From Neptunomonas concharum (GTDB taxonomy: Bacteria; Pseudomonadota; Gammaproteobacteria; Pseudomonadales; Balneatricaceae): DNA of 64,000 bases. The notes beneath the pieces were generated by a model. It saw nothing but the letters and a program-made list of their open reading frames with translations. It made no database searches and was not told the DNA's origin. A program made the position numbers and the translations under genes. The stretch is from NCBI RefSeq assembly GCF_008630635.1, contig NZ_CP043869.1, forward strand, positions 2,727,160-2,791,159, given 5' to 3'. This document shows, one piece after another, positions 1 to 64,000 of this stretch. The number at the start of each line of letters is the position of its first letter. Position 1 is the stretch's first letter.

Positions 1-116
1 AAAGCCTAGTAACACGACTTAAGGTATTAGATAGTGAGACCTTTTGCGTTCCCGTTCATATTGTCAGCGTCTCATAACATACTCCTTGGCAAGTCATTAA
101 TGCCGAGGATATACAA

Positions 117-698
117 ATGTCTCCACACTCATCATTAGAACAGCAAGTAACAGCGCAACTCAAAGAAGGCGATATTCTATTCATTTCGATCAATAGTTTT
201 CTCTACAAGCAAGTGGCTCAGGGCACAGGAAGCTGGTGTTCGCACGTTGGTTTTGCCATCCAAGAAAAAGGTAAATGGTATGTGCTAGAAAGCGCAGTGC
301 CTACAGTACGAAAAACACCCCTTCACACATTTTTAAAGCGCACCTGCAATAATGAATTTGCATTGCGCCGTTTACCCTCTGAACTAACCACCACGCAGGT
401 TCTAAAGCTCAAATCGGCGGCGGATAAGCGTATGGGACGTTGGTACCACCTCGGGTTTAACTTCGACTCTACTCGCCAGTTTTGTTCTAAGTTTGTTCAT
501 CAGGTTTTCAAAGATGCTCTGGATATCAGTGTAGGAAAAGTAGAAACCCTCCAAGAGCTGATAGAAACCAACCCTCAAGCCAACTTAACCTTTTGGCGGG
601 CTTGGTATTTAGGCTTTATTCCTTGGCAACGTCGTACCATTACTCCCACCAGCTTATTGGTTGATCCACAATTAGAAACCATAATCTGCACGATATAA
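117..698 (+). CDS. YiiX/YebB-like permuted papain-like cysteine hydrolase
   Basis: A 193-residue protein of the circularly permuted NlpC/P60 (papain-like) fold. Visible family marks are GDILF near residue 18, SHVGF carrying the putative catalytic His near residue 42, a Glu in VLESAVP, and FCSKFVHQVF near residue 121 carrying the putative nucleophile Cys. Relatives are poorly characterised amidases or acyl hydrolases that may act on cell-wall or lipid substrates. No signal peptide is seen. The ATG has a GAGGA box upstream. The gene stands alone and ends in a hairpin terminator. The fold is confident, the substrate unknown. Confidence 0.75.
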   Translation: MSPHSSLEQQVTAQLKEGDILFISINSFLYKQVAQGTGSWCSHVGFAIQEKGKWYVLESAVPTVRKTPLHTFLKRTCNNEFALRRLPSELTTTQVLKLKSAADKRMGRWYHLGFNFDSTRQFCSKFVHQVFKDALDISVGKVETLQELIETNPQANLTFWRAWYLGFIPWQRRTITPTSLLVDPQLETIICTI

Positions 699-723
699 CA
701 AAGGAGGCGTTTGCCTCTTTTGT
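698..723 (+). terminator. Hairpin terminator after the papain-like gene
   Basis: ACAAAGGAGGC and GCCTCTTTTGT form an 11-bp stem with one G-U pair around a GTTT loop, starting at the stop codon. The right arm carries the T run. Confidence 0.6.
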
Positions 724-823
724 GTATACACTGTTACCCCTAAATATTCTCTCCCTGTATGAACCAAAGAAACCTTGACCAGAAAAAAGATTTACTTATT
801 AAGAATCAATAAGTTGAAATAAT

Positions 824-860
824 AAATCGTAATACCTATTTGGAGGTACTTACGATTTTT
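824..860 (+). promoter_or_regulatory. Leader hairpin upstream of the nitrate transporter (possible attenuator)
   Basis: AAATCGTAA (824-832) pairs perfectly with TTACGATTT (850-858). An inner TACCT/AGGTA stem closes a six-base ATTTGG loop, with one bulged C, and the structure ends in TTTTT. About 175 bases separate it from the nasA-like start. A second inverted repeat, ACTTATT/AATAAGT with a 7-base spacer, lies at 794-814. Nitrate assimilation operons are often controlled by transcript antitermination (NasR or NasT, ANTAR domain) at leader hairpins. The loop does not match the usual ANTAR hexaloop (A at position 1, G at position 4) exactly, so the assignment is tentative. The rest of the 699-1035 gap shows no gene. 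Confidence 0.4.
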
Positions 861-1035
861 AGGTAAGTTTCGCTATTCACAAGCTTTGATTCACATCAAC
901 ACGCTGCATCTGAATCTGACCTACTTTTGCCTCATCTTGGTAAGCAGGCTTTCGAAAAACCGACATCGATAGACTGTTAACTTCCGTTTCATTCGCACAT
1001 GTAGTCGCGATCTGTTCCGCTGCAGGAGTAGTCTT

Positions 1036-2508
1036 ATGACCACTGAAAAACTTCGATTGCTTAATTTTGGCGACCCCAAAATTAAAACATTACATATCAC
1101 TTGGTTCGCTTTTTTCCTGACCTTTGTTGTGTGGTTCAGCCATGCACCACTACTGGCAGCTATCAAAGTGGCATTTGACCTCACAACTGCAGAAGTCAAA
1201 GCCCTGTTAATTTTAAACGTTGCTCTAACCATCCCTTCCCGTATCGTGATTGGGACGCTTGTAGATAAGTATGGTCCCCGCGCTATTTACAGTATGTTGT
1301 TGATGGTCGGGGGCGTGATCTGCATCGCCTTTGCCTCGGCTCAAACATACGAACAACTAGCGATATTAAGATTTCTGAGCGGTTTCATCGGTGCTGGTTT
1401 CGTTATCGGTATTCGAATGGTTTCTGAGTGGTTCCCTGCAAAACAGGTCGGTATTGCCGAAGGTATTTACGGTGGTTGGGGTAACTTCGGTTCTGCTGCT
1501 GCAGCTATGACACTGCCTACGGTTGCTTTAATGTTCGGTGGAGAGGATGGCTGGCGCTATGCGCTAGGTATGACTGGGGTATTCGCATTCCTATATGGCT
1601 TACTTTACCGAAAAATTGCTCGTGACACCCCAAAAGGCTCAACTTACTTCAAGCCGAAAAAACACGGTGGTTTAGAGGTCACCAGCAAAGGCGATTTCTT
1701 CTTTTACCTATTAATGAACATTCCAATGTACCTTGCACTGGCAATACTTACTTGGAAGCTTTCACCTTCTAACCTCGGCCTACTGAACGAAACAGCAACC
1801 TATGGTATCTACGCCGTATTAGTCGTGTTATTTGTGGTTCAGGTTCGAGCTATCTACCACGTAAACGAAGAAAACTTAAAACATGGCGTACCTGAAATCC
1901 AGCGCTATAAGTTCAAACAAGTAGCGGTGTTGGATGTCGCCTACTTCGTCACTTTCGGATCAGAGCTAGCTGTCGTCTCTATGTTACCGCTCTTCTTCTT
2001 AGAAACATTTGAGGGATTAAGCCCTGTACAAGCGGGCTTATTAGCCTCTGGTTTTGCCTTTATGAACTTGGTTGCTCGCCCAACGGGTGGACACTTCAGC
2101 GATAAGTATGGTCGTCGCAAAGCCCTATCGATTTTGATCGCAGGTTTAGCTATCGGCTATATGGTACTTAGCCAGATTGATTCAAACTGGTTTATCCCGC
2201 TCGCTGTTATTGCAACTATGTGCTGCTCTTTCTTTGTTCAAGCAGGCGAAGGCGCTGTCTTTGCAGCGGTACCGCTGATCCAACGACGCATGACAGGCCA
2301 AATTGCAGGTATGGCTGGCGCATACGGTAATGTGGGTGCTGTTTGCTATTTAACTGTGCTCTCTTTCGTGGACTACTCAACTTTCTTCATGGTGATCGGG
2401 GCTTCTGCAGCCGTTGTCTTCTTGTTTGTTCAATTTATGGATGAACCCTCAGGTAAAATGGCGGAGATTCTACCTGACGGCACCGTACAGCTGATTGATG
2501 TTGAATAA
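1036..2508 (+). CDS. nasA: MFS nitrate/nitrite transporter, NarK/NasA family
   Basis: A 490-residue major facilitator protein of the nitrate/nitrite porter group, about twelve membrane segments. The nitrate-signature segments are visible: GGWGNFGSA at about 146-154 and [11 protein letters not shown] in the second half. The TM2 segment IPSRIVIG contains an Arg at about 69 that probably corresponds to the anion-binding Arg of NarK. DKYGPR and DKYGRRK are MFS loop motifs. An AGGAG box precedes the ATG. The next gene is a PP2C/kinase fusion, the same pairing seen beside nasA in Pseudomonas assimilatory clusters, which suggests uptake for assimilation. No nitrate or nitrite reductase genes are in the window. 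Confidence 0.85.
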
Positions 2509-2526
2509 CACGCTATAGTCAAAAAA

Positions 2527-2544
2527 GGGAGCATCATTGCTCCC
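2527..2544 (+). repeat. Intergenic hairpin between nasA and the kinase gene
   Basis: GGGAGCA and TGCTCCC form a perfect 7-bp stem around TCAT. There is no T run after it, so on the plus strand it is more likely an mRNA-stabilising or processing hairpin than a terminator. Confidence 0.4.
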
Positions 2545-2570
2545 TCATCCTTCTCTGGGGAATAAGCATT

Positions 2571-4298
2571 ATGCACCTGAGCAGTGAAATCAGATTATCC
2601 ACCGCCCAACAGAGCATTACCGGCCGCAAAGCGCGTAATGAAGACTGCTTGGGCTTTTTTATGCCTATGGGTAATCTGCTAACGACGAAAGGTGCCTGTG
2701 GTATGATCGCCGATGGTGTCAGCACAGCTGAGGCGGGAGCCGAAGCCGCTGAGTACTGCGTGCGGGAGTTTATCAATGACTATTTTGACACCCCTGACAT
2801 TTGGACCGTCAAAAAATCTGCACAAAAAGTCCTCACCTCAATCAATCGCTCACTTTACGCCAGAAGTCATGAATACCTGAGCAGCACTCGGGGGTTTGTT
2901 TGTACGTTTTCGGTACTGGTGATCAAATCTCATACCGCTCACCTTTTTCACATTGGCGATAGCCGCATCTATCGTATCCGTGGTGATCATATGGAGTGTT
3001 TGACAACCGATCATGTGACCCCTTTGAGCCAAAGCTCCAGTTGCCTCTCACGCGCAATGGGCATGGATACTCATTTGGATATTGATTACCGAAGCGTCGC
3101 CATCGAGCCTCACGATATCTTCTTACTAACGACTGATGGCGTTCACGATACGTTACAACCACGAACGATCCAGACCATTATTCATGAATCAGACTCGCTG
3201 GATGAGGCCTGTGAAACGCTAATAACTGAAGCCTACAATGCGGGCAGCACTGATAACCTAAGCTGCCAACTGATACGTGTAGATCAAGTGGTTCGAGAAA
3301 GTATTGATGACCTCACCGACAAATTAACGGCGCTTCCTTTCCCCCCTGATCTAGAGCCTGGAATGCGCATTGATGACTACGAAATCCTCTCCGAACTCTA
3401 TGCCAGCAACCGTAGCCAGCTTTATTGCGTAAAGGATTTATCTGATGGCAAAGAGTGGGTCATGAAAACCCCTTCCCAAAACTACAATGATGACCCTGCC
3501 TATATTGAGCGCTTTATCATGGAAGAGTGGGTTGGTAGTCGTATAGATAGCCCCCATGTTGTGCGTATCTGTAACTCTAACCGCCCTAAAACCTTCCTTT
3601 ACTACTTAATGCAAAAAGTAGACGGTATTACGCTGGAGCAGTGGATTGAAGAGAACCCTTACCCGAAACCGGCAGAAGCCATTAAACTGGTTAAGCAGAT
3701 CGCCAAGGGCCTAAAAGCTTTTCACCAAAGAGAAACGCTTCACCAAGACCTAAAGCCCAGCAACATTATGATTTCAAAAGAGGGGCATATCACACTTGTC
3801 GATTTTGGTTCGGTTTATGTCTCAGGTATCGACGAGATATTTGTGCCCATCGAGCGGGATAAAATTCTGGGGACCGTTAACTACTCCGACCCACTGCTAA
3901 GACTCGGCCAGAATACAGGTATTAAGGGCGATCTGTTCTCTCTAGCCTGCATAACTTATGAAATATTCACCCATCACCTGCCCTACGGAGAGGGGTTAGA
4001 GCGCTGCGAAACGCCACAGCAATTAGAGAAATTAAAATATATACCCTCCGATCGCTATAACCCCATCCTTCCTATTTGGTTTGATCGAGCACTCATGAAA
4101 GGCCTCTCCATTAGGCCCGAAGAACGTTATCAATCCATAGAACAGTTTCTGCAGGACGCGACACACCCAAATCCAAGCTTTTTACTACCTAAAAAGGAAG
4201 AGAAGCAAACTTACAATATTATTTTTTGGCAGATGATGTCGTTAGTCTGGTTTATCACCTCGATGTTCCTTATCGCCGCTCTTTGGCTACAAGATTAA
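2571..4298 (+). CDS. Bifunctional PP2C phosphatase / Ser-Thr protein kinase
   Basis: A 575-residue fusion. Residues about 1-245 are a PP2C-type phosphatase: ARNEDC, MIADGVS, HIGDSRIYR and TTDGVHD supply the metal-binding acidic residues. Residues about 265-540 are a Hanks-type kinase: VMKTP with the ATP-binding Lys, HQDLKPSN at 391-398 (catalytic loop) and DFG at 411-413. The classical HRD is HQD here, as in many bacterial kinases of this group. A single membrane segment lies at about 553-571 with almost nothing after it, so both catalytic domains should be cytoplasmic and tail-anchored. The gene lies 62 bp after nasA and is probably co-transcribed. Its target is unknown; nitrate uptake control is an inference from linkage. 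Confidence 0.85.
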   Translation: MHLSSEIRLSTAQQSITGRKARNEDCLGFFMPMGNLLTTKGACGMIADGVSTAEAGAEAAEYCVREFINDYFDTPDIWTVKKSAQKVLTSINRSLYARSHEYLSSTRGFVCTFSVLVIKSHTAHLFHIGDSRIYRIRGDHMECLTTDHVTPLSQSSSCLSRAMGMDTHLDIDYRSVAIEPHDIFLLTTDGVHDTLQPRTIQTIIHESDSLDEACETLITEAYNAGSTDNLSCQLIRVDQVVRESIDDLTDKLTALPFPPDLEPGMRIDDYEILSELYASNRSQLYCVKDLSDGKEWVMKTPSQNYNDDPAYIERFIMEEWVGSRIDSPHVVRICNSNRPKTFLYYLMQKVDGITLEQWIEENPYPKPAEAIKLVKQIAKGLKAFHQRETLHQDLKPSNIMISKEGHITLVDFGSVYVSGIDEIFVPIERDKILGTVNYSDPLLRLGQNTGIKGDLFSLACITYEIFTHHLPYGEGLERCETPQQLEKLKYIPSDRYNPILPIWFDRALMKGLSIRPEERYQSIEQFLQDATHPNPSFLLPKKEEKQTYNIIFWQMMSLVWFITSMFLIAALWLQD

Positions 4299-4303
4299 GA
4301 TGT

Positions 4304-4699
4304 TTACCTAGCTTGGAGTAGCACAGGATTTTGCTGACGATCAAGAATCGTATATCCCGTCAGATCTTGCCCCATCATCACATCATTGGCCATCTGATTT
4401 AGGTAAGGTTCAGCCGCTTCGGTCGGTGGCGCAACGCCATCGCTCCCTCCTAGGCCAGCGATTAAGACAAAGTTCCAATCCTCAGAAATACCATCGGCCT
4501 CTTTAATCAGGGCATCAAAGCTCCGCAGCTCTTCTGGCAACTTATCGACACACATTAATGGTGTAACCGTACCTGTCTCGTTAACAGCGTTTTTTCCTTT
4601 TTTCTTATTACCTTCCGCTTTTGCAAATAACATTAACAAACGTTGCGGTTGCTCCTGTTGTTTTGCAGCTTCGATCAACTTTGAAAATTCACCGCTCAT
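4304..4699 (-). CDS. Conserved small protein of the family often labelled 'ribonucleotide reductase subunit alpha'
   Basis: 131 residues. Landmarks are EQPQRLLMLFAKAE near residue 20, TPLMCVDKLPEELRSFDALI near residue 45, a Trp in SEDWNFVLIAGL and a C-terminal GYTILDRQQNPV. From memory this layout belongs to a widespread proteobacterial family that databases often call ribonucleotide reductase subunit alpha. At this size it carries none of the catalytic Cys, radical-transfer or nucleotide-binding features of NrdA, so that name should not be taken literally. GGAGG sits just upstream of the ATG. It converges on the kinase gene with a 5-bp gap. Function unknown. Confidence 0.65.
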   Translation of the reverse strand: MSGEFSKLIEAAKQQEQPQRLLMLFAKAEGNKKKGKNAVNETGTVTPLMCVDKLPEELRSFDALIKEADGISEDWNFVLIAGLGGSDGVAPPTEAAEPYLNQMANDVMMGQDLTGYTILDRQQNPVLLQAR

Positions 4700-4849
4700 A
4701 AAACCTCCTTAATAGTACTGCCCACCATTGTTACACAGGAGAGAACAACAGCTTATTCCTCTGAAGGGGTATATCAAGGGCGAGAAAATGCGCTATCTTA
4801 AAGCTAACCCCTTGAGTACTGGGCTAAAGAAAATAGCATAAGGAAAAGT

Positions 4850-5233
4850 ATGAGCCGACAGATTATACGTCTGTTATACCTGCTAGCAGGCCTGCTCTGC
4901 GTATTGGTAGGGCTAATTGGCGTTGTATTACCACTCTTGCCAACCACACCCTTTTTACTGCTGGCCGCCTTTTGCTTTTCCCGCAGCTCAGAACGATTAC
5001 ACCAGTACCTGCTCAACCATCCCTGGTTTGGCCACCTGATCAGGGATTGGGAAAACCATGGCGTTATCCCCTTCAAAGCCAAACTGCTTGCCACCAGCAT
5101 GATGCTGGTAATGGTAAGCTACCCGCTGCTTTTCAAAAGCTTCCATTTAGGTTTAAAAGGGCTCGCCGCCGCGACAGTAGTCGGCGCGCTAGTGTTTATT
5201 TGGAGTAGACCGTCTGAGCCTGTTACGAAGTGA
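4850..5233 (+). CDS. YbaN family (DUF454) inner-membrane protein
   Basis: 127 residues with the DUF454 pattern: a first hydrophobic helix (about 7-27), VVLPLLPTTPFLLLAAFCFSRSS at about 25-47, HPWFGHLIRDW at about 57-67, then two more hydrophobic helices. The family is widespread in proteobacteria, integral to the inner membrane and of unknown function. An AGGAAAA box precedes the ATG. The gene is the left neighbour of the BREX operon and converges on brxL with a 52-bp gap that shows no terminator, only an 8-bp palindrome CTACGTAG at 5276-5283. Confidence 0.8.
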   Translation: MSRQIIRLLYLLAGLLCVLVGLIGVVLPLLPTTPFLLLAAFCFSRSSERLHQYLLNHPWFGHLIRDWENHGVIPFKAKLLATSMMLVMVSYPLLFKSFHLGLKGLAAATVVGALVFIWSRPSEPVTK

Positions 5234-5285
5234 AATAGGATAAAAGAAGGCAACGAATAGCAACTTTATCATATACTACGTAGAG

Positions 5286-7337
5286 TTATATCTTGATGTA
5301 CGTCACTTCGAATGCTTTGCACGCCCGATACTTCTGGTTGCGATTAGCAAGCTGAAACGCATCTCCCATATCGTACTGCTGAAAGATATCGAGCCCTCGG
5401 TCTAGGGAGATTTTCCACCCTGTATCAGTAACGATATGCCTAGCATGCTGCGAACCAGTTTTATCAAAGGAATAAGCGAATTTAATGCCTACTGTGAACA
5501 TTTCACTCTGTATCTTTTCAAAGAACTCCCGTTGTTGATCCCCTTTGAACTCATCCTCAACGGTCACTAAGCTCACTACCACCTCATCTTCTTCTACTTT
5601 TCCTTTAACGATAGTTTCGAGCAATTCCATCAGGTTACGCGCTTGGAAAAAGAGACGGATATAAGGGTCAGTAATGGTGATGTGTTTTGCACCCTGTAAA
5701 TAGGGTGAGAACAGGTCGTCATAAGAAACGCCCCGCTGATTTTCAGAAAAGGTAAGATGCCCTTCTATAGGCTGTTTTTCCTCTACAATTTTTGCTTCAG
5801 CCGATGAAGTATCAGATGCCTCCTTTTCGGGCTGTAATTCATGAAGGCTGACGTCGTCACTTGAAACTGTCTTGTGGAAGTAATTTGGGTATTCAAGTTC
5901 TTCTAACGTAGCGATGGGCTTTTCTTTACCCGATTTATCAGAATAAGCGAAATTGACATCAGCATACGTCGTATCAATTCTGAATAACTGATCTTTAACC
6001 CGCTTCCTGCCTTCCATTGCGAACTTCAAAATTTCTTCGATTTCTTCTGCCGTTGCTCCGCCTTGCGGGAAAAGAATTTTCATCAACCCTGAAAACGTTT
6101 TGTTGATAGCATCCCGGTCACGAGTTGATATGTTTGATGAAAGTGTAAAGTACTCTTTATATTGATCTGAATAATCTTGGTTACGAAGGTGGCGCAGAAT
6201 TTCAGCCAAATAATCCACGACAAAACCGTAGCCATTCGAGAACATTTCGCCACGGATAATATCCACTTCCCAGCCCGGAATATAAAAATGTAAGCGGTCA
6301 AGAAAGGCGGAGTCGTAGAACTTCTCTGGCAGTGCATCAAACAAATCTGAATGTTTGAGCATATACGGGAGGCTGTGCTCTGTGTTACCCACAAACACCA
6401 TGGAAGCATCAGCACCCAAGGTTTCAACACCACGAGAGAATGACTTGTTTGCCATGTAGTTCTTCATGATATCGACAAGGGCTTTATCGACCTTTTTCTG
6501 CTTGCCAGCAAACTCATCGAAAGCCACGGTATCCCAATAGCCAACCAAGCCGATCTTTCCAGAAGAGTTGTTGACGAATAACTTTGGCACACTCACTTCA
6601 CCGCCCGAAAGCAAAATGCCGTGCGGGGAGAATTCAGAGTATATATGAGACTTACCCGTACCTTTTGGTCCCAGCTCAATAAGGTTGTAGTTTCGTTCAC
6701 AAAACGGAATGAGCCTGACCAACTGAGTCAGCTTGCTACGCTTGCCAAAGTACCCTGGGTTAAAGCCAATGCTCTGGACGAGCACGTCAATCCATTCATC
6801 TAAGGAAAATTGACTACGCGCTTCTATGTAGCTGTCATAGTCGAAATGAGACATCTGGATCGGCTTGATCGTGCTTAGTATCCACGGGCTCGCGTCTTTG
6901 TCTTCAGTATGTTCATACTCAATATCGGCGATAACCCATACACCACCTACCAATAGTTTGGGATGCTGTTTTACTGTTCCAGAATCGATTAGAACTTTCT
7001 TTATGCATAGATTTGCGAATTGGGTTTCATAGCAATCTTTCTTGTCATTCAAGGCGACGCTAACTTTATCGATAACCTTGTGGCGGCCTTTCTCTCGAAT
7101 AGTCGATCGGATCAGCCCCGCTTCATTCCTATGTACGTAGTGTTTAGCTAGGATTTCTTTTACCGTTTGGATGCCGCTTTCAATACTGTCTTCATCATTC
7201 GTTGCGCAATACTGACCAAGCAAATATTCCAGAACATAAGAAGGGACTATTGCATTACCTTTTACGGTTTTAACCAAATCTTTGCGCACCACTAAGCCCG
7301 CAAATACATCGCATATTTTTTGGTTTAAGCCTGTCAT
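5286..7337 (-). CDS. brxL: BREX type 1 BrxL, Lon-like ATPase
   Basis: 683 residues, the usual length of type 1 BrxL. A Walker A motif GPKGTGKS lies at 223-230 and a Walker B-like VAFDEFA at 271-277. The C-terminal third (after about 530) resembles the Lon-type protease fold, with VSLVTVEDEFKGD as its beta core. BrxL is an AAA+ DNA-interacting protein needed for BREX phage exclusion in some systems. The gene is the last of the operon, 54 bp after pglZ, with a GAGGAAAAAG box before the ATG. It appears intact, with no terminator between it and the converging DUF454 gene. Confidence 0.93.
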   Translation of the reverse strand: MTGLNQKICDVFAGLVVRKDLVKTVKGNAIVPSYVLEYLLGQYCATNDEDSIESGIQTVKEILAKHYVHRNEAGLIRSTIREKGRHKVIDKVSVALNDKKDCYETQFANLCIKKVLIDSGTVKQHPKLLVGGVWVIADIEYEHTEDKDASPWILSTIKPIQMSHFDYDSYIEARSQFSLDEWIDVLVQSIGFNPGYFGKRSKLTQLVRLIPFCERNYNLIELGPKGTGKSHIYSEFSPHGILLSGGEVSVPKLFVNNSSGKIGLVGYWDTVAFDEFAGKQKKVDKALVDIMKNYMANKSFSRGVETLGADASMVFVGNTEHSLPYMLKHSDLFDALPEKFYDSAFLDRLHFYIPGWEVDIIRGEMFSNGYGFVVDYLAEILRHLRNQDYSDQYKEYFTLSSNISTRDRDAINKTFSGLMKILFPQGGATAEEIEEILKFAMEGRKRVKDQLFRIDTTYADVNFAYSDKSGKEKPIATLEELEYPNYFHKTVSSDDVSLHELQPEKEASDTSSAEAKIVEEKQPIEGHLTFSENQRGVSYDDLFSPYLQGAKHITITDPYIRLFFQARNLMELLETIVKGKVEEDEVVVSLVTVEDEFKGDQQREFFEKIQSEMFTVGIKFAYSFDKTGSQHARHIVTDTGWKISLDRGLDIFQQYDMGDAFQLANRNQKYRACKAFEVTYIKI

Positions 7338-7391
7338 TCTTTTTCCTCAGAAGTTCCGTCTTCTAGTTTGTTTAGTTCTGCCAACTCACCA

Positions 7392-9944
7392 TTAAAAATC
7401 AAAATCACTCGTAAACGAACGCCGAATGGTATAGCGCAGCTCTTTGTATTTTCGATATTGGTTTGAGCCTTCCTCTGGCTCTTCTAGCTTAAGTAACACT
7501 TGTTGATTGTTCGCCGCGTCGGCTTCTTGCGTGAGCACAAATCGTAGCTTCAGTTCACGCTCTCGTGGGTTTTCCGAAGTTAAATCAAGTAATACGTCAT
7601 GCTTATCAGAAATAAGCGTACCGCTCTCGGTATAAATACCTGCCTTAAACTGTCTGGGGCGAATTTTGTCTGTCACAGGTTCGGTCTGATACAACGTAAC
7701 TGAAAGCTGGCCAGAAGTAATGACATTAGTGCCACCGCGCAATATATCCACTTCAACATAGGTCAGATCGCTCTGACGCTTCTTGTTGATTGATATCACC
7801 GGGATAATCACTTCTTGCAACGAAGCACCACCGTGCACAAAGCGGCTACCAGAACCACTTAAACGCAGTCGTTGGATACCTTTCGGAATAACAGCGTGAA
7901 CATCACCGGATAAGCCCAGTTGTTCGGCAGTAAATGACTTCAAAGACTGGCCACAACTCAGACTTTTGCCTAATACAAAACGCCTATCGTTATACAGCAC
8001 CTCGCCTTTGACATCGTTTGCCAAAAAGTCACTGTCTTCTAAAGGTTTGTTCTGATAGATAAAGCCATGGTCCGCAGTTATCAGCAGGTTGTTTACATTG
8101 GCATTTGCGAGTTTTTTAATGAGCTTCATTAGATCATCAAAGGTTTTTTCTACCGCCTCAAAGGCCTCACCTTCGGACTGCATTTTGTCGCCAGTGTGAT
8201 CGATGCGATTGTGATAGATATAAACCACATCGTGCGCTTTGATGAGTTCACGGCTTTCAGCAATGGTCATCTCTAGCACTTGCTTGGCTTGCACCGCACC
8301 CGCACGCTCAACTAGCGCCGACTTAAGTACCTTGTCGCGATTCTCCGTGCCCTGTGTAGTCTGGGCTCCTGCGCTCACCGTCCCCGATTTATTATCAGCG
8401 ATATTCAGCAAGGCGTCACCCTGTGGTAAAAGTGAGGCCATGCCAAGTTGCGTATAGCTTGGCAGAGAAGAAAGCGCATGCTCTAGTTTGGCTTGGTAAC
8501 GATCTTCTTGGCGTACACGACCAACCATCTCTTCACCCGCCTCATAACGGAAGGCATCGGAGATAATCACACAAATCTTGTTGTTCTTATCTAAATAGGG
8601 TTTTACCCATTTACTGAAGAACTGGTTTTGAGACGTCACATCAGGTACTTGCCATTTTGTCATGCCATCCACATGGGTTTGCCACGCATTATTCAGCGGC
8701 AGCACATAGCGGTTGGTATAAAGATTTTCAATCTTCTCGCTGAGTGAATTAAGCAAGGTGTTCTGAGAAGACGCTTTAAGGCAATAGATATACTGGCGAT
8801 AGAGCTGATCCAGCTTATACCAGTGGCTAACATAGCCCTGAACAGCTTCACTCGATGTCGCCATATCAAGCGCAATAGCATCCAACAGGGCAAAGAATTG
8901 GCTGGCAATATCGACAGCTTCATAAAGAAATTTAAACTCGCCAAACCAGTGACCTTGGCGTCTGCCACGGCACCACAATGTTACTTCACCCTCTGACAAG
9001 GTTCGCTGCTCGACAGCCTTCACCAGCTCATAGATCACCTTTTTATCAATCAAACGGAAGTAATCTAGCTCGATGACCTCTTTTAGATTTCGCTTGTTTA
9101 GGTCTTCTTCGACCGCTAGTAACTCAGCGTAATTATCCGATAGCGCTTCGAACACCTCTTGGTGTGTACGGCTGTCTTTCCAGCGTTTAAAAAACACTAA
9201 GGCATCACTGGATAGATTAATGCCATCGCCATTGAGTGACGAGTTTACGCCCATAGAATAGCAAGACTTAAATAGCTCAATCGCAAAGTCTTTTACCGTG
9301 GGCTGCTTACTGGTATAGCCATAAAAACGCTCTACTTGCTGCCACAAAAAGCCATCTAATTCACAACGCTGTATCAATCCGAACAGCGCCTGCTTTGGTT
9401 TTACCAACTCCGCCAACAAAGCTTCAAGTATTACATCAATACGCGCATCAGCCAGTTGAGTAGCATCAACGCACACAGCCAGCATTTTTAACCGCACTTT
9501 ACTGAGAGTATCCTCATTATTGAGTAGCTTTTTAAGCGTAACTTTCCGTTTTTCCGCTTGTACCTTAGCCTTTGCGGTATCAAAAAAAGCGGTATGCTTT
9601 TCTACAATTTCAGTAAACTCATTTGGTAACTCAAGTTCACTTAGCCAAATCGCTACCTGATCGGTTCTAAAGGTCGTGTTCGCCAGCTCAACATCTAACA
9701 GCCAGTTCTGTAGAGGCTCTGGCTGCTTACCTTCTTTGTAAACCAAGAAGGATTGTTTTGGTGCCTCACGCAGCAGTTTGTGTTTAATGCCAAATTCGTT
9801 ATTCTGAATTTCCAGCTTTTCAACGCCCTCCATAGCAAGGGCTTCAAAAGCATCGCGCAGCTCTTGCTTATCGTCATACCAGAACACGATACGGTGCTTT
9901 TGAAATAAACGACTGATGGCTTGTTGAATACGGTTTTCAGTCAT
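7392..9944 (-). CDS. pglZ: BREX type 1 PglZ, alkaline-phosphatase-superfamily protein
   Basis: 850 residues, the type 1 (PglZA) size. The alkaline phosphatase superfamily core is in the middle: VIISDAFRYEAGEE, with the metal-binding and nucleophile region, then YIYHNRIDHTGDK, then LLITADHGFIYQ, which give Asp and His metal ligands. The N-terminal half is helical and the last 150 residues are beta-rich. PglZ is a core BREX component required for both methylation and phage exclusion. Its start overlaps the end of the DUF1016 gene by 8 bp, so the two are translationally coupled, and no strong Shine-Dalgarno box is seen. Confidence 0.94.
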   Translation of the reverse strand: MTENRIQQAISRLFQKHRIVFWYDDKQELRDAFEALAMEGVEKLEIQNNEFGIKHKLLREAPKQSFLVYKEGKQPEPLQNWLLDVELANTTFRTDQVAIWLSELELPNEFTEIVEKHTAFFDTAKAKVQAEKRKVTLKKLLNNEDTLSKVRLKMLAVCVDATQLADARIDVILEALLAELVKPKQALFGLIQRCELDGFLWQQVERFYGYTSKQPTVKDFAIELFKSCYSMGVNSSLNGDGINLSSDALVFFKRWKDSRTHQEVFEALSDNYAELLAVEEDLNKRNLKEVIELDYFRLIDKKVIYELVKAVEQRTLSEGEVTLWCRGRRQGHWFGEFKFLYEAVDIASQFFALLDAIALDMATSSEAVQGYVSHWYKLDQLYRQYIYCLKASSQNTLLNSLSEKIENLYTNRYVLPLNNAWQTHVDGMTKWQVPDVTSQNQFFSKWVKPYLDKNNKICVIISDAFRYEAGEEMVGRVRQEDRYQAKLEHALSSLPSYTQLGMASLLPQGDALLNIADNKSGTVSAGAQTTQGTENRDKVLKSALVERAGAVQAKQVLEMTIAESRELIKAHDVVYIYHNRIDHTGDKMQSEGEAFEAVEKTFDDLMKLIKKLANANVNNLLITADHGFIYQNKPLEDSDFLANDVKGEVLYNDRRFVLGKSLSCGQSLKSFTAEQLGLSGDVHAVIPKGIQRLRLSGSGSRFVHGGASLQEVIIPVISINKKRQSDLTYVEVDILRGGTNVITSGQLSVTLYQTEPVTDKIRPRQFKAGIYTESGTLISDKHDVLLDLTSENPRERELKLRFVLTQEADAANNQQVLLKLEEPEEGSNQYRKYKELRYTIRRSFTSDFDF

Positions 9945-10983
9945 TATTCAGCCCTAGCTCTCGCTCAATACGTTCAATACTTGGCAGCTGATCTTCTAAA
10001 TCGGCTGGCAGCGACTGGGCTAACTGATACTCGGCAATACCAATGGGTTTACTGTTGTCGCGCAAGGCGTATTCCGCAACCACCTTGTTGCGCGTTTTAC
10101 ACAACAATAAACCAATGGTTGGGGCATCGGCATCGGTTTTTACTTGGCTATCTACCGCCGACAAATAAAAGTTTAACTGGCCAGTATGCTCAGGTTTAAA
10201 GGCACCCGCCTTTAGCTCAATAACAATGTAGCAGCGCAGTTTTAGGTGATAAAAAAGAAGGTCGATGTAAAAGTCATCGCCCGCCACCTCAAGATGCACC
10301 TGCTTGCCTACAAATGCAAAGCCGGCACCCAACTCCAATAAAAACTGGCTAATGTGTTGCGTTAAGGCACGTTCAATATCGCGCTCTTTCGATTCAGCAC
10401 CAAGGGATAAAAAATCAAATATATACGGGTCTTTTAAGGTTTGTTGCGCTAATTCTGATGTAGCCTCAGGCAACGACACTTTAAAATTAGTGGTTGCCGC
10501 CCCTTGGCGTGTGAGCAGATTGGATTCAATATGGTGCACCAATACATTGCGTGACCAGCCGTGCTCTATGGCTTGCGTAGCATAAGCCAAACGTTGTTCG
10601 GTATCTTTTATTTTACTGAGCAAGGCTAAATTGTGCCCCCAAGGCAATTGTCCAACAGCCTGTTGGACAATTGCATCTTGATTTAAATCAGGCCAAGCAT
10701 CAGCAAAAGCACGCATATGCATTAGGTTTGCGCGAGAAAAACCTTTCAACTCAGGAAACGCCCGCTTTAAATCCTGCGCCAACTGCTTAACCACCTTCGC
10801 GCCCCAGCCTTGCGCTTGTTGTTGAGTTAAAATTTCATGGCCTATATGCCAATACAATTGTACCAATTCACGATTAACAGCTAAGGCCGCACCGCTTTGC
10901 GCTCCCTGAATACGCGTTTTTAAATCCGCAAGCCAGGGCGCGTAGCCGTTGGGCATAGTGGGGGTTTGAGTATTTTTCACCAT
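9937..10983 (-). CDS. DUF1016 (YhcG) family PD-(D/E)XK nuclease within the BREX operon
   Basis: 348 residues. The N-terminal half is the YhcG helical domain (LYWHIGHEI, GWGAKVVKQLAQDL, QLPWGHN). The C-terminal domain at about 215-330 holds the nuclease core: DFYIDLLFYH, then YIVIELKAG, giving D...ExK, then GQLNFYLSAVD. The start is the ATG at 10983, which overlaps the pglX stop in a TGATG; a longer TTG start is possible. The end overlaps pglZ by 8 bp. Such coupling means it is made with the BREX core proteins. YhcG proteins occur as accessories of restriction-type loci, but DNA cleavage here is not shown. By eye its base composition is richer in G+C than the middle of pglX. Confidence 0.88.
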   Translation of the reverse strand: MVKNTQTPTMPNGYAPWLADLKTRIQGAQSGAALAVNRELVQLYWHIGHEILTQQQAQGWGAKVVKQLAQDLKRAFPELKGFSRANLMHMRAFADAWPDLNQDAIVQQAVGQLPWGHNLALLSKIKDTEQRLAYATQAIEHGWSRNVLVHHIESNLLTRQGAATTNFKVSLPEATSELAQQTLKDPYIFDFLSLGAESKERDIERALTQHISQFLLELGAGFAFVGKQVHLEVAGDDFYIDLLFYHLKLRCYIVIELKAGAFKPEHTGQLNFYLSAVDSQVKTDADAPTIGLLLCKTRNKVVAEYALRDNSKPIGIAEYQLAQSLPADLEDQLPSIERIERELGLNND

Positions 10984-13900
10984 CAACTCAACCCCGCAAT
11001 TTTCTTAAGTGCCTTGCCAAATTTTGGGTAGTTGGCTTTTACGCCATCATCCAAATCAATCTCAATATTTTGGCCAGCCAAGGGGTAGAGAATATCGCGC
11101 TCGTAGTCATTCACCTCATCCAAGACTTTCTTGATTTTATCGATAGCCTTAATCGCTTGCGTTTTTTCTTTCGGGCTACTCGAGCCGCTTATTTCAACTT
11201 GCTCGTAGCTTTCTTTACGCGCTTGCAGCTTCGTGCGGAATTCTCGGAGATAGTCGTTTAATACAACGCTTACGGTATCGGAGCGATAGCGATGCATATA
11301 GATCAAGGCATTAAAGGTGCCTTTGGGGCTAGAAAAGAGCCAATAGATTGGACGTTTTTTATAACGTTTTACGTGGTCGGCATAGAAGTCTTTAACGAAG
11401 TACTTCTTGATGTCTTTTCCGATGGCTTCTTCGACAAAAACTAAGTTATCAACGAAGTGCTCTTCGCCGAAGGTGACTTTTAGAAATTCTTTAAAGCGTT
11501 CGCTGATATCATCTTCGAACCAGTCGCCTTCGAAGTCGATCATTGGGGTGACATTATCTTCATCCGGCATATATTTTAGCCTGGGGCAGTGTTCCATAAA
11601 TTCTTTTAGAGTTTTCGACCTATCAGCAATAACAAGTCCTTCCCCATCAAGGGAATAACGCCCATGCATACAACCAACGGAATAAGATATGAAATCTCTA
11701 ATCGCATCACCCTTAAGCATTTTCTCCTTCTTTACACTTTCCTTGGACGCACTGTACTTAAATTCAGGGTTAATATTCAGAGTAATTTCATCTAACGAGA
11801 CCTCAGCCGAAACCTCTTCTTCAACGTCATAGGCGTTAATAAATCTTGTATTGATGTCTACTTCGAGCTGCTGCAATTCAACAACCAACGCCTCCCATGA
11901 TTCCTTACAGCATTTATATGCTTTCGCTATCGAATCATTTTCCTCGGCATATTCAAGAAGTGGGTTCTTTCTAAAGTCCATTGACAACTCAAAGCAATCC
12001 CAGTCAATCTTGGAGATTTCGACACAGCGTTTAACCTGCGACACGACATTAACCGACTCAAACGGTATGCTTTTCACTATTCCGGGACTGACATTCATAG
12101 TGGGATTAAGAAGTCTCACAAACAGCTCTGACAATTTTGTGTTAAGAAAACCTAACAAAGAATAGTCAACTTGCGCAGACTCGCTGCGACTAAATATTGC
12201 CAAGCCCGCAGTGTTAAACGAAAGTCCTTCTGGGTAGTATCGAAACCCACTTTTATCGGAAGTTATCTTACTCCAGCCGATCATTTCTCTAAAAAAGTAA
12301 TCGACCCCATCGTTTCTAAACCCCGGCAATTTCTTCATGTTAACAACATTGTTCTCACCATACTTAAGGACATATTCTATGTTGCCGTACCATTTTCTAA
12401 ATTCACCACCTTTGTTGTGCGGTGAAAAATACTCTTGCTCATCTTTGCACCCAAAATAAATTCTTGAATACCCAACCTCGTGCCAATAGAACAAATATTT
12501 TTCATTATCTCCGGTCGTCAACCCAGACTTAACCTCATAACCTGTCCCTATTAATTCTTTCTCTTTAAAAGAACTCACCAACCTACTACTAATCCAGTAA
12601 GCTATAGGGCAGCCACTAATTACACGAAACTTTTCTGAAGAGGTTGTGTAAAACCAACTACAGTTTTGATCGCGCAAGGCCTGTAACAGCAATCGTGCTT
12701 TTTCTGCTTCTGACTTCCCATCAACTAAACGAACAAAGTGGCCTTTACGCTGCGGATTACTCCCTTTCTCTAAGACATACGCAGTAGTTGAGACCACCTC
12801 ACCACCAATGCTATCAAATGCCCTTGCACCCAGATGACACATAGAGGTAATAGTTGCCATTCTTAGTAACTTATGACGCAACCTTTCAAACGATGATAAA
12901 AACATCCAGCTCTGCATATTTATCATTGCTGAAAACCCTTTATTGACCGTCAAACCAATATCGCGCTCTATGAACATTGCGAATAGGTCTGACTTACTAT
13001 CGGGGAAATTATCTTTTGCCCACTTAGCCAATCTAGGATTCATACCCTTTCCACCCATGTAGGGAGGATTAGCGACAACTACATTATATTTCTGAGACAG
13101 GTAATCAGCCTGATCTATAGCTCGTAAAACGCGTTTGTGAATTTCTGCCAAAAACAACTGTCCCGAAACATCTTTTGCATCTAAATCAGCTCTTACATCC
13201 TCAGCATACTTTAAGGTTGGTTGAATTAAAGAGCCAAAATTGTCAGCCTCTTCAAATTCTTTTAAGGTAGTTCGCAAGTCTTGGGTAAACAGGTCTCGAC
13301 CGACAAACTCAATATATTCATTCAGCTCATCGCTGTTGAAGGCAATACTTTCTATGCGACAAACATTGGGTTTGATTGGGTTACGGAAGAAACGGCGACG
13401 ATTATTACTGTCATCATTCGGATTACCCTTGAGCGCCTTCATGGACAGCGCAAATGCGGCCAGTTCTGCGGCGCGTTCATCGATTTCTATGCCGTATAGA
13501 TTCTTAGTGAGTATTAGCTCTGGGATATCAACGGGATCGTAACCAGCATCCAGATAGATAGAGTAAAGCAAGTCGTAGGCATAGGTCAGCATATGACCTG
13601 AACCACAGGCTGGGTCGCAGACTTTGATCTCTTCAGGGCTGGTGATCTTAAGATAGTCAGACTCTTCTTCAACGGGCTTTATGTAATACTCCATCTGCTC
13701 AATGACTTTTGAGCTTGGATTATTCAACATCCACAAGCGGCCTAATGAATTCTCAACCAGATAACGTACAATCCAGTGCGGGGTGAATAGCTGTGTAGCC
13801 GCTGGGATGTTCTCGGGTGTGATCTTTTTGTTTTTCTTTAACCCTTCAAAAACCTGATCTTTTTTCTCTGAGATATAGAACTGATAAAGCCAACCGATAC

Positions 13901-14486
13901 ATTCAACAGATTCACAGGCTTCTGGCGTCATTGCCTCGCGGGTGTAGGCAAGTATGGAGTTGCCCGACAACAAGTCATCAGGCATTAGCAATTCTGTGTA
14001 GTCTTCAATGCGCTCGAAGAGGTATGGCATGATGCGGTGGTAATCATTACAGACCGAGACAATCAGTAAGCGATAGGCTTCTGATTGCCCATCTCGACTT
14101 TTTATAGAGCCATTCAAGAGACCAAAGATTTTCTCTCTAGATGAATCATTGACCACACCCTCATCAATATGACCTGCTTTGGCTTCTGCCAGTATTTCTG
14201 GCTGGAACTGCCCTTCTGCGGGAGACAACACACCTATACGGTTATAACCATTCACATCCATAAAACGAAGCGCACAAAAGCGGTTGAACCAGACGTATGC
14301 CACCTGCTCAATCAGTTGTTCTTTGCCTTTTTGCTTTAATCCACCCTCTAGCTTTGCGACAACCTTGGGAAGCTCACGGCGCTCCGAGCTTTCCTCTTTT
14401 AGTACCTGCGCAAGCTTGCTACCCACCTGTTCAATGAGGCTTCTACGGGCAAATTGTGCGAATTTTTTGAGTTTTGAGGTTTCCAT
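10983..14486 (-). CDS. pglX: BREX type 1 PglX, adenine-specific DNA methyltransferase
   Basis: 1167 residues. The SAM-binding motif DPACGSGHM lies at 291-299 and the catalytic NPPY at 473-476, the arrangement of N6-adenine methyltransferases. About 290 helical residues precede them, and a long target-recognition and C-terminal region follows (roughly 600-1167). PglX methylates a non-palindromic site on the host chromosome so that BREX can tell self from phage DNA. It starts within the brxC stop codon (TAATG at 14486) and ends within the start of the DUF1016 gene, so it is coupled on both sides. I saw no long homopolymer tract that would suggest phase variation, and no frameshift. Confidence 0.95.
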   Translation of the reverse strand: METSKLKKFAQFARRSLIEQVGSKLAQVLKEESSERRELPKVVAKLEGGLKQKGKEQLIEQVAYVWFNRFCALRFMDVNGYNRIGVLSPAEGQFQPEILAEAKAGHIDEGVVNDSSREKIFGLLNGSIKSRDGQSEAYRLLIVSVCNDYHRIMPYLFERIEDYTELLMPDDLLSGNSILAYTREAMTPEACESVECIGWLYQFYISEKKDQVFEGLKKNKKITPENIPAATQLFTPHWIVRYLVENSLGRLWMLNNPSSKVIEQMEYYIKPVEEESDYLKITSPEEIKVCDPACGSGHMLTYAYDLLYSIYLDAGYDPVDIPELILTKNLYGIEIDERAAELAAFALSMKALKGNPNDDSNNRRRFFRNPIKPNVCRIESIAFNSDELNEYIEFVGRDLFTQDLRTTLKEFEEADNFGSLIQPTLKYAEDVRADLDAKDVSGQLFLAEIHKRVLRAIDQADYLSQKYNVVVANPPYMGGKGMNPRLAKWAKDNFPDSKSDLFAMFIERDIGLTVNKGFSAMINMQSWMFLSSFERLRHKLLRMATITSMCHLGARAFDSIGGEVVSTTAYVLEKGSNPQRKGHFVRLVDGKSEAEKARLLLQALRDQNCSWFYTTSSEKFRVISGCPIAYWISSRLVSSFKEKELIGTGYEVKSGLTTGDNEKYLFYWHEVGYSRIYFGCKDEQEYFSPHNKGGEFRKWYGNIEYVLKYGENNVVNMKKLPGFRNDGVDYFFREMIGWSKITSDKSGFRYYPEGLSFNTAGLAIFSRSESAQVDYSLLGFLNTKLSELFVRLLNPTMNVSPGIVKSIPFESVNVVSQVKRCVEISKIDWDCFELSMDFRKNPLLEYAEENDSIAKAYKCCKESWEALVVELQQLEVDINTRFINAYDVEEEVSAEVSLDEITLNINPEFKYSASKESVKKEKMLKGDAIRDFISYSVGCMHGRYSLDGEGLVIADRSKTLKEFMEHCPRLKYMPDEDNVTPMIDFEGDWFEDDISERFKEFLKVTFGEEHFVDNLVFVEEAIGKDIKKYFVKDFYADHVKRYKKRPIYWLFSSPKGTFNALIYMHRYRSDTVSVVLNDYLREFRTKLQARKESYEQVEISGSSSPKEKTQAIKAIDKIKKVLDEVNDYERDILYPLAGQNIEIDLDDGVKANYPKFGKALKKIAGLS

Positions 14487-17400
14487 TACAACTGCACCTT
14501 CTTACCTTGCTTAATTTCTTCCACCAAAGCATCGCGGTATTTAGCAAGATATTCATCGATATCGGCTTCGTCGGCTAGCCAAGGCTTGCGGAAGTTAACT
14601 TGGATATTTTTTGCAGATACTGTTGCTGGTTTGAACTGCTTCTCTACTGCTGGCTTTGAATCAACCTTATTCTCAGTTGACTCCGGAGACTGCCCCTCGC
14701 TTGGTGATTTAGGCTCAACACTTTCAACTGGGCCAGCGAGTTTCTCGGATTCCGGCTGGTTCCACTCCATAAGTTGTTGTACAAGAGAGGCGTAACGTTG
14801 ATCTTCAAAGCGGCGAGCTTCATCGCGAATCATCGCAATCAGGGACTGTCTCGTAACTTTAGATTCAACCTCATCAAAAGCAGCTCTTAACGTGGCCTGC
14901 TTATCCGCCTCTAACTTTTGAAATTCCCCGTAGCCCAGCAACTTGGCTTTTAGCGCTTCAATTACGGTTTGTGCTTGGTTGCGCTCAGCGTCAATCTGGG
15001 TTTCAATTTTCTGTTGAAGTGCCGCACAATCTGCTTTGAGTTGCTGAACGGCAGAGCCCTTATAAATAGTTGGATCAACCAAGGCCTCTCTCAGGCTTTG
15101 GGGTTCGTCGCCTTTGACATATTCCAGATTGGGCTTTTGATCTTCGAGTAGCTTTCTTGCCTCATCGAAACTTTCTTTATTTGGCCCTTTCATGAATTTC
15201 AAAATTGGGTCAATGGTCTTCTCTTTATAGTCAAACCACTTGTCTTCTTGCGAGGCTAGCTCGGACATGAACCATGTATATGGCTTAGATTTCAGCTCTT
15301 GCAACTCGGATACAATAGGGCTTAAGGCGCGTAAAAATGGATACTGTGTCGCCTGCGCCAAACGCTTGTCTAATTCAATTGCCTGCTCAGCAAAGCCTTC
15401 TTGAACCTCTTTCGCTAGCGCCTTCACTTCGGTTGCATGTGCGACTTTTTCAAAGTAGTCGTTATAGAATTCTTTTACCTTACGAATCTGTGACTGACTA
15501 AATTCAACCTGCGGATCAAGAATCAAGTTTCCGTGTGAAGCAGTATTTCTAAGCGCCCGCGATAGCTCTGCGTCATCCAGTAAGTTGGTGGATTCTCGAA
15601 CTTCAATCTTGGCTCTGCCGCACAAGTGCGCCAGCGTGCATAGCACGGCTGCGAATGACCAGCCATAAGGTTTAGATTCAAACTTTTGAAGCAGGCTTTT
15701 AACCGTAGTGCGTATGCCCCCACGATTATTGCTCTGAATAAACGACAGCATCTCTTGTTGCGGCTCAGGCAACTGTGTTTCCTCACCGAATAAGCCTTGC
15801 TCGGCTTGAGTGAGAATTTCCGCTATTTGAGCTTCACTGTATTGCGCGCTGCGCAGCATTTTTAGATTTGGGTATGTGTGCTTAATTAGCTCACCAAAAG
15901 CCCTTATCATTTTACTTTGGCCGTCTTCACCGCTCAGCTCCAGCTCTTGCCCTGCAACAAAATACTTTGCTGTTCCCACTAGCTTGGAACTCAACTGCTT
16001 TAGCTGATTGAGCCTCTCAGTATTCTGGGAGCCTTTTTCAGCGAGAATTCGCTTTATGCTGTCTTGTTGAGTGGTTCTTGTCTCATGGGCAACATATTTC
16101 TCAGTTTGCTTATACAAGATCAGGTCTCGAACCAGCCTCTCACTTTCTGGCAGGACGATACGCAGTTCATCATTAAAGACAGTATCTGACTTGTGCTTTT
16201 CAAAAGCATCACGATGATCATGAAATGAAGTGATCACGTTGATCGCTAATTCGTATTCACGGCCACTTAGATTGTCATCAAGCCGCTTGGTAAAGGGGTA
16301 GTCTTGGCCGTTTTCATCCCAACGAATTTTTCGCGTTTTCAGTACACCATCGTAAATCAGCTTTTCCAGCTCTGACGCTACAGCAGCATTGTCTACCTCA
16401 GTATTCTTGATTTCCTGCTCTACATCTTGCTCTTCATCCGTCAGGTATTCGAAAAAGTCGCCATTACGTTGAATATATGTCTCTTTCTCAAGAATATTTA
16501 AAGCCTCTTCTACTTGCAGTTTGAGAGACGGGATATCGCGCTCGAAACTATCATGCATTAATACGCAGAGATTTCGAATAGTTGGCTTAAATTCCTTGAT
16601 GTATTTCACAAGGAACAACGCTTTTAATAGCCGAATAGCGAATTGATTATCGAGATTCTGCTCGGCTTTTAGAATGGACTGCTGGGTCGCGGTTTTTAAT
16701 GCCGTTCGAATTCCTTCAAACATTAAATCAAACGTCGCTAGCTCTCCTAACTTATGACTTTTGATTGCGATAGCAACTTGTTGGAAGACACCCAGCATAG
16801 AGCGTTCACCCACCGAGCTGTGCTTCCCTTCAAATGCACTGTGAGTTGACAAGTTTTGTATAGCCGATTGAAACAACGTGAATTGATAGGGCACAAAGGG
16901 GTAGCACTGAATAAAGTGCTCACGATCTCGATAGTTTCGGTAGGTTGCCGAGCCATCAGCAAAATCAAACAAGGTTTTAAAGTTATTTTCTTGCTGGTGG
17001 AACAAATCACTGAGCTGCTCGATATACTCTTCACGCTTCTCAAGCAAACGTAGTTGAATGACTTCTGCTACGTCTTGGCTCGTTAACTTCATTCTGTTTT
17101 TAAAGCGGGCTTGGATTTTGGTGAAGTCATTGCTCTGCTGCTTGCTAGTTTCACCCACCACCGACGACATATCTTCTTGTGCTGTTACGATGATCCATGC
17201 CTGACCATGGCATTTAGTCGCCAAGCTTTCAGCAACCGTTTGCAAGTTGGTCATGAGTTTGACGTTATCGGCGATGTATTGACCAACCTCATCAACAAAG
17301 AAGTTCAGCCTGAACTCTGGCTCTTTATTATCGATATAAACTTTTACTTGATCGGCAAAATCTTCGATTGATAGTCGATAGTCTTGACGGTACTTATCCA

Positions 17401-18058
17401 ATATCCTTGTGACAGATTGGCCGGATACTTCCGAATAGGCACTATCTACGGAGTCTGCCATTCGCTTGGCACGGGCTCGGCCTTTATCCCAATCCATACC
17501 ACTGACATTCTGGAATGCACTTTTAAATGCCTCAAAATGGCCGTCTGCATCCAGTTCTCGCTCGAACTGGGCGATATAAGCCTGCTTTCCGTAGTAACCG
17601 CAGTGTTCATCAAATACTTTTACAAACACTGCAATTAAGGCATCAATTTCAGTTTTACTGATGACGTCTGCCTTTTGGTCGATGTTGAAGAGAATACTTT
17701 CAGAAGGAATTGAGACCGCACGCTTTAGGTCGTTCGCAAATATGCCCCCTTCATTGAGCGGTTGTTTCTCTAGGAATATATCTAGAGGCGCAATGTCTTC
17801 GATAGGCTTGTTTTCCAATAGCAAAGCGAGCATTTTCAGTAAATGGGATTTACCAGAACCAAAGAAGCCTGATACCCAAACACCGTTAGCACCTTGGTAG
17901 TTAAGGTAGGCATCAAGAAATAAATCAAGTCGCTTAGCGACTTCGTTAGTTATGACATATTCATCAAGCTCGACATAGAGTGAAACGTCATCATCAGCTT
18001 TGATTACACCCTCGATAGGGCGGTCTACAGCTTTTACGAATAGGTTTTCTAATTGCAT
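14486..18058 (-). CDS. brxC: BREX type 1 BrxC, large P-loop ATPase
   Basis: 1190 residues, typical for BrxC (DUF6079/PglY-like). Walker A GFFGSGKS lies at 64-71, followed by HLLKMLALLLEN. LNFFVDEVGQYIADN at about 255 is the Walker B region, and WIIVTAQEDM follows as a sensor-like strand. The C-terminal half is largely helical, with Glu/Gln-rich coiled-coil stretches (about 860-1110) and a Pro/Ser/Glu-rich linker before the last 50 residues. BrxC is an essential core protein of BREX. It lies 37 bp after brxB and shares its stop with the start of pglX. Intact. Confidence 0.95.
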   Translation of the reverse strand: MQLENLFVKAVDRPIEGVIKADDDVSLYVELDEYVITNEVAKRLDLFLDAYLNYQGANGVWVSGFFGSGKSHLLKMLALLLENKPIEDIAPLDIFLEKQPLNEGGIFANDLKRAVSIPSESILFNIDQKADVISKTEIDALIAVFVKVFDEHCGYYGKQAYIAQFERELDADGHFEAFKSAFQNVSGMDWDKGRARAKRMADSVDSAYSEVSGQSVTRILDKYRQDYRLSIEDFADQVKVYIDNKEPEFRLNFFVDEVGQYIADNVKLMTNLQTVAESLATKCHGQAWIIVTAQEDMSSVVGETSKQQSNDFTKIQARFKNRMKLTSQDVAEVIQLRLLEKREEYIEQLSDLFHQQENNFKTLFDFADGSATYRNYRDREHFIQCYPFVPYQFTLFQSAIQNLSTHSAFEGKHSSVGERSMLGVFQQVAIAIKSHKLGELATFDLMFEGIRTALKTATQQSILKAEQNLDNQFAIRLLKALFLVKYIKEFKPTIRNLCVLMHDSFERDIPSLKLQVEEALNILEKETYIQRNGDFFEYLTDEEQDVEQEIKNTEVDNAAVASELEKLIYDGVLKTRKIRWDENGQDYPFTKRLDDNLSGREYELAINVITSFHDHRDAFEKHKSDTVFNDELRIVLPESERLVRDLILYKQTEKYVAHETRTTQQDSIKRILAEKGSQNTERLNQLKQLSSKLVGTAKYFVAGQELELSGEDGQSKMIRAFGELIKHTYPNLKMLRSAQYSEAQIAEILTQAEQGLFGEETQLPEPQQEMLSFIQSNNRGGIRTTVKSLLQKFESKPYGWSFAAVLCTLAHLCGRAKIEVRESTNLLDDAELSRALRNTASHGNLILDPQVEFSQSQIRKVKEFYNDYFEKVAHATEVKALAKEVQEGFAEQAIELDKRLAQATQYPFLRALSPIVSELQELKSKPYTWFMSELASQEDKWFDYKEKTIDPILKFMKGPNKESFDEARKLLEDQKPNLEYVKGDEPQSLREALVDPTIYKGSAVQQLKADCAALQQKIETQIDAERNQAQTVIEALKAKLLGYGEFQKLEADKQATLRAAFDEVESKVTRQSLIAMIRDEARRFEDQRYASLVQQLMEWNQPESEKLAGPVESVEPKSPSEGQSPESTENKVDSKPAVEKQFKPATVSAKNIQVNFRKPWLADEADIDEYLAKYRDALVEEIKQGKKVQL

Positions 18059-18095
18059 ATTTATCCCTTACCACCTATTTAGAGTCGCTCTACGC

Positions 18096-18719
18096 TTATA
18101 TTGCACGGTCTAGTATATTGAACGCCCTGTAATACTTGTCATCTTGCAAACTCCCAAACAAAACTAAGGATGCCCCACTTTCCAACGAATGCTGGTACTC
18201 TCCCGGAAAAAACATTAACGTTGGTTTATCTTTCGCTGTTTTTTGCAAGTTATTTAAAATGTTATGTGACCTTATATAGGGGAATACCTCTCCTATACCT
18301 GTTAGCAGCATTAAGTCATGTTTTTCATCTGCCACTCTTTTCGCTATTTCCGGCGTTATGACGGTTTCAATATCTAGAATGCCTTGAAGCTCTTCTTTTA
18401 GCTCTTCTCTGGACATCTTCTGCTCATTTTCTAATATCCAATCCCAGTCGCCTTCACGCTTCAATAATTCAACCACTAAGTCATACAGGTTTATTTCCAG
18501 CGTTTTTATCTTTTTATCCTCAAGGTCATTGCGAAGTTGTTTTGTTAATTGCGTTATATCTTTCTGAATAGATGGCTCATAAGGACAGATATGAAAAGGG
18601 ACTTCATTGTTCAAGCCCTCATTATTCAAAAACGCGTCACTAGAGATGACCTTCATAAGATGCTCTTGGCATTCCTGAAGATTCCTAGTGTTTATCGTTG
18701 TGTGCTTTAATTTTTTCAT
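18096..18719 (-). CDS. brxB: BREX BrxB (DUF1788)
   Basis: 207 residues with the DUF1788 layout: a helical N-terminus, PFHICPYEPSIQKDITQL near residue 43, INLYDLVVELL near 75, LLTGIGEVFPYIRSHNIL near 137 and a final PTLMFFPGEYQ...LFGSLQDDKYYRAFNI. It is a small core BREX protein of incompletely known role. It sits between brxA (46 bp) and brxC (37 bp) in the same orientation. The family match rests on recognition of the motif order plus location. Confidence 0.92.
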   Translation of the reverse strand: MKKLKHTTINTRNLQECQEHLMKVISSDAFLNNEGLNNEVPFHICPYEPSIQKDITQLTKQLRNDLEDKKIKTLEINLYDLVVELLKREGDWDWILENEQKMSREELKEELQGILDIETVITPEIAKRVADEKHDLMLLTGIGEVFPYIRSHNILNNLQKTAKDKPTLMFFPGEYQHSLESGASLVLFGSLQDDKYYRAFNILDRAI

Positions 18720-18765
18720 CGCGCTTTCTTATTCATATCCGCAGCCCAATTTACAATCATTGCTC

Positions 18766-19353
18766 TTAACCATTGCCGAGAAAGAGTCTTAAATCACCAG
18801 ATGCTTTACCAATCACTTGGCACAACTGCTCATTGAATATTTGATGCATTAATTCATTCCCATCCCCAACAAAACCGCACTCACGCAGCATTTTAAAAAC
18901 CACTTGCCGCGCCTTTGCTTTTGTTTGTCGCGAGGCTGAATCCAAATTATCGTGCCACTCAGCCTTCGCATTAAAAAATGCATCATAGTCTTCATGAGTC
19001 AACAAAAACCGTGCTGAGTCATATTGGGGAACGATGACCTCAATGGTAAAGTCATAAATAAATTGGTATTGGCGGCAAATAGCCAACCAAACTAAAGCCT
19101 TTTTCTGTGCTTCAGTACCAGTAGCCAGTAGATTTAACTGATCATCAGTTAGGTGCTTCAGCCTTCTAGAAACTTCTCCATAGAGCTTTTTCAAGGTACT
19201 CTCAGTACGTGACTGAAAGCTATTTTCAGCCATTACTCTGGATCGAACTTCAGGCCAGCCCTGAAGCTCTGCATACAAACTAGCCACTAGCACTGATTCA
19301 TGCATCAGCGCCGCGCCAGTTGTGAAACTAAGAGTATATTTTGCTCCGCTCAC
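18766..19353 (-). CDS. brxA: BREX BrxA (DUF1819), GTG start
   Basis: 195 residues. The opening YTLSFTTGAALMHESVLVA is the usual N-terminus of BrxA, which favours the GTG at 19353 over an internal ATG. A GAGG box lies about 11 bases upstream. BrxA is a small helical, DNA-binding component of BREX. Later marks are RQYQFIYDFTIEVI and ARQVVFKMLRECGF. It follows the HTH gene by 33 bp, so that gene leads the operon. Confidence 0.93.
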   Translation of the reverse strand: MSGAKYTLSFTTGAALMHESVLVASLYAELQGWPEVRSRVMAENSFQSRTESTLKKLYGEVSRRLKHLTDDQLNLLATGTEAQKKALVWLAICRQYQFIYDFTIEVIVPQYDSARFLLTHEDYDAFFNAKAEWHDNLDSASRQTKAKARQVVFKMLRECGFVGDGNELMHQIFNEQLCQVIGKASGDLRLFLGNG

Positions 19354-19386
19354 TATTTATTAAACCTCAAACATACCGACATCTGG

Positions 19387-19575
19387 CTAGTTTTTAACCT
19401 TCTGTTCTTCTATCCACTTTTCTACATCCTCCTTCTTAAAGCGCCAACTACCACCCACTTTAAAACCGGGGAGCTTACCTTCTGAGGCCAAACGATATGC
19501 GGTTTTCTCAGCGAGCTTCAGGTATTCAGCTACTTCTTTTAAGGTCAAGATTTCATCACTCATAACATCATCCAC
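19387..19575 (-). CDS. Excisionase/AlpA-like winged-helix DNA-binding protein at the head of the BREX operon
   Basis: 62 residues, or 58 if the second ATG at 19563 is used; the spacing of a GTGGA stretch slightly favours the latter. LTLKEVAEYLKLAEKTAYRLASEG, then a basic KVGGSWRFKKEDVEKWI, is the MerR/excisionase-type HTH (helix_turn_helix_17 group). It is the first gene of the BREX operon, 33 bp before brxA, where many BREX loci carry a WYL-domain BrxR regulator instead. A transcriptional role in BREX is inference; a leftover excisionase of a mobile element is the alternative. Confidence 0.8.
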   Translation of the reverse strand: MDDVMSDEILTLKEVAEYLKLAEKTAYRLASEGKLPGFKVGGSWRFKKEDVEKWIEEQKVKN

Positions 19576-19934
19576 TTCTAGACTATTGGGAGGATATGAG
19601 AAAATTGAGGAATTAACAACTAGATAGAGAACTTAGGAGAAACTAGAACGTTCCTAAGAAAAACTGGTTTATGCATTAGAATACCTTAACGAACTTTAAA
19701 CAGAAGGATATACGTCTTTAAGGCTTTGGAAGAATTGTTAAAGGGCAGGCAAGCGCTATTTCTGGTTGCTTAGCGGACACATTTAAAAAATAGTGAAACT
19801 ATATGGTTAATTTTCAAGCATGAATGAAAGTGATGTTAGGGGATGTGCCAAATCAGTGCCAAAAACACCGCAAATTTACAAACCCCAGACACAAAAAAAG
19901 CCTATCAATAAACTATTGATAAGCCTCTTAAAAT
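19576..19934. promoter_or_regulatory. BREX upstream region with inverted repeat and candidate operator
   Basis: No gene is seen in these 359 bases. CTTAGGA (19632-19638) and TCCTAAG (19652-19658) are perfect inverted arms with a 13-base spacer, and GAACGTTC (19646-19653) is an 8-bp palindrome inside them. They lie 57-95 bases upstream of the HTH gene start, a sensible place for an operator of the BREX promoter. I could not settle on convincing -35/-10 boxes. The right end holds the tRNA terminator. No copy of the tRNA 3' end was found near 5.2-5.3 kb. Confidence 0.4.
19892..19925 (-). terminator. Rho-independent terminator of tRNA-fMet
   Basis: On the minus strand GCTTATCAAT pairs with ATTGATAGGC (10 bp, one G-U) around AGTTT and is followed by seven T. 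It starts about 10 bases after the tRNA CCA and separates the tRNA transcript from the BREX operon downstream. Confidence 0.8.
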
Positions 19935-20011
<77 letters not shown>

Positions 20012-20029
20012 TCAAATTGTGGAGCGTAT

Positions 20030-20056
20030 ATTATAGGCATCATTCACCTTATGCAA
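20030..20056 (-). promoter_or_regulatory. Promoter of tRNA-fMet
   Basis: Reading the minus strand, TTGCAT (20056-20051) and a perfect TATAAT (20035-20030) are 15 bases apart, and the -10 box lies about 18 bases before the tRNA 5' end. It sits immediately after the pilZ stop codon. Confidence 0.6.
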
Positions 20057-20058
20057 CC

Positions 20059-20454
20059 TTATTCTCCACTATTTTTACGCTTCTCTGCTTCTTGCGCTTT
20101 TTGTCTGCGGATTGCACGTTTTTGGCATTCGACAATCAAGGTTGTGATGTTGCTTACGTCTTTTTCCGTTATCCCAACAAACTCGCCGCTGTATTCTGGT
20201 GGCTTACGCCAGATGAGTTTCAACGGACAGTGAATTTCGTAGTCCTTATCGGTGGTAAAGCTCAGGGTGATCGGGTAGACCTCTTTTTTAACGTCACCTG
20301 CGTATTGGAACGCAACACCGTGTGCCGAAATATCAACAATATTCACCCGAACCCCAGCAACCTTTAGGCTTACAGGGTCATCTTTAGCAGGTACGACCCT
20401 AAAGTTCCTACGCTGTGTTTCTTGGTCGGTATCTATTTCTATAACGGGTTTCAC
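20059..20454 (-). CDS. PilZ-domain protein, third gene of the stator operon
   Basis: 131 residues forming one PilZ domain. The c-di-GMP-binding signature is visible: QRRNFRV near residues 14-20 (RxxxR-type) and DISAHGVAF near residue 42 (the D/NxSxxG motif). The C-terminal 25 residues are basic and helical. The start is a GTG overlapping the motB stop in GTGA, so it is translationally coupled to the stator genes. A c-di-GMP-dependent brake on motility, as YcgR acts on MotA, is a reasonable inference from this linkage. Confidence 0.85.
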   Translation of the reverse strand: MKPVIEIDTDQETQRRNFRVVPAKDDPVSLKVAGVRVNIVDISAHGVAFQYAGDVKKEVYPITLSFTTDKDYEIHCPLKLIWRKPPEYSGEFVGITEKDVSNITTLIVECQKRAIRRQKAQEAEKRKNSGE

Positions 20455-21245
20455 TGCTTTATCTTCTCCAGCACAAACTCTATACGACGATTATTAGCAC
20501 GCTGCTCTGGCGTATCATTGGGGTTGATAGGTAGGGAGTCGCCATACCCGGTTGCCGTGACCCGCTCTGGGTCAACACCTCCCCGTATGAAGTAGCGCAG
20601 CACTGTGGTTGCGCGCACAGCGGATAGCTCCCAGTTAGAAGGGAACTGAGCGGTCTCTATGGGGATGTCATCAGTATGACCCTGTATGCCCACTTTAAAT
20701 TCAGTATTTTTCTCCAACGTACCTAGAATACCGTCAAGTATTGGCATCATCTGTCTGTTAAAAGCGGCATCTCCCGATTCGAACAGGACTTCGCCTTTGA
20801 CTCTGACTTTTATTTTTCCATCTTTGGGCGCACCCACTTCGACGGCATCGGTTACCCCCATCGTGGCAAATACATCTTTCAGGCTATTTGACAGATAGGT
20901 TAAATCTTCAGGCTTCTCTACGCTGGACTTCTCAGGCGGTTGGTATTCGGGCGCTTCTTCAACGATAACGTCCGGCTGTTCGAGGGGTTTAGAGTTGGTG
21001 GGCTCAAAGCTATCTGGCATCTCAATAGACGGTACTCTGAGTTCTTCGGGTAATGGAATGATACTTCCACCCGTATCCCCTATCGCTAATTGGAAGGAGC
21101 GCACAGTCGTAGCGAACTGTTCTTTTTCCACTGTCGAGATAGAAAACAGCAGGACAAAAAACACTAAGAGCAGCGTCATCAAGTCAGCAAACGTGGTAAT
21201 CCAACCAGGCTCCTGCTCATCCATAATGACTCGGCGGGCACTCAC
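20451..21245 (-). CDS. motB: MotB-family stator protein
   Basis: 264 residues. One membrane segment at about 16-38 begins PGWITTFADLMTLLL and carries the ion-translocating Asp at position 21. A Pro/Glu-rich plug and linker region follows (about 60-120), then an OmpA-type peptidoglycan-binding domain with GHTDDIPI, NWELSAVRA and NNRRIEFVL. The start is a GTG overlapping the motA stop in GTGA; a shorter ATG start at 21224 is less likely because it removes the basic N-terminus. Whether the motor uses protons or sodium cannot be told from what I see. Confidence 0.9.
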   Translation of the reverse strand: MSARRVIMDEQEPGWITTFADLMTLLLVFFVLLFSISTVEKEQFATTVRSFQLAIGDTGGSIIPLPEELRVPSIEMPDSFEPTNSKPLEQPDVIVEEAPEYQPPEKSSVEKPEDLTYLSNSLKDVFATMGVTDAVEVGAPKDGKIKVRVKGEVLFESGDAAFNRQMMPILDGILGTLEKNTEFKVGIQGHTDDIPIETAQFPSNWELSAVRATTVLRYFIRGGVDPERVTATGYGDSLPINPNDTPEQRANNRRIEFVLEKIKQ

Positions 21246-22042
21246 TGCTTAGCTCCTTTTTTGGCAGCCTCTTTTTTATCGGATTGGTTAAAGATGGATT
21301 TTCGCTCTCGCTCGGGAAGATATGAGGATAACTGCTCATATACATGCGCATAGTGATCGTTTGTAAGAATACTGATGCTGCCCTCGCGTATGATCTCCAG
21401 ATTGGTGACTTCAAGTAGCGTTCTGGCCTTTAGCTTACCCGCGATCGGCAAAAATACCATCGTAGAAAGCAGCGATCCATAAAAGGTTGTCAGTAGTGCT
21501 ACCGCCATAGCAGGGCCAATGGTATCCGGGTTGTCTAATTCGCTGAGCATCTGTATCAAGCCGATCAGCGTACCCAACATACCAAAGGCTGGGGCATAAC
21601 CAGCCATTTTTCTGAAAACATCTTGTACCGAGAAGTGGCGAGCCATAAGGGAGTCGATTTCATTTTGCAGTGTGTTGCGAATCACTTGCTCAGAGGCGGC
21701 TTCTGATAGCAAATTACAGGCTCTTTTTAAAACAGGTGAGTCGGTTTTAACATCCCCTAGTTTCAGTAAACCATGTCGGTGGCTGATTTTACTGAGTTTG
21801 ATCATGGTATCGATCATTTCAGACGGATTAGTTTTATCTTGCGTGAATACAATATAGGCACCTTTGAAGGCGTTCATCACATCGCGAAACTGAACCGTTA
21901 AGAGCGTCGCCGCCATCGTGCCGCCGATGACAATCATAAGCCCTGGCACATTGACAAATATATCCGCATTCCCGCCAATCAATATTGCTGATACGATGAG
22001 GGCTAGGCCGGATAAAATGCCTAAAAGGGATGCAAAATCCAT
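21242..22042 (-). CDS. motA: MotA-family stator protein
   Basis: 266 residues with four membrane segments: about 5-22, 28-50, 147-168 and 178-203. GYAPAFGMLGTLIGLIQML is the conserved third segment with its key Pro. The cytoplasmic loop has SHRHGLLKLGDVKTD, where an Arg and an Asp eight residues apart stand where MotA has Arg90 and Glu98, so the acidic partner seems to be Asp rather than Glu. MotA and MotB form the torque-generating stator in the inner membrane. It is the first gene of the motA-motB-pilZ operon. No other flagellar genes are in the window. Confidence 0.9.
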   Translation of the reverse strand: MDFASLLGILSGLALIVSAILIGGNADIFVNVPGLMIVIGGTMAATLLTVQFRDVMNAFKGAYIVFTQDKTNPSEMIDTMIKLSKISHRHGLLKLGDVKTDSPVLKRACNLLSEAASEQVIRNTLQNEIDSLMARHFSVQDVFRKMAGYAPAFGMLGTLIGLIQMLSELDNPDTIGPAMAVALLTTFYGSLLSTMVFLPIAGKLKARTLLEVTNLEIIREGSISILTNDHYAHVYEQLSSYLPERERKSIFNQSDKKEAAKKGAKQ

Positions 22043-22119
22043 TAAGTCAGAAACTCCCGTCTCTTATTTGATTTCAATACTTGCTTGAGTATAGCAGGTG
22101 TTCAGTACACCATAGATTG

Positions 22120-22977
22120 ATGAATCAAGAACCACCAAAATACTTTATTGGATTAACTCAGTGGCACCATCCCGATTGGTATGCTGAGCGCGCCACAACA
22201 ACATCGGCCTTAAGCACCTATGCTCGCCACTTTAACAGCGTGGAGGGTAACAGTAGCTTTTATGGCTTACCTAGCGCCACCACCATTGACGAGTGGCAGA
22301 CGCGTAGCCCCTCACACTTTCGCTTTTGCTTTAAGTTTCCCAACACCATTACGCATCAACTTAAGCTTAGGCATTGTGATCGGCCACTGGCGGAGTTTCT
22401 TAAGCGTATCAGCCCACTAGAACACAAACTGGGGGTGCTATGGCTGCAAATGGGCGCTAGCTTTTCGCCGAGTGATATTCTGCAACTGGAACGCTTTTTG
22501 GCGCATTTACCCACAGACTACGCGCTCGGCATAGAAGTACGCCACCCGGGATTTTTCCTTAAGGATGATACGGAAAAGCAATTTAATCGACTGCTCATGG
22601 AGTATGGCGTTAATCGCATCACCTTTGATACTCGCCCTTTATTCAAGCATCCAACATCCGATGACGCCACCCAAGAGGCACTAAATGTAAAGCCGAGAAT
22701 GCCGGTTCATGTGATCGCAACAGGTCAGCAACCGTTTGTGCGTTTTATCAGCCCGCTAGACTTAACGTTAGGTCAGGCATATCTCCAACCTTGGATCAAT
22801 AAAACCCTACAGTGGATCGATGAGGGCCGCACACCCTATCTGTTTTTTCATACACCCGACAATCGTGAAGCTCCTGAGCTTGCACTGTATTTTTCTCAAA
22901 CACTCCATCAACTTCGCCCCGATATTGCGGCGATCTCACTCTGGGATAGAGATATCCCCCAACCGGAGCTTTTCTAA
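22120..22977 (+). CDS. DUF72 (YecE-like) family protein
   Basis: 285 residues from the ATG at 22120; a TTG at 22081 would add 13 residues that do not look like the family. YFIGLTQWHHPDWY at the start, FNSVEGNSSFYGLPS and FRFCFKFPNTITH are typical of DUF72, a TIM-barrel-like family of unknown function. YALGIEVRHPGFF and a late HTPDN segment also fit. It is divergent from motA and overlaps the next gene in a TAATG. Confidence 0.82.
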   Translation: MNQEPPKYFIGLTQWHHPDWYAERATTTSALSTYARHFNSVEGNSSFYGLPSATTIDEWQTRSPSHFRFCFKFPNTITHQLKLRHCDRPLAEFLKRISPLEHKLGVLWLQMGASFSPSDILQLERFLAHLPTDYALGIEVRHPGFFLKDDTEKQFNRLLMEYGVNRITFDTRPLFKHPTSDDATQEALNVKPRMPVHVIATGQQPFVRFISPLDLTLGQAYLQPWINKTLQWIDEGRTPYLFFHTPDNREAPELALYFSQTLHQLRPDIAAISLWDRDIPQPELF

Positions 22978-23600
22978 TGCAGCTTATCTATATCATGGAT
23001 CCCATGTGCAGCTGGTGTTGGGCTTTCTCTCCCACACTAAAATCCATAAAAAATGTCCATCCTGAGTTGCCTATCACCTATGTCATGGGAGGGTTAGCAC
23101 CCGACTCCGATGAGCCAATGCCCGAGGAGCAAAAACACTATATCGCTTCAATATGGCAGCAAATTGCTGAGCGAACTCAAACGACTTTCAACTATGACTT
23201 CTGGACACAGTGCATCCCCAGACGCAGCACATGGCGCGCTTGCCGTGCAGTCATTAGCGCAGAACAGCTACAGCCTGGCATTTCAGGCGATATGATACAG
23301 GGCATACAGGAAGCCTATTATCTTCATGCAAAGAACCCCTCAGATCGAGAGACACTAATCACTGTTGCTACTGACCTAGGGCTGGATTCGAACGCGTTTG
23401 CAAGCCGCTTAGATAGTGACGCAACCCAGAAAGAACTCTCACAGCAGATGCAGCTAGGGCAACAGCTGGGGGCGCAAGGCTTTCCTTCGTTACGCTTAGT
23501 GCATGAAGAAAAGGTTTATCGGGTAAGTGATGGATATACAGACGCCGAAACGCTTAAGGCACGGCTTGGGGATCTTATAAAACAGCTCAGCAATGCATAA
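22977..23600 (+). CDS. DsbA-family thioredoxin-fold protein (FrnE-like)
   Basis: 207 residues. The redox motif CSWC lies at about 10-13 (MDPMCSWCWAF), and QGFPSL near 160 supplies the cis-Pro loop. The helical insert and the absence of a signal peptide put it in the cytoplasmic FrnE-like group of DsbA relatives, thought to act as thiol oxidoreductases or isomerases. It starts within the stop of the DUF72 gene, so the two are coupled. Confidence 0.85.
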   Translation: MQLIYIMDPMCSWCWAFSPTLKSIKNVHPELPITYVMGGLAPDSDEPMPEEQKHYIASIWQQIAERTQTTFNYDFWTQCIPRRSTWRACRAVISAEQLQPGISGDMIQGIQEAYYLHAKNPSDRETLITVATDLGLDSNAFASRLDSDATQKELSQQMQLGQQLGAQGFPSLRLVHEEKVYRVSDGYTDAETLKARLGDLIKQLSNA

Positions 23601-23635
23601 CAAGGGAAGGAAAACAGAGAAAGTTTGTAAGATAG

Positions 23636-23658
23636 AGCGGAAGCCTATGGCTTCCGCT
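23636..23658. terminator. Hairpin between the converging DsbA-like and cold-shock genes
   Basis: AGCGGAAGCC and GGCTTCCGCT form a perfect 10-bp stem around TAT. T runs are poor on both sides, so termination is likely but not certain. Confidence 0.5.
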
Positions 23659-23669
23659 AAGCGACTCAA

Positions 23670-24116
23670 TTAGCCACGTACAATAGAAACGTCTTCGGCT
23701 TGCAGACCTTTATCACTCTCACGGGCATTAAAACGAACACGCTGCCCTTCACTCAATGAGCGATGCCCACGGCCACGAATGTTACGGAAATGAACAAATA
23801 CATCGTCACCGTTTTCGCGGGTAATGAATCCAAAGCCTTTGGAAACATTGAACCACTTAACCGTGCCCATTTCACGATCATCATTTTCGAGGTCTTCATC
23901 ATCATCCATTTCAGCACCGTTCTCAACCGGAGCGACGCTCTGGCTACCACCGGCAGCAGAAATCAGACTACTAATCAGCACCACAATGAAAACCACTGCG
24001 ATAACAGGTGCTGTCAGACCGGCCTCTACACCTGCAATTGCTTTTAACAAAACAGGAATCAAAACCGCTGCAATACCACTTACAACTACACTACGAATTA
24101 TTTGGTTACCACTCAT
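23670..24116 (-). CDS. Membrane-anchored cold-shock-domain protein
   Basis: 148 residues. Two hydrophobic helices come first (about 8-27 and 33-55), then an acidic linker ([10 protein letters not shown] near 71-80), then a full cold-shock domain from about 83. [15 protein letters not shown] holds RNP1 and DVFVHF holds RNP2; the end is [18 protein letters not shown]. The RNA-binding aromatic residues are intact. The layout suggests a nucleic-acid-binding domain tethered to the cytoplasmic face of the inner membrane. Free CspA proteins are about 70 residues, so the N-terminal half is a real addition. Role unknown. Confidence 0.85.
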
Positions 24117-24300
24117 CTATCTATCTCTTTGTAGAAATTATGACTAAGAATTGTGCCGTCTGAACTTAACTAAAAACGGCAACCGCTCAGGTATACCGAA
24201 TAAGACTCAAAATTTCAATAGCTTACCCTTTATATCTGAATTTACTTTTCTGCCATCACTCCGTTATGCTTACGCATTCACCCCACTTGTTGGTAAAAAC

Positions 24301-24510
24301 ATGAACTACGATGAACGCATAACGGAGCTTGAAAGCCGCGTCGCATTTCAGGAAGATGCGCTGGATAAACTTAGCGACGTCATTGCTCAGCAAGATAAAA
24401 CCATCATGGATCTGGAAAAAATGATCCGGGTTTTACATGATCAAGTTAAGAAAGTAGATCACTCAGGGCAGAGCGGAATACATAACGAACCGCCTCCACC
24501 CCACTATTAA
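24301..24510 (+). CDS. slyX: SlyX family protein
   Basis: 69 residues from the ATG at 24301: an N-terminal heptad coiled coil (ITELESRVAFQEDALDKLSDVI, then QQDKTIMDLEKMI) and the characteristic C-terminal PPPPHY. SlyX is a small conserved gammaproteobacterial protein of unknown role. The open frame runs back to 24151 but the extra part does not resemble SlyX. It precedes plsB by 12 bp. Confidence 0.88.
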   Translation: MNYDERITELESRVAFQEDALDKLSDVIAQQDKTIMDLEKMIRVLHDQVKKVDHSGQSGIHNEPPPPHY

Positions 24511-24522
24511 GGTTGTACATCA

Positions 24523-26820
24523 ATGCGAGGGTTTTACTGGCTAAGCCAACTCATTGTTAAGCTGTTTGTACGTTCAGACGTACAAGGAGCAGACTATCTC
24601 GCGCCTTCTCCTAATACCTTGTATGTATTAGAAACATCCCGCTATAGCCATCGTTTTCTGGTAATCGAGCAGTTACGCAAAGCCGGTAACACGCTACCCG
24701 AACAAAAAATGCTCAGTGCCGCTCATGATCAACAAGAGTCTTTACGTGGGCGGCTCGAATCGCAGGTAGAACGTCTTGAGTTTTTGGCTGATGATGAAGA
24801 TATTCATATTATCCCTGTTTCCATCTATCACGGCAGAATGCCTCAGAGAGAAACTTCGTTACTTAATTTACTCTACGCTGAAACTTGGGATAAAGCGGGC
24901 ATTATAGGCCGTATGATGCAACTGTTGATCAATGGCCGACAAACATTGATCCAAATTGATCCACCTCTGTCACTAAAACAACTGAAGCAGGAATCTCCTC
25001 ACCAACCGGCCGGCGTGGTTGCCCATAAAGCAGCCCGTGTATTCCATGCTCACTTTCATCGGCGAAGACAGGCTATTATTGGCCCCGACCTATCACACCG
25101 CAGAACCCTGATAAAACTCATTCTCAACGCGCCAGAAGTCAAACAGGCAATACAAGCCGAGGCTTCTCACACATCGCATTCTTTAGCATCTATTAAAAAA
25201 CAAGCAGTAACGAATCTTGAAGGCATTGCCGCTAACTTCAGCCCAACGACCGCACGACTTTTAGCACCACTTCTTGGCTTTTTCTGGCATAAAGTTTACA
25301 GAAAGATGCATATAGCTGGTATCGAGAAGGTCCAAGCCTGCGCACCAGATCATCAATTAGTCTACTTGCCGTGCCATCGTAGCCATATGGACTACGTCAT
25401 GCTGTCATGGAGCCTCTACCAGCATGGTTTAATGATCCCGCATGTTGCAGCTGGAGATAACCTCAACGCACCTATTCTGGGAAGCATTTTAAAGCGGGGA
25501 GGTGCTATCTTTATGCGCCGTCGTTTCAATAATGATCAACTCTATACCCAGCTATTTAAAAGCTACTTGAGCTATATGGCGAGTAGAGGACACTCGTTAG
25601 AGTACTTTATTGAGGGAGGTCGTAGCCGCACAGGTCGACTCTTACCGGCTAAGACTGGCCTACTATCCATGACCCTGGAAGACCATCTCAGTAAACGCGG
25701 TAAACCCGTTGCCCTCGTTCCGGTATGGATCAGCTACGATAAGCTGGTAGAAAGTAAAAGCTACCAGCAAGAGCTACAAGGAAAACAAAAGCGGGGGGAG
25801 TCTTTTTGGGGACTCCTAAAAACGTTAAAAATGTTTAATACGCGCTTTGGTGATGCGAGTTTAAGCTTTGGCGAGCCGGTACTTCTTCAAGACGCATACC
25901 GTAAAACACAAGATCTAAAAACCAATACCCATTTTATTGGTAACGAGGTCTTAAGCCGCATCAACAAAGCGGCTTGGGTTAACGAAACAGCCTTAATTGC
26001 TACCATTCTGTTGGCCAACCCAAAGCGCTCTTTTGGCATCGAATCTATGGTCGAGCAACTAACCCTGTTATCGGTGTTGATAAAACGCCTACCTAATGCG
26101 CCTGCTGGTATTGCAAAAGGCGACCCCAACGACTGGCTTTATAACGCAGCACAACGTAAGCAACTTAGCCTAGAAGATGGCGAGGTCGTTCTTTATGAAG
26201 AGCAGGCTCAGGAGATGGCGTTTTACCGCAATCAGTTACACCACCTAACGTTGCTACCGGGGCTGTATTTGCTATTAGCGAGCCGATACCCTAAACCCCT
26301 GCCACAAACGTTGCCACGCTTACTGACACCACTTTACCCCTATCTGAAAGCAGAACTGTGCCTACCTTGGTGCTCTGAAGAACTGTCCCCGGCTATTAAG
26401 AAGATACGAATAAACCTTGAGAAAAGAGGTTTATTGATCCGCCAAACGAAGTACCTAGAGGTGTCGGATCAATCGCTTGCCTATGTGCTTATGCAAACCG
26501 CTGAGCCGGTCCTGCTTCGGTACTATTTAGTATTCCGCTTACTGGCAACCGGACATCCGCTAACAAAGCAGGGAGTGATTGAAGAGAGCCAACGTATTGC
26601 TGCCAGTTTGCATCGACAGTTTGGCTTTCACTCACCAGAATACTCCGACAAGAACGTGCTGAGTGTTTTTGTAGATACGCTGTTAGAACAACACGTACTA
26701 GCAGAGGAGTCACAACGCTTGATCTCTCTCATCAATAATGATGCGTTATTAAAACGCGCCCATCAAATTCTTAATCCACAGCATACGGCTTGGATCGAAC
26801 ACGCCCTGACACCGCGCTAG
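24523..26820 (+). CDS. plsB: Glycerol-3-phosphate 1-O-acyltransferase PlsB
   Basis: 765 residues. The acyltransferase blocks are in order: [12 protein letters not shown] near 288 (the HX4D catalytic motif), [12 protein letters not shown] near 328, [18 protein letters not shown] near 365 (substrate binding) and [13 protein letters not shown] near 400. PlsB acylates glycerol-3-phosphate at the inner membrane as the first step of phospholipid synthesis. It is about 40 residues shorter than E. coli PlsB, mainly in the N-terminal region. It ends tail to tail with rsmJ, sharing CTAG at the two stop codons. Confidence 0.95.
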
Positions 26821-27611
26821 CTCAATTTACTTAAGGCATAGATGTCATATCGGCTGGATTTGCCTTCCAGCTGATAACTGGGCGCTCGTCCCTCAATGGT
26901 CGGTGCTTTGCGGGGGCGTTTCACAACAACGCGGGCTTGGGCTATGCTCAATGCCGCATCCAGCAGTGCTGCTGAATCCTGATCATCCCCCACTACATCG
27001 CGAAAGATACGCATCTCTTTTTTCACCAGTGCCGACTTTTCAGAATGGGGGAACATAGGATCAACATAAACCACTTGTGGAGCTGGCAACACTCCTTGGC
27101 TTATCAACTCAATGGCATTACCTTGATGCAGCGTCATTCGCCCACAAACGTCTGAGACCTCATCATCGGCCATGGCTCGCGCTAATCCATCTTCCAACAA
27201 CGCATGAATCACAGGAGAGCGCTCAGTCATGGTGACATGACATCCTAGCGTCACTAATACAAAGCTATCTCGCCCCAAACCTGCTGTCGCATCTAAAACC
27301 GTTGGCCGAATACCACTTTTTACGCCTACGGCCTTCGCGATCATTTGTCCTGCCCCACCTCCAAATTTACGTCGATGGGCCACGGCACCTGACAAAAAAT
27401 CAACCCAAACAGGACCCGGTGCTTTGCGCCCTGTGGTCTGTAACTGCAACCCGTCATAGGTGACATACAAAAGAATGGGGAATTCAGTTGCTGCAATGTC
27501 TTCAATAACGTCGGCACAAGGTAAGGCTAAGCGCCCTGCTATATGGCGTGCTTGCTCAAGCAGTGGCTGGTCAGCCGCCGCAACGTAAAGGTTTTCGATG
27601 GATTCAGACAT
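26817..27611 (-). CDS. rsmJ: 16S rRNA (guanine1516-N2)-methyltransferase RsmJ
   Basis: 264 residues from the ATG at 27611; the frame opens further upstream but the extension lies over the end of uppP and reads as membrane-like sequence. [18 protein letters not shown] is the SAM-binding motif [14 protein letters not shown] precedes it and [23 protein letters not shown] is the catalytic DPMFP motif of this family. It methylates G1516 of 16S rRNA. The start overlaps the end of uppP by 8 bp. Confidence 0.93.
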
Positions 27612-28416
27612 GGCCAGGCACAAAAAACCAAATAGAGAGTAATAAAACGCCAAGACAGAACCGGTAAATAACAAAAGGCAACATACCGATTTTATCTAAC
27701 CATTTTAGGAAAAAGTGGATGCAAGCCAAGGCGCTTAACGCTGAAACCACAATACCACCAGCGACCATTTCCCATTGCGCCGCTGAACCGGTCGTTGCTA
27801 ACTCCAAACCTTTATAGCTGCCTGCCGCTAGGATAACAGGAATCGAGAGCAGAAAAGAGAATCGCGCAGCCGCTTGGCGCTCAAATCCCAACATAAGGGC
27901 TGCCGTAATCGTAATACCGGAACGTGATGTACCTGGAATCAACGCCACAGCCTGTGCCAGACCAATTATGATGGCATCTTTCAGTGTGATTGTTTCAAGC
28001 GGCTTAATCTCTTTTCGCGTCACATCAGCCCACCAAAGCAAGGCACCGAATATCAACGTGGTACCTGCAATCACTAAAATAGACCGACCATAGTGATCGA
28101 TCAGATCATTTAGTAGCAAACCAAACAATAACGCGGGGATCGTCGCAAAAATAACAAACCATGCAATACGGCTATCCGCTGAGTGCTTGCCGGTTAATGA
28201 AGCAAAGAAGGCGGCCAACAGTTGGTAGATATCTTTACGAAAATAAAACATCACTGCTGCCAATGTGCCTACGTGTACACCGACATCAAAAGCCAGCCCT
28301 TGATCTTCCCAGCCCAATAACTGTGACGGGAGAATCAAATGCGCCGAACTGGAAATTGGCAGAAACTCTGTCAATCCTTGAATAAGCGCTAGGACAATCG
28401 TCTGCAACCAATCCAT
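27604..28416 (-). CDS. uppP: Undecaprenyl-diphosphatase UppP (BacA)
   Basis: 270 residues, seven or eight membrane helices. [19 protein letters not shown] at about 12-30 holds the Glu-rich active-site motif, and [13 protein letters not shown] near 162-174 is the second signature with the catalytic Arg and Ser. It dephosphorylates undecaprenyl pyrophosphate to recycle the carrier lipid for peptidoglycan and other polymers. It sits directly after tsaB with no gap and overlaps rsmJ. Confidence 0.96.
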
Positions 28417-29100
28417 TTATTGCTGACCCTTCTTTTTCCATGCGACATCGTCGCGCAAATAAACCGGTAGTGCTTGCTCCGGCGACACCGCCTTGCCTGC
28501 TGCAAAATCTCTAAGCGCCAGCGTTAGCATAGTGGAGGCCGTGGGATAACAAAGCTCACTACTTACGGTTACAGATGCTTGCACCGACTCTGGCATATCA
28601 GCCAAGTAACACCAACCGGAACCTGCGCCACACCATAAAGTGCCATCAGGTAAGGCCACATTCACAGGTGCATCTACCCGCTCTGGTGTCACGGCGATCG
28701 GCAAGCCTGCTTCACTACGGTAGGCAGCCCAGTAAATTTCATCCATACGTGCATCTAAGGCGGCCACTACCTGTGTGTCACCCGTTTGTAGTTTGCTTAA
28801 CGCTATAGATTCCAGCGTAGAGATCGGCAGTAATGGAATTTCAGCAGCAAAAGCCAAGCCTTGAGCAACACCTGTCGCAATGCGAATACCGGCAAAAGAA
28901 CCCGGACCACGCCCGAACGCAATGGCATCTAAATCCGTCACCTTTATGCCCGCTTCCTCTAACATTGTTTGAATCATTGGCAACAGCTGCTTGGTATGCT
29001 GACGAGGAATCACGCGAAAATCTTCTCGCACCTCGCCGTTCAAATACAGCGCCACGGAACAGGCATCGGTTGATGTATCAAGAGCAAGTAATTTAGGCAT
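28417..29100 (-). CDS. tsaB: tRNA t6A synthesis protein TsaB
   Basis: 227 residues. LLALDTSTDACSVALYL at the start is the ASKHA-fold phosphate loop, RQHTKQLLPMIQTML and AFGRGPGSFAGIRIATGVAQGLA are the family signatures. TsaB dimerises with TsaD in the complex that makes N6-threonylcarbamoyladenosine at position 37 of ANN-decoding tRNAs. It is followed immediately by uppP. Confidence 0.95.
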   Translation of the reverse strand: MPKLLALDTSTDACSVALYLNGEVREDFRVIPRQHTKQLLPMIQTMLEEAGIKVTDLDAIAFGRGPGSFAGIRIATGVAQGLAFAAEIPLLPISTLESIALSKLQTGDTQVVAALDARMDEIYWAAYRSEAGLPIAVTPERVDAPVNVALPDGTLWCGAGSGWCYLADMPESVQASVTVSSELCYPTASTMLTLALRDFAAGKAVSPEQALPVYLRDDVAWKKKGQQ

Positions 29101-29184
29101 TAGCCAATCCTGTTAATCTAGCGTTGAAAAAGAGGCTCATTCTAATCATCCAAGGGCGGTATTTCATCCTTTGGCGCGGTCTAT

Positions 29185-29805
29185 TTACAGCAACGCATCC
29201 CCCCATTGGGGCATAAGTGTCTGCTCAATACCTAGCTGGCTCAAAATACGTGCTACCACAAAGTCGATTAAGTCTTCGATTGACTGAGGCTGGTGATAAA
29301 AACCCGGGCTTGCAGGCAATATGACCGCACCCATCCGTGTTAGCTTTAGCATATGTTCGAGGTGAATCTCAGAATAAGGTGCTTCACGGGGTACCAAAAT
29401 TAGCTGGCGGCGCTCTTTAAGCACCACATCCGCTGCACGTTCAATAAGGTTATTACTCGCCCCGGTGGCTATCGCCGATAAGCTCCCTGTACTGCAAGGG
29501 CACACCACCATACTGGAGGGCGCACCAGAACCTGATGCTACCGGCGCCATCCACTGCTCTTTGGAAAAAACGACGATTTGATTTTCACGGGCGTTCAATA
29601 GTTGCGTGAAATAAGCCGCCTGATCTGTGCTGCTGCCGGGTATCTTTAGATCTGTCTCGGTCGCGGCCACAACCTGAGCCGCTCTCGATATCATTACTAA
29701 AATCTGTACATCAGCAGCAACTAAGCACTGCATTAAACGGATCGCATATTGCACACCTGAAGCACCCGTTATCGCCAATGTCACCCTGCGGGAAAATTCA
29801 CTCAT
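29185..29805 (-). CDS. ubiX: Flavin prenyltransferase UbiX
   Basis: 206 residues with the flavoprotein signature [19 protein letters not shown] at 10-28 and [46 protein letters not shown]. UbiX makes the prenylated FMN cofactor needed by the decarboxylase UbiD in ubiquinone synthesis. It overlaps the end of mpl by 8 bp, so the pair is translationally coupled. Confidence 0.95.
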
Positions 29806-31183
29806 GCCCCACCTCCTGCAAACGCGCTAACAAACGTTGATGAATACCTTCAAATCCACCATTGCTCATCACCACAATATGCGCTCCATTGTTATAGGCT
29901 CCCGCCTGCATTTGCTGCGCAACAGTTTCAATAATAGCTTCAACCGTGCTGGCAACGTGCATTGTTGCTTCATGGCCTTCAATCACATCGTCTAATGACC
30001 AGTCGAGGCCTTGGGGTTGATACCAAATAACCTGATCGGCTTGTGTTGCAGAGTGTGCCAACTCACTTCGATGCGATCCCAATCGCATAGTATTAGAACG
30101 CGGCTCAATGATAGCCAGCACGTGCTTATCTCCGACGCGGGCTCTCAATCCAGCCAAGGTTGTCTGAATGGCGGTTGGGTGATGAGCAAAGTCATCATAA
30201 ATCGTGACGCCTCTGACTTCGCCGATCTTCTCCATACGACGTTTGACTCCGCCGAATTCAGATAGCGCTTCGATAGCATGATGTGGCTGCACTCCCACAT
30301 TTCTGGCAGCTATGAGCGCCATTAAGCCATTTGAAACACTATGGTTTCCTGTCATTTCCCAATGTACTTGACCGAGTATGTTGCCGTGATGCATCACCTC
30401 AAAAACACTACCATCTTCTTTTACGAGTCGGGCCTGCCATTCCCCGTCCTCACCCACCGACGCTGTTACAATCGGTGTCCAACTTCCCATCGCCAACACA
30501 TCACTGATGGCGCCATCATGATGAGGGACAATAATCTGCCCATTGGCAGGCACGGTTCGCACCACATGATGAAACTGCCGTTGAATAGCCGCCAGATCGG
30601 GGAAGATATCGGCATGATCAAATTCAAGGTTATTAAGCACCAAGGTTCTGGGGCGGTAGTGCACAAATTTTGAGCGTTTATCGAAAAAAGCCGTATCGTA
30701 CTCATCCGCCTCCATCACAAAAAAGGGCGAGCCGCCTAAACGAGCAGATACTGAAAAATTATTCGGTACGCCACCTATCAGGTAACCGGGTTCCATCTTG
30801 GCGTATTCAAGAATCCATGCCAGCATAGAAGCGGTCGTTGTTTTTCCATGTGTGCCTGCCACCGCCAACACCCAGCGGTCTTGCAGCACGTGCTCACACA
30901 ACCACTGGGGGCCTGAAACATAATGAAGGCCTTTATCCAGCACATATTCAACCGCAGGATTGCCACGAGACATCGCATTGCCGATCACCACAAGATCGGG
31001 AGCCGGATCAAGGTGATCAGGCGAGTAACCTACCATCAACTCAATGCCTTGTGACGCCAATTGGGTACTCATAGGCGGGTAAACATTGGCGTCAGAACCG
31101 GTGACACGATAGCCCAACTCACGAGCTAAAATCGCCAAAGACCCCATAAAGGTTCCGCAAATACCAAGGATATGAATATGCAC
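29798..31183 (-). CDS. mpl: UDP-N-acetylmuramate:L-Ala-gamma-D-Glu-meso-DAP ligase Mpl
   Basis: 461 residues of the Mur ligase family. [16 protein letters not shown] at the start is the UDP-binding loop, [15 protein letters not shown] near 107-121 is the ATP loop, [18 protein letters not shown] and [12 protein letters not shown] are Mpl-type central motifs, and [11 protein letters not shown] is in the C-terminal part. Mpl reattaches recycled murein tripeptide to UDP-MurNAc. It is coupled to ubiX downstream. Confidence 0.96.
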
Positions 31184-31335
31184 GTTGAAACTCCAAACTA
31201 AGCCAAGGGGTAATGATACCGATAAAAACCAAGGAAAGGAGGATAATTAGGTACTGTTTTTTGCCAGTTTCTCATGATTTTCCCCTGCAAATCGCGTAAA
31301 ATCGCCTCACTATTTCAACCATCAATGCAAAGGTA

Positions 31336-32334
31336 ATGCCCCCCATGCAACTGCTTAGCCAGTTTCTGAGACGCCACGACACTGACGAACAACTTATGGA
31401 TCTGATCGCTACTCTAATGGTGGCTTGTAAAGAGATCGCCCTGCAACTGCGCGAAGGCGCATTAGCTGGCGTACTCGGCACAACAGATAACACAAATGTA
31501 CAGGGCGAAACACAGAAGAAACTGGATGTTATTTCCAATGAAATTCTGAAAACCGTTCTGCTAAATCACTCTCTGGTTGCAGGCGTTGCCTCTGAAGAAG
31601 AAAGCGAACCCGTTGCGGGTAACCCTGACGGTCGCTTTTTAGTGATCTTTGATCCACTTGATGGTTCATCCAATATTGATATCAACGTATCTGTCGGTAC
31701 GATCTTTTCAATTCTTGAAGCCCCAGAAGGTGAAGATTACAGCCAAGAACACGCTTATTTACAAAACGGGCGCAAGCAGATTGCCGCAGGCTACGTGCTC
31801 TATGGCCCTTCAGCGATTCTGGTACTTTCTACCGGTAAAGGCGTCAACATGTTCACCTTGTCTCACACAGGTGACTTCTTATTGACCCGTGAAAATGTCA
31901 TCATCCCCGAAGAAACGCGTGAGTTTGCTATCAATATGTCAAACCACCGCTTCTGGGAGCCTGCTATGCGCAGCTACATCGACGATCTATTACTCGGTGC
32001 AGATGGCCCTCGCGAGAAAAACTACAACATGCGCTGGGTAGCAGCCATGGTCGCTGAAGTGCATCGCGTACTGACCCGTGGCGGTATTTTCACTTACCCT
32101 TGGGATTCTCGCTCCCCCAGAAAACCGGGCAAGCTTCGCTTAATGTATGAAGGTAACCCGATGAGTATGTTGGTTGAACAAGCAGGTGGGTTAGCAACAA
32201 ACTGTTATAAAAATGTTATGGATGTTCAGCCAGATGATATCCATGAGCGCGTCTCCATCGCATTAGGATCACTTAAAGAAGTTGAGACACTAATGGCGTA
32301 CCACGAACGCGAAGAAAGCACCCGAGAAGCTTAA
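31336..32334 (+). CDS. fbp: Fructose-1,6-bisphosphatase class 1
   Basis: 332 residues. EESEPV, then [24 protein letters not shown] near 111-134 are the metal-binding acidic motifs of class I FBPases. [25 protein letters not shown] and [19 protein letters not shown] are the substrate-binding blocks. It hydrolyses fructose-1,6-bisphosphate in gluconeogenesis. Two ATG codons (31336 and 31345) compete: an AAAGG stretch lies 2 bases before the first and 11 before the second, so the true start may be either. Confidence 0.95.
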
Positions 32335-32341
32335 TCAGCGG

Positions 32342-32379
32342 TTAGTCGTATACAAAGCCTTGTGTACGACTCTTATAAT
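32342..32379 (+). promoter_or_regulatory. Hairpin and -10 box between fbp and ppa
   Basis: AGTCGTATACA and TGTGTACGACT pair as a hairpin just after fbp, with no strong T run. It is followed by TATAAT at 32374-32379, a candidate -10 box for ppa; no good -35 match is seen. Confidence 0.4.
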
Positions 32380-32431
32380 GCGCCCTAATCAAAATTTTAT
32401 TATTTAACTTTTATAGCACAGGAAGAATCCC

Positions 32432-32965
32432 ATGAGCTTTGCAAAAGTGCCTGCTGGTAAAGACGTACCTAACGACATCTACGTGATCATCGAGATCCCG
32501 GCGGAAAGCTCCCCGGTAAAATATGAGATCGAAAAAGAAGAAGATGCTATCTTCGTAGATCGCTTCATGGCTGCACCTATGTTCTATCCTGCAAACTACG
32601 GCTACGTAAATAATACGCTAGCTGATGACGGTGATGCAGTAGACGTACTGGTACTGACACCTTACCCGGTAATCCCAGGTTCTGTGATTCGTTGCCGTCC
32701 AATCGGTGTTTTGAACATGACAGACGAAGCCGGTCAGGATGCTAAATTGTTAGCTGTACCACACGACAAGCTAACTAAAATGTACAAAGATGTGCAAGAC
32801 ATCAGCGACCTGCCAGAACTGACACTGGCCCGCATCAAACACTTCTTCGAGAACTACAAAGGCTTGGAAGAAGGCAAATGGGTTAAACTGGATGGCTGGG
32901 AAGGTGCTGATGCAGCACGTGCAGCGATCATTGAAGGCGTTAAAGCTTACGAAGCAGCAAAATAA
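32432..32965 (+). CDS. ppa: Inorganic pyrophosphatase (family I)
   Basis: 177 residues. [16 protein letters not shown], then [25 protein letters not shown], carries the PPase signature with its metal-binding Asp residues, and a late Lys-rich [11 protein letters not shown] fits hexameric bacterial PpaA. It drives biosynthesis by hydrolysing PPi in the cytoplasm. An AGGAAGA box lies 6-7 bases before the ATG. A strong terminator follows. Confidence 0.96.
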
Positions 32966-32985
32966 GCTAACCCCTGATCGAAGAT

Positions 32986-33010
32986 AAGCCTCCCTTCGCG
33001 GAGGCTTTTT
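32986..33010 (+). terminator. Rho-independent terminator of ppa
   Basis: AAGCCTCC and GGAGGCTT form an 8-bp stem around CTTCGC, followed by a run of T. Confidence 0.85.
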
Positions 33011-33029
33011 CATTTATAAAGGAATTATT

Positions 33030-33386
33030 ATGTCTAAGAAAGTCTATTGCACAGCACAGTTTCAACCCAAAGCAGGCAAAGAAGCTGAGGTCTTTGCTTT
33101 GCTACAGGCACTTGAACCGAACGCTCATCGTGAAGATGGCTGTATCCTTTACACGGTAACACGTCATATCCCCAGCCCTTTTGCTGAAGGTGATAGCTAT
33201 TCGATCGCTTTTCATGAAATTTGGGCGGATATGGAAACCTTTGAAGCACACTGCCAGCGCAAACAGATTCAAGAATTTTTTGAAACCAACTGCGTTGCAG
33301 AAGAAGGGCCTGTCGAAAAGTGGAACGTATGTATCTATACCGACGAACCCGAAAACTTTGATGCACCTGTTTTTAATCAGGCATAA
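33030..33386 (+). CDS. Antibiotic biosynthesis monooxygenase (ABM) domain protein
   Basis: 118 residues, a single dimeric ferredoxin-like ABM domain: YCTAQFQPKAGKEAEVFALLQAL at the start, EDGCILYTVTRHI and FHEIWADMETFEAHCQRKQIQEF, with the usual His and Trp positions. Such proteins include quinol monooxygenases and proteins of unknown role; the substrate cannot be told. AAGGA lies 7-8 bases before the ATG. It follows the ppa terminator, so it probably has its own weak promoter or depends on read-through. Confidence 0.75.
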   Translation: MSKKVYCTAQFQPKAGKEAEVFALLQALEPNAHREDGCILYTVTRHIPSPFAEGDSYSIAFHEIWADMETFEAHCQRKQIQEFFETNCVAEEGPVEKWNVCIYTDEPENFDAPVFNQA

Positions 33387-33395
33387 CAAAGACGA

Positions 33396-33422
33396 CCAGC
33401 CATTATCTCAGATTATGGCTGG
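33396..33422. terminator. Bidirectional hairpin between the ABM and GNAT genes
   Basis: CCAGCCAT and ATGGCTGG are perfect arms with an 11-base partly paired centre, placed between two converging genes. A short AAATTT follows. Confidence 0.55.
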
Positions 33423-33430
33423 AAATTTAG

Positions 33431-33949
33431 CTATAGCGCTTTTCCATATAAGCCTAATGTCACTTCATCCGATACGCGCTCTTGGACGCACTCATATGAA
33501 AAACCAAGCCTACTTAATAACCGTACGCAAGGGGTATTATTAGAAAGCGTAATTGCAACCACTCTATCTATGCCCAGCACATGCTTAGCAAAATTCAGTA
33601 CCTCATTGGCCGACTCGAAAGCATACCCTTGCCCTTCCCACATCGGAAGAAAACCAAAACCCAAATCAATATCATTGAGTGAATCACGTTTAATCAACCC
33701 ACAAAGTCCTATGGGTACATTATCAACTTTACGCTCGACCTTTAATAAGCCCATACCCGGTATTTGGTACATTGCGACCAAGGTATCCACTAAATAGGCT
33801 TCGGCATCAACCAGTGTACGTAACTGTTTATCCCCAACAAACTTTTTGAAGGCAGGCGTGTTGTACAGGTCAAATATGAATTCTGCATCTTCCAAGACGA
33901 GTTCTCGCATAACCAACCTGTCTGACAATAGATGTAAAGGCACATTCAT
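33431..33949 (-). CDS. GNAT-family acetyltransferase (RimJ/RimL-like)
   Basis: 172 residues. TDRL-type opening LLSDRLVMRELVLEDAEFIFDLYN, then IGLCGLIKRDSLNDIDLGFGFLPMWEGQGYAFE, which holds the acetyl-CoA loop (EGQGYA), and ITLSNNTPCVRLLSRLGF. This is the ribosomal-protein-type GNAT subgroup, but the target is unknown. It overlaps the upstream glycosylase gene by 4 bp (ATGA). Confidence 0.85.
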   Translation of the reverse strand: MNVPLHLLSDRLVMRELVLEDAEFIFDLYNTPAFKKFVGDKQLRTLVDAEAYLVDTLVAMYQIPGMGLLKVERKVDNVPIGLCGLIKRDSLNDIDLGFGFLPMWEGQGYAFESANEVLNFAKHVLGIDRVVAITLSNNTPCVRLLSRLGFSYECVQERVSDEVTLGLYGKAL

Positions 33950-34545
33950 ACACTCACACGCGCTTCAACAAGCCTATGGACCCGCTGCCTAAGCTCAGGT
34001 AGTAGCTCTGCTTCAAACCAAGGGTTCCGACGAAGCCATAGATTATTACGTGGGCTAGGGTGAGGCAGAGGCACCTTATCAGGCCAGTAGTGCTGCCACG
34101 TTTGCACAAGCTGAGTAAGATTCCCACGATGATTTCGAAAATGATACGCTTGGGCATACTTGCCAAGTACTATCGTAAATTCAATATTAGGTAGCAGAGC
34201 GAGTACTTTTTCGCGCCATGTCAGTTCACACTCAGCTCTTGGTGGTAAATCCCCCGACTTTCCGGTACCGGGAAAACAAAATCCCATAGGAACGATAGCG
34301 ATTTGCTCTTCGTCATAGAAAACTTCGCGAGATATCCCCAGCCAAGATCTCAATCGGTCACCACTCGCGTCATTAAAAGGAATTCCTGTCTCGTGGACTT
34401 TGCGGCCAGGTGCTTGTCCAACAAGCAAAATTTTTGCCTTAGGATTTAGCTGTAGCACCGGCCTAACACCATGCGCTAAATGGGCAGCGCACAAAGTACA
34501 AGCACGTACCTCAGCCAATACCGAATGATAGTCTTGTAGGGTCAT
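33946..34545 (-). CDS. Uracil-DNA glycosylase family protein with Fe-S type cysteines
   Basis: 199 residues. LLVGQAPGRKVHETGIPFNDASGDRLR near 41-66 is motif A of family 4/5-type glycosylases and PLPHPSPRN near 155-165 is motif B. Four Cys stand at 16, 19, 90 and 106 (CxxC, then C-15-C), the spacing of the 4Fe-4S ligands in family 4 enzymes. It should remove uracil or related bases from DNA. It precedes and overlaps the GNAT gene. The exact base specificity is not deducible. Confidence 0.82.
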   Translation of the reverse strand: MTLQDYHSVLAEVRACTLCAAHLAHGVRPVLQLNPKAKILLVGQAPGRKVHETGIPFNDASGDRLRSWLGISREVFYDEEQIAIVPMGFCFPGTGKSGDLPPRAECELTWREKVLALLPNIEFTIVLGKYAQAYHFRNHRGNLTQLVQTWQHYWPDKVPLPHPSPRNNLWLRRNPWFEAELLPELRQRVHRLVEARVSV

Positions 34546-34571
34546 ACAGCTATATCTCGCATTAACAAGGC

Positions 34572-34991
34572 CTACTTATGATTTAAATCCGCAGCTTTTA
34601 CATGCACTCTACCCGCTTTTATCTTCTTCAGATCCACCTCTAGCCTAATGGGTGACCAACCATGAATTTTATCCTGCGCTTCGATGTAAACCGTCGTTAT
34701 CCCATCAGGCAGAGTTACTTGGCTAAGCCCGCGGGTAAACGGCTGTTCATCCACATGAGGGTGATGTAAAACCCTGTCACCTAATAGGTTGCCCTTAGCA
34801 TCCACTACGCGCCAACGATTAGCATAATGATCCCAACCCGTATCGTCATGCTGTAGGGTGACAGTGATATTCCAAGTATTTCCACCTGCATGTCGAAAGT
34901 CTGCGGCTAAAATACTCACTTCACCTGCAATAACCGTATTCATAGAGCAGAGTATGAATAAAGCCATCCCCTGAGCTAAGCGCTTTTTCAT
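34572..34991 (-). CDS. Secreted small conserved protein, unknown function
   Basis: 139 residues. A signal peptide is clear: MKKRLAQGMALFILCSMNTVIAG, with cleavage likely after VIA. The mature part is beta-rich, with ADFRHAGGNTWNITVTLQHDDTGWDHYANRWRVVD, several His residues (HHPHVDEQPF) and DKIHGWSPIRLEVDL. The shape resembles a small Ig-like periplasmic domain. I do not recognise a named family. It lies just downstream of the GFA gene in the same direction. Confidence 0.6.
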   Translation of the reverse strand: MKKRLAQGMALFILCSMNTVIAGEVSILAADFRHAGGNTWNITVTLQHDDTGWDHYANRWRVVDAKGNLLGDRVLHHPHVDEQPFTRGLSQVTLPDGITTVYIEAQDKIHGWSPIRLEVDLKKIKAGRVHVKAADLNHK

Positions 34992-35009
34992 CAGTCTTTA
35001 CCTTTTAAT

Positions 35010-35432
35010 TCACCCTTTTCTGGGCGGCATCTCATCATGCTGTGGCAAACTTTCAGGATCTACATACCAATCCCCACGAGATGCACAGAAGATGCTTTGG
35101 CTAGGTTTAATTTGTGGGTCATCATCTAACGTACCTGCAGGAATAACGACCGCTTTACCCGTTTTAGCGACCCACGGGAGGGAAGAACCACAATGAGAGC
35201 AAAACGATGTGGCGAAATGTTTCGTCTCTAGTGGCTCATAGTTGGCCACATAGGGCTCACCTTCTAACCACTTAAAATCTTGAGGAGAAATCAGTAAATT
35301 GGAGGCGAACGCACTCCCTGTAAATTTACGGCAGCGGGAGCAATTACAATACTGGAATATTCCCAAATGACCGGTGATTACATAGGTAACTTTCTTGCAA
35401 AGGCAACTACCTGTAACTCGATAGGTAGACAT
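35010..35432 (-). CDS. GFA/CENP-V family zinc protein
   Basis: 140 residues. Zinc-binding Cys are in the family positions: GSCLCKKVTY near 8-17, YCNCSRCRK near 28-36 and FCSHCGSSLPW near 77-87. The family includes glutathione-dependent formaldehyde-activating enzyme and many uncharacterised relatives. At 140 residues it is the short single-domain form. Its catalytic role cannot be read from sequence. Confidence 0.85.
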   Translation of the reverse strand: MSTYRVTGSCLCKKVTYVITGHLGIFQYCNCSRCRKFTGSAFASNLLISPQDFKWLEGEPYVANYEPLETKHFATSFCSHCGSSLPWVAKTGKAVVIPAGTLDDDPQIKPSQSIFCASRGDWYVDPESLPQHDEMPPRKG

Positions 35433-35547
35433 GTCACACTCCTACGATGATAGTGAAGGCTAACACCTTCATTTTGAGTGGGGCTGTGGTTGCTCTCGTA
35501 ACTTGAACTATGCCACACTTCGCGATTTTCGGTATCCTGAAGCTATC

Positions 35548-35766
35548 ATGGAATCACACATTGTTTACGCCTTTCCTACAGGGCAGCACGCTAACCGATT
35601 TTTAAATACCCTCAAAGTATGGGACGTTACCGACGTCAAAGTGAAATTATTCCAAGGAGCGGATAAGGTCAAAGTATCCTATATCATCTCCGAAGGTGGC
35701 TTCGACACAACGGTATCGCAACTCGACCAATTAGCTGAATCATTTGGAGGCTGGGAATATTCATAA
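35548..35766 (+). CDS. Small conserved-looking protein of unknown function
   Basis: 72 residues from the ATG at 35548; a TTG at 35503 would add 15 residues and is less likely. IVYAFPTGQHANRFLNTLKVWDVTDVKVKLF, then VKVSYIISEGGFDTTVSQLDQLAESFGGWEY alternates strand and helix in the order of a small ferredoxin-like (beta-alpha-beta) fold. No catalytic residues stand out. It is a lone gene between oppositely oriented neighbours. Confidence 0.5.
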   Translation: MESHIVYAFPTGQHANRFLNTLKVWDVTDVKVKLFQGADKVKVSYIISEGGFDTTVSQLDQLAESFGGWEYS

Positions 35767-35791
35767 AAATATTCTCTTACCTCCCCTAACT

Positions 35792-36013
35792 TTAGTAACT
35801 TGAATTAGGCGTTATATCAGGATTTATTTCACCATAAACCTCTTCAGGATCTACATCATTAATGAGCAATTCTTCCCTTACCGCTTCAATATGATCCAGA
35901 ACAATCTGATATCGATCGCCATACTCATATTTCGTAACCTCAATGGCCTTAGGCATATAAGTAAAGGCTATTTTCAAAGCCTCCAATGCCGATTCACTCA
36001 TTTTTTCACTCAT
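35792..36013 (-). CDS. Small acidic protein, unknown function
   Basis: 73 residues from the ATG at 36013, chosen because AGAGGA lies about 7 bases upstream; the frame extends to 36073 with unconvincing sequence. It is acidic and helical, with SALEALKIAFTYMPKAIEV and DRYQIVLDHIEAVREELLINDVDPEEVYGEI. No family recognised. It lies 68 bp after an MFS gene on the same strand. Confidence 0.5.
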   Translation of the reverse strand: MSEKMSESALEALKIAFTYMPKAIEVTKYEYGDRYQIVLDHIEAVREELLINDVDPEEVYGEINPDITPNSSY

Positions 36014-36081
36014 CGGTAAATCCTCTTTGTGTAAATAATTATGATGGAGTGACATAGCCCACGGTCGAGTCATGCTATCGA

Positions 36082-37419
36082 CTAGCCATCCTCTGAGCCA
36101 CCACTGACATCAGGTAACTTCCTAATATAGATCGCGGCAACCAAAGATAAACATGATAATACTAAGATAATCACCTCAGCGCCTAATAAGTCACTTACCA
36201 CGCCAACCAAACCGCCTGCCAGCATAAGAACACCGATAACCGTATTAGATACGGCCACATAAGCCGCTCGATTATCTGCACTCGCCATATCAACAAGGTA
36301 CACTTTACGCCCTAGTCTTACACCACCATGCATTACATTCAGAATAAAAAAGATAGCCGCAAAACCATAGACATTGATCACCCAAGCCCAGTCATTGGTT
36401 ATAGCCAAAAAAGTGAATATTCCAATAAAAGCAGAACTTGTCGCTGCAATGATCATGACACTCTTACTGGATCGATCCCCCATATTTCCCCAAAAAGGAG
36501 CCGATAGACTTGTACCTAACCCATTAGCGATGATCAATGTACCCAACCCTAGTAATGCACCGCTTACATTTTCTTGAATAGCAAGCACGAAAAAGGGAGG
36601 AGACAGAGCAACCGATAACAGCAAACCCCTCGCAATAACAAACTGACGAAACACGGGATCACTTTTTAGTAATGAAAGCTGTTGCAAAGCGACACTGATC
36701 GCATTTCCACCACCCTCGGTAGCACCTGGCTGCTCGATAATTGATGAGAAGAAGAGTGCTGCCACAATCCATACACAACCACCAAAGGCTAACAAGCCAG
36801 CAAAAACAAGAGTATCAGCCTGTTGGAAATGGCTCCCTCCTAGGTACAGACCAAGAATAAGAACAGCAATGCCTGAAAAACTGGCGCTCCACCCCATAAG
36901 CTTTCCTCGCCGGCTTTTTGAAATGGTTTTCCCAAGCACATCTTTCGCTGATACAGAGCATAGGCCTCGGCAAACACTAAACACCAATAGCATAACTAAT
37001 ATGGCTGCCCCGGCTTCTATGCCATCTAATTTGAGAGCAACGTAGGCCATGACCAATAGGCTAATCGCGGACAATAAAGCACCTAATACCCAGACTTTCT
37101 TTCTAACAGCCACCTTTCTGACTATGGCTGCAACCGCAAGCTGGGGTAAGAGCACCCCTCCCTCACGAATAGGCACAAGGAAACCCGTAAGAAAAGCGGG
37201 CACGCCTAATGCTCCAAAAAGCCAAGGTAAAATTAATTTGGCACTTGCGGCCTCATCCGCAAGTTTGCTAAAAAAATTAGCCGCCAGATAGGCCGAAAAA
37301 TTACGCGGTTGATCATCGCATGCAGACTCCGGTATATCTTTGCATACACGAGCATCCTCATCACCGGTAAGGTAGTTATAGAGTGTCTCAGTAAAAGTGT
37401 TGTCGTCTTTTCGGGCCAT
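36082..37419 (-). CDS. MFS transporter of unknown substrate
   Basis: 445 residues, about twelve membrane segments starting near residue 60 after a charged 45-residue N-terminal tail. Loop motifs are weak (MGDRSSKSV resembles the MFS DRxGRR element, SKSRRGKLMGW the second). RGLLLSVALSPPFFVLAIQEN and RAAYVAVSNTVIGVLMLAGGLVG are well-preserved helices. The long polar N-terminus is unusual for the family. No substrate can be named. Confidence 0.75.
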   Translation of the reverse strand: MARKDDNTFTETLYNYLTGDEDARVCKDIPESACDDQPRNFSAYLAANFFSKLADEAASAKLILPWLFGALGVPAFLTGFLVPIREGGVLLPQLAVAAIVRKVAVRKKVWVLGALLSAISLLVMAYVALKLDGIEAGAAILVMLLVFSVCRGLCSVSAKDVLGKTISKSRRGKLMGWSASFSGIAVLILGLYLGGSHFQQADTLVFAGLLAFGGCVWIVAALFFSSIIEQPGATEGGGNAISVALQQLSLLKSDPVFRQFVIARGLLLSVALSPPFFVLAIQENVSGALLGLGTLIIANGLGTSLSAPFWGNMGDRSSKSVMIIAATSSAFIGIFTFLAITNDWAWVINVYGFAAIFFILNVMHGGVRLGRKVYLVDMASADNRAAYVAVSNTVIGVLMLAGGLVGVVSDLLGAEVIILVLSCLSLVAAIYIRKLPDVSGGSEDG

Positions 37420-37493
37420 AATCCATTAATTTGTAAAAGTCGAATCCATAGAGGCACATCATCACAAAACAGTTGCGATATTATGTCCAGCCT

Positions 37494-38267
37494 TTAGAAA
37501 TAGCATGATTCTTTATTTGATACAAAATGAAGATTAGCAAACAGCGCACGGGCAGAGCTTTTGGTATTGTCTGTGTCTGAGGCTAAAGCTATTTGTATTA
37601 ACTTGGCACCTGCTGAGTTAAACAGCTCATTGACATCTGTTTGAACGTTGCGACGCTCATCTACCCAGCGCCCGGTATCCACACTCCCAGTTCTCTGCAC
37701 AACCATTTTAGCTCGGTCGGTATATACATTATTTTGTTGTGTACCTATAGGGTGTTTGTTGTCCCATACATAATTAATGGCAGCTTCCGGAACTTGGTCT
37801 CCATAAATTTGCCGGGCTAGGGATAGCTTTAATCTCGTACCTAAGCCGAGCTGATCATCAGGCAGATCAAACGTCAAATACAGTCGTGCTGCGTAATCAT
37901 CCCCCGCTTTGATATTCATATCCGCCTGATCTACAGGCATGTCTACCCACCACTGCCAACACAGAATAGGGGTTTTCTCGATATCGACTTCCACTGGTCT
38001 TGCCAGCAAAGCCATACTGGATTCAGCAACAGCTTCCAGCGCTGATCGGTTGTGCCAATCAATAATTTGAAATTGTGTCGCGGGTATTTTCTCGTCAAAT
38101 CTTACAACTTGCCAAGGCGAGACAGGTTGAGAGTTTGAGCTATCAAAGCGCCCAACAGAAACAGGCTCAGCTGTTACGAAGGAGGACGATACAGCCGCTA
38201 ATACGCAGCAGCACACCAGAACTAAATCACGAAACAGGCAACGATACGCAACAGAAAATAGCGACAT
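37494..38267 (-). CDS. DUF3047 exported protein
   Basis: 257 residues with an N-terminal hydrophobic export segment (about 10-33, ending near SFVTAEP). The DUF3047 order is present: ILCWQWWVDMP, YAARLYLTFDLP, INYVWDNKHPIGTQQNNVYTDRAKMVVQRTG and a final ALASDTDNTKSSARALFANLHFV. The family is periplasmic and of unknown function. It is downstream of the LysR gene and reads the same way. Confidence 0.8.
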   Translation of the reverse strand: MSLFSVAYRCLFRDLVLVCCCVLAAVSSSFVTAEPVSVGRFDSSNSQPVSPWQVVRFDEKIPATQFQIIDWHNRSALEAVAESSMALLARPVEVDIEKTPILCWQWWVDMPVDQADMNIKAGDDYAARLYLTFDLPDDQLGLGTRLKLSLARQIYGDQVPEAAINYVWDNKHPIGTQQNNVYTDRAKMVVQRTGSVDTGRWVDERRNVQTDVNELFNSAGAKLIQIALASDTDNTKSSARALFANLHFVSNKESCYF

Positions 38268-38340
38268 AAACGACTCCTCATTGATAAGCGGTAGAACCCG
38301 CTATTTTTATTAGTCGTTTGGTATACAGATTCCTTACACG

Positions 38341-39192
38341 TTAATGGTTTATTTCTCTAAACTTCGCGCACAGGTCTGCCACCATCGACACGCCGATTAA
38401 TGGATGTGGGATTGGTGCCACAGCTAGGACAATATCGACCGCTGGAAGCGCAGGCAATTGAGCCTTTTCATCGATTTTGTGCAGCCCTTCCGAAACGCTT
38501 GATCGGGCCATCGCACTGATACCTATGCCTTCCTTGAGCAAACTTTTAATCGCTGTCGCGCTGGATGTCGCACACAGCAAACGGTAACGACGAGATTGCT
38601 TTTCCAGCCCATCAATTGCCGTACTATGAAACTTACAATCCGCTTCATACATCACTAGGGGTAACTCATCTGCCTCAATCAGTTCAGGAAAACCACCATG
38701 TACCCATACCCCTTTATCATGTTTAAGCAAATATCCCTCCTCTTTTTCAGGTGATCGGGTAAGGATTGCCAGGTCAATATCACCGTTATCTAACATCAAG
38801 CGTAATTGCGTACTGCAATCGCACTGGATCCGAATACTGGACTGAGGTAATGACTGCATTAGTAACGTTACGAATTGTGGAAGTATGGACTGGGCGTAAT
38901 CGTCAGGGCACCCGATTCGAATGGGTTGGTGCTGGCGATGGCTAGCGAGCTCCCCCAAAACTTCATCATGCATGGCTAATATTCGGCGTGCATAGCTAAC
39001 CAGCAAACGCCCCTGCTCTGTTAGCACCAAATACCGACCATTTTTCTGAAAGAGTGTCTGACCTGCGTCCTCTTCCAGCTTTTTCATCTGCATACTAATT
39101 GCACTTTGCGTTCTAAAGGTCTGTTTAGCAGCTCTTGTAAAACTACCCGTATCAACAAAAGCAATAAAACTTCTCAAAGCCTCTATATCCAA
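38341..39192 (-). CDS. LysR-type transcriptional regulator
   Basis: 283 residues. The N-terminal HTH is clear: LRSFIAFVDTGSFTRAAKQTFRTQSAISMQMKKLEEDAGQTLF at about 5-48. The remainder is the periplasmic-binding-type effector domain, with IRIGCPDDYAQSILPQFV and GDIDLAILTR. The start is a TTG at 39192 with GGAG eight bases upstream. It is divergent from the glutathione S-transferase gene across 122 bp, so it may control that gene and itself. Confidence 0.88.
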   Translation of the reverse strand: MDIEALRSFIAFVDTGSFTRAAKQTFRTQSAISMQMKKLEEDAGQTLFQKNGRYLVLTEQGRLLVSYARRILAMHDEVLGELASHRQHQPIRIGCPDDYAQSILPQFVTLLMQSLPQSSIRIQCDCSTQLRLMLDNGDIDLAILTRSPEKEEGYLLKHDKGVWVHGGFPELIEADELPLVMYEADCKFHSTAIDGLEKQSRRYRLLCATSSATAIKSLLKEGIGISAMARSSVSEGLHKIDEKAQLPALPAVDIVLAVAPIPHPLIGVSMVADLCAKFREINH

Positions 39193-39314
39193 AACATTAA
39201 CTCCGTATCCATCTATCAGCTTTATTGATAAGTCATATAAAAACTATTCGCTAGTCGATATAAACACAAGTAGACAGAATAACTTTATCCCAAACAATCA
39301 ATGGAGACTGACTA

Positions 39315-39968
39315 ATGGAACTTATCATCGGCAATAAAAACTACTCATCCTGGTCATTGCGTGGCTGGCTAATGCTAAAAGGTTTTGATATTCCTTTTAC
39401 CGAAATAAAGCTACCACTACGCACCGATATCTTTAACCAACAGATTGGCCAATATACTGCCGCTAGAAAGGTTCCGGCATTGATTGACGGTGATATTCGG
39501 GTATGGGACTCACTGTCGATTTGTGAATATATCAATGAAACGTATCTTGACGGGAAGGGCTGGCCTCTTTCAGCTTCGGATCGAGCGCTAGCACGCTCTA
39601 TCAGCTGTGAAATGCATTCTGGTTTTTTTAATCTGCGCGCAGAGATGCCAATGAATTGCCGTGCTAAACGTAACATGCAACCATCAGATTTAGCCTTAGA
39701 GGAAATCAAACGCATTGATAATATCTGGGCCACCTGCAGAGAGAAGTCATCCACTCAAGGAGAATGGTTATTCGGCGACTTTTCGATTGCAGATATTATG
39801 TATGCCCCCGTCGCTCTTAGGTTCGCAACTTATCAAACAAAACTGAGTGACCTATCGTCTGACTATGTCACCTCAGTACTTAATCATCCTGCTGTCATTG
39901 AGTGGACAGACGAGGCAATGGGCGAAGAGGAAATTATTCAAGCCGAGGAAGTAGGAACCCCTGTATAA
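39315..39968 (+). CDS. Glutathione S-transferase family protein
   Basis: 217 residues. The N-terminal thioredoxin-like domain begins ELIIGNKNYSSWSLRGWLMLK, with the likely catalytic Ser, followed by KVPALIDGDIRVWDSLSICEYI, the glutathione-binding cis-Pro and acidic-Ser pair. The C-terminal helical domain has WLFGDFSIADIMYAPVALR. A GGAG box precedes the ATG. It is divergent from the LysR gene. Substrate unknown. Confidence 0.88.
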   Translation: MELIIGNKNYSSWSLRGWLMLKGFDIPFTEIKLPLRTDIFNQQIGQYTAARKVPALIDGDIRVWDSLSICEYINETYLDGKGWPLSASDRALARSISCEMHSGFFNLRAEMPMNCRAKRNMQPSDLALEEIKRIDNIWATCREKSSTQGEWLFGDFSIADIMYAPVALRFATYQTKLSDLSSDYVTSVLNHPAVIEWTDEAMGEEEIIQAEEVGTPV

Positions 39969-40002
39969 AAAGATGTGAAGAAGGGCTTCTGATTGTAGGT
40001 GG

Positions 40003-41928
40003 TTAACCTACATCAGCAGCCTTTCGGTAAGCATACTTTTGTTTGTACATATCTCTATCTGCATGACGTAAGAGGTCATTTTTCATTTGGCCGTCACGCG
40101 GGTACAAACTAACTCCTATACTGGCTTTAAAACTAAATATTTCACTATCCAGCTGCACAGGGTCGGCCAATTTACTTTGTATTTTATCAATCACACGGCC
40201 TACATCACTTTCATTACGCACCCCTGGAAGCAATATCACAAACTCATCCCCTCCCATTCGGGCAACGGTATCTGAATCCCGAACAGACGTTGCTAAGCGC
40301 TTAGCAACAACCTGTAACACTCTATCCCCCACCTCATGACCAAAGGTGTCATTTACGACTTTAAAACCATCCAGATCGAGAAAAATAACCCCCATCAGGC
40401 TCTGATCGGCTTTTGCTTGAGATAGCGCCTCATCGAAGCGTTCATAAAAAAGTATACGGTTAGGTAACTGAGTAAGCGGGTCAAAATGCGCCATCTCTCT
40501 TAGCTGAGCTTCTAACTCCTTATGCTCGGTAATATCTTTTGCCATGCAGATAATATGATATTGCCCCTCGACCCGCTGAACATAAGTATTACGCCACTCA
40601 CAGAGAATCATTGAGCCGTCTTTTCTAACGTTCCAGTTTTCTGATTGGCTATTTGCCGTAGTAACATTATCCTTTTGAATAAGTGCCTTGACGTGCTCTC
40701 TGACAGACTCAGGAACGATCAAATCAACTACTGGTAAACCAACCGCTTCAGAGGCTGCCCAACCAAAAGTCTTTTCGGCCTCACGATTCCAGCTAACGAC
40801 TGTTCCATTGTGATCAAGCGTCATTAACGCAAGTGGAGCACGCTCCATCAAAGTTGCCAGATTGCTCTCACTCAAAGAGATACGCCGATAGAGACTTACT
40901 AAATAGATGGCCGCTGTAAAAATCAGCAGCGTTACAGCAAACGAGACTAGCAGCCAATTCTGTAGCCTTTCCAGCTTCTGATCTTCAGGCAAACGATATA
41001 AAAAATCTCGAAACTCATAGTCTTTAGGCAGCATCCCCACCGCTTTATACGTATCGGCGATATGTTGCCAACGATCTATATGCATATAGCCCTCTTCAAC
41101 CAAATCCGGAAGAAGTAAGCGCTTCATTTCCTGAGCTTCAAAACGAAGATGATTTATGGAGTGCCGCTGCGAATATTTGCTGTATATCAAATGGACGATC
41201 TCATCCGGGTGTTGCATCGCGTACTTCCACCCTTTAAAGCTCGCTTCACGAAACTTAGCCACTAACTGTGGATCATGTTCAACCAACGCTTGGGTGGTAA
41301 AGAGATTATCTCCATAAAAATCGATACCCGCCGAAGTTGGCTCAAACAAGCGATAGCTATATCCTAATCGCTCAAGCGTATAAGGTTCATCAGTCGTGTA
41401 TACACTCATAGCATCCACTTGTTTTTCTACCAGTGCCTGAGTATTGTACTGATGCTTATGGACTTCACTGGCTTCTAAAGCCACCCCTTCCCTCTGCAAA
41501 TACAGCTTTAGATCGGCCGCACCCGGTTCCATCATGACACGCTTACCCGCAAGGTCATGTACTGTTCGAATCCCACTCCCCTCTAACGCCAAAAAACCTA
41601 AAGGAGAATGCTGATAAACCACACCCAATACCACCACGGGTGCACCGCCTGCATGGTGGACCATCAACTCAGAAGTGCCTACACCAAAATCTACATCCCC
41701 CGCCAGTACGCGATCTACCGGATCTTCACCTTCAACAGCCTCGATCAGCTCCACATTAAAGCCAGCATCAGCGTAATAGCCTTTTTCAAGCGCAGCGTAG
41801 TACCCAGCAAACTGAAACTGATGTTTCCACTTGAGCTGCAGCTTGATATCTTTATGATCTGCCATAGCAGCAGATACAGTGAAGAGCTGCAGAAACAGAA
41901 CAAGGCACACATTCAAAAATATCTTCAA
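40003..41928 (-). CDS. NMT1/THI5-like binding domain - PAS - GGDEF sensor diguanylate cyclase
   Basis: 641 residues. A signal peptide comes first, then a periplasmic NMT1/THI5-like substrate-binding domain at about 25-325 (LQLKWKHQFQFAGYYAALEKGYY). One membrane helix lies at about 327-347, a PAS domain at about 355-475 and a GGDEF domain at about 480-640. The catalytic GGDEF is intact (near 558), and RDSD five residues before it is a complete RxxD inhibitory I-site. No EAL domain follows. It should make c-di-GMP in response to a small periplasmic ligand; the ligand, possibly a pyrimidine or amine, is unknown. The start is a TTG with GAGG upstream. Confidence 0.88.
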   Translation of the reverse strand: MKIFLNVCLVLFLQLFTVSAAMADHKDIKLQLKWKHQFQFAGYYAALEKGYYADAGFNVELIEAVEGEDPVDRVLAGDVDFGVGTSELMVHHAGGAPVVVLGVVYQHSPLGFLALEGSGIRTVHDLAGKRVMMEPGAADLKLYLQREGVALEASEVHKHQYNTQALVEKQVDAMSVYTTDEPYTLERLGYSYRLFEPTSAGIDFYGDNLFTTQALVEHDPQLVAKFREASFKGWKYAMQHPDEIVHLIYSKYSQRHSINHLRFEAQEMKRLLLPDLVEEGYMHIDRWQHIADTYKAVGMLPKDYEFRDFLYRLPEDQKLERLQNWLLVSFAVTLLIFTAAIYLVSLYRRISLSESNLATLMERAPLALMTLDHNGTVVSWNREAEKTFGWAASEAVGLPVVDLIVPESVREHVKALIQKDNVTTANSQSENWNVRKDGSMILCEWRNTYVQRVEGQYHIICMAKDITEHKELEAQLREMAHFDPLTQLPNRILFYERFDEALSQAKADQSLMGVIFLDLDGFKVVNDTFGHEVGDRVLQVVAKRLATSVRDSDTVARMGGDEFVILLPGVRNESDVGRVIDKIQSKLADPVQLDSEIFSFKASIGVSLYPRDGQMKNDLLRHADRDMYKQKYAYRKAADVG

Positions 41929-42097
41929 ACACTACCTCAATAGGTTTCTCACAAACGGCATGATTAAGTTGAGTATCCGTTCAATTAACTATAGTAAAAA
42001 ATAAACTTGTCATACATTCTGAACGCATCTGTCACGACAAAGCCAATATTTTTTTGTTAAGATCAGGGTAATCACTTAGCTTTTATAGGATTCAACT

Positions 42098-42943
42098 ATG
42101 GACTTTAACGGTACCGAACGATACGTAGCTACCGACGAGCTACAGATGGCCGTCAAAGCATCTATCACGCTTCAACGCCCGCTGCTGGTTAAAGGCGAGC
42201 CTGGAACAGGAAAAACAATGCTAGCTGAAGAGGTGGCGGCGTCCTTAGGGAAAAAACTGCTTCGTTGGCACATCAAATCAACGACAAAAGCTCAGCAAGG
42301 GCTCTACGAATATGATGCTGTTTCCCGTTTGCGGGATTCCCAATTAGGCGACGAAAAGGTATATGACATCGGAAACTACATCAAAAAAGGGATGTTATGG
42401 GAGGCATTTGACGCTGACGAGCAAGTAGTACTCCTGATAGATGAGATTGATAAAGCCGATATTGAGTTTCCCAATGACCTTCTGGTTGAACTCGATAAGA
42501 TGGAATTTTATGTCTATGAAACTGGCGAGCGCGTTCAGGCAAAGCATCGACCCATCATCATTATTACCAGTAATAATGAAAAAGAACTTCCCGATGCCTT
42601 TTTACGCCGTTGCTTCTTCCATTACATCAACTTCCCTGATCGTGACACCATGAAGCAGATCATCGATGTTCACTATCCAAATATCCAGCAAACCCTTGTT
42701 CACGAAGCGATGGAAATATTTTTCAAAATTCGTGATTTGAATACGCTAAAGAAAAAGCCATCAACTTCTGAACTCATTGATTGGCTGAAATTGTTAATCG
42801 CTGACGATATCCCAGCGGACCTGTTACAGAATCAAGACAACAGTCAAGCGATGCCTCCCCTGTACGGTGCGCTACTCAAAAATGAGCAGGACTTACACAT
42901 GTTGCAGCGATTGGCATTTATGGCGCGACGGGATAACCGCTAA
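42098..42943 (+). CDS. MoxR-family AAA+ ATPase
   Basis: 281 residues. Walker A GEPGTGKT lies at 33-40 and Walker B LLIDEIDKAD at about 112-121. VITSNNEKELPDAFLRRCFFHY supplies sensor 1 and the Arg finger. Proteins of this group act as chaperones that insert metal cofactors or remodel enzyme complexes, together with a VWA-domain partner. The partner follows at once: the stop TAA and its ATG overlap as TAATG. Confidence 0.92.
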   Translation: MDFNGTERYVATDELQMAVKASITLQRPLLVKGEPGTGKTMLAEEVAASLGKKLLRWHIKSTTKAQQGLYEYDAVSRLRDSQLGDEKVYDIGNYIKKGMLWEAFDADEQVVLLIDEIDKADIEFPNDLLVELDKMEFYVYETGERVQAKHRPIIIITSNNEKELPDAFLRRCFFHYINFPDRDTMKQIIDVHYPNIQQTLVHEAMEIFFKIRDLNTLKKKPSTSELIDWLKLLIADDIPADLLQNQDNSQAMPPLYGALLKNEQDLHMLQRLAFMARRDNR

Positions 42944-44118
42944 TGCTGATCGACTTTTTCAACACCTTGCGGCGCGCCCAGATACCCGTTTCTCTCAATG
43001 AGCTATTGGTGTTAATAGAAGCTTTAAAGCGACAAATAGCGTTCGCCAGTATTGATGACTTCTATTTACTCAGCCGTACCTGTTTGATCAAGGATGAAAA
43101 ACATTTTGATCGCTTTGATCGGGCTTTTGGTCACTACTTCAAAGGGATTGAGGCGCTAAATTTATTTCCAGATAACAATATACCTGAAGACTGGCTACGT
43201 TCTGAGTTCTTAAAAAACCTCAGTGATGAGGAAAAAGCGCAGATTGAAGCCCTCGGTGGTCTGGATAAGCTATTAGAGACCCTCAACGAGCGGCTTAATG
43301 AGCAGCATGATCGTCATGCAGGGGGTAATAAATGGATAGGTACCGGCGGAACTTCTCCCTTCGGACACAGTGGTTACAACCCTGAAGGGATTCGCATTGG
43401 CGGCGAAAGTAAGCATAAACGTGCAGTAAAAGTGTGGGAGAAGCGAGAGTTTCGCAATCTAGATGATCAAGTTGAGTTAGGCACACGAAATATCAAAGTG
43501 GCGCTTCGTAAACTTCGTAAATTCGCCCGAACCGGTTCAGCAGACGAATTAGATCTCAGCGACACCATACGATCAACAGCACAAAATGCCGGCATGTTGG
43601 ATATTAAGATGGTGCCAGAGCGCCATAACGCCGCAAAAGTACTCCTGTTTCTGGATATTGGCGGCTCTATGGACCCTTACATCCACTTATGTGAGCAGCT
43701 ATTCTCGGCTGCTCGCAGCGAATTCAAACACCTCGAATACTTTTATTTTCATAACTGCGTTTATGAAAAAGTCTGGAAGGATAACCATCGTCGTCATAAT
43801 GACACGCTATCCACATTGGATGTCATACATACCTATGGCAAAGATTATCGCGTCATCTTCATAGGAGACGCTGCCATGTCACCCTATGAACTATTACAAC
43901 GCTATGGTAGCGTCGAACATATGAATGAAGAAGCCGGCTATGTCTGGCTTCAGCGAATACTCGATACGTGGGAAAAAGCCATCTGGCTTAATCCTGCCCA
44001 AGAACGTTTTTGGGATTACACGCATACGACTGATGCGATTCGACAGCAGCTCGACGGCCATATGTATCCCCTCACCCTAGAAGGACTAGAAGCAGGTATC
44101 CGTTACCTTTCTAAGTAA
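42943..44118 (+). CDS. VWA-domain (CoxE-like) partner of the MoxR ATPase
   Basis: 391 residues. The N-terminal 190 residues are helical and charged. A von Willebrand A domain follows, with LLFLDIGGSMD (MIDAS Asp at 238), so the usual DxSxS reads DxGGS, a change common in the CoxE-like group. YFYFHNCVYE and RVIFIGDAAMSPYEL complete the metal site. The family works with MoxR ATPases in enzyme maturation. No likely client gene is adjacent, so the target is unknown. Confidence 0.88.
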   Translation: MLIDFFNTLRRAQIPVSLNELLVLIEALKRQIAFASIDDFYLLSRTCLIKDEKHFDRFDRAFGHYFKGIEALNLFPDNNIPEDWLRSEFLKNLSDEEKAQIEALGGLDKLLETLNERLNEQHDRHAGGNKWIGTGGTSPFGHSGYNPEGIRIGGESKHKRAVKVWEKREFRNLDDQVELGTRNIKVALRKLRKFARTGSADELDLSDTIRSTAQNAGMLDIKMVPERHNAAKVLLFLDIGGSMDPYIHLCEQLFSAARSEFKHLEYFYFHNCVYEKVWKDNHRRHNDTLSTLDVIHTYGKDYRVIFIGDAAMSPYELLQRYGSVEHMNEEAGYVWLQRILDTWEKAIWLNPAQERFWDYTHTTDAIRQQLDGHMYPLTLEGLEAGIRYLSK

Positions 44119-44131
44119 ACGTTTCCTCTTG

Positions 44132-44168
44132 ATGCCCGAACAGTCGAGTGAAGTCTCTGTCCGGGCAT
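44132..44168 (+). repeat. Long imperfect hairpin after the VWA gene
   Basis: ATGCCCGAACAG and CTGTCCGGGCAT pair with one mismatch across a 13-base loop. There is no T run. It may protect or help end the moxR-vwa transcript. Confidence 0.4.
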
Positions 44169-44240
44169 GTTGCCTCTATATCCCAATCATCAGTAAGACT
44201 TTAGACTACAAAGCCTAGCTTTAATGTGGTAGTTTTAGAT

Positions 44241-44256
44241 GTTTCCATTTGGAAAC
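44241..44256. promoter_or_regulatory. Palindrome upstream of the branched-chain-type binding protein
   Basis: GTTTCC and GGAAAC are perfect arms around ATTT, 49 bases before the binding-protein ATG. It is in a position for an operator. The rest of the 186-base gap shows no gene. Confidence 0.35.
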
Positions 44257-44304
44257 TCGCTCAAAAGGCAATAAAAAACCAATAAAAACAAAGGTATAAC
44301 AACA

Positions 44305-45411
44305 ATGAAGCTTCTTAAGAAATCCTTTGGCATTCTGGCCCTATCTATGGCTGTCAGTGTCGCAACCCACGCGGCTGACACCCTAAAAATCGGTATCGCC
44401 GGTCCAATGACAGGCACCGTTTCCCAGTATGGGGATATGCAATTCCAAGGAACTCACGCCGCAATCGAACTGATCAATAAAGCCGGTGGTATTAATGGCA
44501 TGATGATCGAAGCCGTTGAATATGATGACGCTTGTGATCCAAAACAGGCGGTCGCCGTTGCCAACAAAGTGGTCAATGATGGCATTAAATTTGTTGTTGG
44601 GCACCTTTGCTCCAGCTCTACACAGCCAGCAACCGATGTTTATGAAGAAGAAGGCGTACTCGCCATTACTTGCTCTACAAACCCTTCTATCACAGAACGC
44701 GGAAACCAGCTTATCTTCCGTACTATCGGCCTAGACTCTGACCAAGGCCCTACGGCTGGCAAATATATTTTAAATAACATCAAACCTCAGCGCGTAGCTA
44801 TTGTGCATGATAAGCAGCAATACGGCGAAGGCATTGCGATGTCAGTACACAAAGTCCTCAAGGACGCAGGTATCGATATCGTTATGACAGAAGGCGTAAC
44901 ACCTGGCGATAAAGACTTCTCATCATTGATTACCAAGATGAAGAAGAACAATGTGGATTTCGTTTACTATGGCGGCTACCACCCCGAACTTGGCCTGATT
45001 ATGCGCCAAAGCCACGCGACAGGCTTTAAGCCACAGTTTATGGGCCCAGAAGCAGTTGGTAACAAAGAGATTTCTACCATCGCTGGTGAAGGCGCTGAAG
45101 GTCTTTTGGTAACGCTACCTGCACGTTATGACCTGTTGGATATGAACAAAGATATCGTCGACCTGATGAAGTCAAAAGGTCAGGACCCTACAGGCCCATT
45201 CGTATGGACCAGTGTTGCAGCCGTACAAACGATGGCAAAAGTGATTGCTGAAGTCGGTGCAGAAGACGCCAATACCGTTGCTGATAAAATCCGTGGGAAC
45301 ACCATCGATACCGCTATGGGCCCTTTGAAGTGGGACCAAAAGGGTGACCTGATCGGCTTCGAATTTGGCATCTACAAATGGCATGCGGATGGTACAGGCA
45401 CTCCGCTGTAA
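44305..45411 (+). CDS. ABC-type branched-chain amino acid binding protein (LivK-like)
   Basis: 368 residues. A signal peptide (about 1-23, cut near THA-AD) precedes TLKIGIAGPMTGTVSQYGDMQFQG, the opening of family 4 periplasmic binding proteins. VGHLCSSSTQPATDVYEEEGV and VAIVHDKQQYGEGIAM are the usual ligand-cleft segments. It should capture a hydrophobic amino acid or related ligand in the periplasm. No livHMGF permease or ATPase genes are adjacent in this window, so it is either an orphan or works with a permease elsewhere. It ends in a strong terminator shared with hutH. Confidence 0.9.
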   Translation: MKLLKKSFGILALSMAVSVATHAADTLKIGIAGPMTGTVSQYGDMQFQGTHAAIELINKAGGINGMMIEAVEYDDACDPKQAVAVANKVVNDGIKFVVGHLCSSSTQPATDVYEEEGVLAITCSTNPSITERGNQLIFRTIGLDSDQGPTAGKYILNNIKPQRVAIVHDKQQYGEGIAMSVHKVLKDAGIDIVMTEGVTPGDKDFSSLITKMKKNNVDFVYYGGYHPELGLIMRQSHATGFKPQFMGPEAVGNKEISTIAGEGAEGLLVTLPARYDLLDMNKDIVDLMKSKGQDPTGPFVWTSVAAVQTMAKVIAEVGAEDANTVADKIRGNTIDTAMGPLKWDQKGDLIGFEFGIYKWHADGTGTPL

Positions 45412-45444
45412 TATATAGCTAAAGCCTTGTAACAAATATCAAAG

Positions 45445-45471
45445 AACCCCGCCTAGGCGGGGTTTCTTTTT
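45445..45471. terminator. Bidirectional terminator between the LivK-like gene and hutH
   Basis: AACCCCGCC and GGCGGGGTT form a perfect palindrome with TCTTTTT after it on the plus strand and AAAGA before it, placed between two converging genes. Confidence 0.9.
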
Positions 45472-45482
45472 ACAAAAAACAA

Positions 45483-47015
45483 TTAAAAGCTAGGTAGCAT
45501 AGATCCAGGCATTAAACTATTGAAATCACCCCGCTGTATTAAACGCTGAGCACGCTCGATATCCGGCGCAAAATATCGGTCTTTATCATAAAAAGTCACC
45601 TCCGCCCTTAATTTGCTATGAGCTTTCTGCAAGGGTACCGATGGCTGAAGTGGTGACCGAAAATCAATACCCTGACAAGCCGCTAATAACTCCACCGCTA
45701 AAATACCGGCGGTATTTTCAGACATATCTCGCAATCTGCGCGCCGCAAAGGTCGCCATAGACACGTGATCTTCCTGATTCGCAGAGGTGGGCAAACTATC
45801 AACCGATGCAGGGTGCGCTAAGGTTTTGTTCTCGGAAGCTAATGCAGCACCGGTTACTTGCGCAATCATAAAACCGGAATTTACGCCGCCGTTATCGACT
45901 AAGAACGGAGGCAGCTTCGACAAACCTGTATCGATTAATAACGCCATACGCCGCTCTGATAGTGCGCCTATCTCAGCAATCGCCAGCGCCAGATTATCTG
46001 CAGCCATAGCAACAGGCTCTGCATGAAAATTCCCCCCAGAGATGATGTCGTTATCATCTGCGAAAACCAACGGATTATCTGAGACTGAGTTCGCCTCCAC
46101 CAGCAACACATCAGCAGCCTGACGGATCTGTTGTAAGCACGCCCCCATCACCTGCGGCTGACAGCGTAATGAGTAGGGGTCTTGTACCTTCTCACACCCT
46201 TGATGAGAATCCCCAATTTCGGAACGCTCCTGCAATAGGTGCCGGTAAGCCATCGCCGCGTCGATCTGAGTCTTGTGTCCTCGAACCTGATGAACACGGT
46301 CATCAAATGGACGACGGCTACCCAATGCTGCTTCTACTGAGAGCGCTCCCGCCACTGTCGCTGCAGCATATAAATCTTCCGCCGAAAATAGCCCTTGCAG
46401 CGCGAAGGCAGTGGATGCCTGAGTACCATTGAGCAGTGCAAGTCCTTCTTTGGGTGCGAGTGTAATAGGTCCCAATCCAGCCACTTTCAAGCCAGCCGCC
46501 CCACTAATACGCTCACCTTTATAGATCACCTCTCCCTCTCCTAACAGGACGGTACTCATATGAGCAAGTGGGGCAAGATCGCCTGAAGCACCAACCGAGC
46601 CTTTCTCAGGAATACAGGGGTAAACTTCCGCATTGATCAGGGTAATAAGCGCCTCTATCACTTCTCGACGAATACCGGAAAAACCTCGCGCAAGTGAGTT
46701 AATTTTAAGCACTATCAGCAAGCGAACCGTCGAAGGTTGCATCGCCTGCCCAACCCCAGCGGCATGGGATAGCACAATACTACGCTGCAATAGTTCAAGA
46801 TCTTCTGTGGATATACGAGTATTCGCTAGCAAACCAAAACCGGTATTGATGCCATAAACGACCCGGTTCTCTTCTATCACTTGGCGAACTGTCGCCGCAC
46901 TTTGCTCAATCGACTCGTAACAGGCAGTATCTAGTGATAACTTTACAGGTTCCAAAAAAACCCGGCGCAGCTGCGCTAATGTCAGTGTCCCGGGGGTTAA
47001 ATTTAATTCGTACAT
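45483..47015 (-). CDS. hutH: Histidine ammonia-lyase HutH
   Basis: 510 residues from the ATG at 47015 (AGGAATAAATCCC precedes it); a longer open frame adds 33 unlikely residues. [17 protein letters not shown] holds the Ala-Ser-Gly triplet at 143-145 that cyclises into the MIO cofactor. YGINTGFG near 54-61 and the C-terminal [14 protein letters not shown] are substrate-site blocks. It deaminates histidine to urocanate, the first step of histidine use. It is the last gene of the hut operon, 22 bp after hutU. Confidence 0.97.
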
Positions 47016-47037
47016 GGGATTTATTCCTGTAAAACCG

Positions 47038-48711
47038 TTATAGATCCAGCAGTGGCAAATCAAGCTGCTGCTCGCGTGCACATTGTTTAGCAATATCGTA
47101 ACCGGCATCAGCATGACGCATCACACCGGTACCTGGGTCATTGCGCAGCACTCGGCTTAAACGCGCATGCGCAGCGTCTGTGCCATCGGCAACAATCACC
47201 ACGCCTGAATGCTGACTAAAGCCCATACCAACGCCACCGCCATGGTGGATTGATACCCAGGTTGCACCCCCTGCGGTGTTCAGCAACGCATTCAGTAATG
47301 GCCAGTCAGATACTGCATCCGAGCCATCCAACATCGCTTCGGTTTCGCGGTTAGGGCTAGCGACCGAGCCCGAATCTAGATGGTCACGCCCAATCACCAC
47401 CGGTGCTTTTAGCTCACCGTTTTTGACCATTTCGTTAAAGGCTAACGCCAAACGCGCACGATCTTTCAGGCCGACCCAGCAGATACGCGCCGGCAACCCC
47501 TGAAACGCGATGCGCTCTTTCGCCATATCCAACCAGTTGTGCAGGTGTGGATTATCCGGAATCAGCTCTTTTACTTTAGCATCGGTTTTGTAGATATCTT
47601 CAGGATCACCCGACAACGCCGCCCAGCGGAATGGGCCAATACCTTCACAGAACAACGGGCGAATGTAAGCTGGCACAAAGCCTGGGAAATCAAATGCGTT
47701 AGCTACGCCCTCTTCCAGTGCCATCTGACGGATGTTGTTGCCATAATCCAGCGTCGCTGCGCCACGGCTTTGCAGTGCCAACATGGCTTGCACCTGCACA
47801 GCCATCGACTGTTTTGCCGCTTTGACCACCGCTGCTTCGTCTTTCGTGCGCATCTGTGCAGCCTGTGCCATGCTCCAGCCCTGTGGCAAATAGCCATTGA
47901 GTGGGTCATGGGCGGAGGTTTGATCAGTCACCACATCAGGCGTTACGCCACGGGTTACCAGATCTGCAAAGACATCAGCAGCATTGCCTAATAAGCCAAC
48001 AGAAATAGCCTGGCCTGCCTGCTTAGCCGCTTCAATCATGGCCAGCGCTTCATCCAGTGACGTTGCTTTTTTATCCACATAACGGGTACGCAGACGGAAA
48101 TCAATGCGGGTTTCATCACATTCAACCGCGATCATCGAAAACCCTGCCATCGTCGCCGCCAGCGGTTGCGCGCCACCCATGCCACCTAAGCCACCGGTAA
48201 GAATCCACTTACCCGATGCATCACCTTCAAAGTGCTGCTTAGCCACGGCCACAAATGTTTCGTAAGTACCCTGCACAATGCCCTGCGAGCCGATATAGAT
48301 CCACGAGCCTGCGGTCATCTGGCCATACATCGCCAAACCTTTTTTATCCAGCTCGTTAAAATGCTCCCAGTTACCCCAATGCGGTACCAAGTTGGAGTTA
48401 GCAATCAATACCCGAGGCGCATCACTGTGCGTTTTAAAGACGCCAACCGGCTTACCTGACTGCACCAACAGTGTTTCATCATCTTCAAGGCGCTGTAACA
48501 CTTCGACAATTTTATCGAAGCACTCCCAGCTGCGTGCGGCGCGACCAATGCCACCGTAAACCACCAGTGCTTGCGGATGCTCGGCAACGTCGGGGTCTAA
48601 GTTGTTCATCAGCATGCGCAAGGCCGCTTCGGTTAACCAACTTTTGCAGCGCAACTGGCTGCCGTGTGGCGCGCGAATCTCACGCGTTGTATCTAGTCGG
48701 GTAAAACTCAT
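47038..48711 (-). CDS. hutU: Urocanate hydratase HutU
   Basis: 557 residues. [28 protein letters not shown] is the N-terminal block, [13 protein letters not shown] is the NAD-binding glycine-rich motif, and [20 protein letters not shown] plus [17 protein letters not shown] complete the active site. It converts urocanate to imidazolonepropionate using bound NAD. GGAG lies 5 bases before the ATG. It is 54 bp after hutG. Confidence 0.97.
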
Positions 48712-48765
48712 GGCTACTCCTCTTATTATGTTCGTTTGCCAACATCACAGCAGGTGATGCAGGCG

Positions 48766-49707
48766 TTAACGCGCAATCAGCCCCAGCAAACGGGCGGCTA
48801 CCCGTGCGGTATGCTGATCAATGTCTTTTTCTGGGTTTAGTTCGGCGATATCCACCAGCTTGATTTTGCCAGTGGCTTTGATGTCGGCGATCAATGGTTC
48901 GATCACCTCTAACGACACCCCCCGGGCAGCGGGTGCACTCACACCCGGTGCTACCGCTGCGGGTAATACATCCAGATCAATGGTGAGATACAACCAATCG
49001 CACTCGGCCATAAAGGCGGCTAACTGCTGACGGATTTCGGCCAGTTGCAGAATGCCCATCGCTTCATCGCTGCGATAAGTCACGCCTAACCGGTCAGCGC
49101 GATTGAATAACGCCTGCGTATTGGCACTTTGCGCCACTCCTAAACAGGCATAGTGAAAGGCGCTCCCCTGCTCGGCACAGCGATCAGCAATCTGTTTAAA
49201 CGGCGTGCCTGAGCTACCTTGTTCGTCATACGCGCGCAGATCAAAGTGCGCATCAAAGTTAATAATGCCCACTACCGGCGGTATCGTTTGTGTTTGCGCA
49301 AACTGATTCAGCCCTTGCCAGCTTCCCCAAGCCACTTCATGGCCGCCCCCTAACACCAACGGCAATTGCCCTTGCTTGAGCAGATGTTTAATGCAATCGC
49401 CCAGTTGCTGTTGTGCACTTTCAAGGTCGCAGTCATCACACGCGATATCTCCAGCATCATACAGCGGCGTTTTCAGGTGCCAGGCATGGTTGGCTAACAT
49501 CCTGCGAATCGCATCAGGCCCTAATCGCGCTCCGGGGCGCCCATGATTTCGGATAACCCCCTGATCACAGGGAAAGCCCAATAAGCTCACGCCAGAGGAT
49601 GCCCCTTCCTGCCACGGCTTAATGTGTTGATGCCAGCGCGTACCCTGCTCACCTTCCAGATGATCTTCACGGCCACACCATAACTGCATATTGGGCGCTT
49701 TAAACAT
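48766..49707 (-). CDS. hutG: Formimidoylglutamase HutG (arginase family)
   Basis: 313 residues from the ATG at 49707, which has a strong GGAGGT box 5-6 bases upstream; a start at 49722 is possible. The di-manganese site is visible: LVLGGGHEVAWGSW, INFDAHFDLR and YLTIDLDVLPA. It hydrolyses formimidoylglutamate to glutamate and formamide. The start overlaps the end of hutI by 8 bp. The presence of HutG rather than a HutF/formylase pair shows the one-step branch of the pathway. Confidence 0.94.
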   Translation of the reverse strand: MFKAPNMQLWCGREDHLEGEQGTRWHQHIKPWQEGASSGVSLLGFPCDQGVIRNHGRPGARLGPDAIRRMLANHAWHLKTPLYDAGDIACDDCDLESAQQQLGDCIKHLLKQGQLPLVLGGGHEVAWGSWQGLNQFAQTQTIPPVVGIINFDAHFDLRAYDEQGSSGTPFKQIADRCAEQGSAFHYACLGVAQSANTQALFNRADRLGVTYRSDEAMGILQLAEIRQQLAAFMAECDWLYLTIDLDVLPAAVAPGVSAPAARGVSLEVIEPLIADIKATGKIKLVDIAELNPEKDIDQHTARVAARLLGLIAR

Positions 49708-50926
49708 GATGCACCTCCCCATTAAAAATACGTTGTTTCAGGCAAGATACGCCTTGTTGGTAGGCAAGCTCGGCAGGGTGCTGAATATCCCACAGCACCA
49801 TATCCGCACGCTGGCCGACCGCCAGTAAACCGCGATCAGCAGCACAACCCAGCGCCTGAGCGGCATGGCAGGTTACACCGGCTAAGGCCTCTTCTGGCGT
49901 TAGTCGGAATAACGTGCATGCCATACCCATCATCCAGCGCAAGGATGCCAAAGGTGAGGTGCCCGGGTTAAAGTCGGTGGCCACTGCCATTGGAATGCCC
50001 GCCGCGCGCAGTGCTTCAATGGGCGGTAGGCGAGTTTCGCGCAGAAAATAGAATGCTCCCGGTAGCAGAACAGCCACCGTGTGGTTATCCACGAGAGGCT
50101 GTAGCTGTGTTGCATCCAGATATTCCAGATGATCCACCGACAGCGCGCCCATACTGGCCGCCAGCTGTGAGCCTTTCAGATCTGATAGTTGCTCTGTATG
50201 GCCTTTTATGGCCAGCCCGTGGGCTTTAGCGGCGCTAAAAACAGCTTCGCACTGCGCAGGAGTAAAACCAATGCCTTCACAAAACACATCAACCGCACGG
50301 GTGAGTTGCTGCTCTGCTGCTTGTGGAATCATCTCCTCACACACGAGTGCGATATAAGCATCGGGGTTATCTTTATATTCAGACGGCAGTGCGTGGGCAC
50401 CCAAGAGAGTTGGCTCGATATTAACCGCAAACACTTCACCTAAACGGCGCGCCACCCGCAATAGCTTGTGTTCATCCGCAACGCTTAAGCCATAGCCCGA
50501 CTTCACTTCGACCGTGGTTACCCCTTCACGCATCAAGGCCTGAAGGCGCGGCACCGCCAAATCAAACAGTTGCTGCTCAGATGCCTCCCGCGTTGCCCGC
50601 ACAGTAGCCATAATGCCGCCACCCTGCTTAGCAATCTGCTCATAGGGCACACCTTGTAAGCGCTGTTCAAACTCGGTGGCGCGGTTACCGGCAAACACCA
50701 AATGGGTATGGCAATCGATTAAACCGGGCGTCAGCCAACCGCCCTTACCTGCCAAGGCTTCTGGGCGGCCAATAAATTCTTGCAACGCACTCATTGGCTC
50801 AATCGCGCTGATGCGGCCATCTTTAACGGCCACGGCACGGTCTTGCTGCACGGCATAGCGCCCTTGCTGCATGGTTGCCAGATTTACATTCAGCCAGTAA
50901 CGGTCTGCGTCGATAAAAGCCTGCAT
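49700..50926 (-). CDS. hutI: Imidazolonepropionase HutI
   Basis: 408 residues from the ATG at 50926; a TTG at 50938 would add four residues. Amidohydrolase metal site: LIDCHTHLVFAG near 71-82, ALAIKGHTEQLSD near 240 and MAVATDFNPGTSP near 310. It opens the imidazolone ring to formimidoylglutamate. It is the first structural gene of hutIGUH, and its start codon touches one of two tandem operator-like palindromes. No clear Shine-Dalgarno box is seen. Confidence 0.96.
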   Translation of the reverse strand: MQAFIDADRYWLNVNLATMQQGRYAVQQDRAVAVKDGRISAIEPMSALQEFIGRPEALAGKGGWLTPGLIDCHTHLVFAGNRATEFEQRLQGVPYEQIAKQGGGIMATVRATREASEQQLFDLAVPRLQALMREGVTTVEVKSGYGLSVADEHKLLRVARRLGEVFAVNIEPTLLGAHALPSEYKDNPDAYIALVCEEMIPQAAEQQLTRAVDVFCEGIGFTPAQCEAVFSAAKAHGLAIKGHTEQLSDLKGSQLAASMGALSVDHLEYLDATQLQPLVDNHTVAVLLPGAFYFLRETRLPPIEALRAAGIPMAVATDFNPGTSPLASLRWMMGMACTLFRLTPEEALAGVTCHAAQALGCAADRGLLAVGQRADMVLWDIQHPAELAYQQGVSCLKQRIFNGEVHHV

Positions 50927-50960
50927 TTGTATACTCAAATATTTATTTGTATATACAAAT
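50925..50960 (-). promoter_or_regulatory. Tandem HutC operator-like palindromes before hutI
   Basis: ATTTGTATATACAAAT at 50945-50960 is a perfect 16-bp palindrome. ATTTGTATACTCAAAT at 50925-50940 is an imperfect copy. Their starts are exactly 20 bp apart, about two helical turns, so two repressor dimers could sit on one face. The TGTATATACA core matches known HutC sites in Pseudomonas and enteric bacteria as I recall them. Confidence 0.8.
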
Positions 50961-50984
50961 ATAACAGATAAACGAATGGGTCAA
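50958..50984 (-). promoter_or_regulatory. Candidate hutIGUH promoter
   Basis: On the minus strand TTGACC (50984-50979) and TATATT (50963-50958) are 15 bases apart. The -10 box overlaps the first operator, which would allow repression by HutC. The spacing is short, so this is tentative. Confidence 0.45.
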
Positions 50985-51032
50985 GCGATCCCGTTAGAAA
51001 AGCTTGGTTCAAAAAGGTGTGTTATTGGTTTC

Positions 51033-51740
51033 TCAAAGGTGTATTTGCGAGCGCAGCTTATAGCGTTTTCCGGGGTGAATCAGCTGTGCATAGCTAATGA
51101 GGTGCCGCGCTGACCAAGTTCTTCGCAATAGAAGCAAACAAGGCTCGGTTGTATTGATTTTCAAGAGATTAGCGGTATCAGGCGTTGGCAAAATTGCTTC
51201 GACAACGTGCTCGATATCGGTTAAAGGGCAGTTTTTACTCAGGTACTCATTGGGTGTGGCGCGGGTAAAGTCCTGCGCCAAGTATTCAGGTGCCCACTCA
51301 GGGTTCACATAACGCTCTTCAAGCTGGATAGGTTGCTCATTCTCAAAGTGCAGCACCCGCGAGTGAAACACCTCGCTGCCTACTCGAACACCTAATTGCA
51401 CCGCCACCGACTCACTGGCCGCAATCGCTTCTAAACAAAGCACTTCGCTATGAAAGACGTGGCCTCGCAGCTTCACTTCATCGGCAATGTTGTTGATCGT
51501 TTGCAGCGGGGATTCTGCTTTCAGATCCGTTACGTACGTGCCTTGCCCCGCCGTGCGAATCAGCAAACCCACCTGCACCAGATCGCGAATCGCTTTATTC
51601 ACCGTCATACGGCTGACAGAAAACAGGTCTGCCAGCGCATGTTCAGTCGGAATCTGGCTGTGAGGTGGGTAAACCCCTTGGTCTATCGCATCAACAATGT
51701 GCTGTTTGATCTGCTGATAACGCGGCTGTTTGGCGTTCAA
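51033..51740 (-). CDS. hutC: HutC repressor (GntR family, UTRA domain)
   Basis: 235 residues. A GntR winged helix at about 5-70 (IPTEHALADLFSVSRMTVNKAIRDLVQVGLLIRTAGQGTYV) is followed by a UTRA ligand domain. HutC represses hut genes and is released by urocanate. It lies between hutI and the glutathionylspermidine gene, 33 bp after the latter, with no operator visible in front of it. That suggests co-transcription with the upstream gene rather than simple autoregulation. Confidence 0.92.
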   Translation of the reverse strand: MNAKQPRYQQIKQHIVDAIDQGVYPPHSQIPTEHALADLFSVSRMTVNKAIRDLVQVGLLIRTAGQGTYVTDLKAESPLQTINNIADEVKLRGHVFHSEVLCLEAIAASESVAVQLGVRVGSEVFHSRVLHFENEQPIQLEERYVNPEWAPEYLAQDFTRATPNEYLSKNCPLTDIEHVVEAILPTPDTANLLKINTTEPCLLLLRRTWSARHLISYAQLIHPGKRYKLRSQIHL

Positions 51741-51773
51741 AACATACTTCCATCCACAACAAGGCCTGCATTA

Positions 51774-53669
51774 TTACTGATGCAGGCGCTTATCGTCCAC
51801 TACCCGCAGTGCAATCAAATCACTGTCTTTGGTGATAACCAGCCCAGAATCAACCCGCATACAGCTGCCGGCAAAATGCCCAGCTGTAGAGAAGGTGCAC
51901 ACCTGCGCTCGATATCCCGACACATCAGGAAGCTTCCATAACGCCTGATAAATCTGATCCTGCGCGGCAAACTGCCCGTGAGTTTCTTCCATCAGGTTGG
52001 ATTCGCGGTCATACAGGCTGATGTTGGCACCACAACGCCCTACAATCGGCTTACTCACATAGCCGGCTTTTTGCAGTGCGGGGGTCAGTTCAAAATGACT
52101 TTCCAGCAAATAAGGATGGTCAGGAAACAGCATCCATAACACGGGTAAAATAGCTTTATTGCTGGGAATTAACGTCCAAAGAGGCTCGTACACCATCACG
52201 CCTGGGCGCAGCAATACATCCACCAACCGAGGCGTTTCACTACGTACCTGCTCGGTACTGTACGTTGCTAATCGGCGTTCATCATCGGCACACTCATCAC
52301 GGATCTGATCCAGTGCGGTTTCCCACGCCCAAGTTTTCCAGACCCAGCAGATTTTATCGCCAACGGCATCAACGACATTGCCCTCGCTATCCCACGCCAA
52401 CCCTTTCACACCGGTAATCACTTTGCAGGGAATACCTGCGCTTTCGATGGCCTTTTTCATAAAGAGCGCGTGGTAGCTTTCTTCAAGATCGGTGTCTTGC
52501 ATGATATGCAATACATCGTTCACATCACTGTGCTGCCACGCCGTGACTAGCTCTTCGATCAGCTCTTCTGCTGAGCCTTCACCCTCAGTGCAATGGCGGT
52601 ATTCGGCCCATTTATCCTGCACTAAGCCGGCTTCCATGTAACAAGAGGCAGAGTCACAGTTATACTCATATACCTTGATACCTTTTGCAGACATAGCAAA
52701 GTCAAAGCGTCCGGTAATCATCTGATTACGACGGTTATCCCACGATTGACGGATACGCGGCCACAATGCAGAAGGGATATTAAACTTGGCCAGTAAGGCT
52801 TCATCCTGCAACACATAATCGGTGGCATGCATAAACAGCGCATGCAACTCGTTGGTGGCGCGTTTTAACTCGCGCTGCGCGGTTTCTGATAGCACCATAT
52901 AACGGTTACGGTCAGCCTCCTGACTACTTAGCTTATGGCCTTTCATCATCGCCACGTACGCTTCTTCATCAGGGTTTGCCACATTCAGCCAACTACGGGC
53001 AGGCTCGGTTGGCTCGGGTAGCTCTCGCAACGCAATATCAAACAACGCTGGGTCGACAGGCACAATTTTTTCGGCATGCAGATCATCTTCAGTCTGCATT
53101 ACCCAGCCTAGAATGGTTGCATCACCATATGAGCAGCGCAACCAATAGCCGCCATCGTCGGTTACTTTGGCTGGTATCGCGCGTGAAAAGCCCAGCCCTT
53201 GTGGCCATACTTCATGGGTAACGTTCTGCTCCACTAAGCACAAACGGTCGGGGTGAACTTCGGTGACGATCGCAACATGGCCAGTGATTTCAAACTCGCC
53301 ACCTTCGCTCCAGATCAACATCGCACCCGGCTCAGGATGGCGTTGCGAGCCATTGCGGAACGACTTTAACGGCAAGCGCGTGTTATCTTGCACAACGCGG
53401 ACATTCTGCAACCGGAAAATATCGTAGGCCATCGCCACATCATCAAAGATGTAGCCGTGGTTGATATACAACCAACGGCGGGCAAACTCGACACACTGCC
53501 ACTTATAACCCATAAAAATGCCATCCACATAACTGCGGTAGGCATGTCGATTAGGCAACTCGTTATCATCGGCTGATGCATAATCGGAAGAAAACACCGG
53601 CACATCGCCAGGTGCGACACCTAACAGCGTACCAAAGGGTGCGGCTTTAGGTTTTTGTTTAGGTTGCAT
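51774..53669 (-). CDS. gss: Bifunctional glutathionylspermidine amidase/synthetase
   Basis: 631 residues from the ATG at 53669 (AGGA upstream; a TTG at 53678 is the alternative). Residues 1-200 are a CHAP-type amidase with the nucleophile Cys at 59 (KWQCVEFARRW) and the His in TGHVAIVTEVH, matching E. coli Gss numbering. Residues about 205-631 are the ATP-grasp synthetase, with FDFAMSAKGIKVYEYNCDSASC and VYEPLWTLIPSNKAILPVLW. It joins glutathione to spermidine and can reverse it. Its place directly before hutC is unusual. Confidence 0.94.
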   Translation of the reverse strand: MQPKQKPKAAPFGTLLGVAPGDVPVFSSDYASADDNELPNRHAYRSYVDGIFMGYKWQCVEFARRWLYINHGYIFDDVAMAYDIFRLQNVRVVQDNTRLPLKSFRNGSQRHPEPGAMLIWSEGGEFEITGHVAIVTEVHPDRLCLVEQNVTHEVWPQGLGFSRAIPAKVTDDGGYWLRCSYGDATILGWVMQTEDDLHAEKIVPVDPALFDIALRELPEPTEPARSWLNVANPDEEAYVAMMKGHKLSSQEADRNRYMVLSETAQRELKRATNELHALFMHATDYVLQDEALLAKFNIPSALWPRIRQSWDNRRNQMITGRFDFAMSAKGIKVYEYNCDSASCYMEAGLVQDKWAEYRHCTEGEGSAEELIEELVTAWQHSDVNDVLHIMQDTDLEESYHALFMKKAIESAGIPCKVITGVKGLAWDSEGNVVDAVGDKICWVWKTWAWETALDQIRDECADDERRLATYSTEQVRSETPRLVDVLLRPGVMVYEPLWTLIPSNKAILPVLWMLFPDHPYLLESHFELTPALQKAGYVSKPIVGRCGANISLYDRESNLMEETHGQFAAQDQIYQALWKLPDVSGYRAQVCTFSTAGHFAGSCMRVDSGLVITKDSDLIALRVVDDKRLHQ

Positions 53670-53849
53670 GGGGTTCAATCCTGATCGGATACAGTGACAA
53701 ACGAAGGCTTGCCAGACGAGCTGTTCATATCACAAAGCATATAATTGGCAGGGCGCGCATGCAAGACACTCATCACTGACTACAGTAATAGTGCCCGCGC
53801 AATAGAGAGCCGCTAGATAATCTCTGCAGCTCTTCTATTGACAATTTTA

Positions 53850-55136
53850 CTAGCGAGCGTGATCGATCAGATCTTCCACAACCTCTTGCTCTTCGTGAAG
53901 ATCATCAGATTCAGGAGACTCTTTTGGCAAAATCAAGTTCAGTACAATGGCAACTAAACCACACAGACTGATACCCTGCAGACTAAAGTCATTACCACCT
54001 ACAACCATTCCACCGATTCCAAAAACCAAAACCGTGGCCACGATAATCAGGTTCCTCTGTTGCGCCATATCCACTTTGGCTTTGATCAGCGTATTCAAAC
54101 CCACTGCAGCAATGGAGCCAAACAACAAAATAAGAATGCCGCCCATGACCGGTGTAGGAATTGTTTGCAATGCAGCTCCAAACTTAGCAACCAAGGCCAT
54201 CAGAATCGCAAAAATAGCTGCCCAGATCATGATTGCAGGATTAAATGACCTCGTTAGCATGACGGCACCGGTAACTTCAGAATAGGTTGTATTAGGCGGG
54301 CCACCTAATAACGCAGCTGCTGATGTCGCTACACCATCACCAAAGATCGTACGATGCAAACCAGGCTTTTTCACATAATCTTTACCGGTCACATTGCTGA
54401 TCGCCAAGATATCTCCAACATGCTCAATAGCCGGAGCTATCGCAACAGGCACCATAAAAAGGATGGTCTGCCAGTTAAAGGTTGGTAACGTAAAGTTTGG
54501 GATAGCAAAAACGGGGGCCGCAGAAATTGCATCATAACTGACCATACCCATAACATTCGCTGTGATATAACCGGCCAATACACCAAAGAGGATAGGTATA
54601 AGGCGAAAGATACCTTTAGCTAAAGAGGCAGCCAGCAAAGTGGTCAGGAGCGAAATCATCGAAACAATCATGGCATCCTGATAAGGGAATAATTCAGCAG
54701 CACCATCACCCGTTTTACCCATCGCTAAATTAACTGCAACGGGCGCTAAACCCAAGCCAATCACCATGATGACAGGGCCCGTCACAACGGGAGGCATTAA
54801 ACGATGTAGAAACCCCACACCTCTAAGCTTAACCATCGCTCCGAGGATCATGTAAACAACACCCGCAGCAAACAAACCACCTAAAGTATCCGACATCCCC
54901 CATGTTTGAACGCTGTAAAGAATCGGGGCGATAAACGCAAATGACGACGCCAAAAAGATGGGCACCATCCGCTTTGTCACAAATTGAAAAAGTAGCGTAC
55001 CTACACCGGCGGTAAACAAGGCCACACTGGGATCCATACCCGTTAACAGTGGCATTAATACCAGCGCACCAAACGCCACGAACAACATCTGGGAACCGGC
55101 TAAAGCACTTTTCCAGACAGACTCGTTTGAATTCAT
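53850..55136 (-). CDS. uraA: Uracil permease UraA (NAT/NCS2 family)
   Basis: 428 residues, about fourteen membrane segments. QMLFVAFGALVLMPLLTGMDPSVALFTAGVGTL opens the protein, and VAIAPAIEHVGDILAISNVTGKD plus GGPPNTTYSEVTGAVMLTRSFN are NCS2 signatures, with the Glu of PAIEHVGD a substrate-binding residue in UraA. The C-terminus is acidic. It follows upp by 30 bp, forming the usual upp-uraA salvage operon. The 180-base gap downstream holds no visible gene or terminator. Confidence 0.94.
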   Translation of the reverse strand: MNSNESVWKSALAGSQMLFVAFGALVLMPLLTGMDPSVALFTAGVGTLLFQFVTKRMVPIFLASSFAFIAPILYSVQTWGMSDTLGGLFAAGVVYMILGAMVKLRGVGFLHRLMPPVVTGPVIMVIGLGLAPVAVNLAMGKTGDGAAELFPYQDAMIVSMISLLTTLLAASLAKGIFRLIPILFGVLAGYITANVMGMVSYDAISAAPVFAIPNFTLPTFNWQTILFMVPVAIAPAIEHVGDILAISNVTGKDYVKKPGLHRTIFGDGVATSAAALLGGPPNTTYSEVTGAVMLTRSFNPAIMIWAAIFAILMALVAKFGAALQTIPTPVMGGILILLFGSIAAVGLNTLIKAKVDMAQQRNLIIVATVLVFGIGGMVVGGNDFSLQGISLCGLVAIVLNLILPKESPESDDLHEEQEVVEDLIDHAR

Positions 55137-55166
55137 CTTTATTCCAGCCTTATGAATGATTATGCA

Positions 55167-55793
55167 CTATTTTGTACCAAAGATTTTATCGCCAGCATCA
55201 CCCAAACCTGGAATGATGTAACCATCTTCGTTCAGATGACTATCGATAGATGCAGTGAAAATATCCACATCCGGGTGGGCAGCGACCACCTTCGCGATAC
55301 CCTCAGGAGCAGCAACCAAGACCAAGGCACGAATGCTAGTACAGCCTGCTTTTTTCAGCATATCGATAGTGGCTATCATAGAGCCACCCGTCGCAAGCAT
55401 AGGGTCAACAATCAGCGCCATGCGCTCCTCAATGTCATGTGCCAGCTTCTCAAAATAAGGAACTGGCTCTAGAGTCTCTTCATCACGGTATAGGCCAACC
55501 ACGCTGATTTTTGCGCTCGGCACCAAATCCAGTACGCCATCCAACATCCCAATACCAGCGCGTAAAATGGGCACTACCGTAAACTTTTTCCCCTTGATCT
55601 GTTCTGCCTGAATCGGGCCACACCACCCCTCAACCTCATAAGTTTCAAGTTCAAGGTCTTTGGTGGCTTCGTACGTAAGTAGAGCGCCAACTTCTGCAGC
55701 CAACTGCCGAAACCCTCGTGTGCTTTTCGATGACGACCGCATCAAACCCAGCTTATGCCTTACCAGTGGGTGTTTAATCTCTTGTACGCTCAT
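55167..55793 (-). CDS. upp: Uracil phosphoribosyltransferase Upp
   Basis: 208 residues. [12 protein letters not shown] at the start, [15 protein letters not shown], and the PRPP loop [20 protein letters not shown] near 131-150 identify it. Near the end [18 protein letters not shown] is the uracil-binding tail. It makes UMP from uracil and PRPP. It is the first gene of upp-uraA and diverges from hpt over 204 bp, which carry no gene I can see. Confidence 0.97.
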
Positions 55794-55997
55794 GCTTTAT
55801 TCCTAATCTTTGATGCCTTTCCCGACACGCACTCAATTCATAATCCATAGGTCGAAAGAGTAGCGAAACCTGACTCTGATGTCATGATTTGTTATCAATA
55901 ACTTGCCCTTTTCTGCCCTGATACAGTATCGTTTCTACACAATCTTCAGCGTTTTCTTATTCAGGCTCACAGATGAGCACAATCAAGCGATTAATTT

Positions 55998-56558
55998 ATG
56001 TCCCAAACTGATATCGATCATATAAAAAAAATCTATATTGAAGCTGACTTGCTATATAGCGAGTCCGAAGTCGAAGCCGCCATCAATAAAATGGCAGCAG
56101 ACATCTCCGCCGCATTGGCCGAGTCGGACCCAGTTATCTTTACTATTATGAATGGCGGCTTGGTCATTGGAGGGAAGCTTCTCACTAAACTTAACTTCCC
56201 GTTGGAAGCAGGTTACATGCACGCTACCCGCTACCGGAATACCACATCAGGCCATGATCTGGAGTGGAAAGTAGCCCCGATGATCGACTTTTCTGGCCGC
56301 CCAGTTCTGATTGTCGACGACATTCTTGATGAAGGCCACACGCTGGCTGAAATCATCAGTTTCTGCCACCAAAAAGGAGCTTCCAGCGTTCAAACCGCTG
56401 TTCTAGTAAATAAGCTGCATGACCGTAAAGCCAGCGAAGATTTAAAAGCAGATTTTGTGGGTTTAGATGTAGAAGATCGCTACATTTTTGGATACGGAAT
56501 GGATTACCACGGCTATTGGCGCAATGCGCCCGGCATTTTTGCAGTCAAGGGCAAATAA
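55998..56558 (+). CDS. hpt: Hypoxanthine-guanine phosphoribosyltransferase
   Basis: 186 residues. PVIFTIMNGGLVIGGKLL, then the PRPP motif VLIVDDILDEGHTLAEII near 98-115, and a late VGLDVEDRYIFGYGMDYHGYWRNAPGIFAVK that binds the purine. The HGPRT type reclaims hypoxanthine and guanine. It is divergent from upp, next to a second salvage operon, and ends in a bidirectional terminator. Confidence 0.93.
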   Translation: MSQTDIDHIKKIYIEADLLYSESEVEAAINKMAADISAALAESDPVIFTIMNGGLVIGGKLLTKLNFPLEAGYMHATRYRNTTSGHDLEWKVAPMIDFSGRPVLIVDDILDEGHTLAEIISFCHQKGASSVQTAVLVNKLHDRKASEDLKADFVGLDVEDRYIFGYGMDYHGYWRNAPGIFAVKGK

Positions 56559-56571
56559 TAGTGTGCTTAAA

Positions 56572-56598
56572 AAAATGGCCGATAAGTTCGGCCATTTT
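56572..56598. terminator. Bidirectional terminator between hpt and the parA-like gene
   Basis: AAAATGGCCGA and TCGGCCATTTT form a perfect 11-bp stem around TAAGT. A and T runs on both flanks allow termination in both directions. Confidence 0.85.
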
Positions 56599-56619
56599 AC
56601 TCAGTAAATAGAATGAAAA

Positions 56620-57384
56620 TCAGGGGTGAAGCTCTTTAAACAGCTCCACAAATTCGAGGGTCAGCTTATGCTTAGGGGCTAGATGAATCAGAGGTTTAGA
56701 TTCATTATGCGATTCACGCATCTTAACTGAAGCAGATATCTTCGCATTAAGGACAGGTAGCTCTTCGGCCAGCAGTTCTTCAACCATCTTTTTGGGCAAC
56801 GAAGCACGCGGCTGGTATTGGTTCACCACAATCCCTTCTACCTGCAAAGCTTCGTTATGATCCATCCGGGTTTCATTAACGTTGTCTAACAACGAATAAA
56901 GCGCATGGCGGGCAAACTCATCACAATCAAACGGTATCAAACAGCGCTCCGCCGCGACTAACGCCGACAAAGTAAAGAAGTTGAACGCTGGCGGAGTATC
57001 AATATAGATTGCATCAAAATCATCCAGACGCTCAATCGCTTCTTTCAACTTATAAATTTTATGCTTGGTTTCCAATTTCGCTTGTAAATCAGCAACATCA
57101 GGGTTCGCAGGCAGTAAAAAAAGGTTCTCGTAAGGCGTTTGATGGATAAACGCCTCAGGACCTTGAGGCTTGAGCTGAAACGTCAATGTTTGCTCAAAAA
57201 AAGCCTTTATGTCCTGATCGAGTTTCTCACTCCCGGGGCCATATAGGTATTGGGTTGAGTTACATTGAGGATCCAGATCAATAACCAACGTTTTAAGACC
57301 CTGTGCGGCGCTGATAGCCGCAAGATTAGCGGTGATACTGGACTTACCCACACCGCCTTTCTGATTGAATACGACACGTCTCAT
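56620..57384 (-). CDS. Orphan ParA-family ATPase
   Basis: 254 residues. The deviant Walker A KGGVGKSS lies at about 9-16, LVIDLDPQCNSTQYL near 33-47 is the A' motif and IYIDTPPAFNF near 125 is Walker B. No ParB or centromere-like repeat is nearby, so it is probably a chromosomally encoded positioning ATPase rather than a plasmid gene. It is 15 bp after the DUF2333 gene. Confidence 0.85.
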   Translation of the reverse strand: MRRVVFNQKGGVGKSSITANLAAISAAQGLKTLVIDLDPQCNSTQYLYGPGSEKLDQDIKAFFEQTLTFQLKPQGPEAFIHQTPYENLFLLPANPDVADLQAKLETKHKIYKLKEAIERLDDFDAIYIDTPPAFNFFTLSALVAAERCLIPFDCDEFARHALYSLLDNVNETRMDHNEALQVEGIVVNQYQPRASLPKKMVEELLAEELPVLNAKISASVKMRESHNESKPLIHLAPKHKLTLEFVELFKELHP

Positions 57385-57399
57385 CTGTTATTACTCCAC

Positions 57400-58428
57400 T
57401 TATCCCTGAGACAATAGCTCACGAAGATCGATAATGGCAGCGTTGGCCCGGGAAATATAAGAAGCCATCACCAAAGAATGATTTGCCAAAAAGCCGAACT
57501 CCGTTCCATTCAAAATCATAGGGCTCCAGATAGTGCCCTGCGTTGCTTCCAGTTCTCGGATAATTTGCAACAAGCTGACTCGAGCATTTTTCTTATCCAA
57601 TGCAGGACCAAAATCTTGCTCGATACCTTTTAGTAGATGGATGAGTGCCCAAGCCGTTCCTCTTGCCTCATAAAAGACATCATCAATCTCAAAAAATGAG
57701 GTTTTAATTTCCATATCATTCAGAGAAGCAGTTGATTGCCCTGCATCAGCCTCACCAGCCAAGTCAGTATTTAGGCGCTTCTGCCCCACGCTAGCACTCA
57801 AGCGCTGGGACAAACTACCCAACCGCGTACTGACATCTGCCAACCAATTGTTCAGATTATCCGCCCGAGCATAAAACTGAGCATCAGGCTGAGACGGGTC
57901 CTGCAAACGCAGGTAATAGCTATTCAACCCCTTAAGGGCTTTTCTATACTCGCCTTCAGATGATGGAAACAGCCAGCTGTTATTATTGAAATGCAGCATA
58001 GGCTCAGCCTTAGCCAAATCAGGATCTTCCGTTGATTGAGACTGAGAGCGACTGAAATCCTTACGCATAGCTCTCGCCATGTCCCTAGCTTGAACCAATA
58101 CACCAAACTCCCAGTTAGGCATATTATCCAACCAGACGCCGGGAGGAGTTCGATCATTACTCAAATAACCGCCTGACTTCTCTAATAATGTTTCCGTCAC
58201 TCGTACCAACGCACCTGTCGTTGCGACACCCACAACCGGTTTACCAGAAACATCGGTAGATCTCACCTCAAAGGGATCAGGCTCAATACTCCAGTAAATA
58301 CCCACGCCACCTGCAATTAATAGATACACAACAACCAAAGCCAGAAAACTTTTCAAAATCCGACTTCCTCCAATTCCTGCAGTGAGTGAGTCCCAGAAAC
58401 TAAACCAGATCTGCTGCAACTTATCCAA
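57400..58428 (-). CDS. DUF2333 membrane-anchored protein
   Basis: 342 residues. One membrane helix at about 24-48 (LKSFLALVVVYLLIAGGVGIYW) anchors a helical outer domain with TTGALVRVTETLL, GGYLSNDRTPPGVWLDNMPNWEFGVLVQARDMARAMRKDFSRSQSQS and NSWLFPSSEGEYRKAL. These match DUF2333, a gammaproteobacterial family of unknown function. The start is a TTG with GAGGG seven bases upstream. It is probably co-transcribed with the parA-like gene. Confidence 0.85.
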   Translation of the reverse strand: MDKLQQIWFSFWDSLTAGIGGSRILKSFLALVVVYLLIAGGVGIYWSIEPDPFEVRSTDVSGKPVVGVATTGALVRVTETLLEKSGGYLSNDRTPPGVWLDNMPNWEFGVLVQARDMARAMRKDFSRSQSQSTEDPDLAKAEPMLHFNNNSWLFPSSEGEYRKALKGLNSYYLRLQDPSQPDAQFYARADNLNNWLADVSTRLGSLSQRLSASVGQKRLNTDLAGEADAGQSTASLNDMEIKTSFFEIDDVFYEARGTAWALIHLLKGIEQDFGPALDKKNARVSLLQIIRELEATQGTIWSPMILNGTEFGFLANHSLVMASYISRANAAIIDLRELLSQG

Positions 58429-58730
58429 AATTTTCCCTCGTTTTTCATCATTGCATATAAATGCTTGTGCTGCACCGCACTATCACCCATTTACCGGCCA
58501 GAATCAATACGGCGTAGGGGTAACAGACTTCTAGCAAATAAAAGTGAACAACTACTTAATCAAGCATCTACCACAGGGCAGAATGCTGTGAATATAGTAA
58601 CGAACGTCGGCAAAAAAGCGGCTATCCTGCAAATAAATAACCTACATGTAGACAGTTTGCGATGTTTAATGCAAACTATTGCCCAAGTTTACTGTCACTA
58701 CCAAACTCACTGTGAATAAGGCATCTTGGA
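58429..58730 (+). other. Non-coding gap before aroQ
   Basis: About 300 bases between the divergent DUF2333 and aroQ genes. An 84-codon open frame (58465-58719) has no family features and no good ribosome site, so it is not called. TATAGT at 58595 could be a -10 box, but I saw no matching -35. It likely holds the promoter of aroQ-accB-accC. Confidence 0.35.
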
Positions 58731-59174
58731 ATGTCCAGATTTCTCCTCTTAAATGGCCCTAACTTAAACCTGCTAGGCACTCGTGAGCCTGATGTTTACG
58801 GTGCAACGACCCTACAGGATATCGAGCAAGAGTTACAACAAGAGGCAATATCAGCTGGGCACGACCTTGAGTATTTTCAGAGCAATGCAGAGTTTGCATT
58901 AATTGAACGGATTCATCAGGCACAAAAAGAGAATATTGACTTCATTATTATCAACCCCGCGGCATATACACATACCAGTGTTGCTATAAGGGATGCATTA
59001 CTAGGGGTAAACATTCCCTTTATTGAAGTTCATTTATCTAATGTGCACGCTCGCGAGCCTTTCCGCCACCATTCCTACTTGTCAGATATCGCTAAAGGCG
59101 TCATTTGCGGCTTAGGTAGTGATGGCTATCGATATGCATTGAGTTCTGCAATCAAGATGACAGAACAATCCTGA
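58731..59174 (+). CDS. aroQ: 3-dehydroquinate dehydratase type II AroQ
   Basis: 147 residues. [24 protein letters not shown] carries the catalytic Tyr (about 23) and Arg, [16 protein letters not shown] the Asn and His, and [20 protein letters not shown] the second His. It catalyses the third step of the shikimate pathway. It leads accB and accC, the common arrangement in gammaproteobacteria. Confidence 0.97.
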
Positions 59175-59231
59175 ACCCGAACAGATAATTGCGCTGTATA
59201 TACGCGCCTCTATTGAGAGAAAGAGATTAGA

Positions 59232-59678
59232 ATGGACATCCGCAAAGTTAAAAAGCTGATTGAACTTCTGGAAGAATCCAATATTAACGAAATTGAGATT
59301 AAAGAAGGCGAAGAGTCAGTACGCATCAGCCGTGGCTCATCAATTCAGGCACCGTACCCTATGCCTGTAGCCGCACCAGCACCTGTCGCTCCTCCTGCTG
59401 CAGTTGCACCGGTCGCTAGCCAACCAGAAGAAGCCAAACACAATGGTCATGTGGTGTTGTCACCGATGGTGGGTACCTTTTATCGCTCCCCTTCCCCAAG
59501 CTCTCCGGTTTTTATTGAGGTTGGACAGACAGTTAAAGTGGGTGATGTGATCTGTATCGTTGAAGCCATGAAGATGATGAACCAGATTGAAGCCGATAAA
59601 GCAGGCGTTATCGAAGCCATTCTCGTAGAAGACGGCCAACCTGTCGAATACGATCAGCCACTGGTTACTATCGTTTAA
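59232..59678 (+). CDS. accB: Biotin carboxyl carrier protein AccB
   Basis: 148 residues. An N-terminal helix pair ([19 protein letters not shown]), a Pro/Ala-rich linker at about 40-70 and the biotinyl domain at about 71-148, with the biotinylated Lys114 in EAMKMMN. It carries carboxybiotin in acetyl-CoA carboxylase. It sits 57 bp after aroQ and 32 bp before accC. Confidence 0.98.
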
Positions 59679-59710
59679 TCGCCCGAAAGTCAGCGAAAGG
59701 AAATACCCAG

Positions 59711-61051
59711 ATGCTGGAAAAAGTAGTTATTGCAAACCGAGGCGAAATTGCTCTTCGAATTCTAAGAGCATGTAAAGAACTCGGCATTAAAACGGTTGCC
59801 ATCCACTCTCAAGCCGACCGTGACCTTATGCATGTACGTTTAGCAGATCAGGCTGTATGTATCGGCCCAGCTTCTTCTGCTCTGAGTTACTTAAATATCC
59901 CTGCCATTATCAGCGCTGCCGAAGTAACAGACGCGACCGGAATTCATCCCGGTTATGGCTTCTTAGCTGAGAATGCAGGCTTTGCCGAACAGGTAGAACG
60001 CTCAGGATTTACCTTTATCGGACCAACAGCGGATGTTATCCGTTTGATGGGCGATAAAGTTTCCGCGATTGAAGCGATGAAAAAAGCCGGTGTCCCGACG
60101 GTTCCCGGTTCAGACGGCCCACTTCCTGAAGATGGCGATAAGATTCATGCAATCGCTAAGAAAATTGGCTATCCGGTCATTATCAAAGCAGCTGCCGGTG
60201 GTGGTGGACGAGGAATGCGAGTGGTTCACTCAGAAGCGGCTCTCTTGAACTCCGTCCATATTACACAATCCGAGGCAGGTGCAGCCTTTGGCGATTCCAC
60301 CGTTTACATGGAGAAGTACTTAGAGAATCCTCGCCATGTAGAAGTTCAGGTGATCGCCGATGGTCAGGGCAATGCCATCCACCTCTATGATCGTGACTGC
60401 TCGATGCAACGCCGTCACCAAAAAGTTGTGGAAGAAGCACCCGCTCCAGGCATTGATGAGGAAGCACGTAAGAAAGTACTGCAGTCCTGTGTTGATGCCT
60501 GTATTGAGATCAATTACCGCGGCGCCGGAACTTTCGAATTCCTCTACGAAGATGGTCACTTCTACTTTATCGAGATGAACACACGTGTTCAGGTAGAGCA
60601 CCCCGTCACAGAAATGATTACGGGCGTTGATATCGTAAAAGAGCAATTGCGTATCGCCTCAGGCTTGCCATTATCTTATAAGCAAGGAGATATCGTGGCT
60701 CGCGGCCATGCGTTTGAATGCAGAATCAACGCAGAAGACCCTAAAACCTTCTTGCCAAGTCCTGGTCGGGTAGGACACTTCCACGTTCCCGGCGGCAACG
60801 GTGTGCGAGTTGACTCTCATCTCTATGATGGCTATACCGTACCACCTCATTACGATTCTTTGGTAGCTAAGTTAATTACCTACGGTGAAGATCGTGAGAC
60901 AGCTCTTATTCGCATGCGAAATGCATTAGACGAGATGCTGGTTGAAGGCATTCGCACCAACATACCGCTTCATCAGGAAATCATGAGAGATTCTCATTTC
61001 GGTAAAGGGGGCGTAAACATCCACTACCTAGAGAAAAAACTAGGACTGTAA
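59711..61051 (+). CDS. accC: Biotin carboxylase AccC
   Basis: 446 residues, the normal length. [22 protein letters not shown] opens it, [16 protein letters not shown] is the ATP-grasp glycine loop, [34 protein letters not shown] and [16 protein letters not shown] are the metal and carboxylation motifs. It carboxylates biotin on AccB for fatty acid synthesis. A strong terminator follows. Confidence 0.98.
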
Positions 61052-61071
61052 GCCTCCTTACTTATACCCTA

Positions 61072-61093
61072 AGCCCGCATCGCGGGCTTTTTT
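61072..61093 (+). terminator. Rho-independent terminator of accBC
   Basis: AGCCCGC and GCGGGCT pair around ATC, followed by a run of T. It splits the aroQ-accB-accC transcript from prmA. Confidence 0.9.
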
Positions 61094-61157
61094 GTTTTCA
61101 GAAGCAGTGATTTACACGCTATACTACCCATCCCAGATCGTCAGGACGCCAGAAAAA

Positions 61158-62051
61158 ATGCCTTGGTTACAAATTAAAATGGATATCAAACCCGATACTT
61201 CCGAGCAGTTTGAAGATATTCTGCTAGCAGCAGGTTGCGCCGTTGTAACCTTTGAAGACGGTGCCGACCAACCCATTTTTGAACCAGATCTTGGTACGAC
61301 CCCTCTTTGGCAGCATACAACGATCACAGGCCTGTTTGCTGCAGAGCATGATATTAGTGAAACCGAAGCGTTTATAAAACAAGCGCACCAGCAACTCTTT
61401 GACAACACGCCGTTTCCTCCCTTTAAAGCCGAAATACTCGAAGATAAGGACTGGGAACGCGAGTGGATGGCCAATTACCACCCTATGAGATTTGGACAAC
61501 GCTTATGGATCTGCCCAAGCTGGCGGGATGTTCCTGATCCGAATGCTGTTAATTTAATGCTGGATCCAGGTCTCGCTTTTGGAACCGGCACTCACCCAAC
61601 AACGGCGCTCTGTCTTGAATGGCTTGACGGCCAGGCACTGACCGATTGCACCGTCACAGACTACGGCTGCGGTTCAGGAATACTCGGCATTGCCGCTCTG
61701 CTGTTGGGTGCAAAACATGTCATTGCTGTTGATATTGACCCGCAAGCTTTACAAGCAACACGAGATAACCAACAGAGAAACCAGTTACCCAACAGCAAAA
61801 TGGACGTTTATCTTCCCGAAAATGCCCCACAGGAGGAGAGCGATCTACTCGTTGCCAATATACTCGCGGGTCCATTGGTTGCTTTAGCGCCTCAACTCGC
61901 CGGTCGTATTCGCTCAGGAGGACGGCTTGCATTATCAGGCCTACTCACCCAACAAGCTGATGAAATTATCGAAGCTTACAGCCCTTGGTTTGATTTAGAT
62001 CCGGTTGCCGAGAAAGAGGAATGGATCCGGGTAACAGGCATTAAAAAATGA
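61158..62051 (+). CDS. prmA: Ribosomal protein L11 methyltransferase PrmA
   Basis: 297 residues from the ATG at 61158; the frame extends upstream through the terminator region and that part is not protein-like. PWLQIKMDI, DWEREWMANYHPMRFG, LDPGLAFGTGTHPTTALCLEWL and the SAM motif VTDYGCGSGILGIAALLLGA identify it. It trimethylates L11. Its end overlaps the next gene in an ATGA. Confidence 0.97.
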   Translation: MPWLQIKMDIKPDTSEQFEDILLAAGCAVVTFEDGADQPIFEPDLGTTPLWQHTTITGLFAAEHDISETEAFIKQAHQQLFDNTPFPPFKAEILEDKDWEREWMANYHPMRFGQRLWICPSWRDVPDPNAVNLMLDPGLAFGTGTHPTTALCLEWLDGQALTDCTVTDYGCGSGILGIAALLLGAKHVIAVDIDPQALQATRDNQQRNQLPNSKMDVYLPENAPQEESDLLVANILAGPLVALAPQLAGRIRSGGRLALSGLLTQQADEIIEAYSPWFDLDPVAEKEEWIRVTGIKK

Positions 62052-62923
62052 GCAACGGGCAGCTAAAAACAAGCTGTCCTGCGTGCAATACTGTTTTTGT
62101 TGTTACTGATGGACAGTTAAAAATTGCTGACGGTCTCGTCCGTTGCGGCTCATGTCTGAATGTTTTTAACGCAGCCAAGCACGCTGTCGCTGAAAACAAC
62201 GTCCAACCGGAACCACCTTTGCAAGCTGAGGTTAGTGAGCCACTGATCTCTCCTATCAATCCCGAGCAGCCGACCTCAAATGGCTCACCCCAAAACTCAA
62301 CACCTGAGAATGATGTTGATCAGGTATTAATTCCCTCCCATATTGAAGAGGGCGCCATTACACAAACCTTACGTATTACAGAGACTCCTGTAGAACTAAA
62401 TTCTGAGTCCCTTAGCCCGACAAAAAAAAGCCAACCCGCAAACTGGCTTTACATGATAGCTGTGGGCTTTTTTACTGTGCTTTTGGTAGTACAGCTGTTT
62501 TGGTTCAAACAAGATAAATGGCAACAAAGTAGCCTTCTTCGCCCGGTCTACGCCACAGTCTATGAACTGCAGAATAAAGCGCTTCCTCACAACAGTCGCT
62601 TGGATCTCATTACGAATCAGCAGATGATCATTCAACCTCACGAAGAGTTTTTGGATGCGATTCGTATCTCCTTACTCCTAGAAAATACAGCAAGCTTTCG
62701 CCAACCTTTCCCAACACTCAGGCTGGTCTTTTCAGACATAAAAGGCAGACCTGTAGCACAACGGACATTATCCCCAAAGCAATACATAGACCCAACGCTT
62801 TTCCCACAAGCACTGATGCCCGTATCACAACCAATCCAGATACAGTTAGACATGATGACACCCGGCCGAAGAGCCGTCAGCTATCAGGTTATACTGCTTC
62901 CAGCAACCCCAAAAAGCGGTTAA
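62048..62923 (+). CDS. Zinc-ribbon and DUF3426 membrane protein
   Basis: 291 residues. The N-terminal MJ0042-type zinc ribbon has SCPACNTVF and RCGSCLNVFNAA (CxxC twice). A long polar linker is followed by one membrane helix at about 135-155 (NWLYMIAVGFFTVLLVVQLFW), and the rest is the beta-rich DUF3426 domain on the outside, with NTASFRQPFPTLRLVFSDI. Function unknown. It is coupled to prmA and precedes dusB, a conserved neighbourhood. Confidence 0.9.
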   Translation: MSNGQLKTSCPACNTVFVVTDGQLKIADGLVRCGSCLNVFNAAKHAVAENNVQPEPPLQAEVSEPLISPINPEQPTSNGSPQNSTPENDVDQVLIPSHIEEGAITQTLRITETPVELNSESLSPTKKSQPANWLYMIAVGFFTVLLVVQLFWFKQDKWQQSSLLRPVYATVYELQNKALPHNSRLDLITNQQMIIQPHEEFLDAIRISLLLENTASFRQPFPTLRLVFSDIKGRPVAQRTLSPKQYIDPTLFPQALMPVSQPIQIQLDMMTPGRRAVSYQVILLPATPKSG

Positions 62924-63045
62924 AAAATCATCAAAACAGGTTGGAGCAACAAGCGCTAAGGGGTATCATTACGCGCTTCCTTTGAACACTCTCTCATCTA
63001 TCGTTGAAGCGATGGATGGTTCACTTGCTGAAGCTAAGGTTTGCA

Positions 63046-64000
63046 ATGTTCCAGATTGGTCCCTATGAAATCGATAGTCAGGTGATACTTGCCCCAATGG
63101 CAGGTGTAACGGACCAACCTTTCCGACAGCTTTGTCGGCGTTTAGGCGCCGGCTTGGTGGTTTCAGAGATGGTGACTTCCGATACTCGACTGTGGAAAAG
63201 CCGAAAATCAAGCTATCGGCTCAATCATGCAGGGGAAGCAGAACCACGCTCTGTACAAATTGCCGGTGGAGATCCGGATATGATGGCAGAGGCTGCGCGT
63301 ATGAATGTGGAACGCGGCGCTCAAATCATTGATATCAACATGGGATGTCCTGCTAAGAAAGTCTGCAACAAAGCGGCAGGATCTGCATTAATGAAAGACG
63401 AGCCTTTGGTGCGCTCCATTTTGACAGCGGTGGTGGATGCTGTTGATGTGCCAGTGACACTCAAAATTCGCACAGGATGGTCTCCTGAAAACAGAAATGC
63501 AGAAACAATCGCAAGGATGGCAGAAGATGCAGGTATACGGGCTTTAACAATCCATGGAAGAACTCGATCCTGCGGATATCGAGGCGACGCCGAATACCAA
63601 ACGATTGCCAAAGTCAGAGAAGCTATTGATATTCCGTTATTTGCAAACGGTGACATCTCTTCGCCCCATAAGGCGGCAGAGGTTTTGCAATTCACCGGAG
63701 CAGACGCTGTCATGATAGGCCGGCCAGCTCAAGGGAATCCTTGGATCTTTAGAGAGATAGATCACTATTTACGCCATGGAAAGCTACTTAAAAAGCCTTC
63801 AAGCAAAGAGGTCAAAGATACACTGCTGCACCATGTTGCAGCGCTACATCGCTTTTATGGCGACTTTATGGGCGTACGAATTGCGCGAAAACATGTTGGC
63901 TGGTACTTGCATCATCAGCCAAAAGGCGTATCGTTCCGCGCTCATTTTAACCAATTAGAATCAGCAGTCGAACAGGTTGCAGCGATTGAACACTATTTCG
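63046..64000 (+). CDS. dusB: tRNA-dihydrouridine synthase DusB, cut by the window end
   Basis: The frame from the ATG at 63046 is open to the last base, giving 318 residues with the C-terminus missing. FMN barrel motifs: VILAPMAGVTDQPFRQL, DINMGCPAKKVCNKAAGSALM with the catalytic Cys at 101, TLKIRTGW, LTIHGRT and FANGDISS, then ADAVMIGRPAQGNPWIF. It reduces uridines in tRNA. In gammaproteobacteria fis usually follows. The 122 bases before it may hold the dusB-fis promoter. Confidence 0.95.
   Translation, partial: MFQIGPYEIDSQVILAPMAGVTDQPFRQLCRRLGAGLVVSEMVTSDTRLWKSRKSSYRLNHAGEAEPRSVQIAGGDPDMMAEAARMNVERGAQIIDINMGCPAKKVCNKAAGSALMKDEPLVRSILTAVVDAVDVPVTLKIRTGWSPENRNAETIARMAEDAGIRALTIHGRTRSCGYRGDAEYQTIAKVREAIDIPLFANGDISSPHKAAEVLQFTGADAVMIGRPAQGNPWIFREIDHYLRHGKLLKKPSSKEVKDTLLHHVAALHRFYGDFMGVRIARKHVGWYLHHQPKGVSFRAHFNQLESAVEQVAAIEHYF

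Follow-up and report, generated by a model that had tools for sequence, protein, structure and literature searches.

A DUF1016/YhcG nuclease gene within a type 1 BREX operon is probably interchangeable cargo and carries a conserved intragenic palindrome

Introduction

When a nuclease gene lies within a BREX operon and is coupled to the genes on both sides, is it part of BREX? This question is raised by a locus in the window, the 64,000-nucleotide stretch of Neptunomonas concharum DNA analyzed here, in which a DUF1016/YhcG gene sits between pglX and pglZ. The first-pass annotation took the coupling as a sign that the gene is a working part of the defense system and not a passenger, and held that a nuclease would add a cleavage step to a system usually thought to act without degrading phage DNA. 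The novelty of a nuclease within BREX has been overtaken: PglZ is itself reported as a nuclease (PMC11974810), and PD-(D/E)XK REases, stand-alone or fused, are given as the most prevalent class of embedded BREX nuclease (Rakesh and Krishnan 2026, PMC12839542). The excerpted main text of the latter does not name YhcG or DUF1016. YhcG was predicted to be a nuclease in 2005, when a likeness between its nuclease domain and Holliday-junction resolvases was pointed out, and the literature searched yielded no function for it.

Results

The operon is a complete type 1 BREX of the BrxL-HKD sub-group. The ORF list and family profile matches give the order brxA-brxB-brxC-pglX-DUF1016-pglZ-brxL, all on the minus strand and all intact (Table 1), which bears out the first-pass reading of a complete BREX-1 operon. 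The six core genes stand in canonical order, and PglX (BREX-1 type) and PglZ (type A) both exceed their curated cut-offs. Residues 631–638 of BrxL, HARHIVTD, form the HxRx4D motif by which BrxL-HKD proteins are recognized, as the motif is described in the text of PMC12839542, where such fusions are counted in 1030 of 2913 taxa. The type 1 BREX systems of E. coli HS, Acinetobacter and Salmonella StySA have the same six core genes in the same order, with a BREX-1 PglX and a type A PglZ; the window differs from these in the PLD/HKD-like C-terminus of BrxL and in the DUF1016 gene between pglX and pglZ. The junction letters confirm that the intact nuclease gene is joined to both neighbors. The pglX/DUF1016 junction, GAGTTGATGG, contains TGATG, in which TGA and ATG have one base in common, and the DUF1016/pglZ junction, AATGACTGAA, is an 8-bp overlap. 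The brxC/pglX junction is TAATG.

Table 1. Features of the BREX operon, its nuclease gene and its surroundings in the window
Feature	Coordinates	Strand	Basis or detail
brxL with C-terminal PLD-like domain	5286..7337	-	MIT_C (PLD-like) at residues 536-682
pglZ type A, 850 aa	7392..9944	-	TIGR02687, 881 bits, cut-off 270
8-bp overlap ATGACTGA, DUF1016 stop with pglZ start	9937..9944	-	
DUF1016/YhcG PD-(D/E)XK nuclease, 348 aa, in pglX-pglZ slot	9937..10983	-	PF17761 and PF06250; D241, E256, K258
Intragenic palindrome GCAATTGTCCAACAG-G-CTGTTGGACAATTGC, 15-bp arms	10644..10674		Codons for AIVQQAVGQLP
pglX, BREX-1 adenine methyltransferase, 1167 aa	10983..14486	-	NF033452, 1374 bits, cut-off 500
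brxC, 1190 aa	14486..18058	-	NF033441
brxB	18096..18719	-	ORF and BREX-1 family match
brxA, GTG start	18766..19353	-	ORF and BREX-1 family match
Small HTH_17 (excisionase-like) protein, 58 aa, upstream of brxA	19387..19563	-	Pfam PF12728, E 3e-20
tRNA-Met, island edge	19935..20011	-	

The HTH_17 gene is a possible regulator, and it accounts for the operon end at 19575 in the first-pass annotation. In 5 of 7 other genomes of the genus, motB and tRNA-Met are retained and the stretches retrieved hold no BREX match; the operon therefore looks like a lineage-specific island.

The nuclease protein matches DUF1016_N with 146.7 bits and YhcG_C with 219.5 bits (gathering cut-offs of 32.8 and 32.5) and is the single copy in its genome. 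All three predicted catalytic residues are present, as are Q269 and Y273, giving the D...(E/D)xK pattern of a PD-(D/E)XK active site. An alignment of 42 sequences shows E256 and K258 in every member and D241 in 41. Among 40 more diverse sequences, all have K258 and 39 have D241, and at position 256 there are 35 with E and 5 with D. Structure models reached mean pLDDT values of 55.9 and 64.9, so a confident fold was rejected; the better one predicts an alpha-beta core. A structure search with this model gave no match at E <= 0.001, its weak matches including PD-(D/E)XK nucleases (2vld, Cas4), and by sequence no relative of solved structure was found at E 1.

The first-pass annotation had proposed counting DUF1016 genes between pglX and pglZ in other genomes. 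Here, the association was rare and patchy: DUF1016 occupies the slot in 4 of 22 close BREX-1 loci (the window, L094, L098 and L150, the last a Methylomonas plasmid with the same arrangement and 8-bp overlap) and in none of 18 distant ones. The remaining close loci have other cargo (2) or an empty slot (16), and elsewhere Shedu, GmrSD or ATPase pairs occupy it; an ATPase with a small partner, PARIS-like by arrangement only, is found elsewhere either at this position or in the brxC-pglX interval. The slot table leaves aside L158, a fragmentary PglZ on a Klebsiella plasmid where no BREX operon is annotated, and the plasmid matches H109, H110 and H116 lie outside the survey. In 398 Pseudomonadota genomes, YhcG_C matched none of the 10 other PglZ-bearing genomes, a count presuming that the PglZ and YhcG_C searches drew the same genomes, as common handles suggest. 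In 369 genomes of the same class, DUF1016 stands beside 1 of 5 other PglX copies above cut-off; the two genome collections partly overlap. Viral contigs gave no match for PglZ and none for an L150-type DUF1016. These counts reject DUF1016 as a steady BREX component.

The overlap, which had been read as evidence of a working part, did not bear that reading out. In seven cargo-free relatives (L099, L100, L108, L115, L154, L155 and L157) pglX runs directly into pglZ with the same gap of -8, and in five of the seven the overlap is identical, ATGACTGA. The overlap therefore accompanies whichever gene precedes pglZ and was rejected as evidence of a dedicated part.

Trees agree with the patchiness of the slot. 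The four BREX-borne DUF1016 copies as one clade are rejected by the AU test (p-AU 1e-63; 1e-7 without L150); they form three separate lineages within one small BREX sub-group. This finding favors the first-pass view, as it makes a random passenger less likely. The copy in the window clusters with L002, L003 and L008; L003 adjoins hsdM/hsdS. The PglZ tree places L093 as sister to the window (support 100/100); L093 has an empty slot, and a single clade of DUF1016-bearing loci is again rejected. Slot counts and trees alike thus lack the regular presence and co-inheritance with pglX/pglZ expected of a dedicated component. Many of the nearest DUF1016 relatives adjoin other site-specific DNA methyltransferase systems: among the 80 nearest loci, BREX genes lie at 0, type I RM at 28 and MmeI-like systems at 15, with 37 unassigned, and an alternative classification of the same loci gives type I 27, HsdR only 2, MmeI-like 14 and none 37. 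The DUF1016 tree left out 14 "other" loci, picked at random.

The nuclease gene itself contains a palindrome, which is almost certainly real and conserved, and which is conserved more in symmetry than in sequence. Identical sequences were removed ahead of the counts. Of 131 DUF1016 genes, 104 have arms of at least 9 bp, compared with 29 of 683 other ORFs, and arms of at least 11 bp occur in 32 of 64 against 3 of 249 length-matched neighboring ORFs. The E. coli yhcG palindrome has 15-bp arms and Bacteroidota copies also carry one; L150, a BREX copy, is without it (arms of 7 bp), and among viral-contig copies, which were added last, only 4 of 11 reach 9 bp. Its position is fixed in most of the genes examined. 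At one register, picked on the window gene and then tested on the others, pairing is 83% (109 genes), 53% (9) and 58% (12) in three subfamily groups; one of the 131 genes was omitted because W or F is missing at the aligned column. Other registers pair at 5–40%, except for one half-integer register at 53% in the 109-gene group. The same codon register holds across subfamilies of about 30–36% identity. The palindrome is present in YhcG genes within BREX as well as in those beside type I RM, MmeI-like systems and in other settings, and is therefore a property of the gene, not of BREX. With up to 3 mismatches allowed, the genome holds one further site; it differs by 2 mismatches, and the surrounding 3 kb gave no significant match to the YhcG query.

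Similar palindromes are found in other gene families. Arms of at least 9 bp occur in 8 of 12 RhuM genes, at about nt 175–220. Two Bro-N genes, and an unassigned ORF about as long, have arms of 11–13 bp at nt 186–198. The RhuM check skipped L227 and L233, whose match coordinates and scores equal those of L226 and L232, and three of its rows are partial genes. A known RNA family was rejected, as Rfam gave no match over the gathering score, only a sub-threshold miRNA match (21.7 bits, cut-off 68). An operon terminator was likewise rejected, the flagged site lying mid-gene on the strand opposite to the gene.

The two arms change in step. Across 119 distinct segments, doubly changed cells number 177, where shuffles average 57.9 and 0 of 500 are as high, and 79% are paired at the register against 22–33% at slid registers. 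In 98 segments pairing is 0.903 against 0.478 in synonymous-codon controls, the highest of 200 controls reaching 0.52; part of the symmetry thus follows from the protein motif, since the controls already pair at 48%. A silent site is tied to a Gly/Ala site, GTC going with GGA in 41 of 98 and GTG with GCA in 52 of 98. Counts of pairs changed on both sides were non-discriminating: over all 119 segments there are 13 such pairs, where shuffles average 9.5 (2 of 500 reach 13) and slid registers give 9–14. This repeated a first count on 86 segments, with 10 against 8.0 in shuffles (32 of 500 as high), from which 33 had been omitted; these included ten divergent genes that mostly pair poorly at this register.

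Discussion

We consider it reasonably likely that the locus as a whole is best explained by a swappable cargo nuclease and a palindrome borne by its gene. On comparative sequence grounds, the DUF1016 nuclease is probably a swappable cargo gene that occupies an accessory pglX-pglZ slot, because slot contents differ among relatives, three DUF1016 lineages are found there and the nearest kin lie outside BREX. The presence of three DUF1016 lineages at this one position would nevertheless speak for functional fit rather than a pure passenger, and there may have been a single capture, later replaced within the slot. Such a protein could act as an auxiliary or back-up DNA nuclease through its predicted D241, E256-x-K258 site, used alongside PglZ and the BrxL-HKD domain on phage DNA recognized as unmethylated, or when the main BREX system is blocked; we put this role at slightly under an even chance. 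The earlier view, of an integral restriction nuclease that PglX/PglZ would bring to unmethylated phage DNA for cutting, draws on the operon position, the short overlaps, the intact predicted active site, the matching arrangement on the Methylomonas plasmid and the three lineages sharing a slot. It is unlikely, given that the overlap occurs without cargo, that the closest BREX by PglZ has an empty slot, that the nearest DUF1016 kin stand outside BREX and that the association is rare. A guard or back-up device by analogy with PARIS, which would be triggered when phage inhibitors (DNA mimics, e.g. Ocr) block the methyltransferase system and would then cause broad DNA damage, is a tentative alternative. 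The PARIS-like ATPase pairs elsewhere, the reported inhibition of BREX by Ocr (PMC7261183) and the company of DUF1016 with type I RM, MmeI-like systems and BREX are consistent with it, but no sensor ATPase adjoins DUF1016 in the window and 37 of 80 DUF1016 loci have no identified partner system.

The arms changing in step across distant bacteria suggest an unrecognized built-in control or target site. Candidate functions may include self-recognition, a hairpin brake, a mobility site and template-switch upkeep, none of which we rate above a tentative guess. Our leading one, held at that level, is a DNA-level self-control site, symmetric or cruciform-prone, which would be read by the YhcG protein itself or by host enzymes and would so limit expression of a dangerous nuclease. 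That it is the cognate site or substrate of the encoded nuclease, a built-in self-target limiting the nuclease or marking the gene, is improbable; the palindromes in RhuM and Bro-N genes count against exclusive reading by YhcG. Arm symmetry could also be maintained by template switching at the hairpin, and such switching, rewriting one arm from the other without selection, would fit the few recurring arm versions, their frequent switching (12 times at pair 7 in a tree count over the 110 segments that form 8 or more of the 12 pairs) and the common long perfect arms. It is nonetheless rather unlikely as what keeps the palindrome, since the codon register is shared by divergent subfamilies and by the E. 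coli and Bacteroidota copies, and such repeats are rare in length-matched neighboring ORFs. An mRNA hairpin, as an RNase III target or translation brake, finds support in RNA fold z-scores of -3.6 to -6.5 in four genes, but is also improbable: mismatched cells in the 109 well-paired of 119 segments comprise 17 G.T, 18 A.C and 88 of other kinds, which gives no sign of G-U tolerance on the coding strand, a test weakened by coding limits. The RhuM, Bro-N and unassigned palindromes would suit a recombination or mobility site of stand-alone genes; this is very doubtful, as the core pattern is single in every one of the 77 loci that contain it.

The comparison with described systems separates what is known from what is new. 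In the text of PMC12839542 nuclease retention is taken as functional integration, whereas here the slot nuclease varies from locus to locus. The Salmonella StySA slot likewise has extra genes between pglX and pglZ, described in PMC9009780 as dispensable for methylation there, but its cargo is an ATPase and a DUF4435 protein, unlike the DUF1016 of the window. The account of YhcG/COG4804 in PMC1189080 concerns the same family, with an E-D-E(I/L/V)K motif and a Methanosarcina copy beside type I RM; its excerpted text saw no obvious general gene association, in contrast to the many RM-type neighbors here, and mentions no palindrome. Rickettsia palindromic elements, named in PMC4316617, also lie within protein-coding genes, but those are selfish inserts of ~100–150 nt, whereas the YhcG palindrome spans ~27–35 nt at one fixed place in one gene family. 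Among the open-access matches listed, no paper describes a palindrome in DUF1016/YhcG genes or assigns DUF1016 to BREX. The palindrome in YhcG genes is new, and PD-(D/E)XK nucleases inside BREX are already catalogued.

Presence in a BREX operon does not by itself make a nuclease part of BREX. Cargo can be told from core by slot contents, overlaps and trees, and cargo-free sisters are ready controls. For YhcG, the covarying palindrome is a concrete handle. If it is a real site, it would represent a class of coding-sequence elements that has been overlooked, since annotation handles genes and sites apart; if the self-target reading holds, the similar RhuM and Bro-N palindromes would make it a widespread kind of intragenic DNA element among mobile defense-island genes.

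The BREX operon and its nuclease gene

The minus strand of the window encodes an entire type 1 BREX operon, in the order brxA, brxB, brxC, pglX, DUF1016, pglZ and brxL, which confirms the first-pass annotation in calling the operon complete and its genes intact. Both junctions that it described also match: pglX meets DUF1016 at TGATG, and DUF1016 overlaps pglZ by 8 bp, ATGACTGA. The nuclease comprises a DUF1016_N and a YhcG_C domain, both above cut-offs, and D241, E256 and K258 are present; at position 256, 35 of 40 diverse relatives have E and the other five D. The window BrxL belongs to the BrxL-HKD variant described in PMC12839542, in its HRD form. With a C-terminus of this type, BrxL may join PglZ and DUF1016 as a third nuclease of this BREX. 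The BREX island starts next to a tRNA-Met, and motB also lies beside it; the stretches fetched from five genomes of the same genus retain motB, with one to four copies of tRNA-Met close by, and show no BREX match. Elsewhere in the window, a PP2C phosphatase-protein kinase fusion, the region of which gives a PADLOC match to PD-T4-6, adjoins an MFS transporter, and this neighbor suggests transport control rather than defense.

Table. Coordinates and contents of the features discussed (L-numbers are loci fetched from relatives; slot, the place between pglX and pglZ)
Feature	Location	Remarks
HTH_17 gene	window, 19387-19563 (-)	58 aa; 5' of BREX operon; tRNA-Met at island start, within 19387-20011
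DUF1016 gene	window, 9937-10983 (-)	348 aa
Inverted repeat in DUF1016 gene	window, 10644-10674	arms 15 bp, centre 1 nt; first flagged by terminator scan
BrxL	window, 5286-7337	PLD-like C-terminus with HARHIVTD (HxRx4D)
PP2C-kinase fusion	window, 2571-4298
MFS transporter	window, 1036-2508
GmrSD	slot of L104
ATPase + small partner	slot of L096
Shedu with DUF1016	slot of L094, L098
ATPase pair	slot of L102	distant BREX-1
TrlF + RNA-binding protein	slot of L116	distant BREX-1
DNA repair exonuclease + YhaN-family gene	L150:16795-21512, L098:11743-16465	directly 3' of brxL; Methylomonas plasmids
RhuM-family genes	include L063:7919-8971, L035:295-639, L230, L232	internal palindrome near nt 175-220, arms at least 9 in 8/12
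Two Bro-N genes + one unassigned ORF of similar length	L016:6812-7663, L020:11714-12571, L050:10370-11221	arms 11-13 at nt 186-198

DUF1016 as probable cargo of the slot

Three sequence-based tests, namely frequency, origin and coupling, indicate that DUF1016 in the window BREX is mostly cargo. At a PglZ threshold of E 1e-80, 11 of 398 Pseudomonadota genomes match; YhcG_C is above cut-off in 53 of the 398, yet among the 11 PglZ-bearing genomes the window's own alone has any YhcG_C match, against none of the ten others. Within 369 genomes of the same class, one of five other PglX copies above cut-off adjoins DUF1016. A count of DUF1016 in the slot itself, the check that went with the original claim, found it in four of 22 close BREX-1 loci (PglZ at least 34% identical, window counted) but in none of 18 distant loci; one tabulated contig is without pglX (L205), pglX is truncated in another (L118), and the slot fractions are not population rates, since loci were partly picked by similarity. 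Four relatives have both genes on different contigs, but in one of them (G056) both lie near contig ends and may be linked after all.

As for origin, the fetched stretches (some are short) around the 80 closest DUF1016 loci, with identities of 62-74%, hold no BREX gene; the neighbors are type I RM genes in 28, an MmeI-like cassette in 15 and neither in 37. The four BREX-borne copies form no clade on the DUF1016 tree: the window copy clusters with L002, L003 and L008 (hsdM/hsdS adjoin L003), a second lineage comprises L094 and L098, where Shedu comes next after DUF1016, and the third is L150, approximately 33% identical. No BREX match occurs in 19 kb of L191, close kin of the second lineage. 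On the PglZ tree, the sister of the window is L093, the slot of which is empty, and a single clade of DUF1016-bearing loci is rejected. From these sequences, a single capture of DUF1016, later replaced in place, would be possible. Three lineages in the same slot of one small sub-group suggest a fit to the slot, which would make DUF1016 more than a pure passenger.

The first-pass annotation had taken coupling to mean a working part. It is right in that a real nuclease gene sits in a real operon, but coupling is no proof, as pglX and pglZ overlap directly by 8 bp in seven cargo-free loci, five of them with ATGACTGA. The pglZ start can itself supply a stop codon to whatever frame precedes it, and the overlap thus reflects the site more than it does DUF1016. 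The further idea, that a nuclease adds cleavage to a system which does not degrade DNA, has been overtaken: PD-(D/E)XK REases are reported as the most frequent nucleases associated with BREX loci (PMC12839542), and PglZ is reported to be a nuclease contributing to defense (PMC11974810). The names YhcG and DUF1016 are absent from the main text of PMC12839542. DUF1016 is probably swappable cargo, of a kind already in print.

Two further gene groupings were seen. An SbcCD-like pair lies close by in Rhodovulum L099, a cargo-free relative; the pairs 3' of brxL are in the table. In addition, a four-gene cassette recurs (L012, L021, L027, L042, L066, L159 at 4191-11344, and others; 15 of 80 loci are classed MmeI-like), consisting of an MmeI-like methyltransferase with TRD, DUF1016, a DEAD/DEAH helicase of ~690-700 aa and a GIY-YIG protein. 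The helicase is DEAD/DEAH by annotation in L159, and no Pfam family matches the copy in L012. The cassette may be a defense system in its own right.

A palindrome within DUF1016 genes

Besides the inverted repeat inside the DUF1016 gene, the 64-kb window holds a single further one whose arms are at least 11 and whose loop is at most 8. The longest perfect arm has a mean of 10.8 over 120 unique DUF1016 genes, versus 6.5 after synonymous shuffling, and arms reach 11 in 59 of them, with at least one of ten shuffles doing so in 11 genes. Arms of at least 11 occur in 32/64 DUF1016 genes versus 3/249 length-matched ORFs of the same loci, and arms of at least 9 within nt 180-560 in 104/131 versus 29/683 other ORFs. 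By setting, the palindrome is present in BREX (3/4), type I RM (36/41), MmeI-like (14/16) and other loci (47/59). Divergent genes keep the symmetry in other letters (E. coli yhcG, 15 bp; Hymenobacter L207 and Spirosoma L208 plasmids, 13 and 12; L195 and L218, 14; L094, 13). L150 and L206 lack it or have a short form, as do most viral-contig copies, of which 4 of 11 have arms of at least 9.

The palindrome keeps one register, its centre lying 18 nt 5' of a conserved W codon, from which an insert separates it in L094, L207 and L214. Pairing there is 83% (109 genes, at least 55% identity), 53% (9 genes, 40-55%) and 58% (12 genes, below 40%); other registers give 5-40%, except a half-integer register (centre 10, with room for fewer pairs) that gives 53% in the first group. 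With the protein fixed, observed pairing in 98 distinct segments is 0.903 versus 0.478 for synonymous codons (maximum of 200 draws, 0.52), and the two smaller groups likewise exceed their synonymous maxima (0.574 versus 0.509; 0.611 versus 0.472). Across all 119 distinct segments, 79% of cells (facing arm positions) pair, versus 63% after shuffling and 22-33% when the register is slid, and doubly changed cells number 177 versus 57.9, with 0/500 shuffles as high; related sequences enter these cell counts repeatedly, which is partly answered by a tree made without the palindrome codons, on which pair types switch at least 59 times (110 well-paired segments). The 13 pairs changed on both sides do not discriminate (2/500 shuffles as high; slides 9-14). 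In 86 chosen segments, the covariation score is 0.326 versus at most 0.052 for slides, doubly changed cells number 135 versus 41.5 (0/500 shuffles as high) and pairs changed on both sides 10 versus 8.0 (32/500 as high). A silent Val site is coupled to a Gly/Ala site, as GTC-GGA in 41/98 and GTG-GCA in 52/98.

Candidate roles of the palindrome

The partner common to all settings of the palindrome would be either the YhcG protein or some host enzyme of general function. Self-control is the leading, though tentative, reading. The likeness of the YhcG nuclease domain to YraN-type Holliday-junction resolvases, drawn in 2005 (PMC1189080), would suit a cruciform. A role at the RNA level is unlikely: predicted RNA folds are strong in four genes (z -3.6 to -6.5), but G.T and A.C mismatches are about equal (17 and 18) and so give no sign of selection on the coding-strand RNA, in a test of little power, since coding constrains which mismatches can occur.

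However, similar internal palindromes occur in RhuM genes and two Bro-N genes, which favors a general mechanism, that is, a hairpin brake, a mobility site or upkeep by template switching. Mutational upkeep of this last kind is slightly less likely than self-control, and a mobility site is quite improbable. What is new among the findings, and can be put to the test, is the palindrome.
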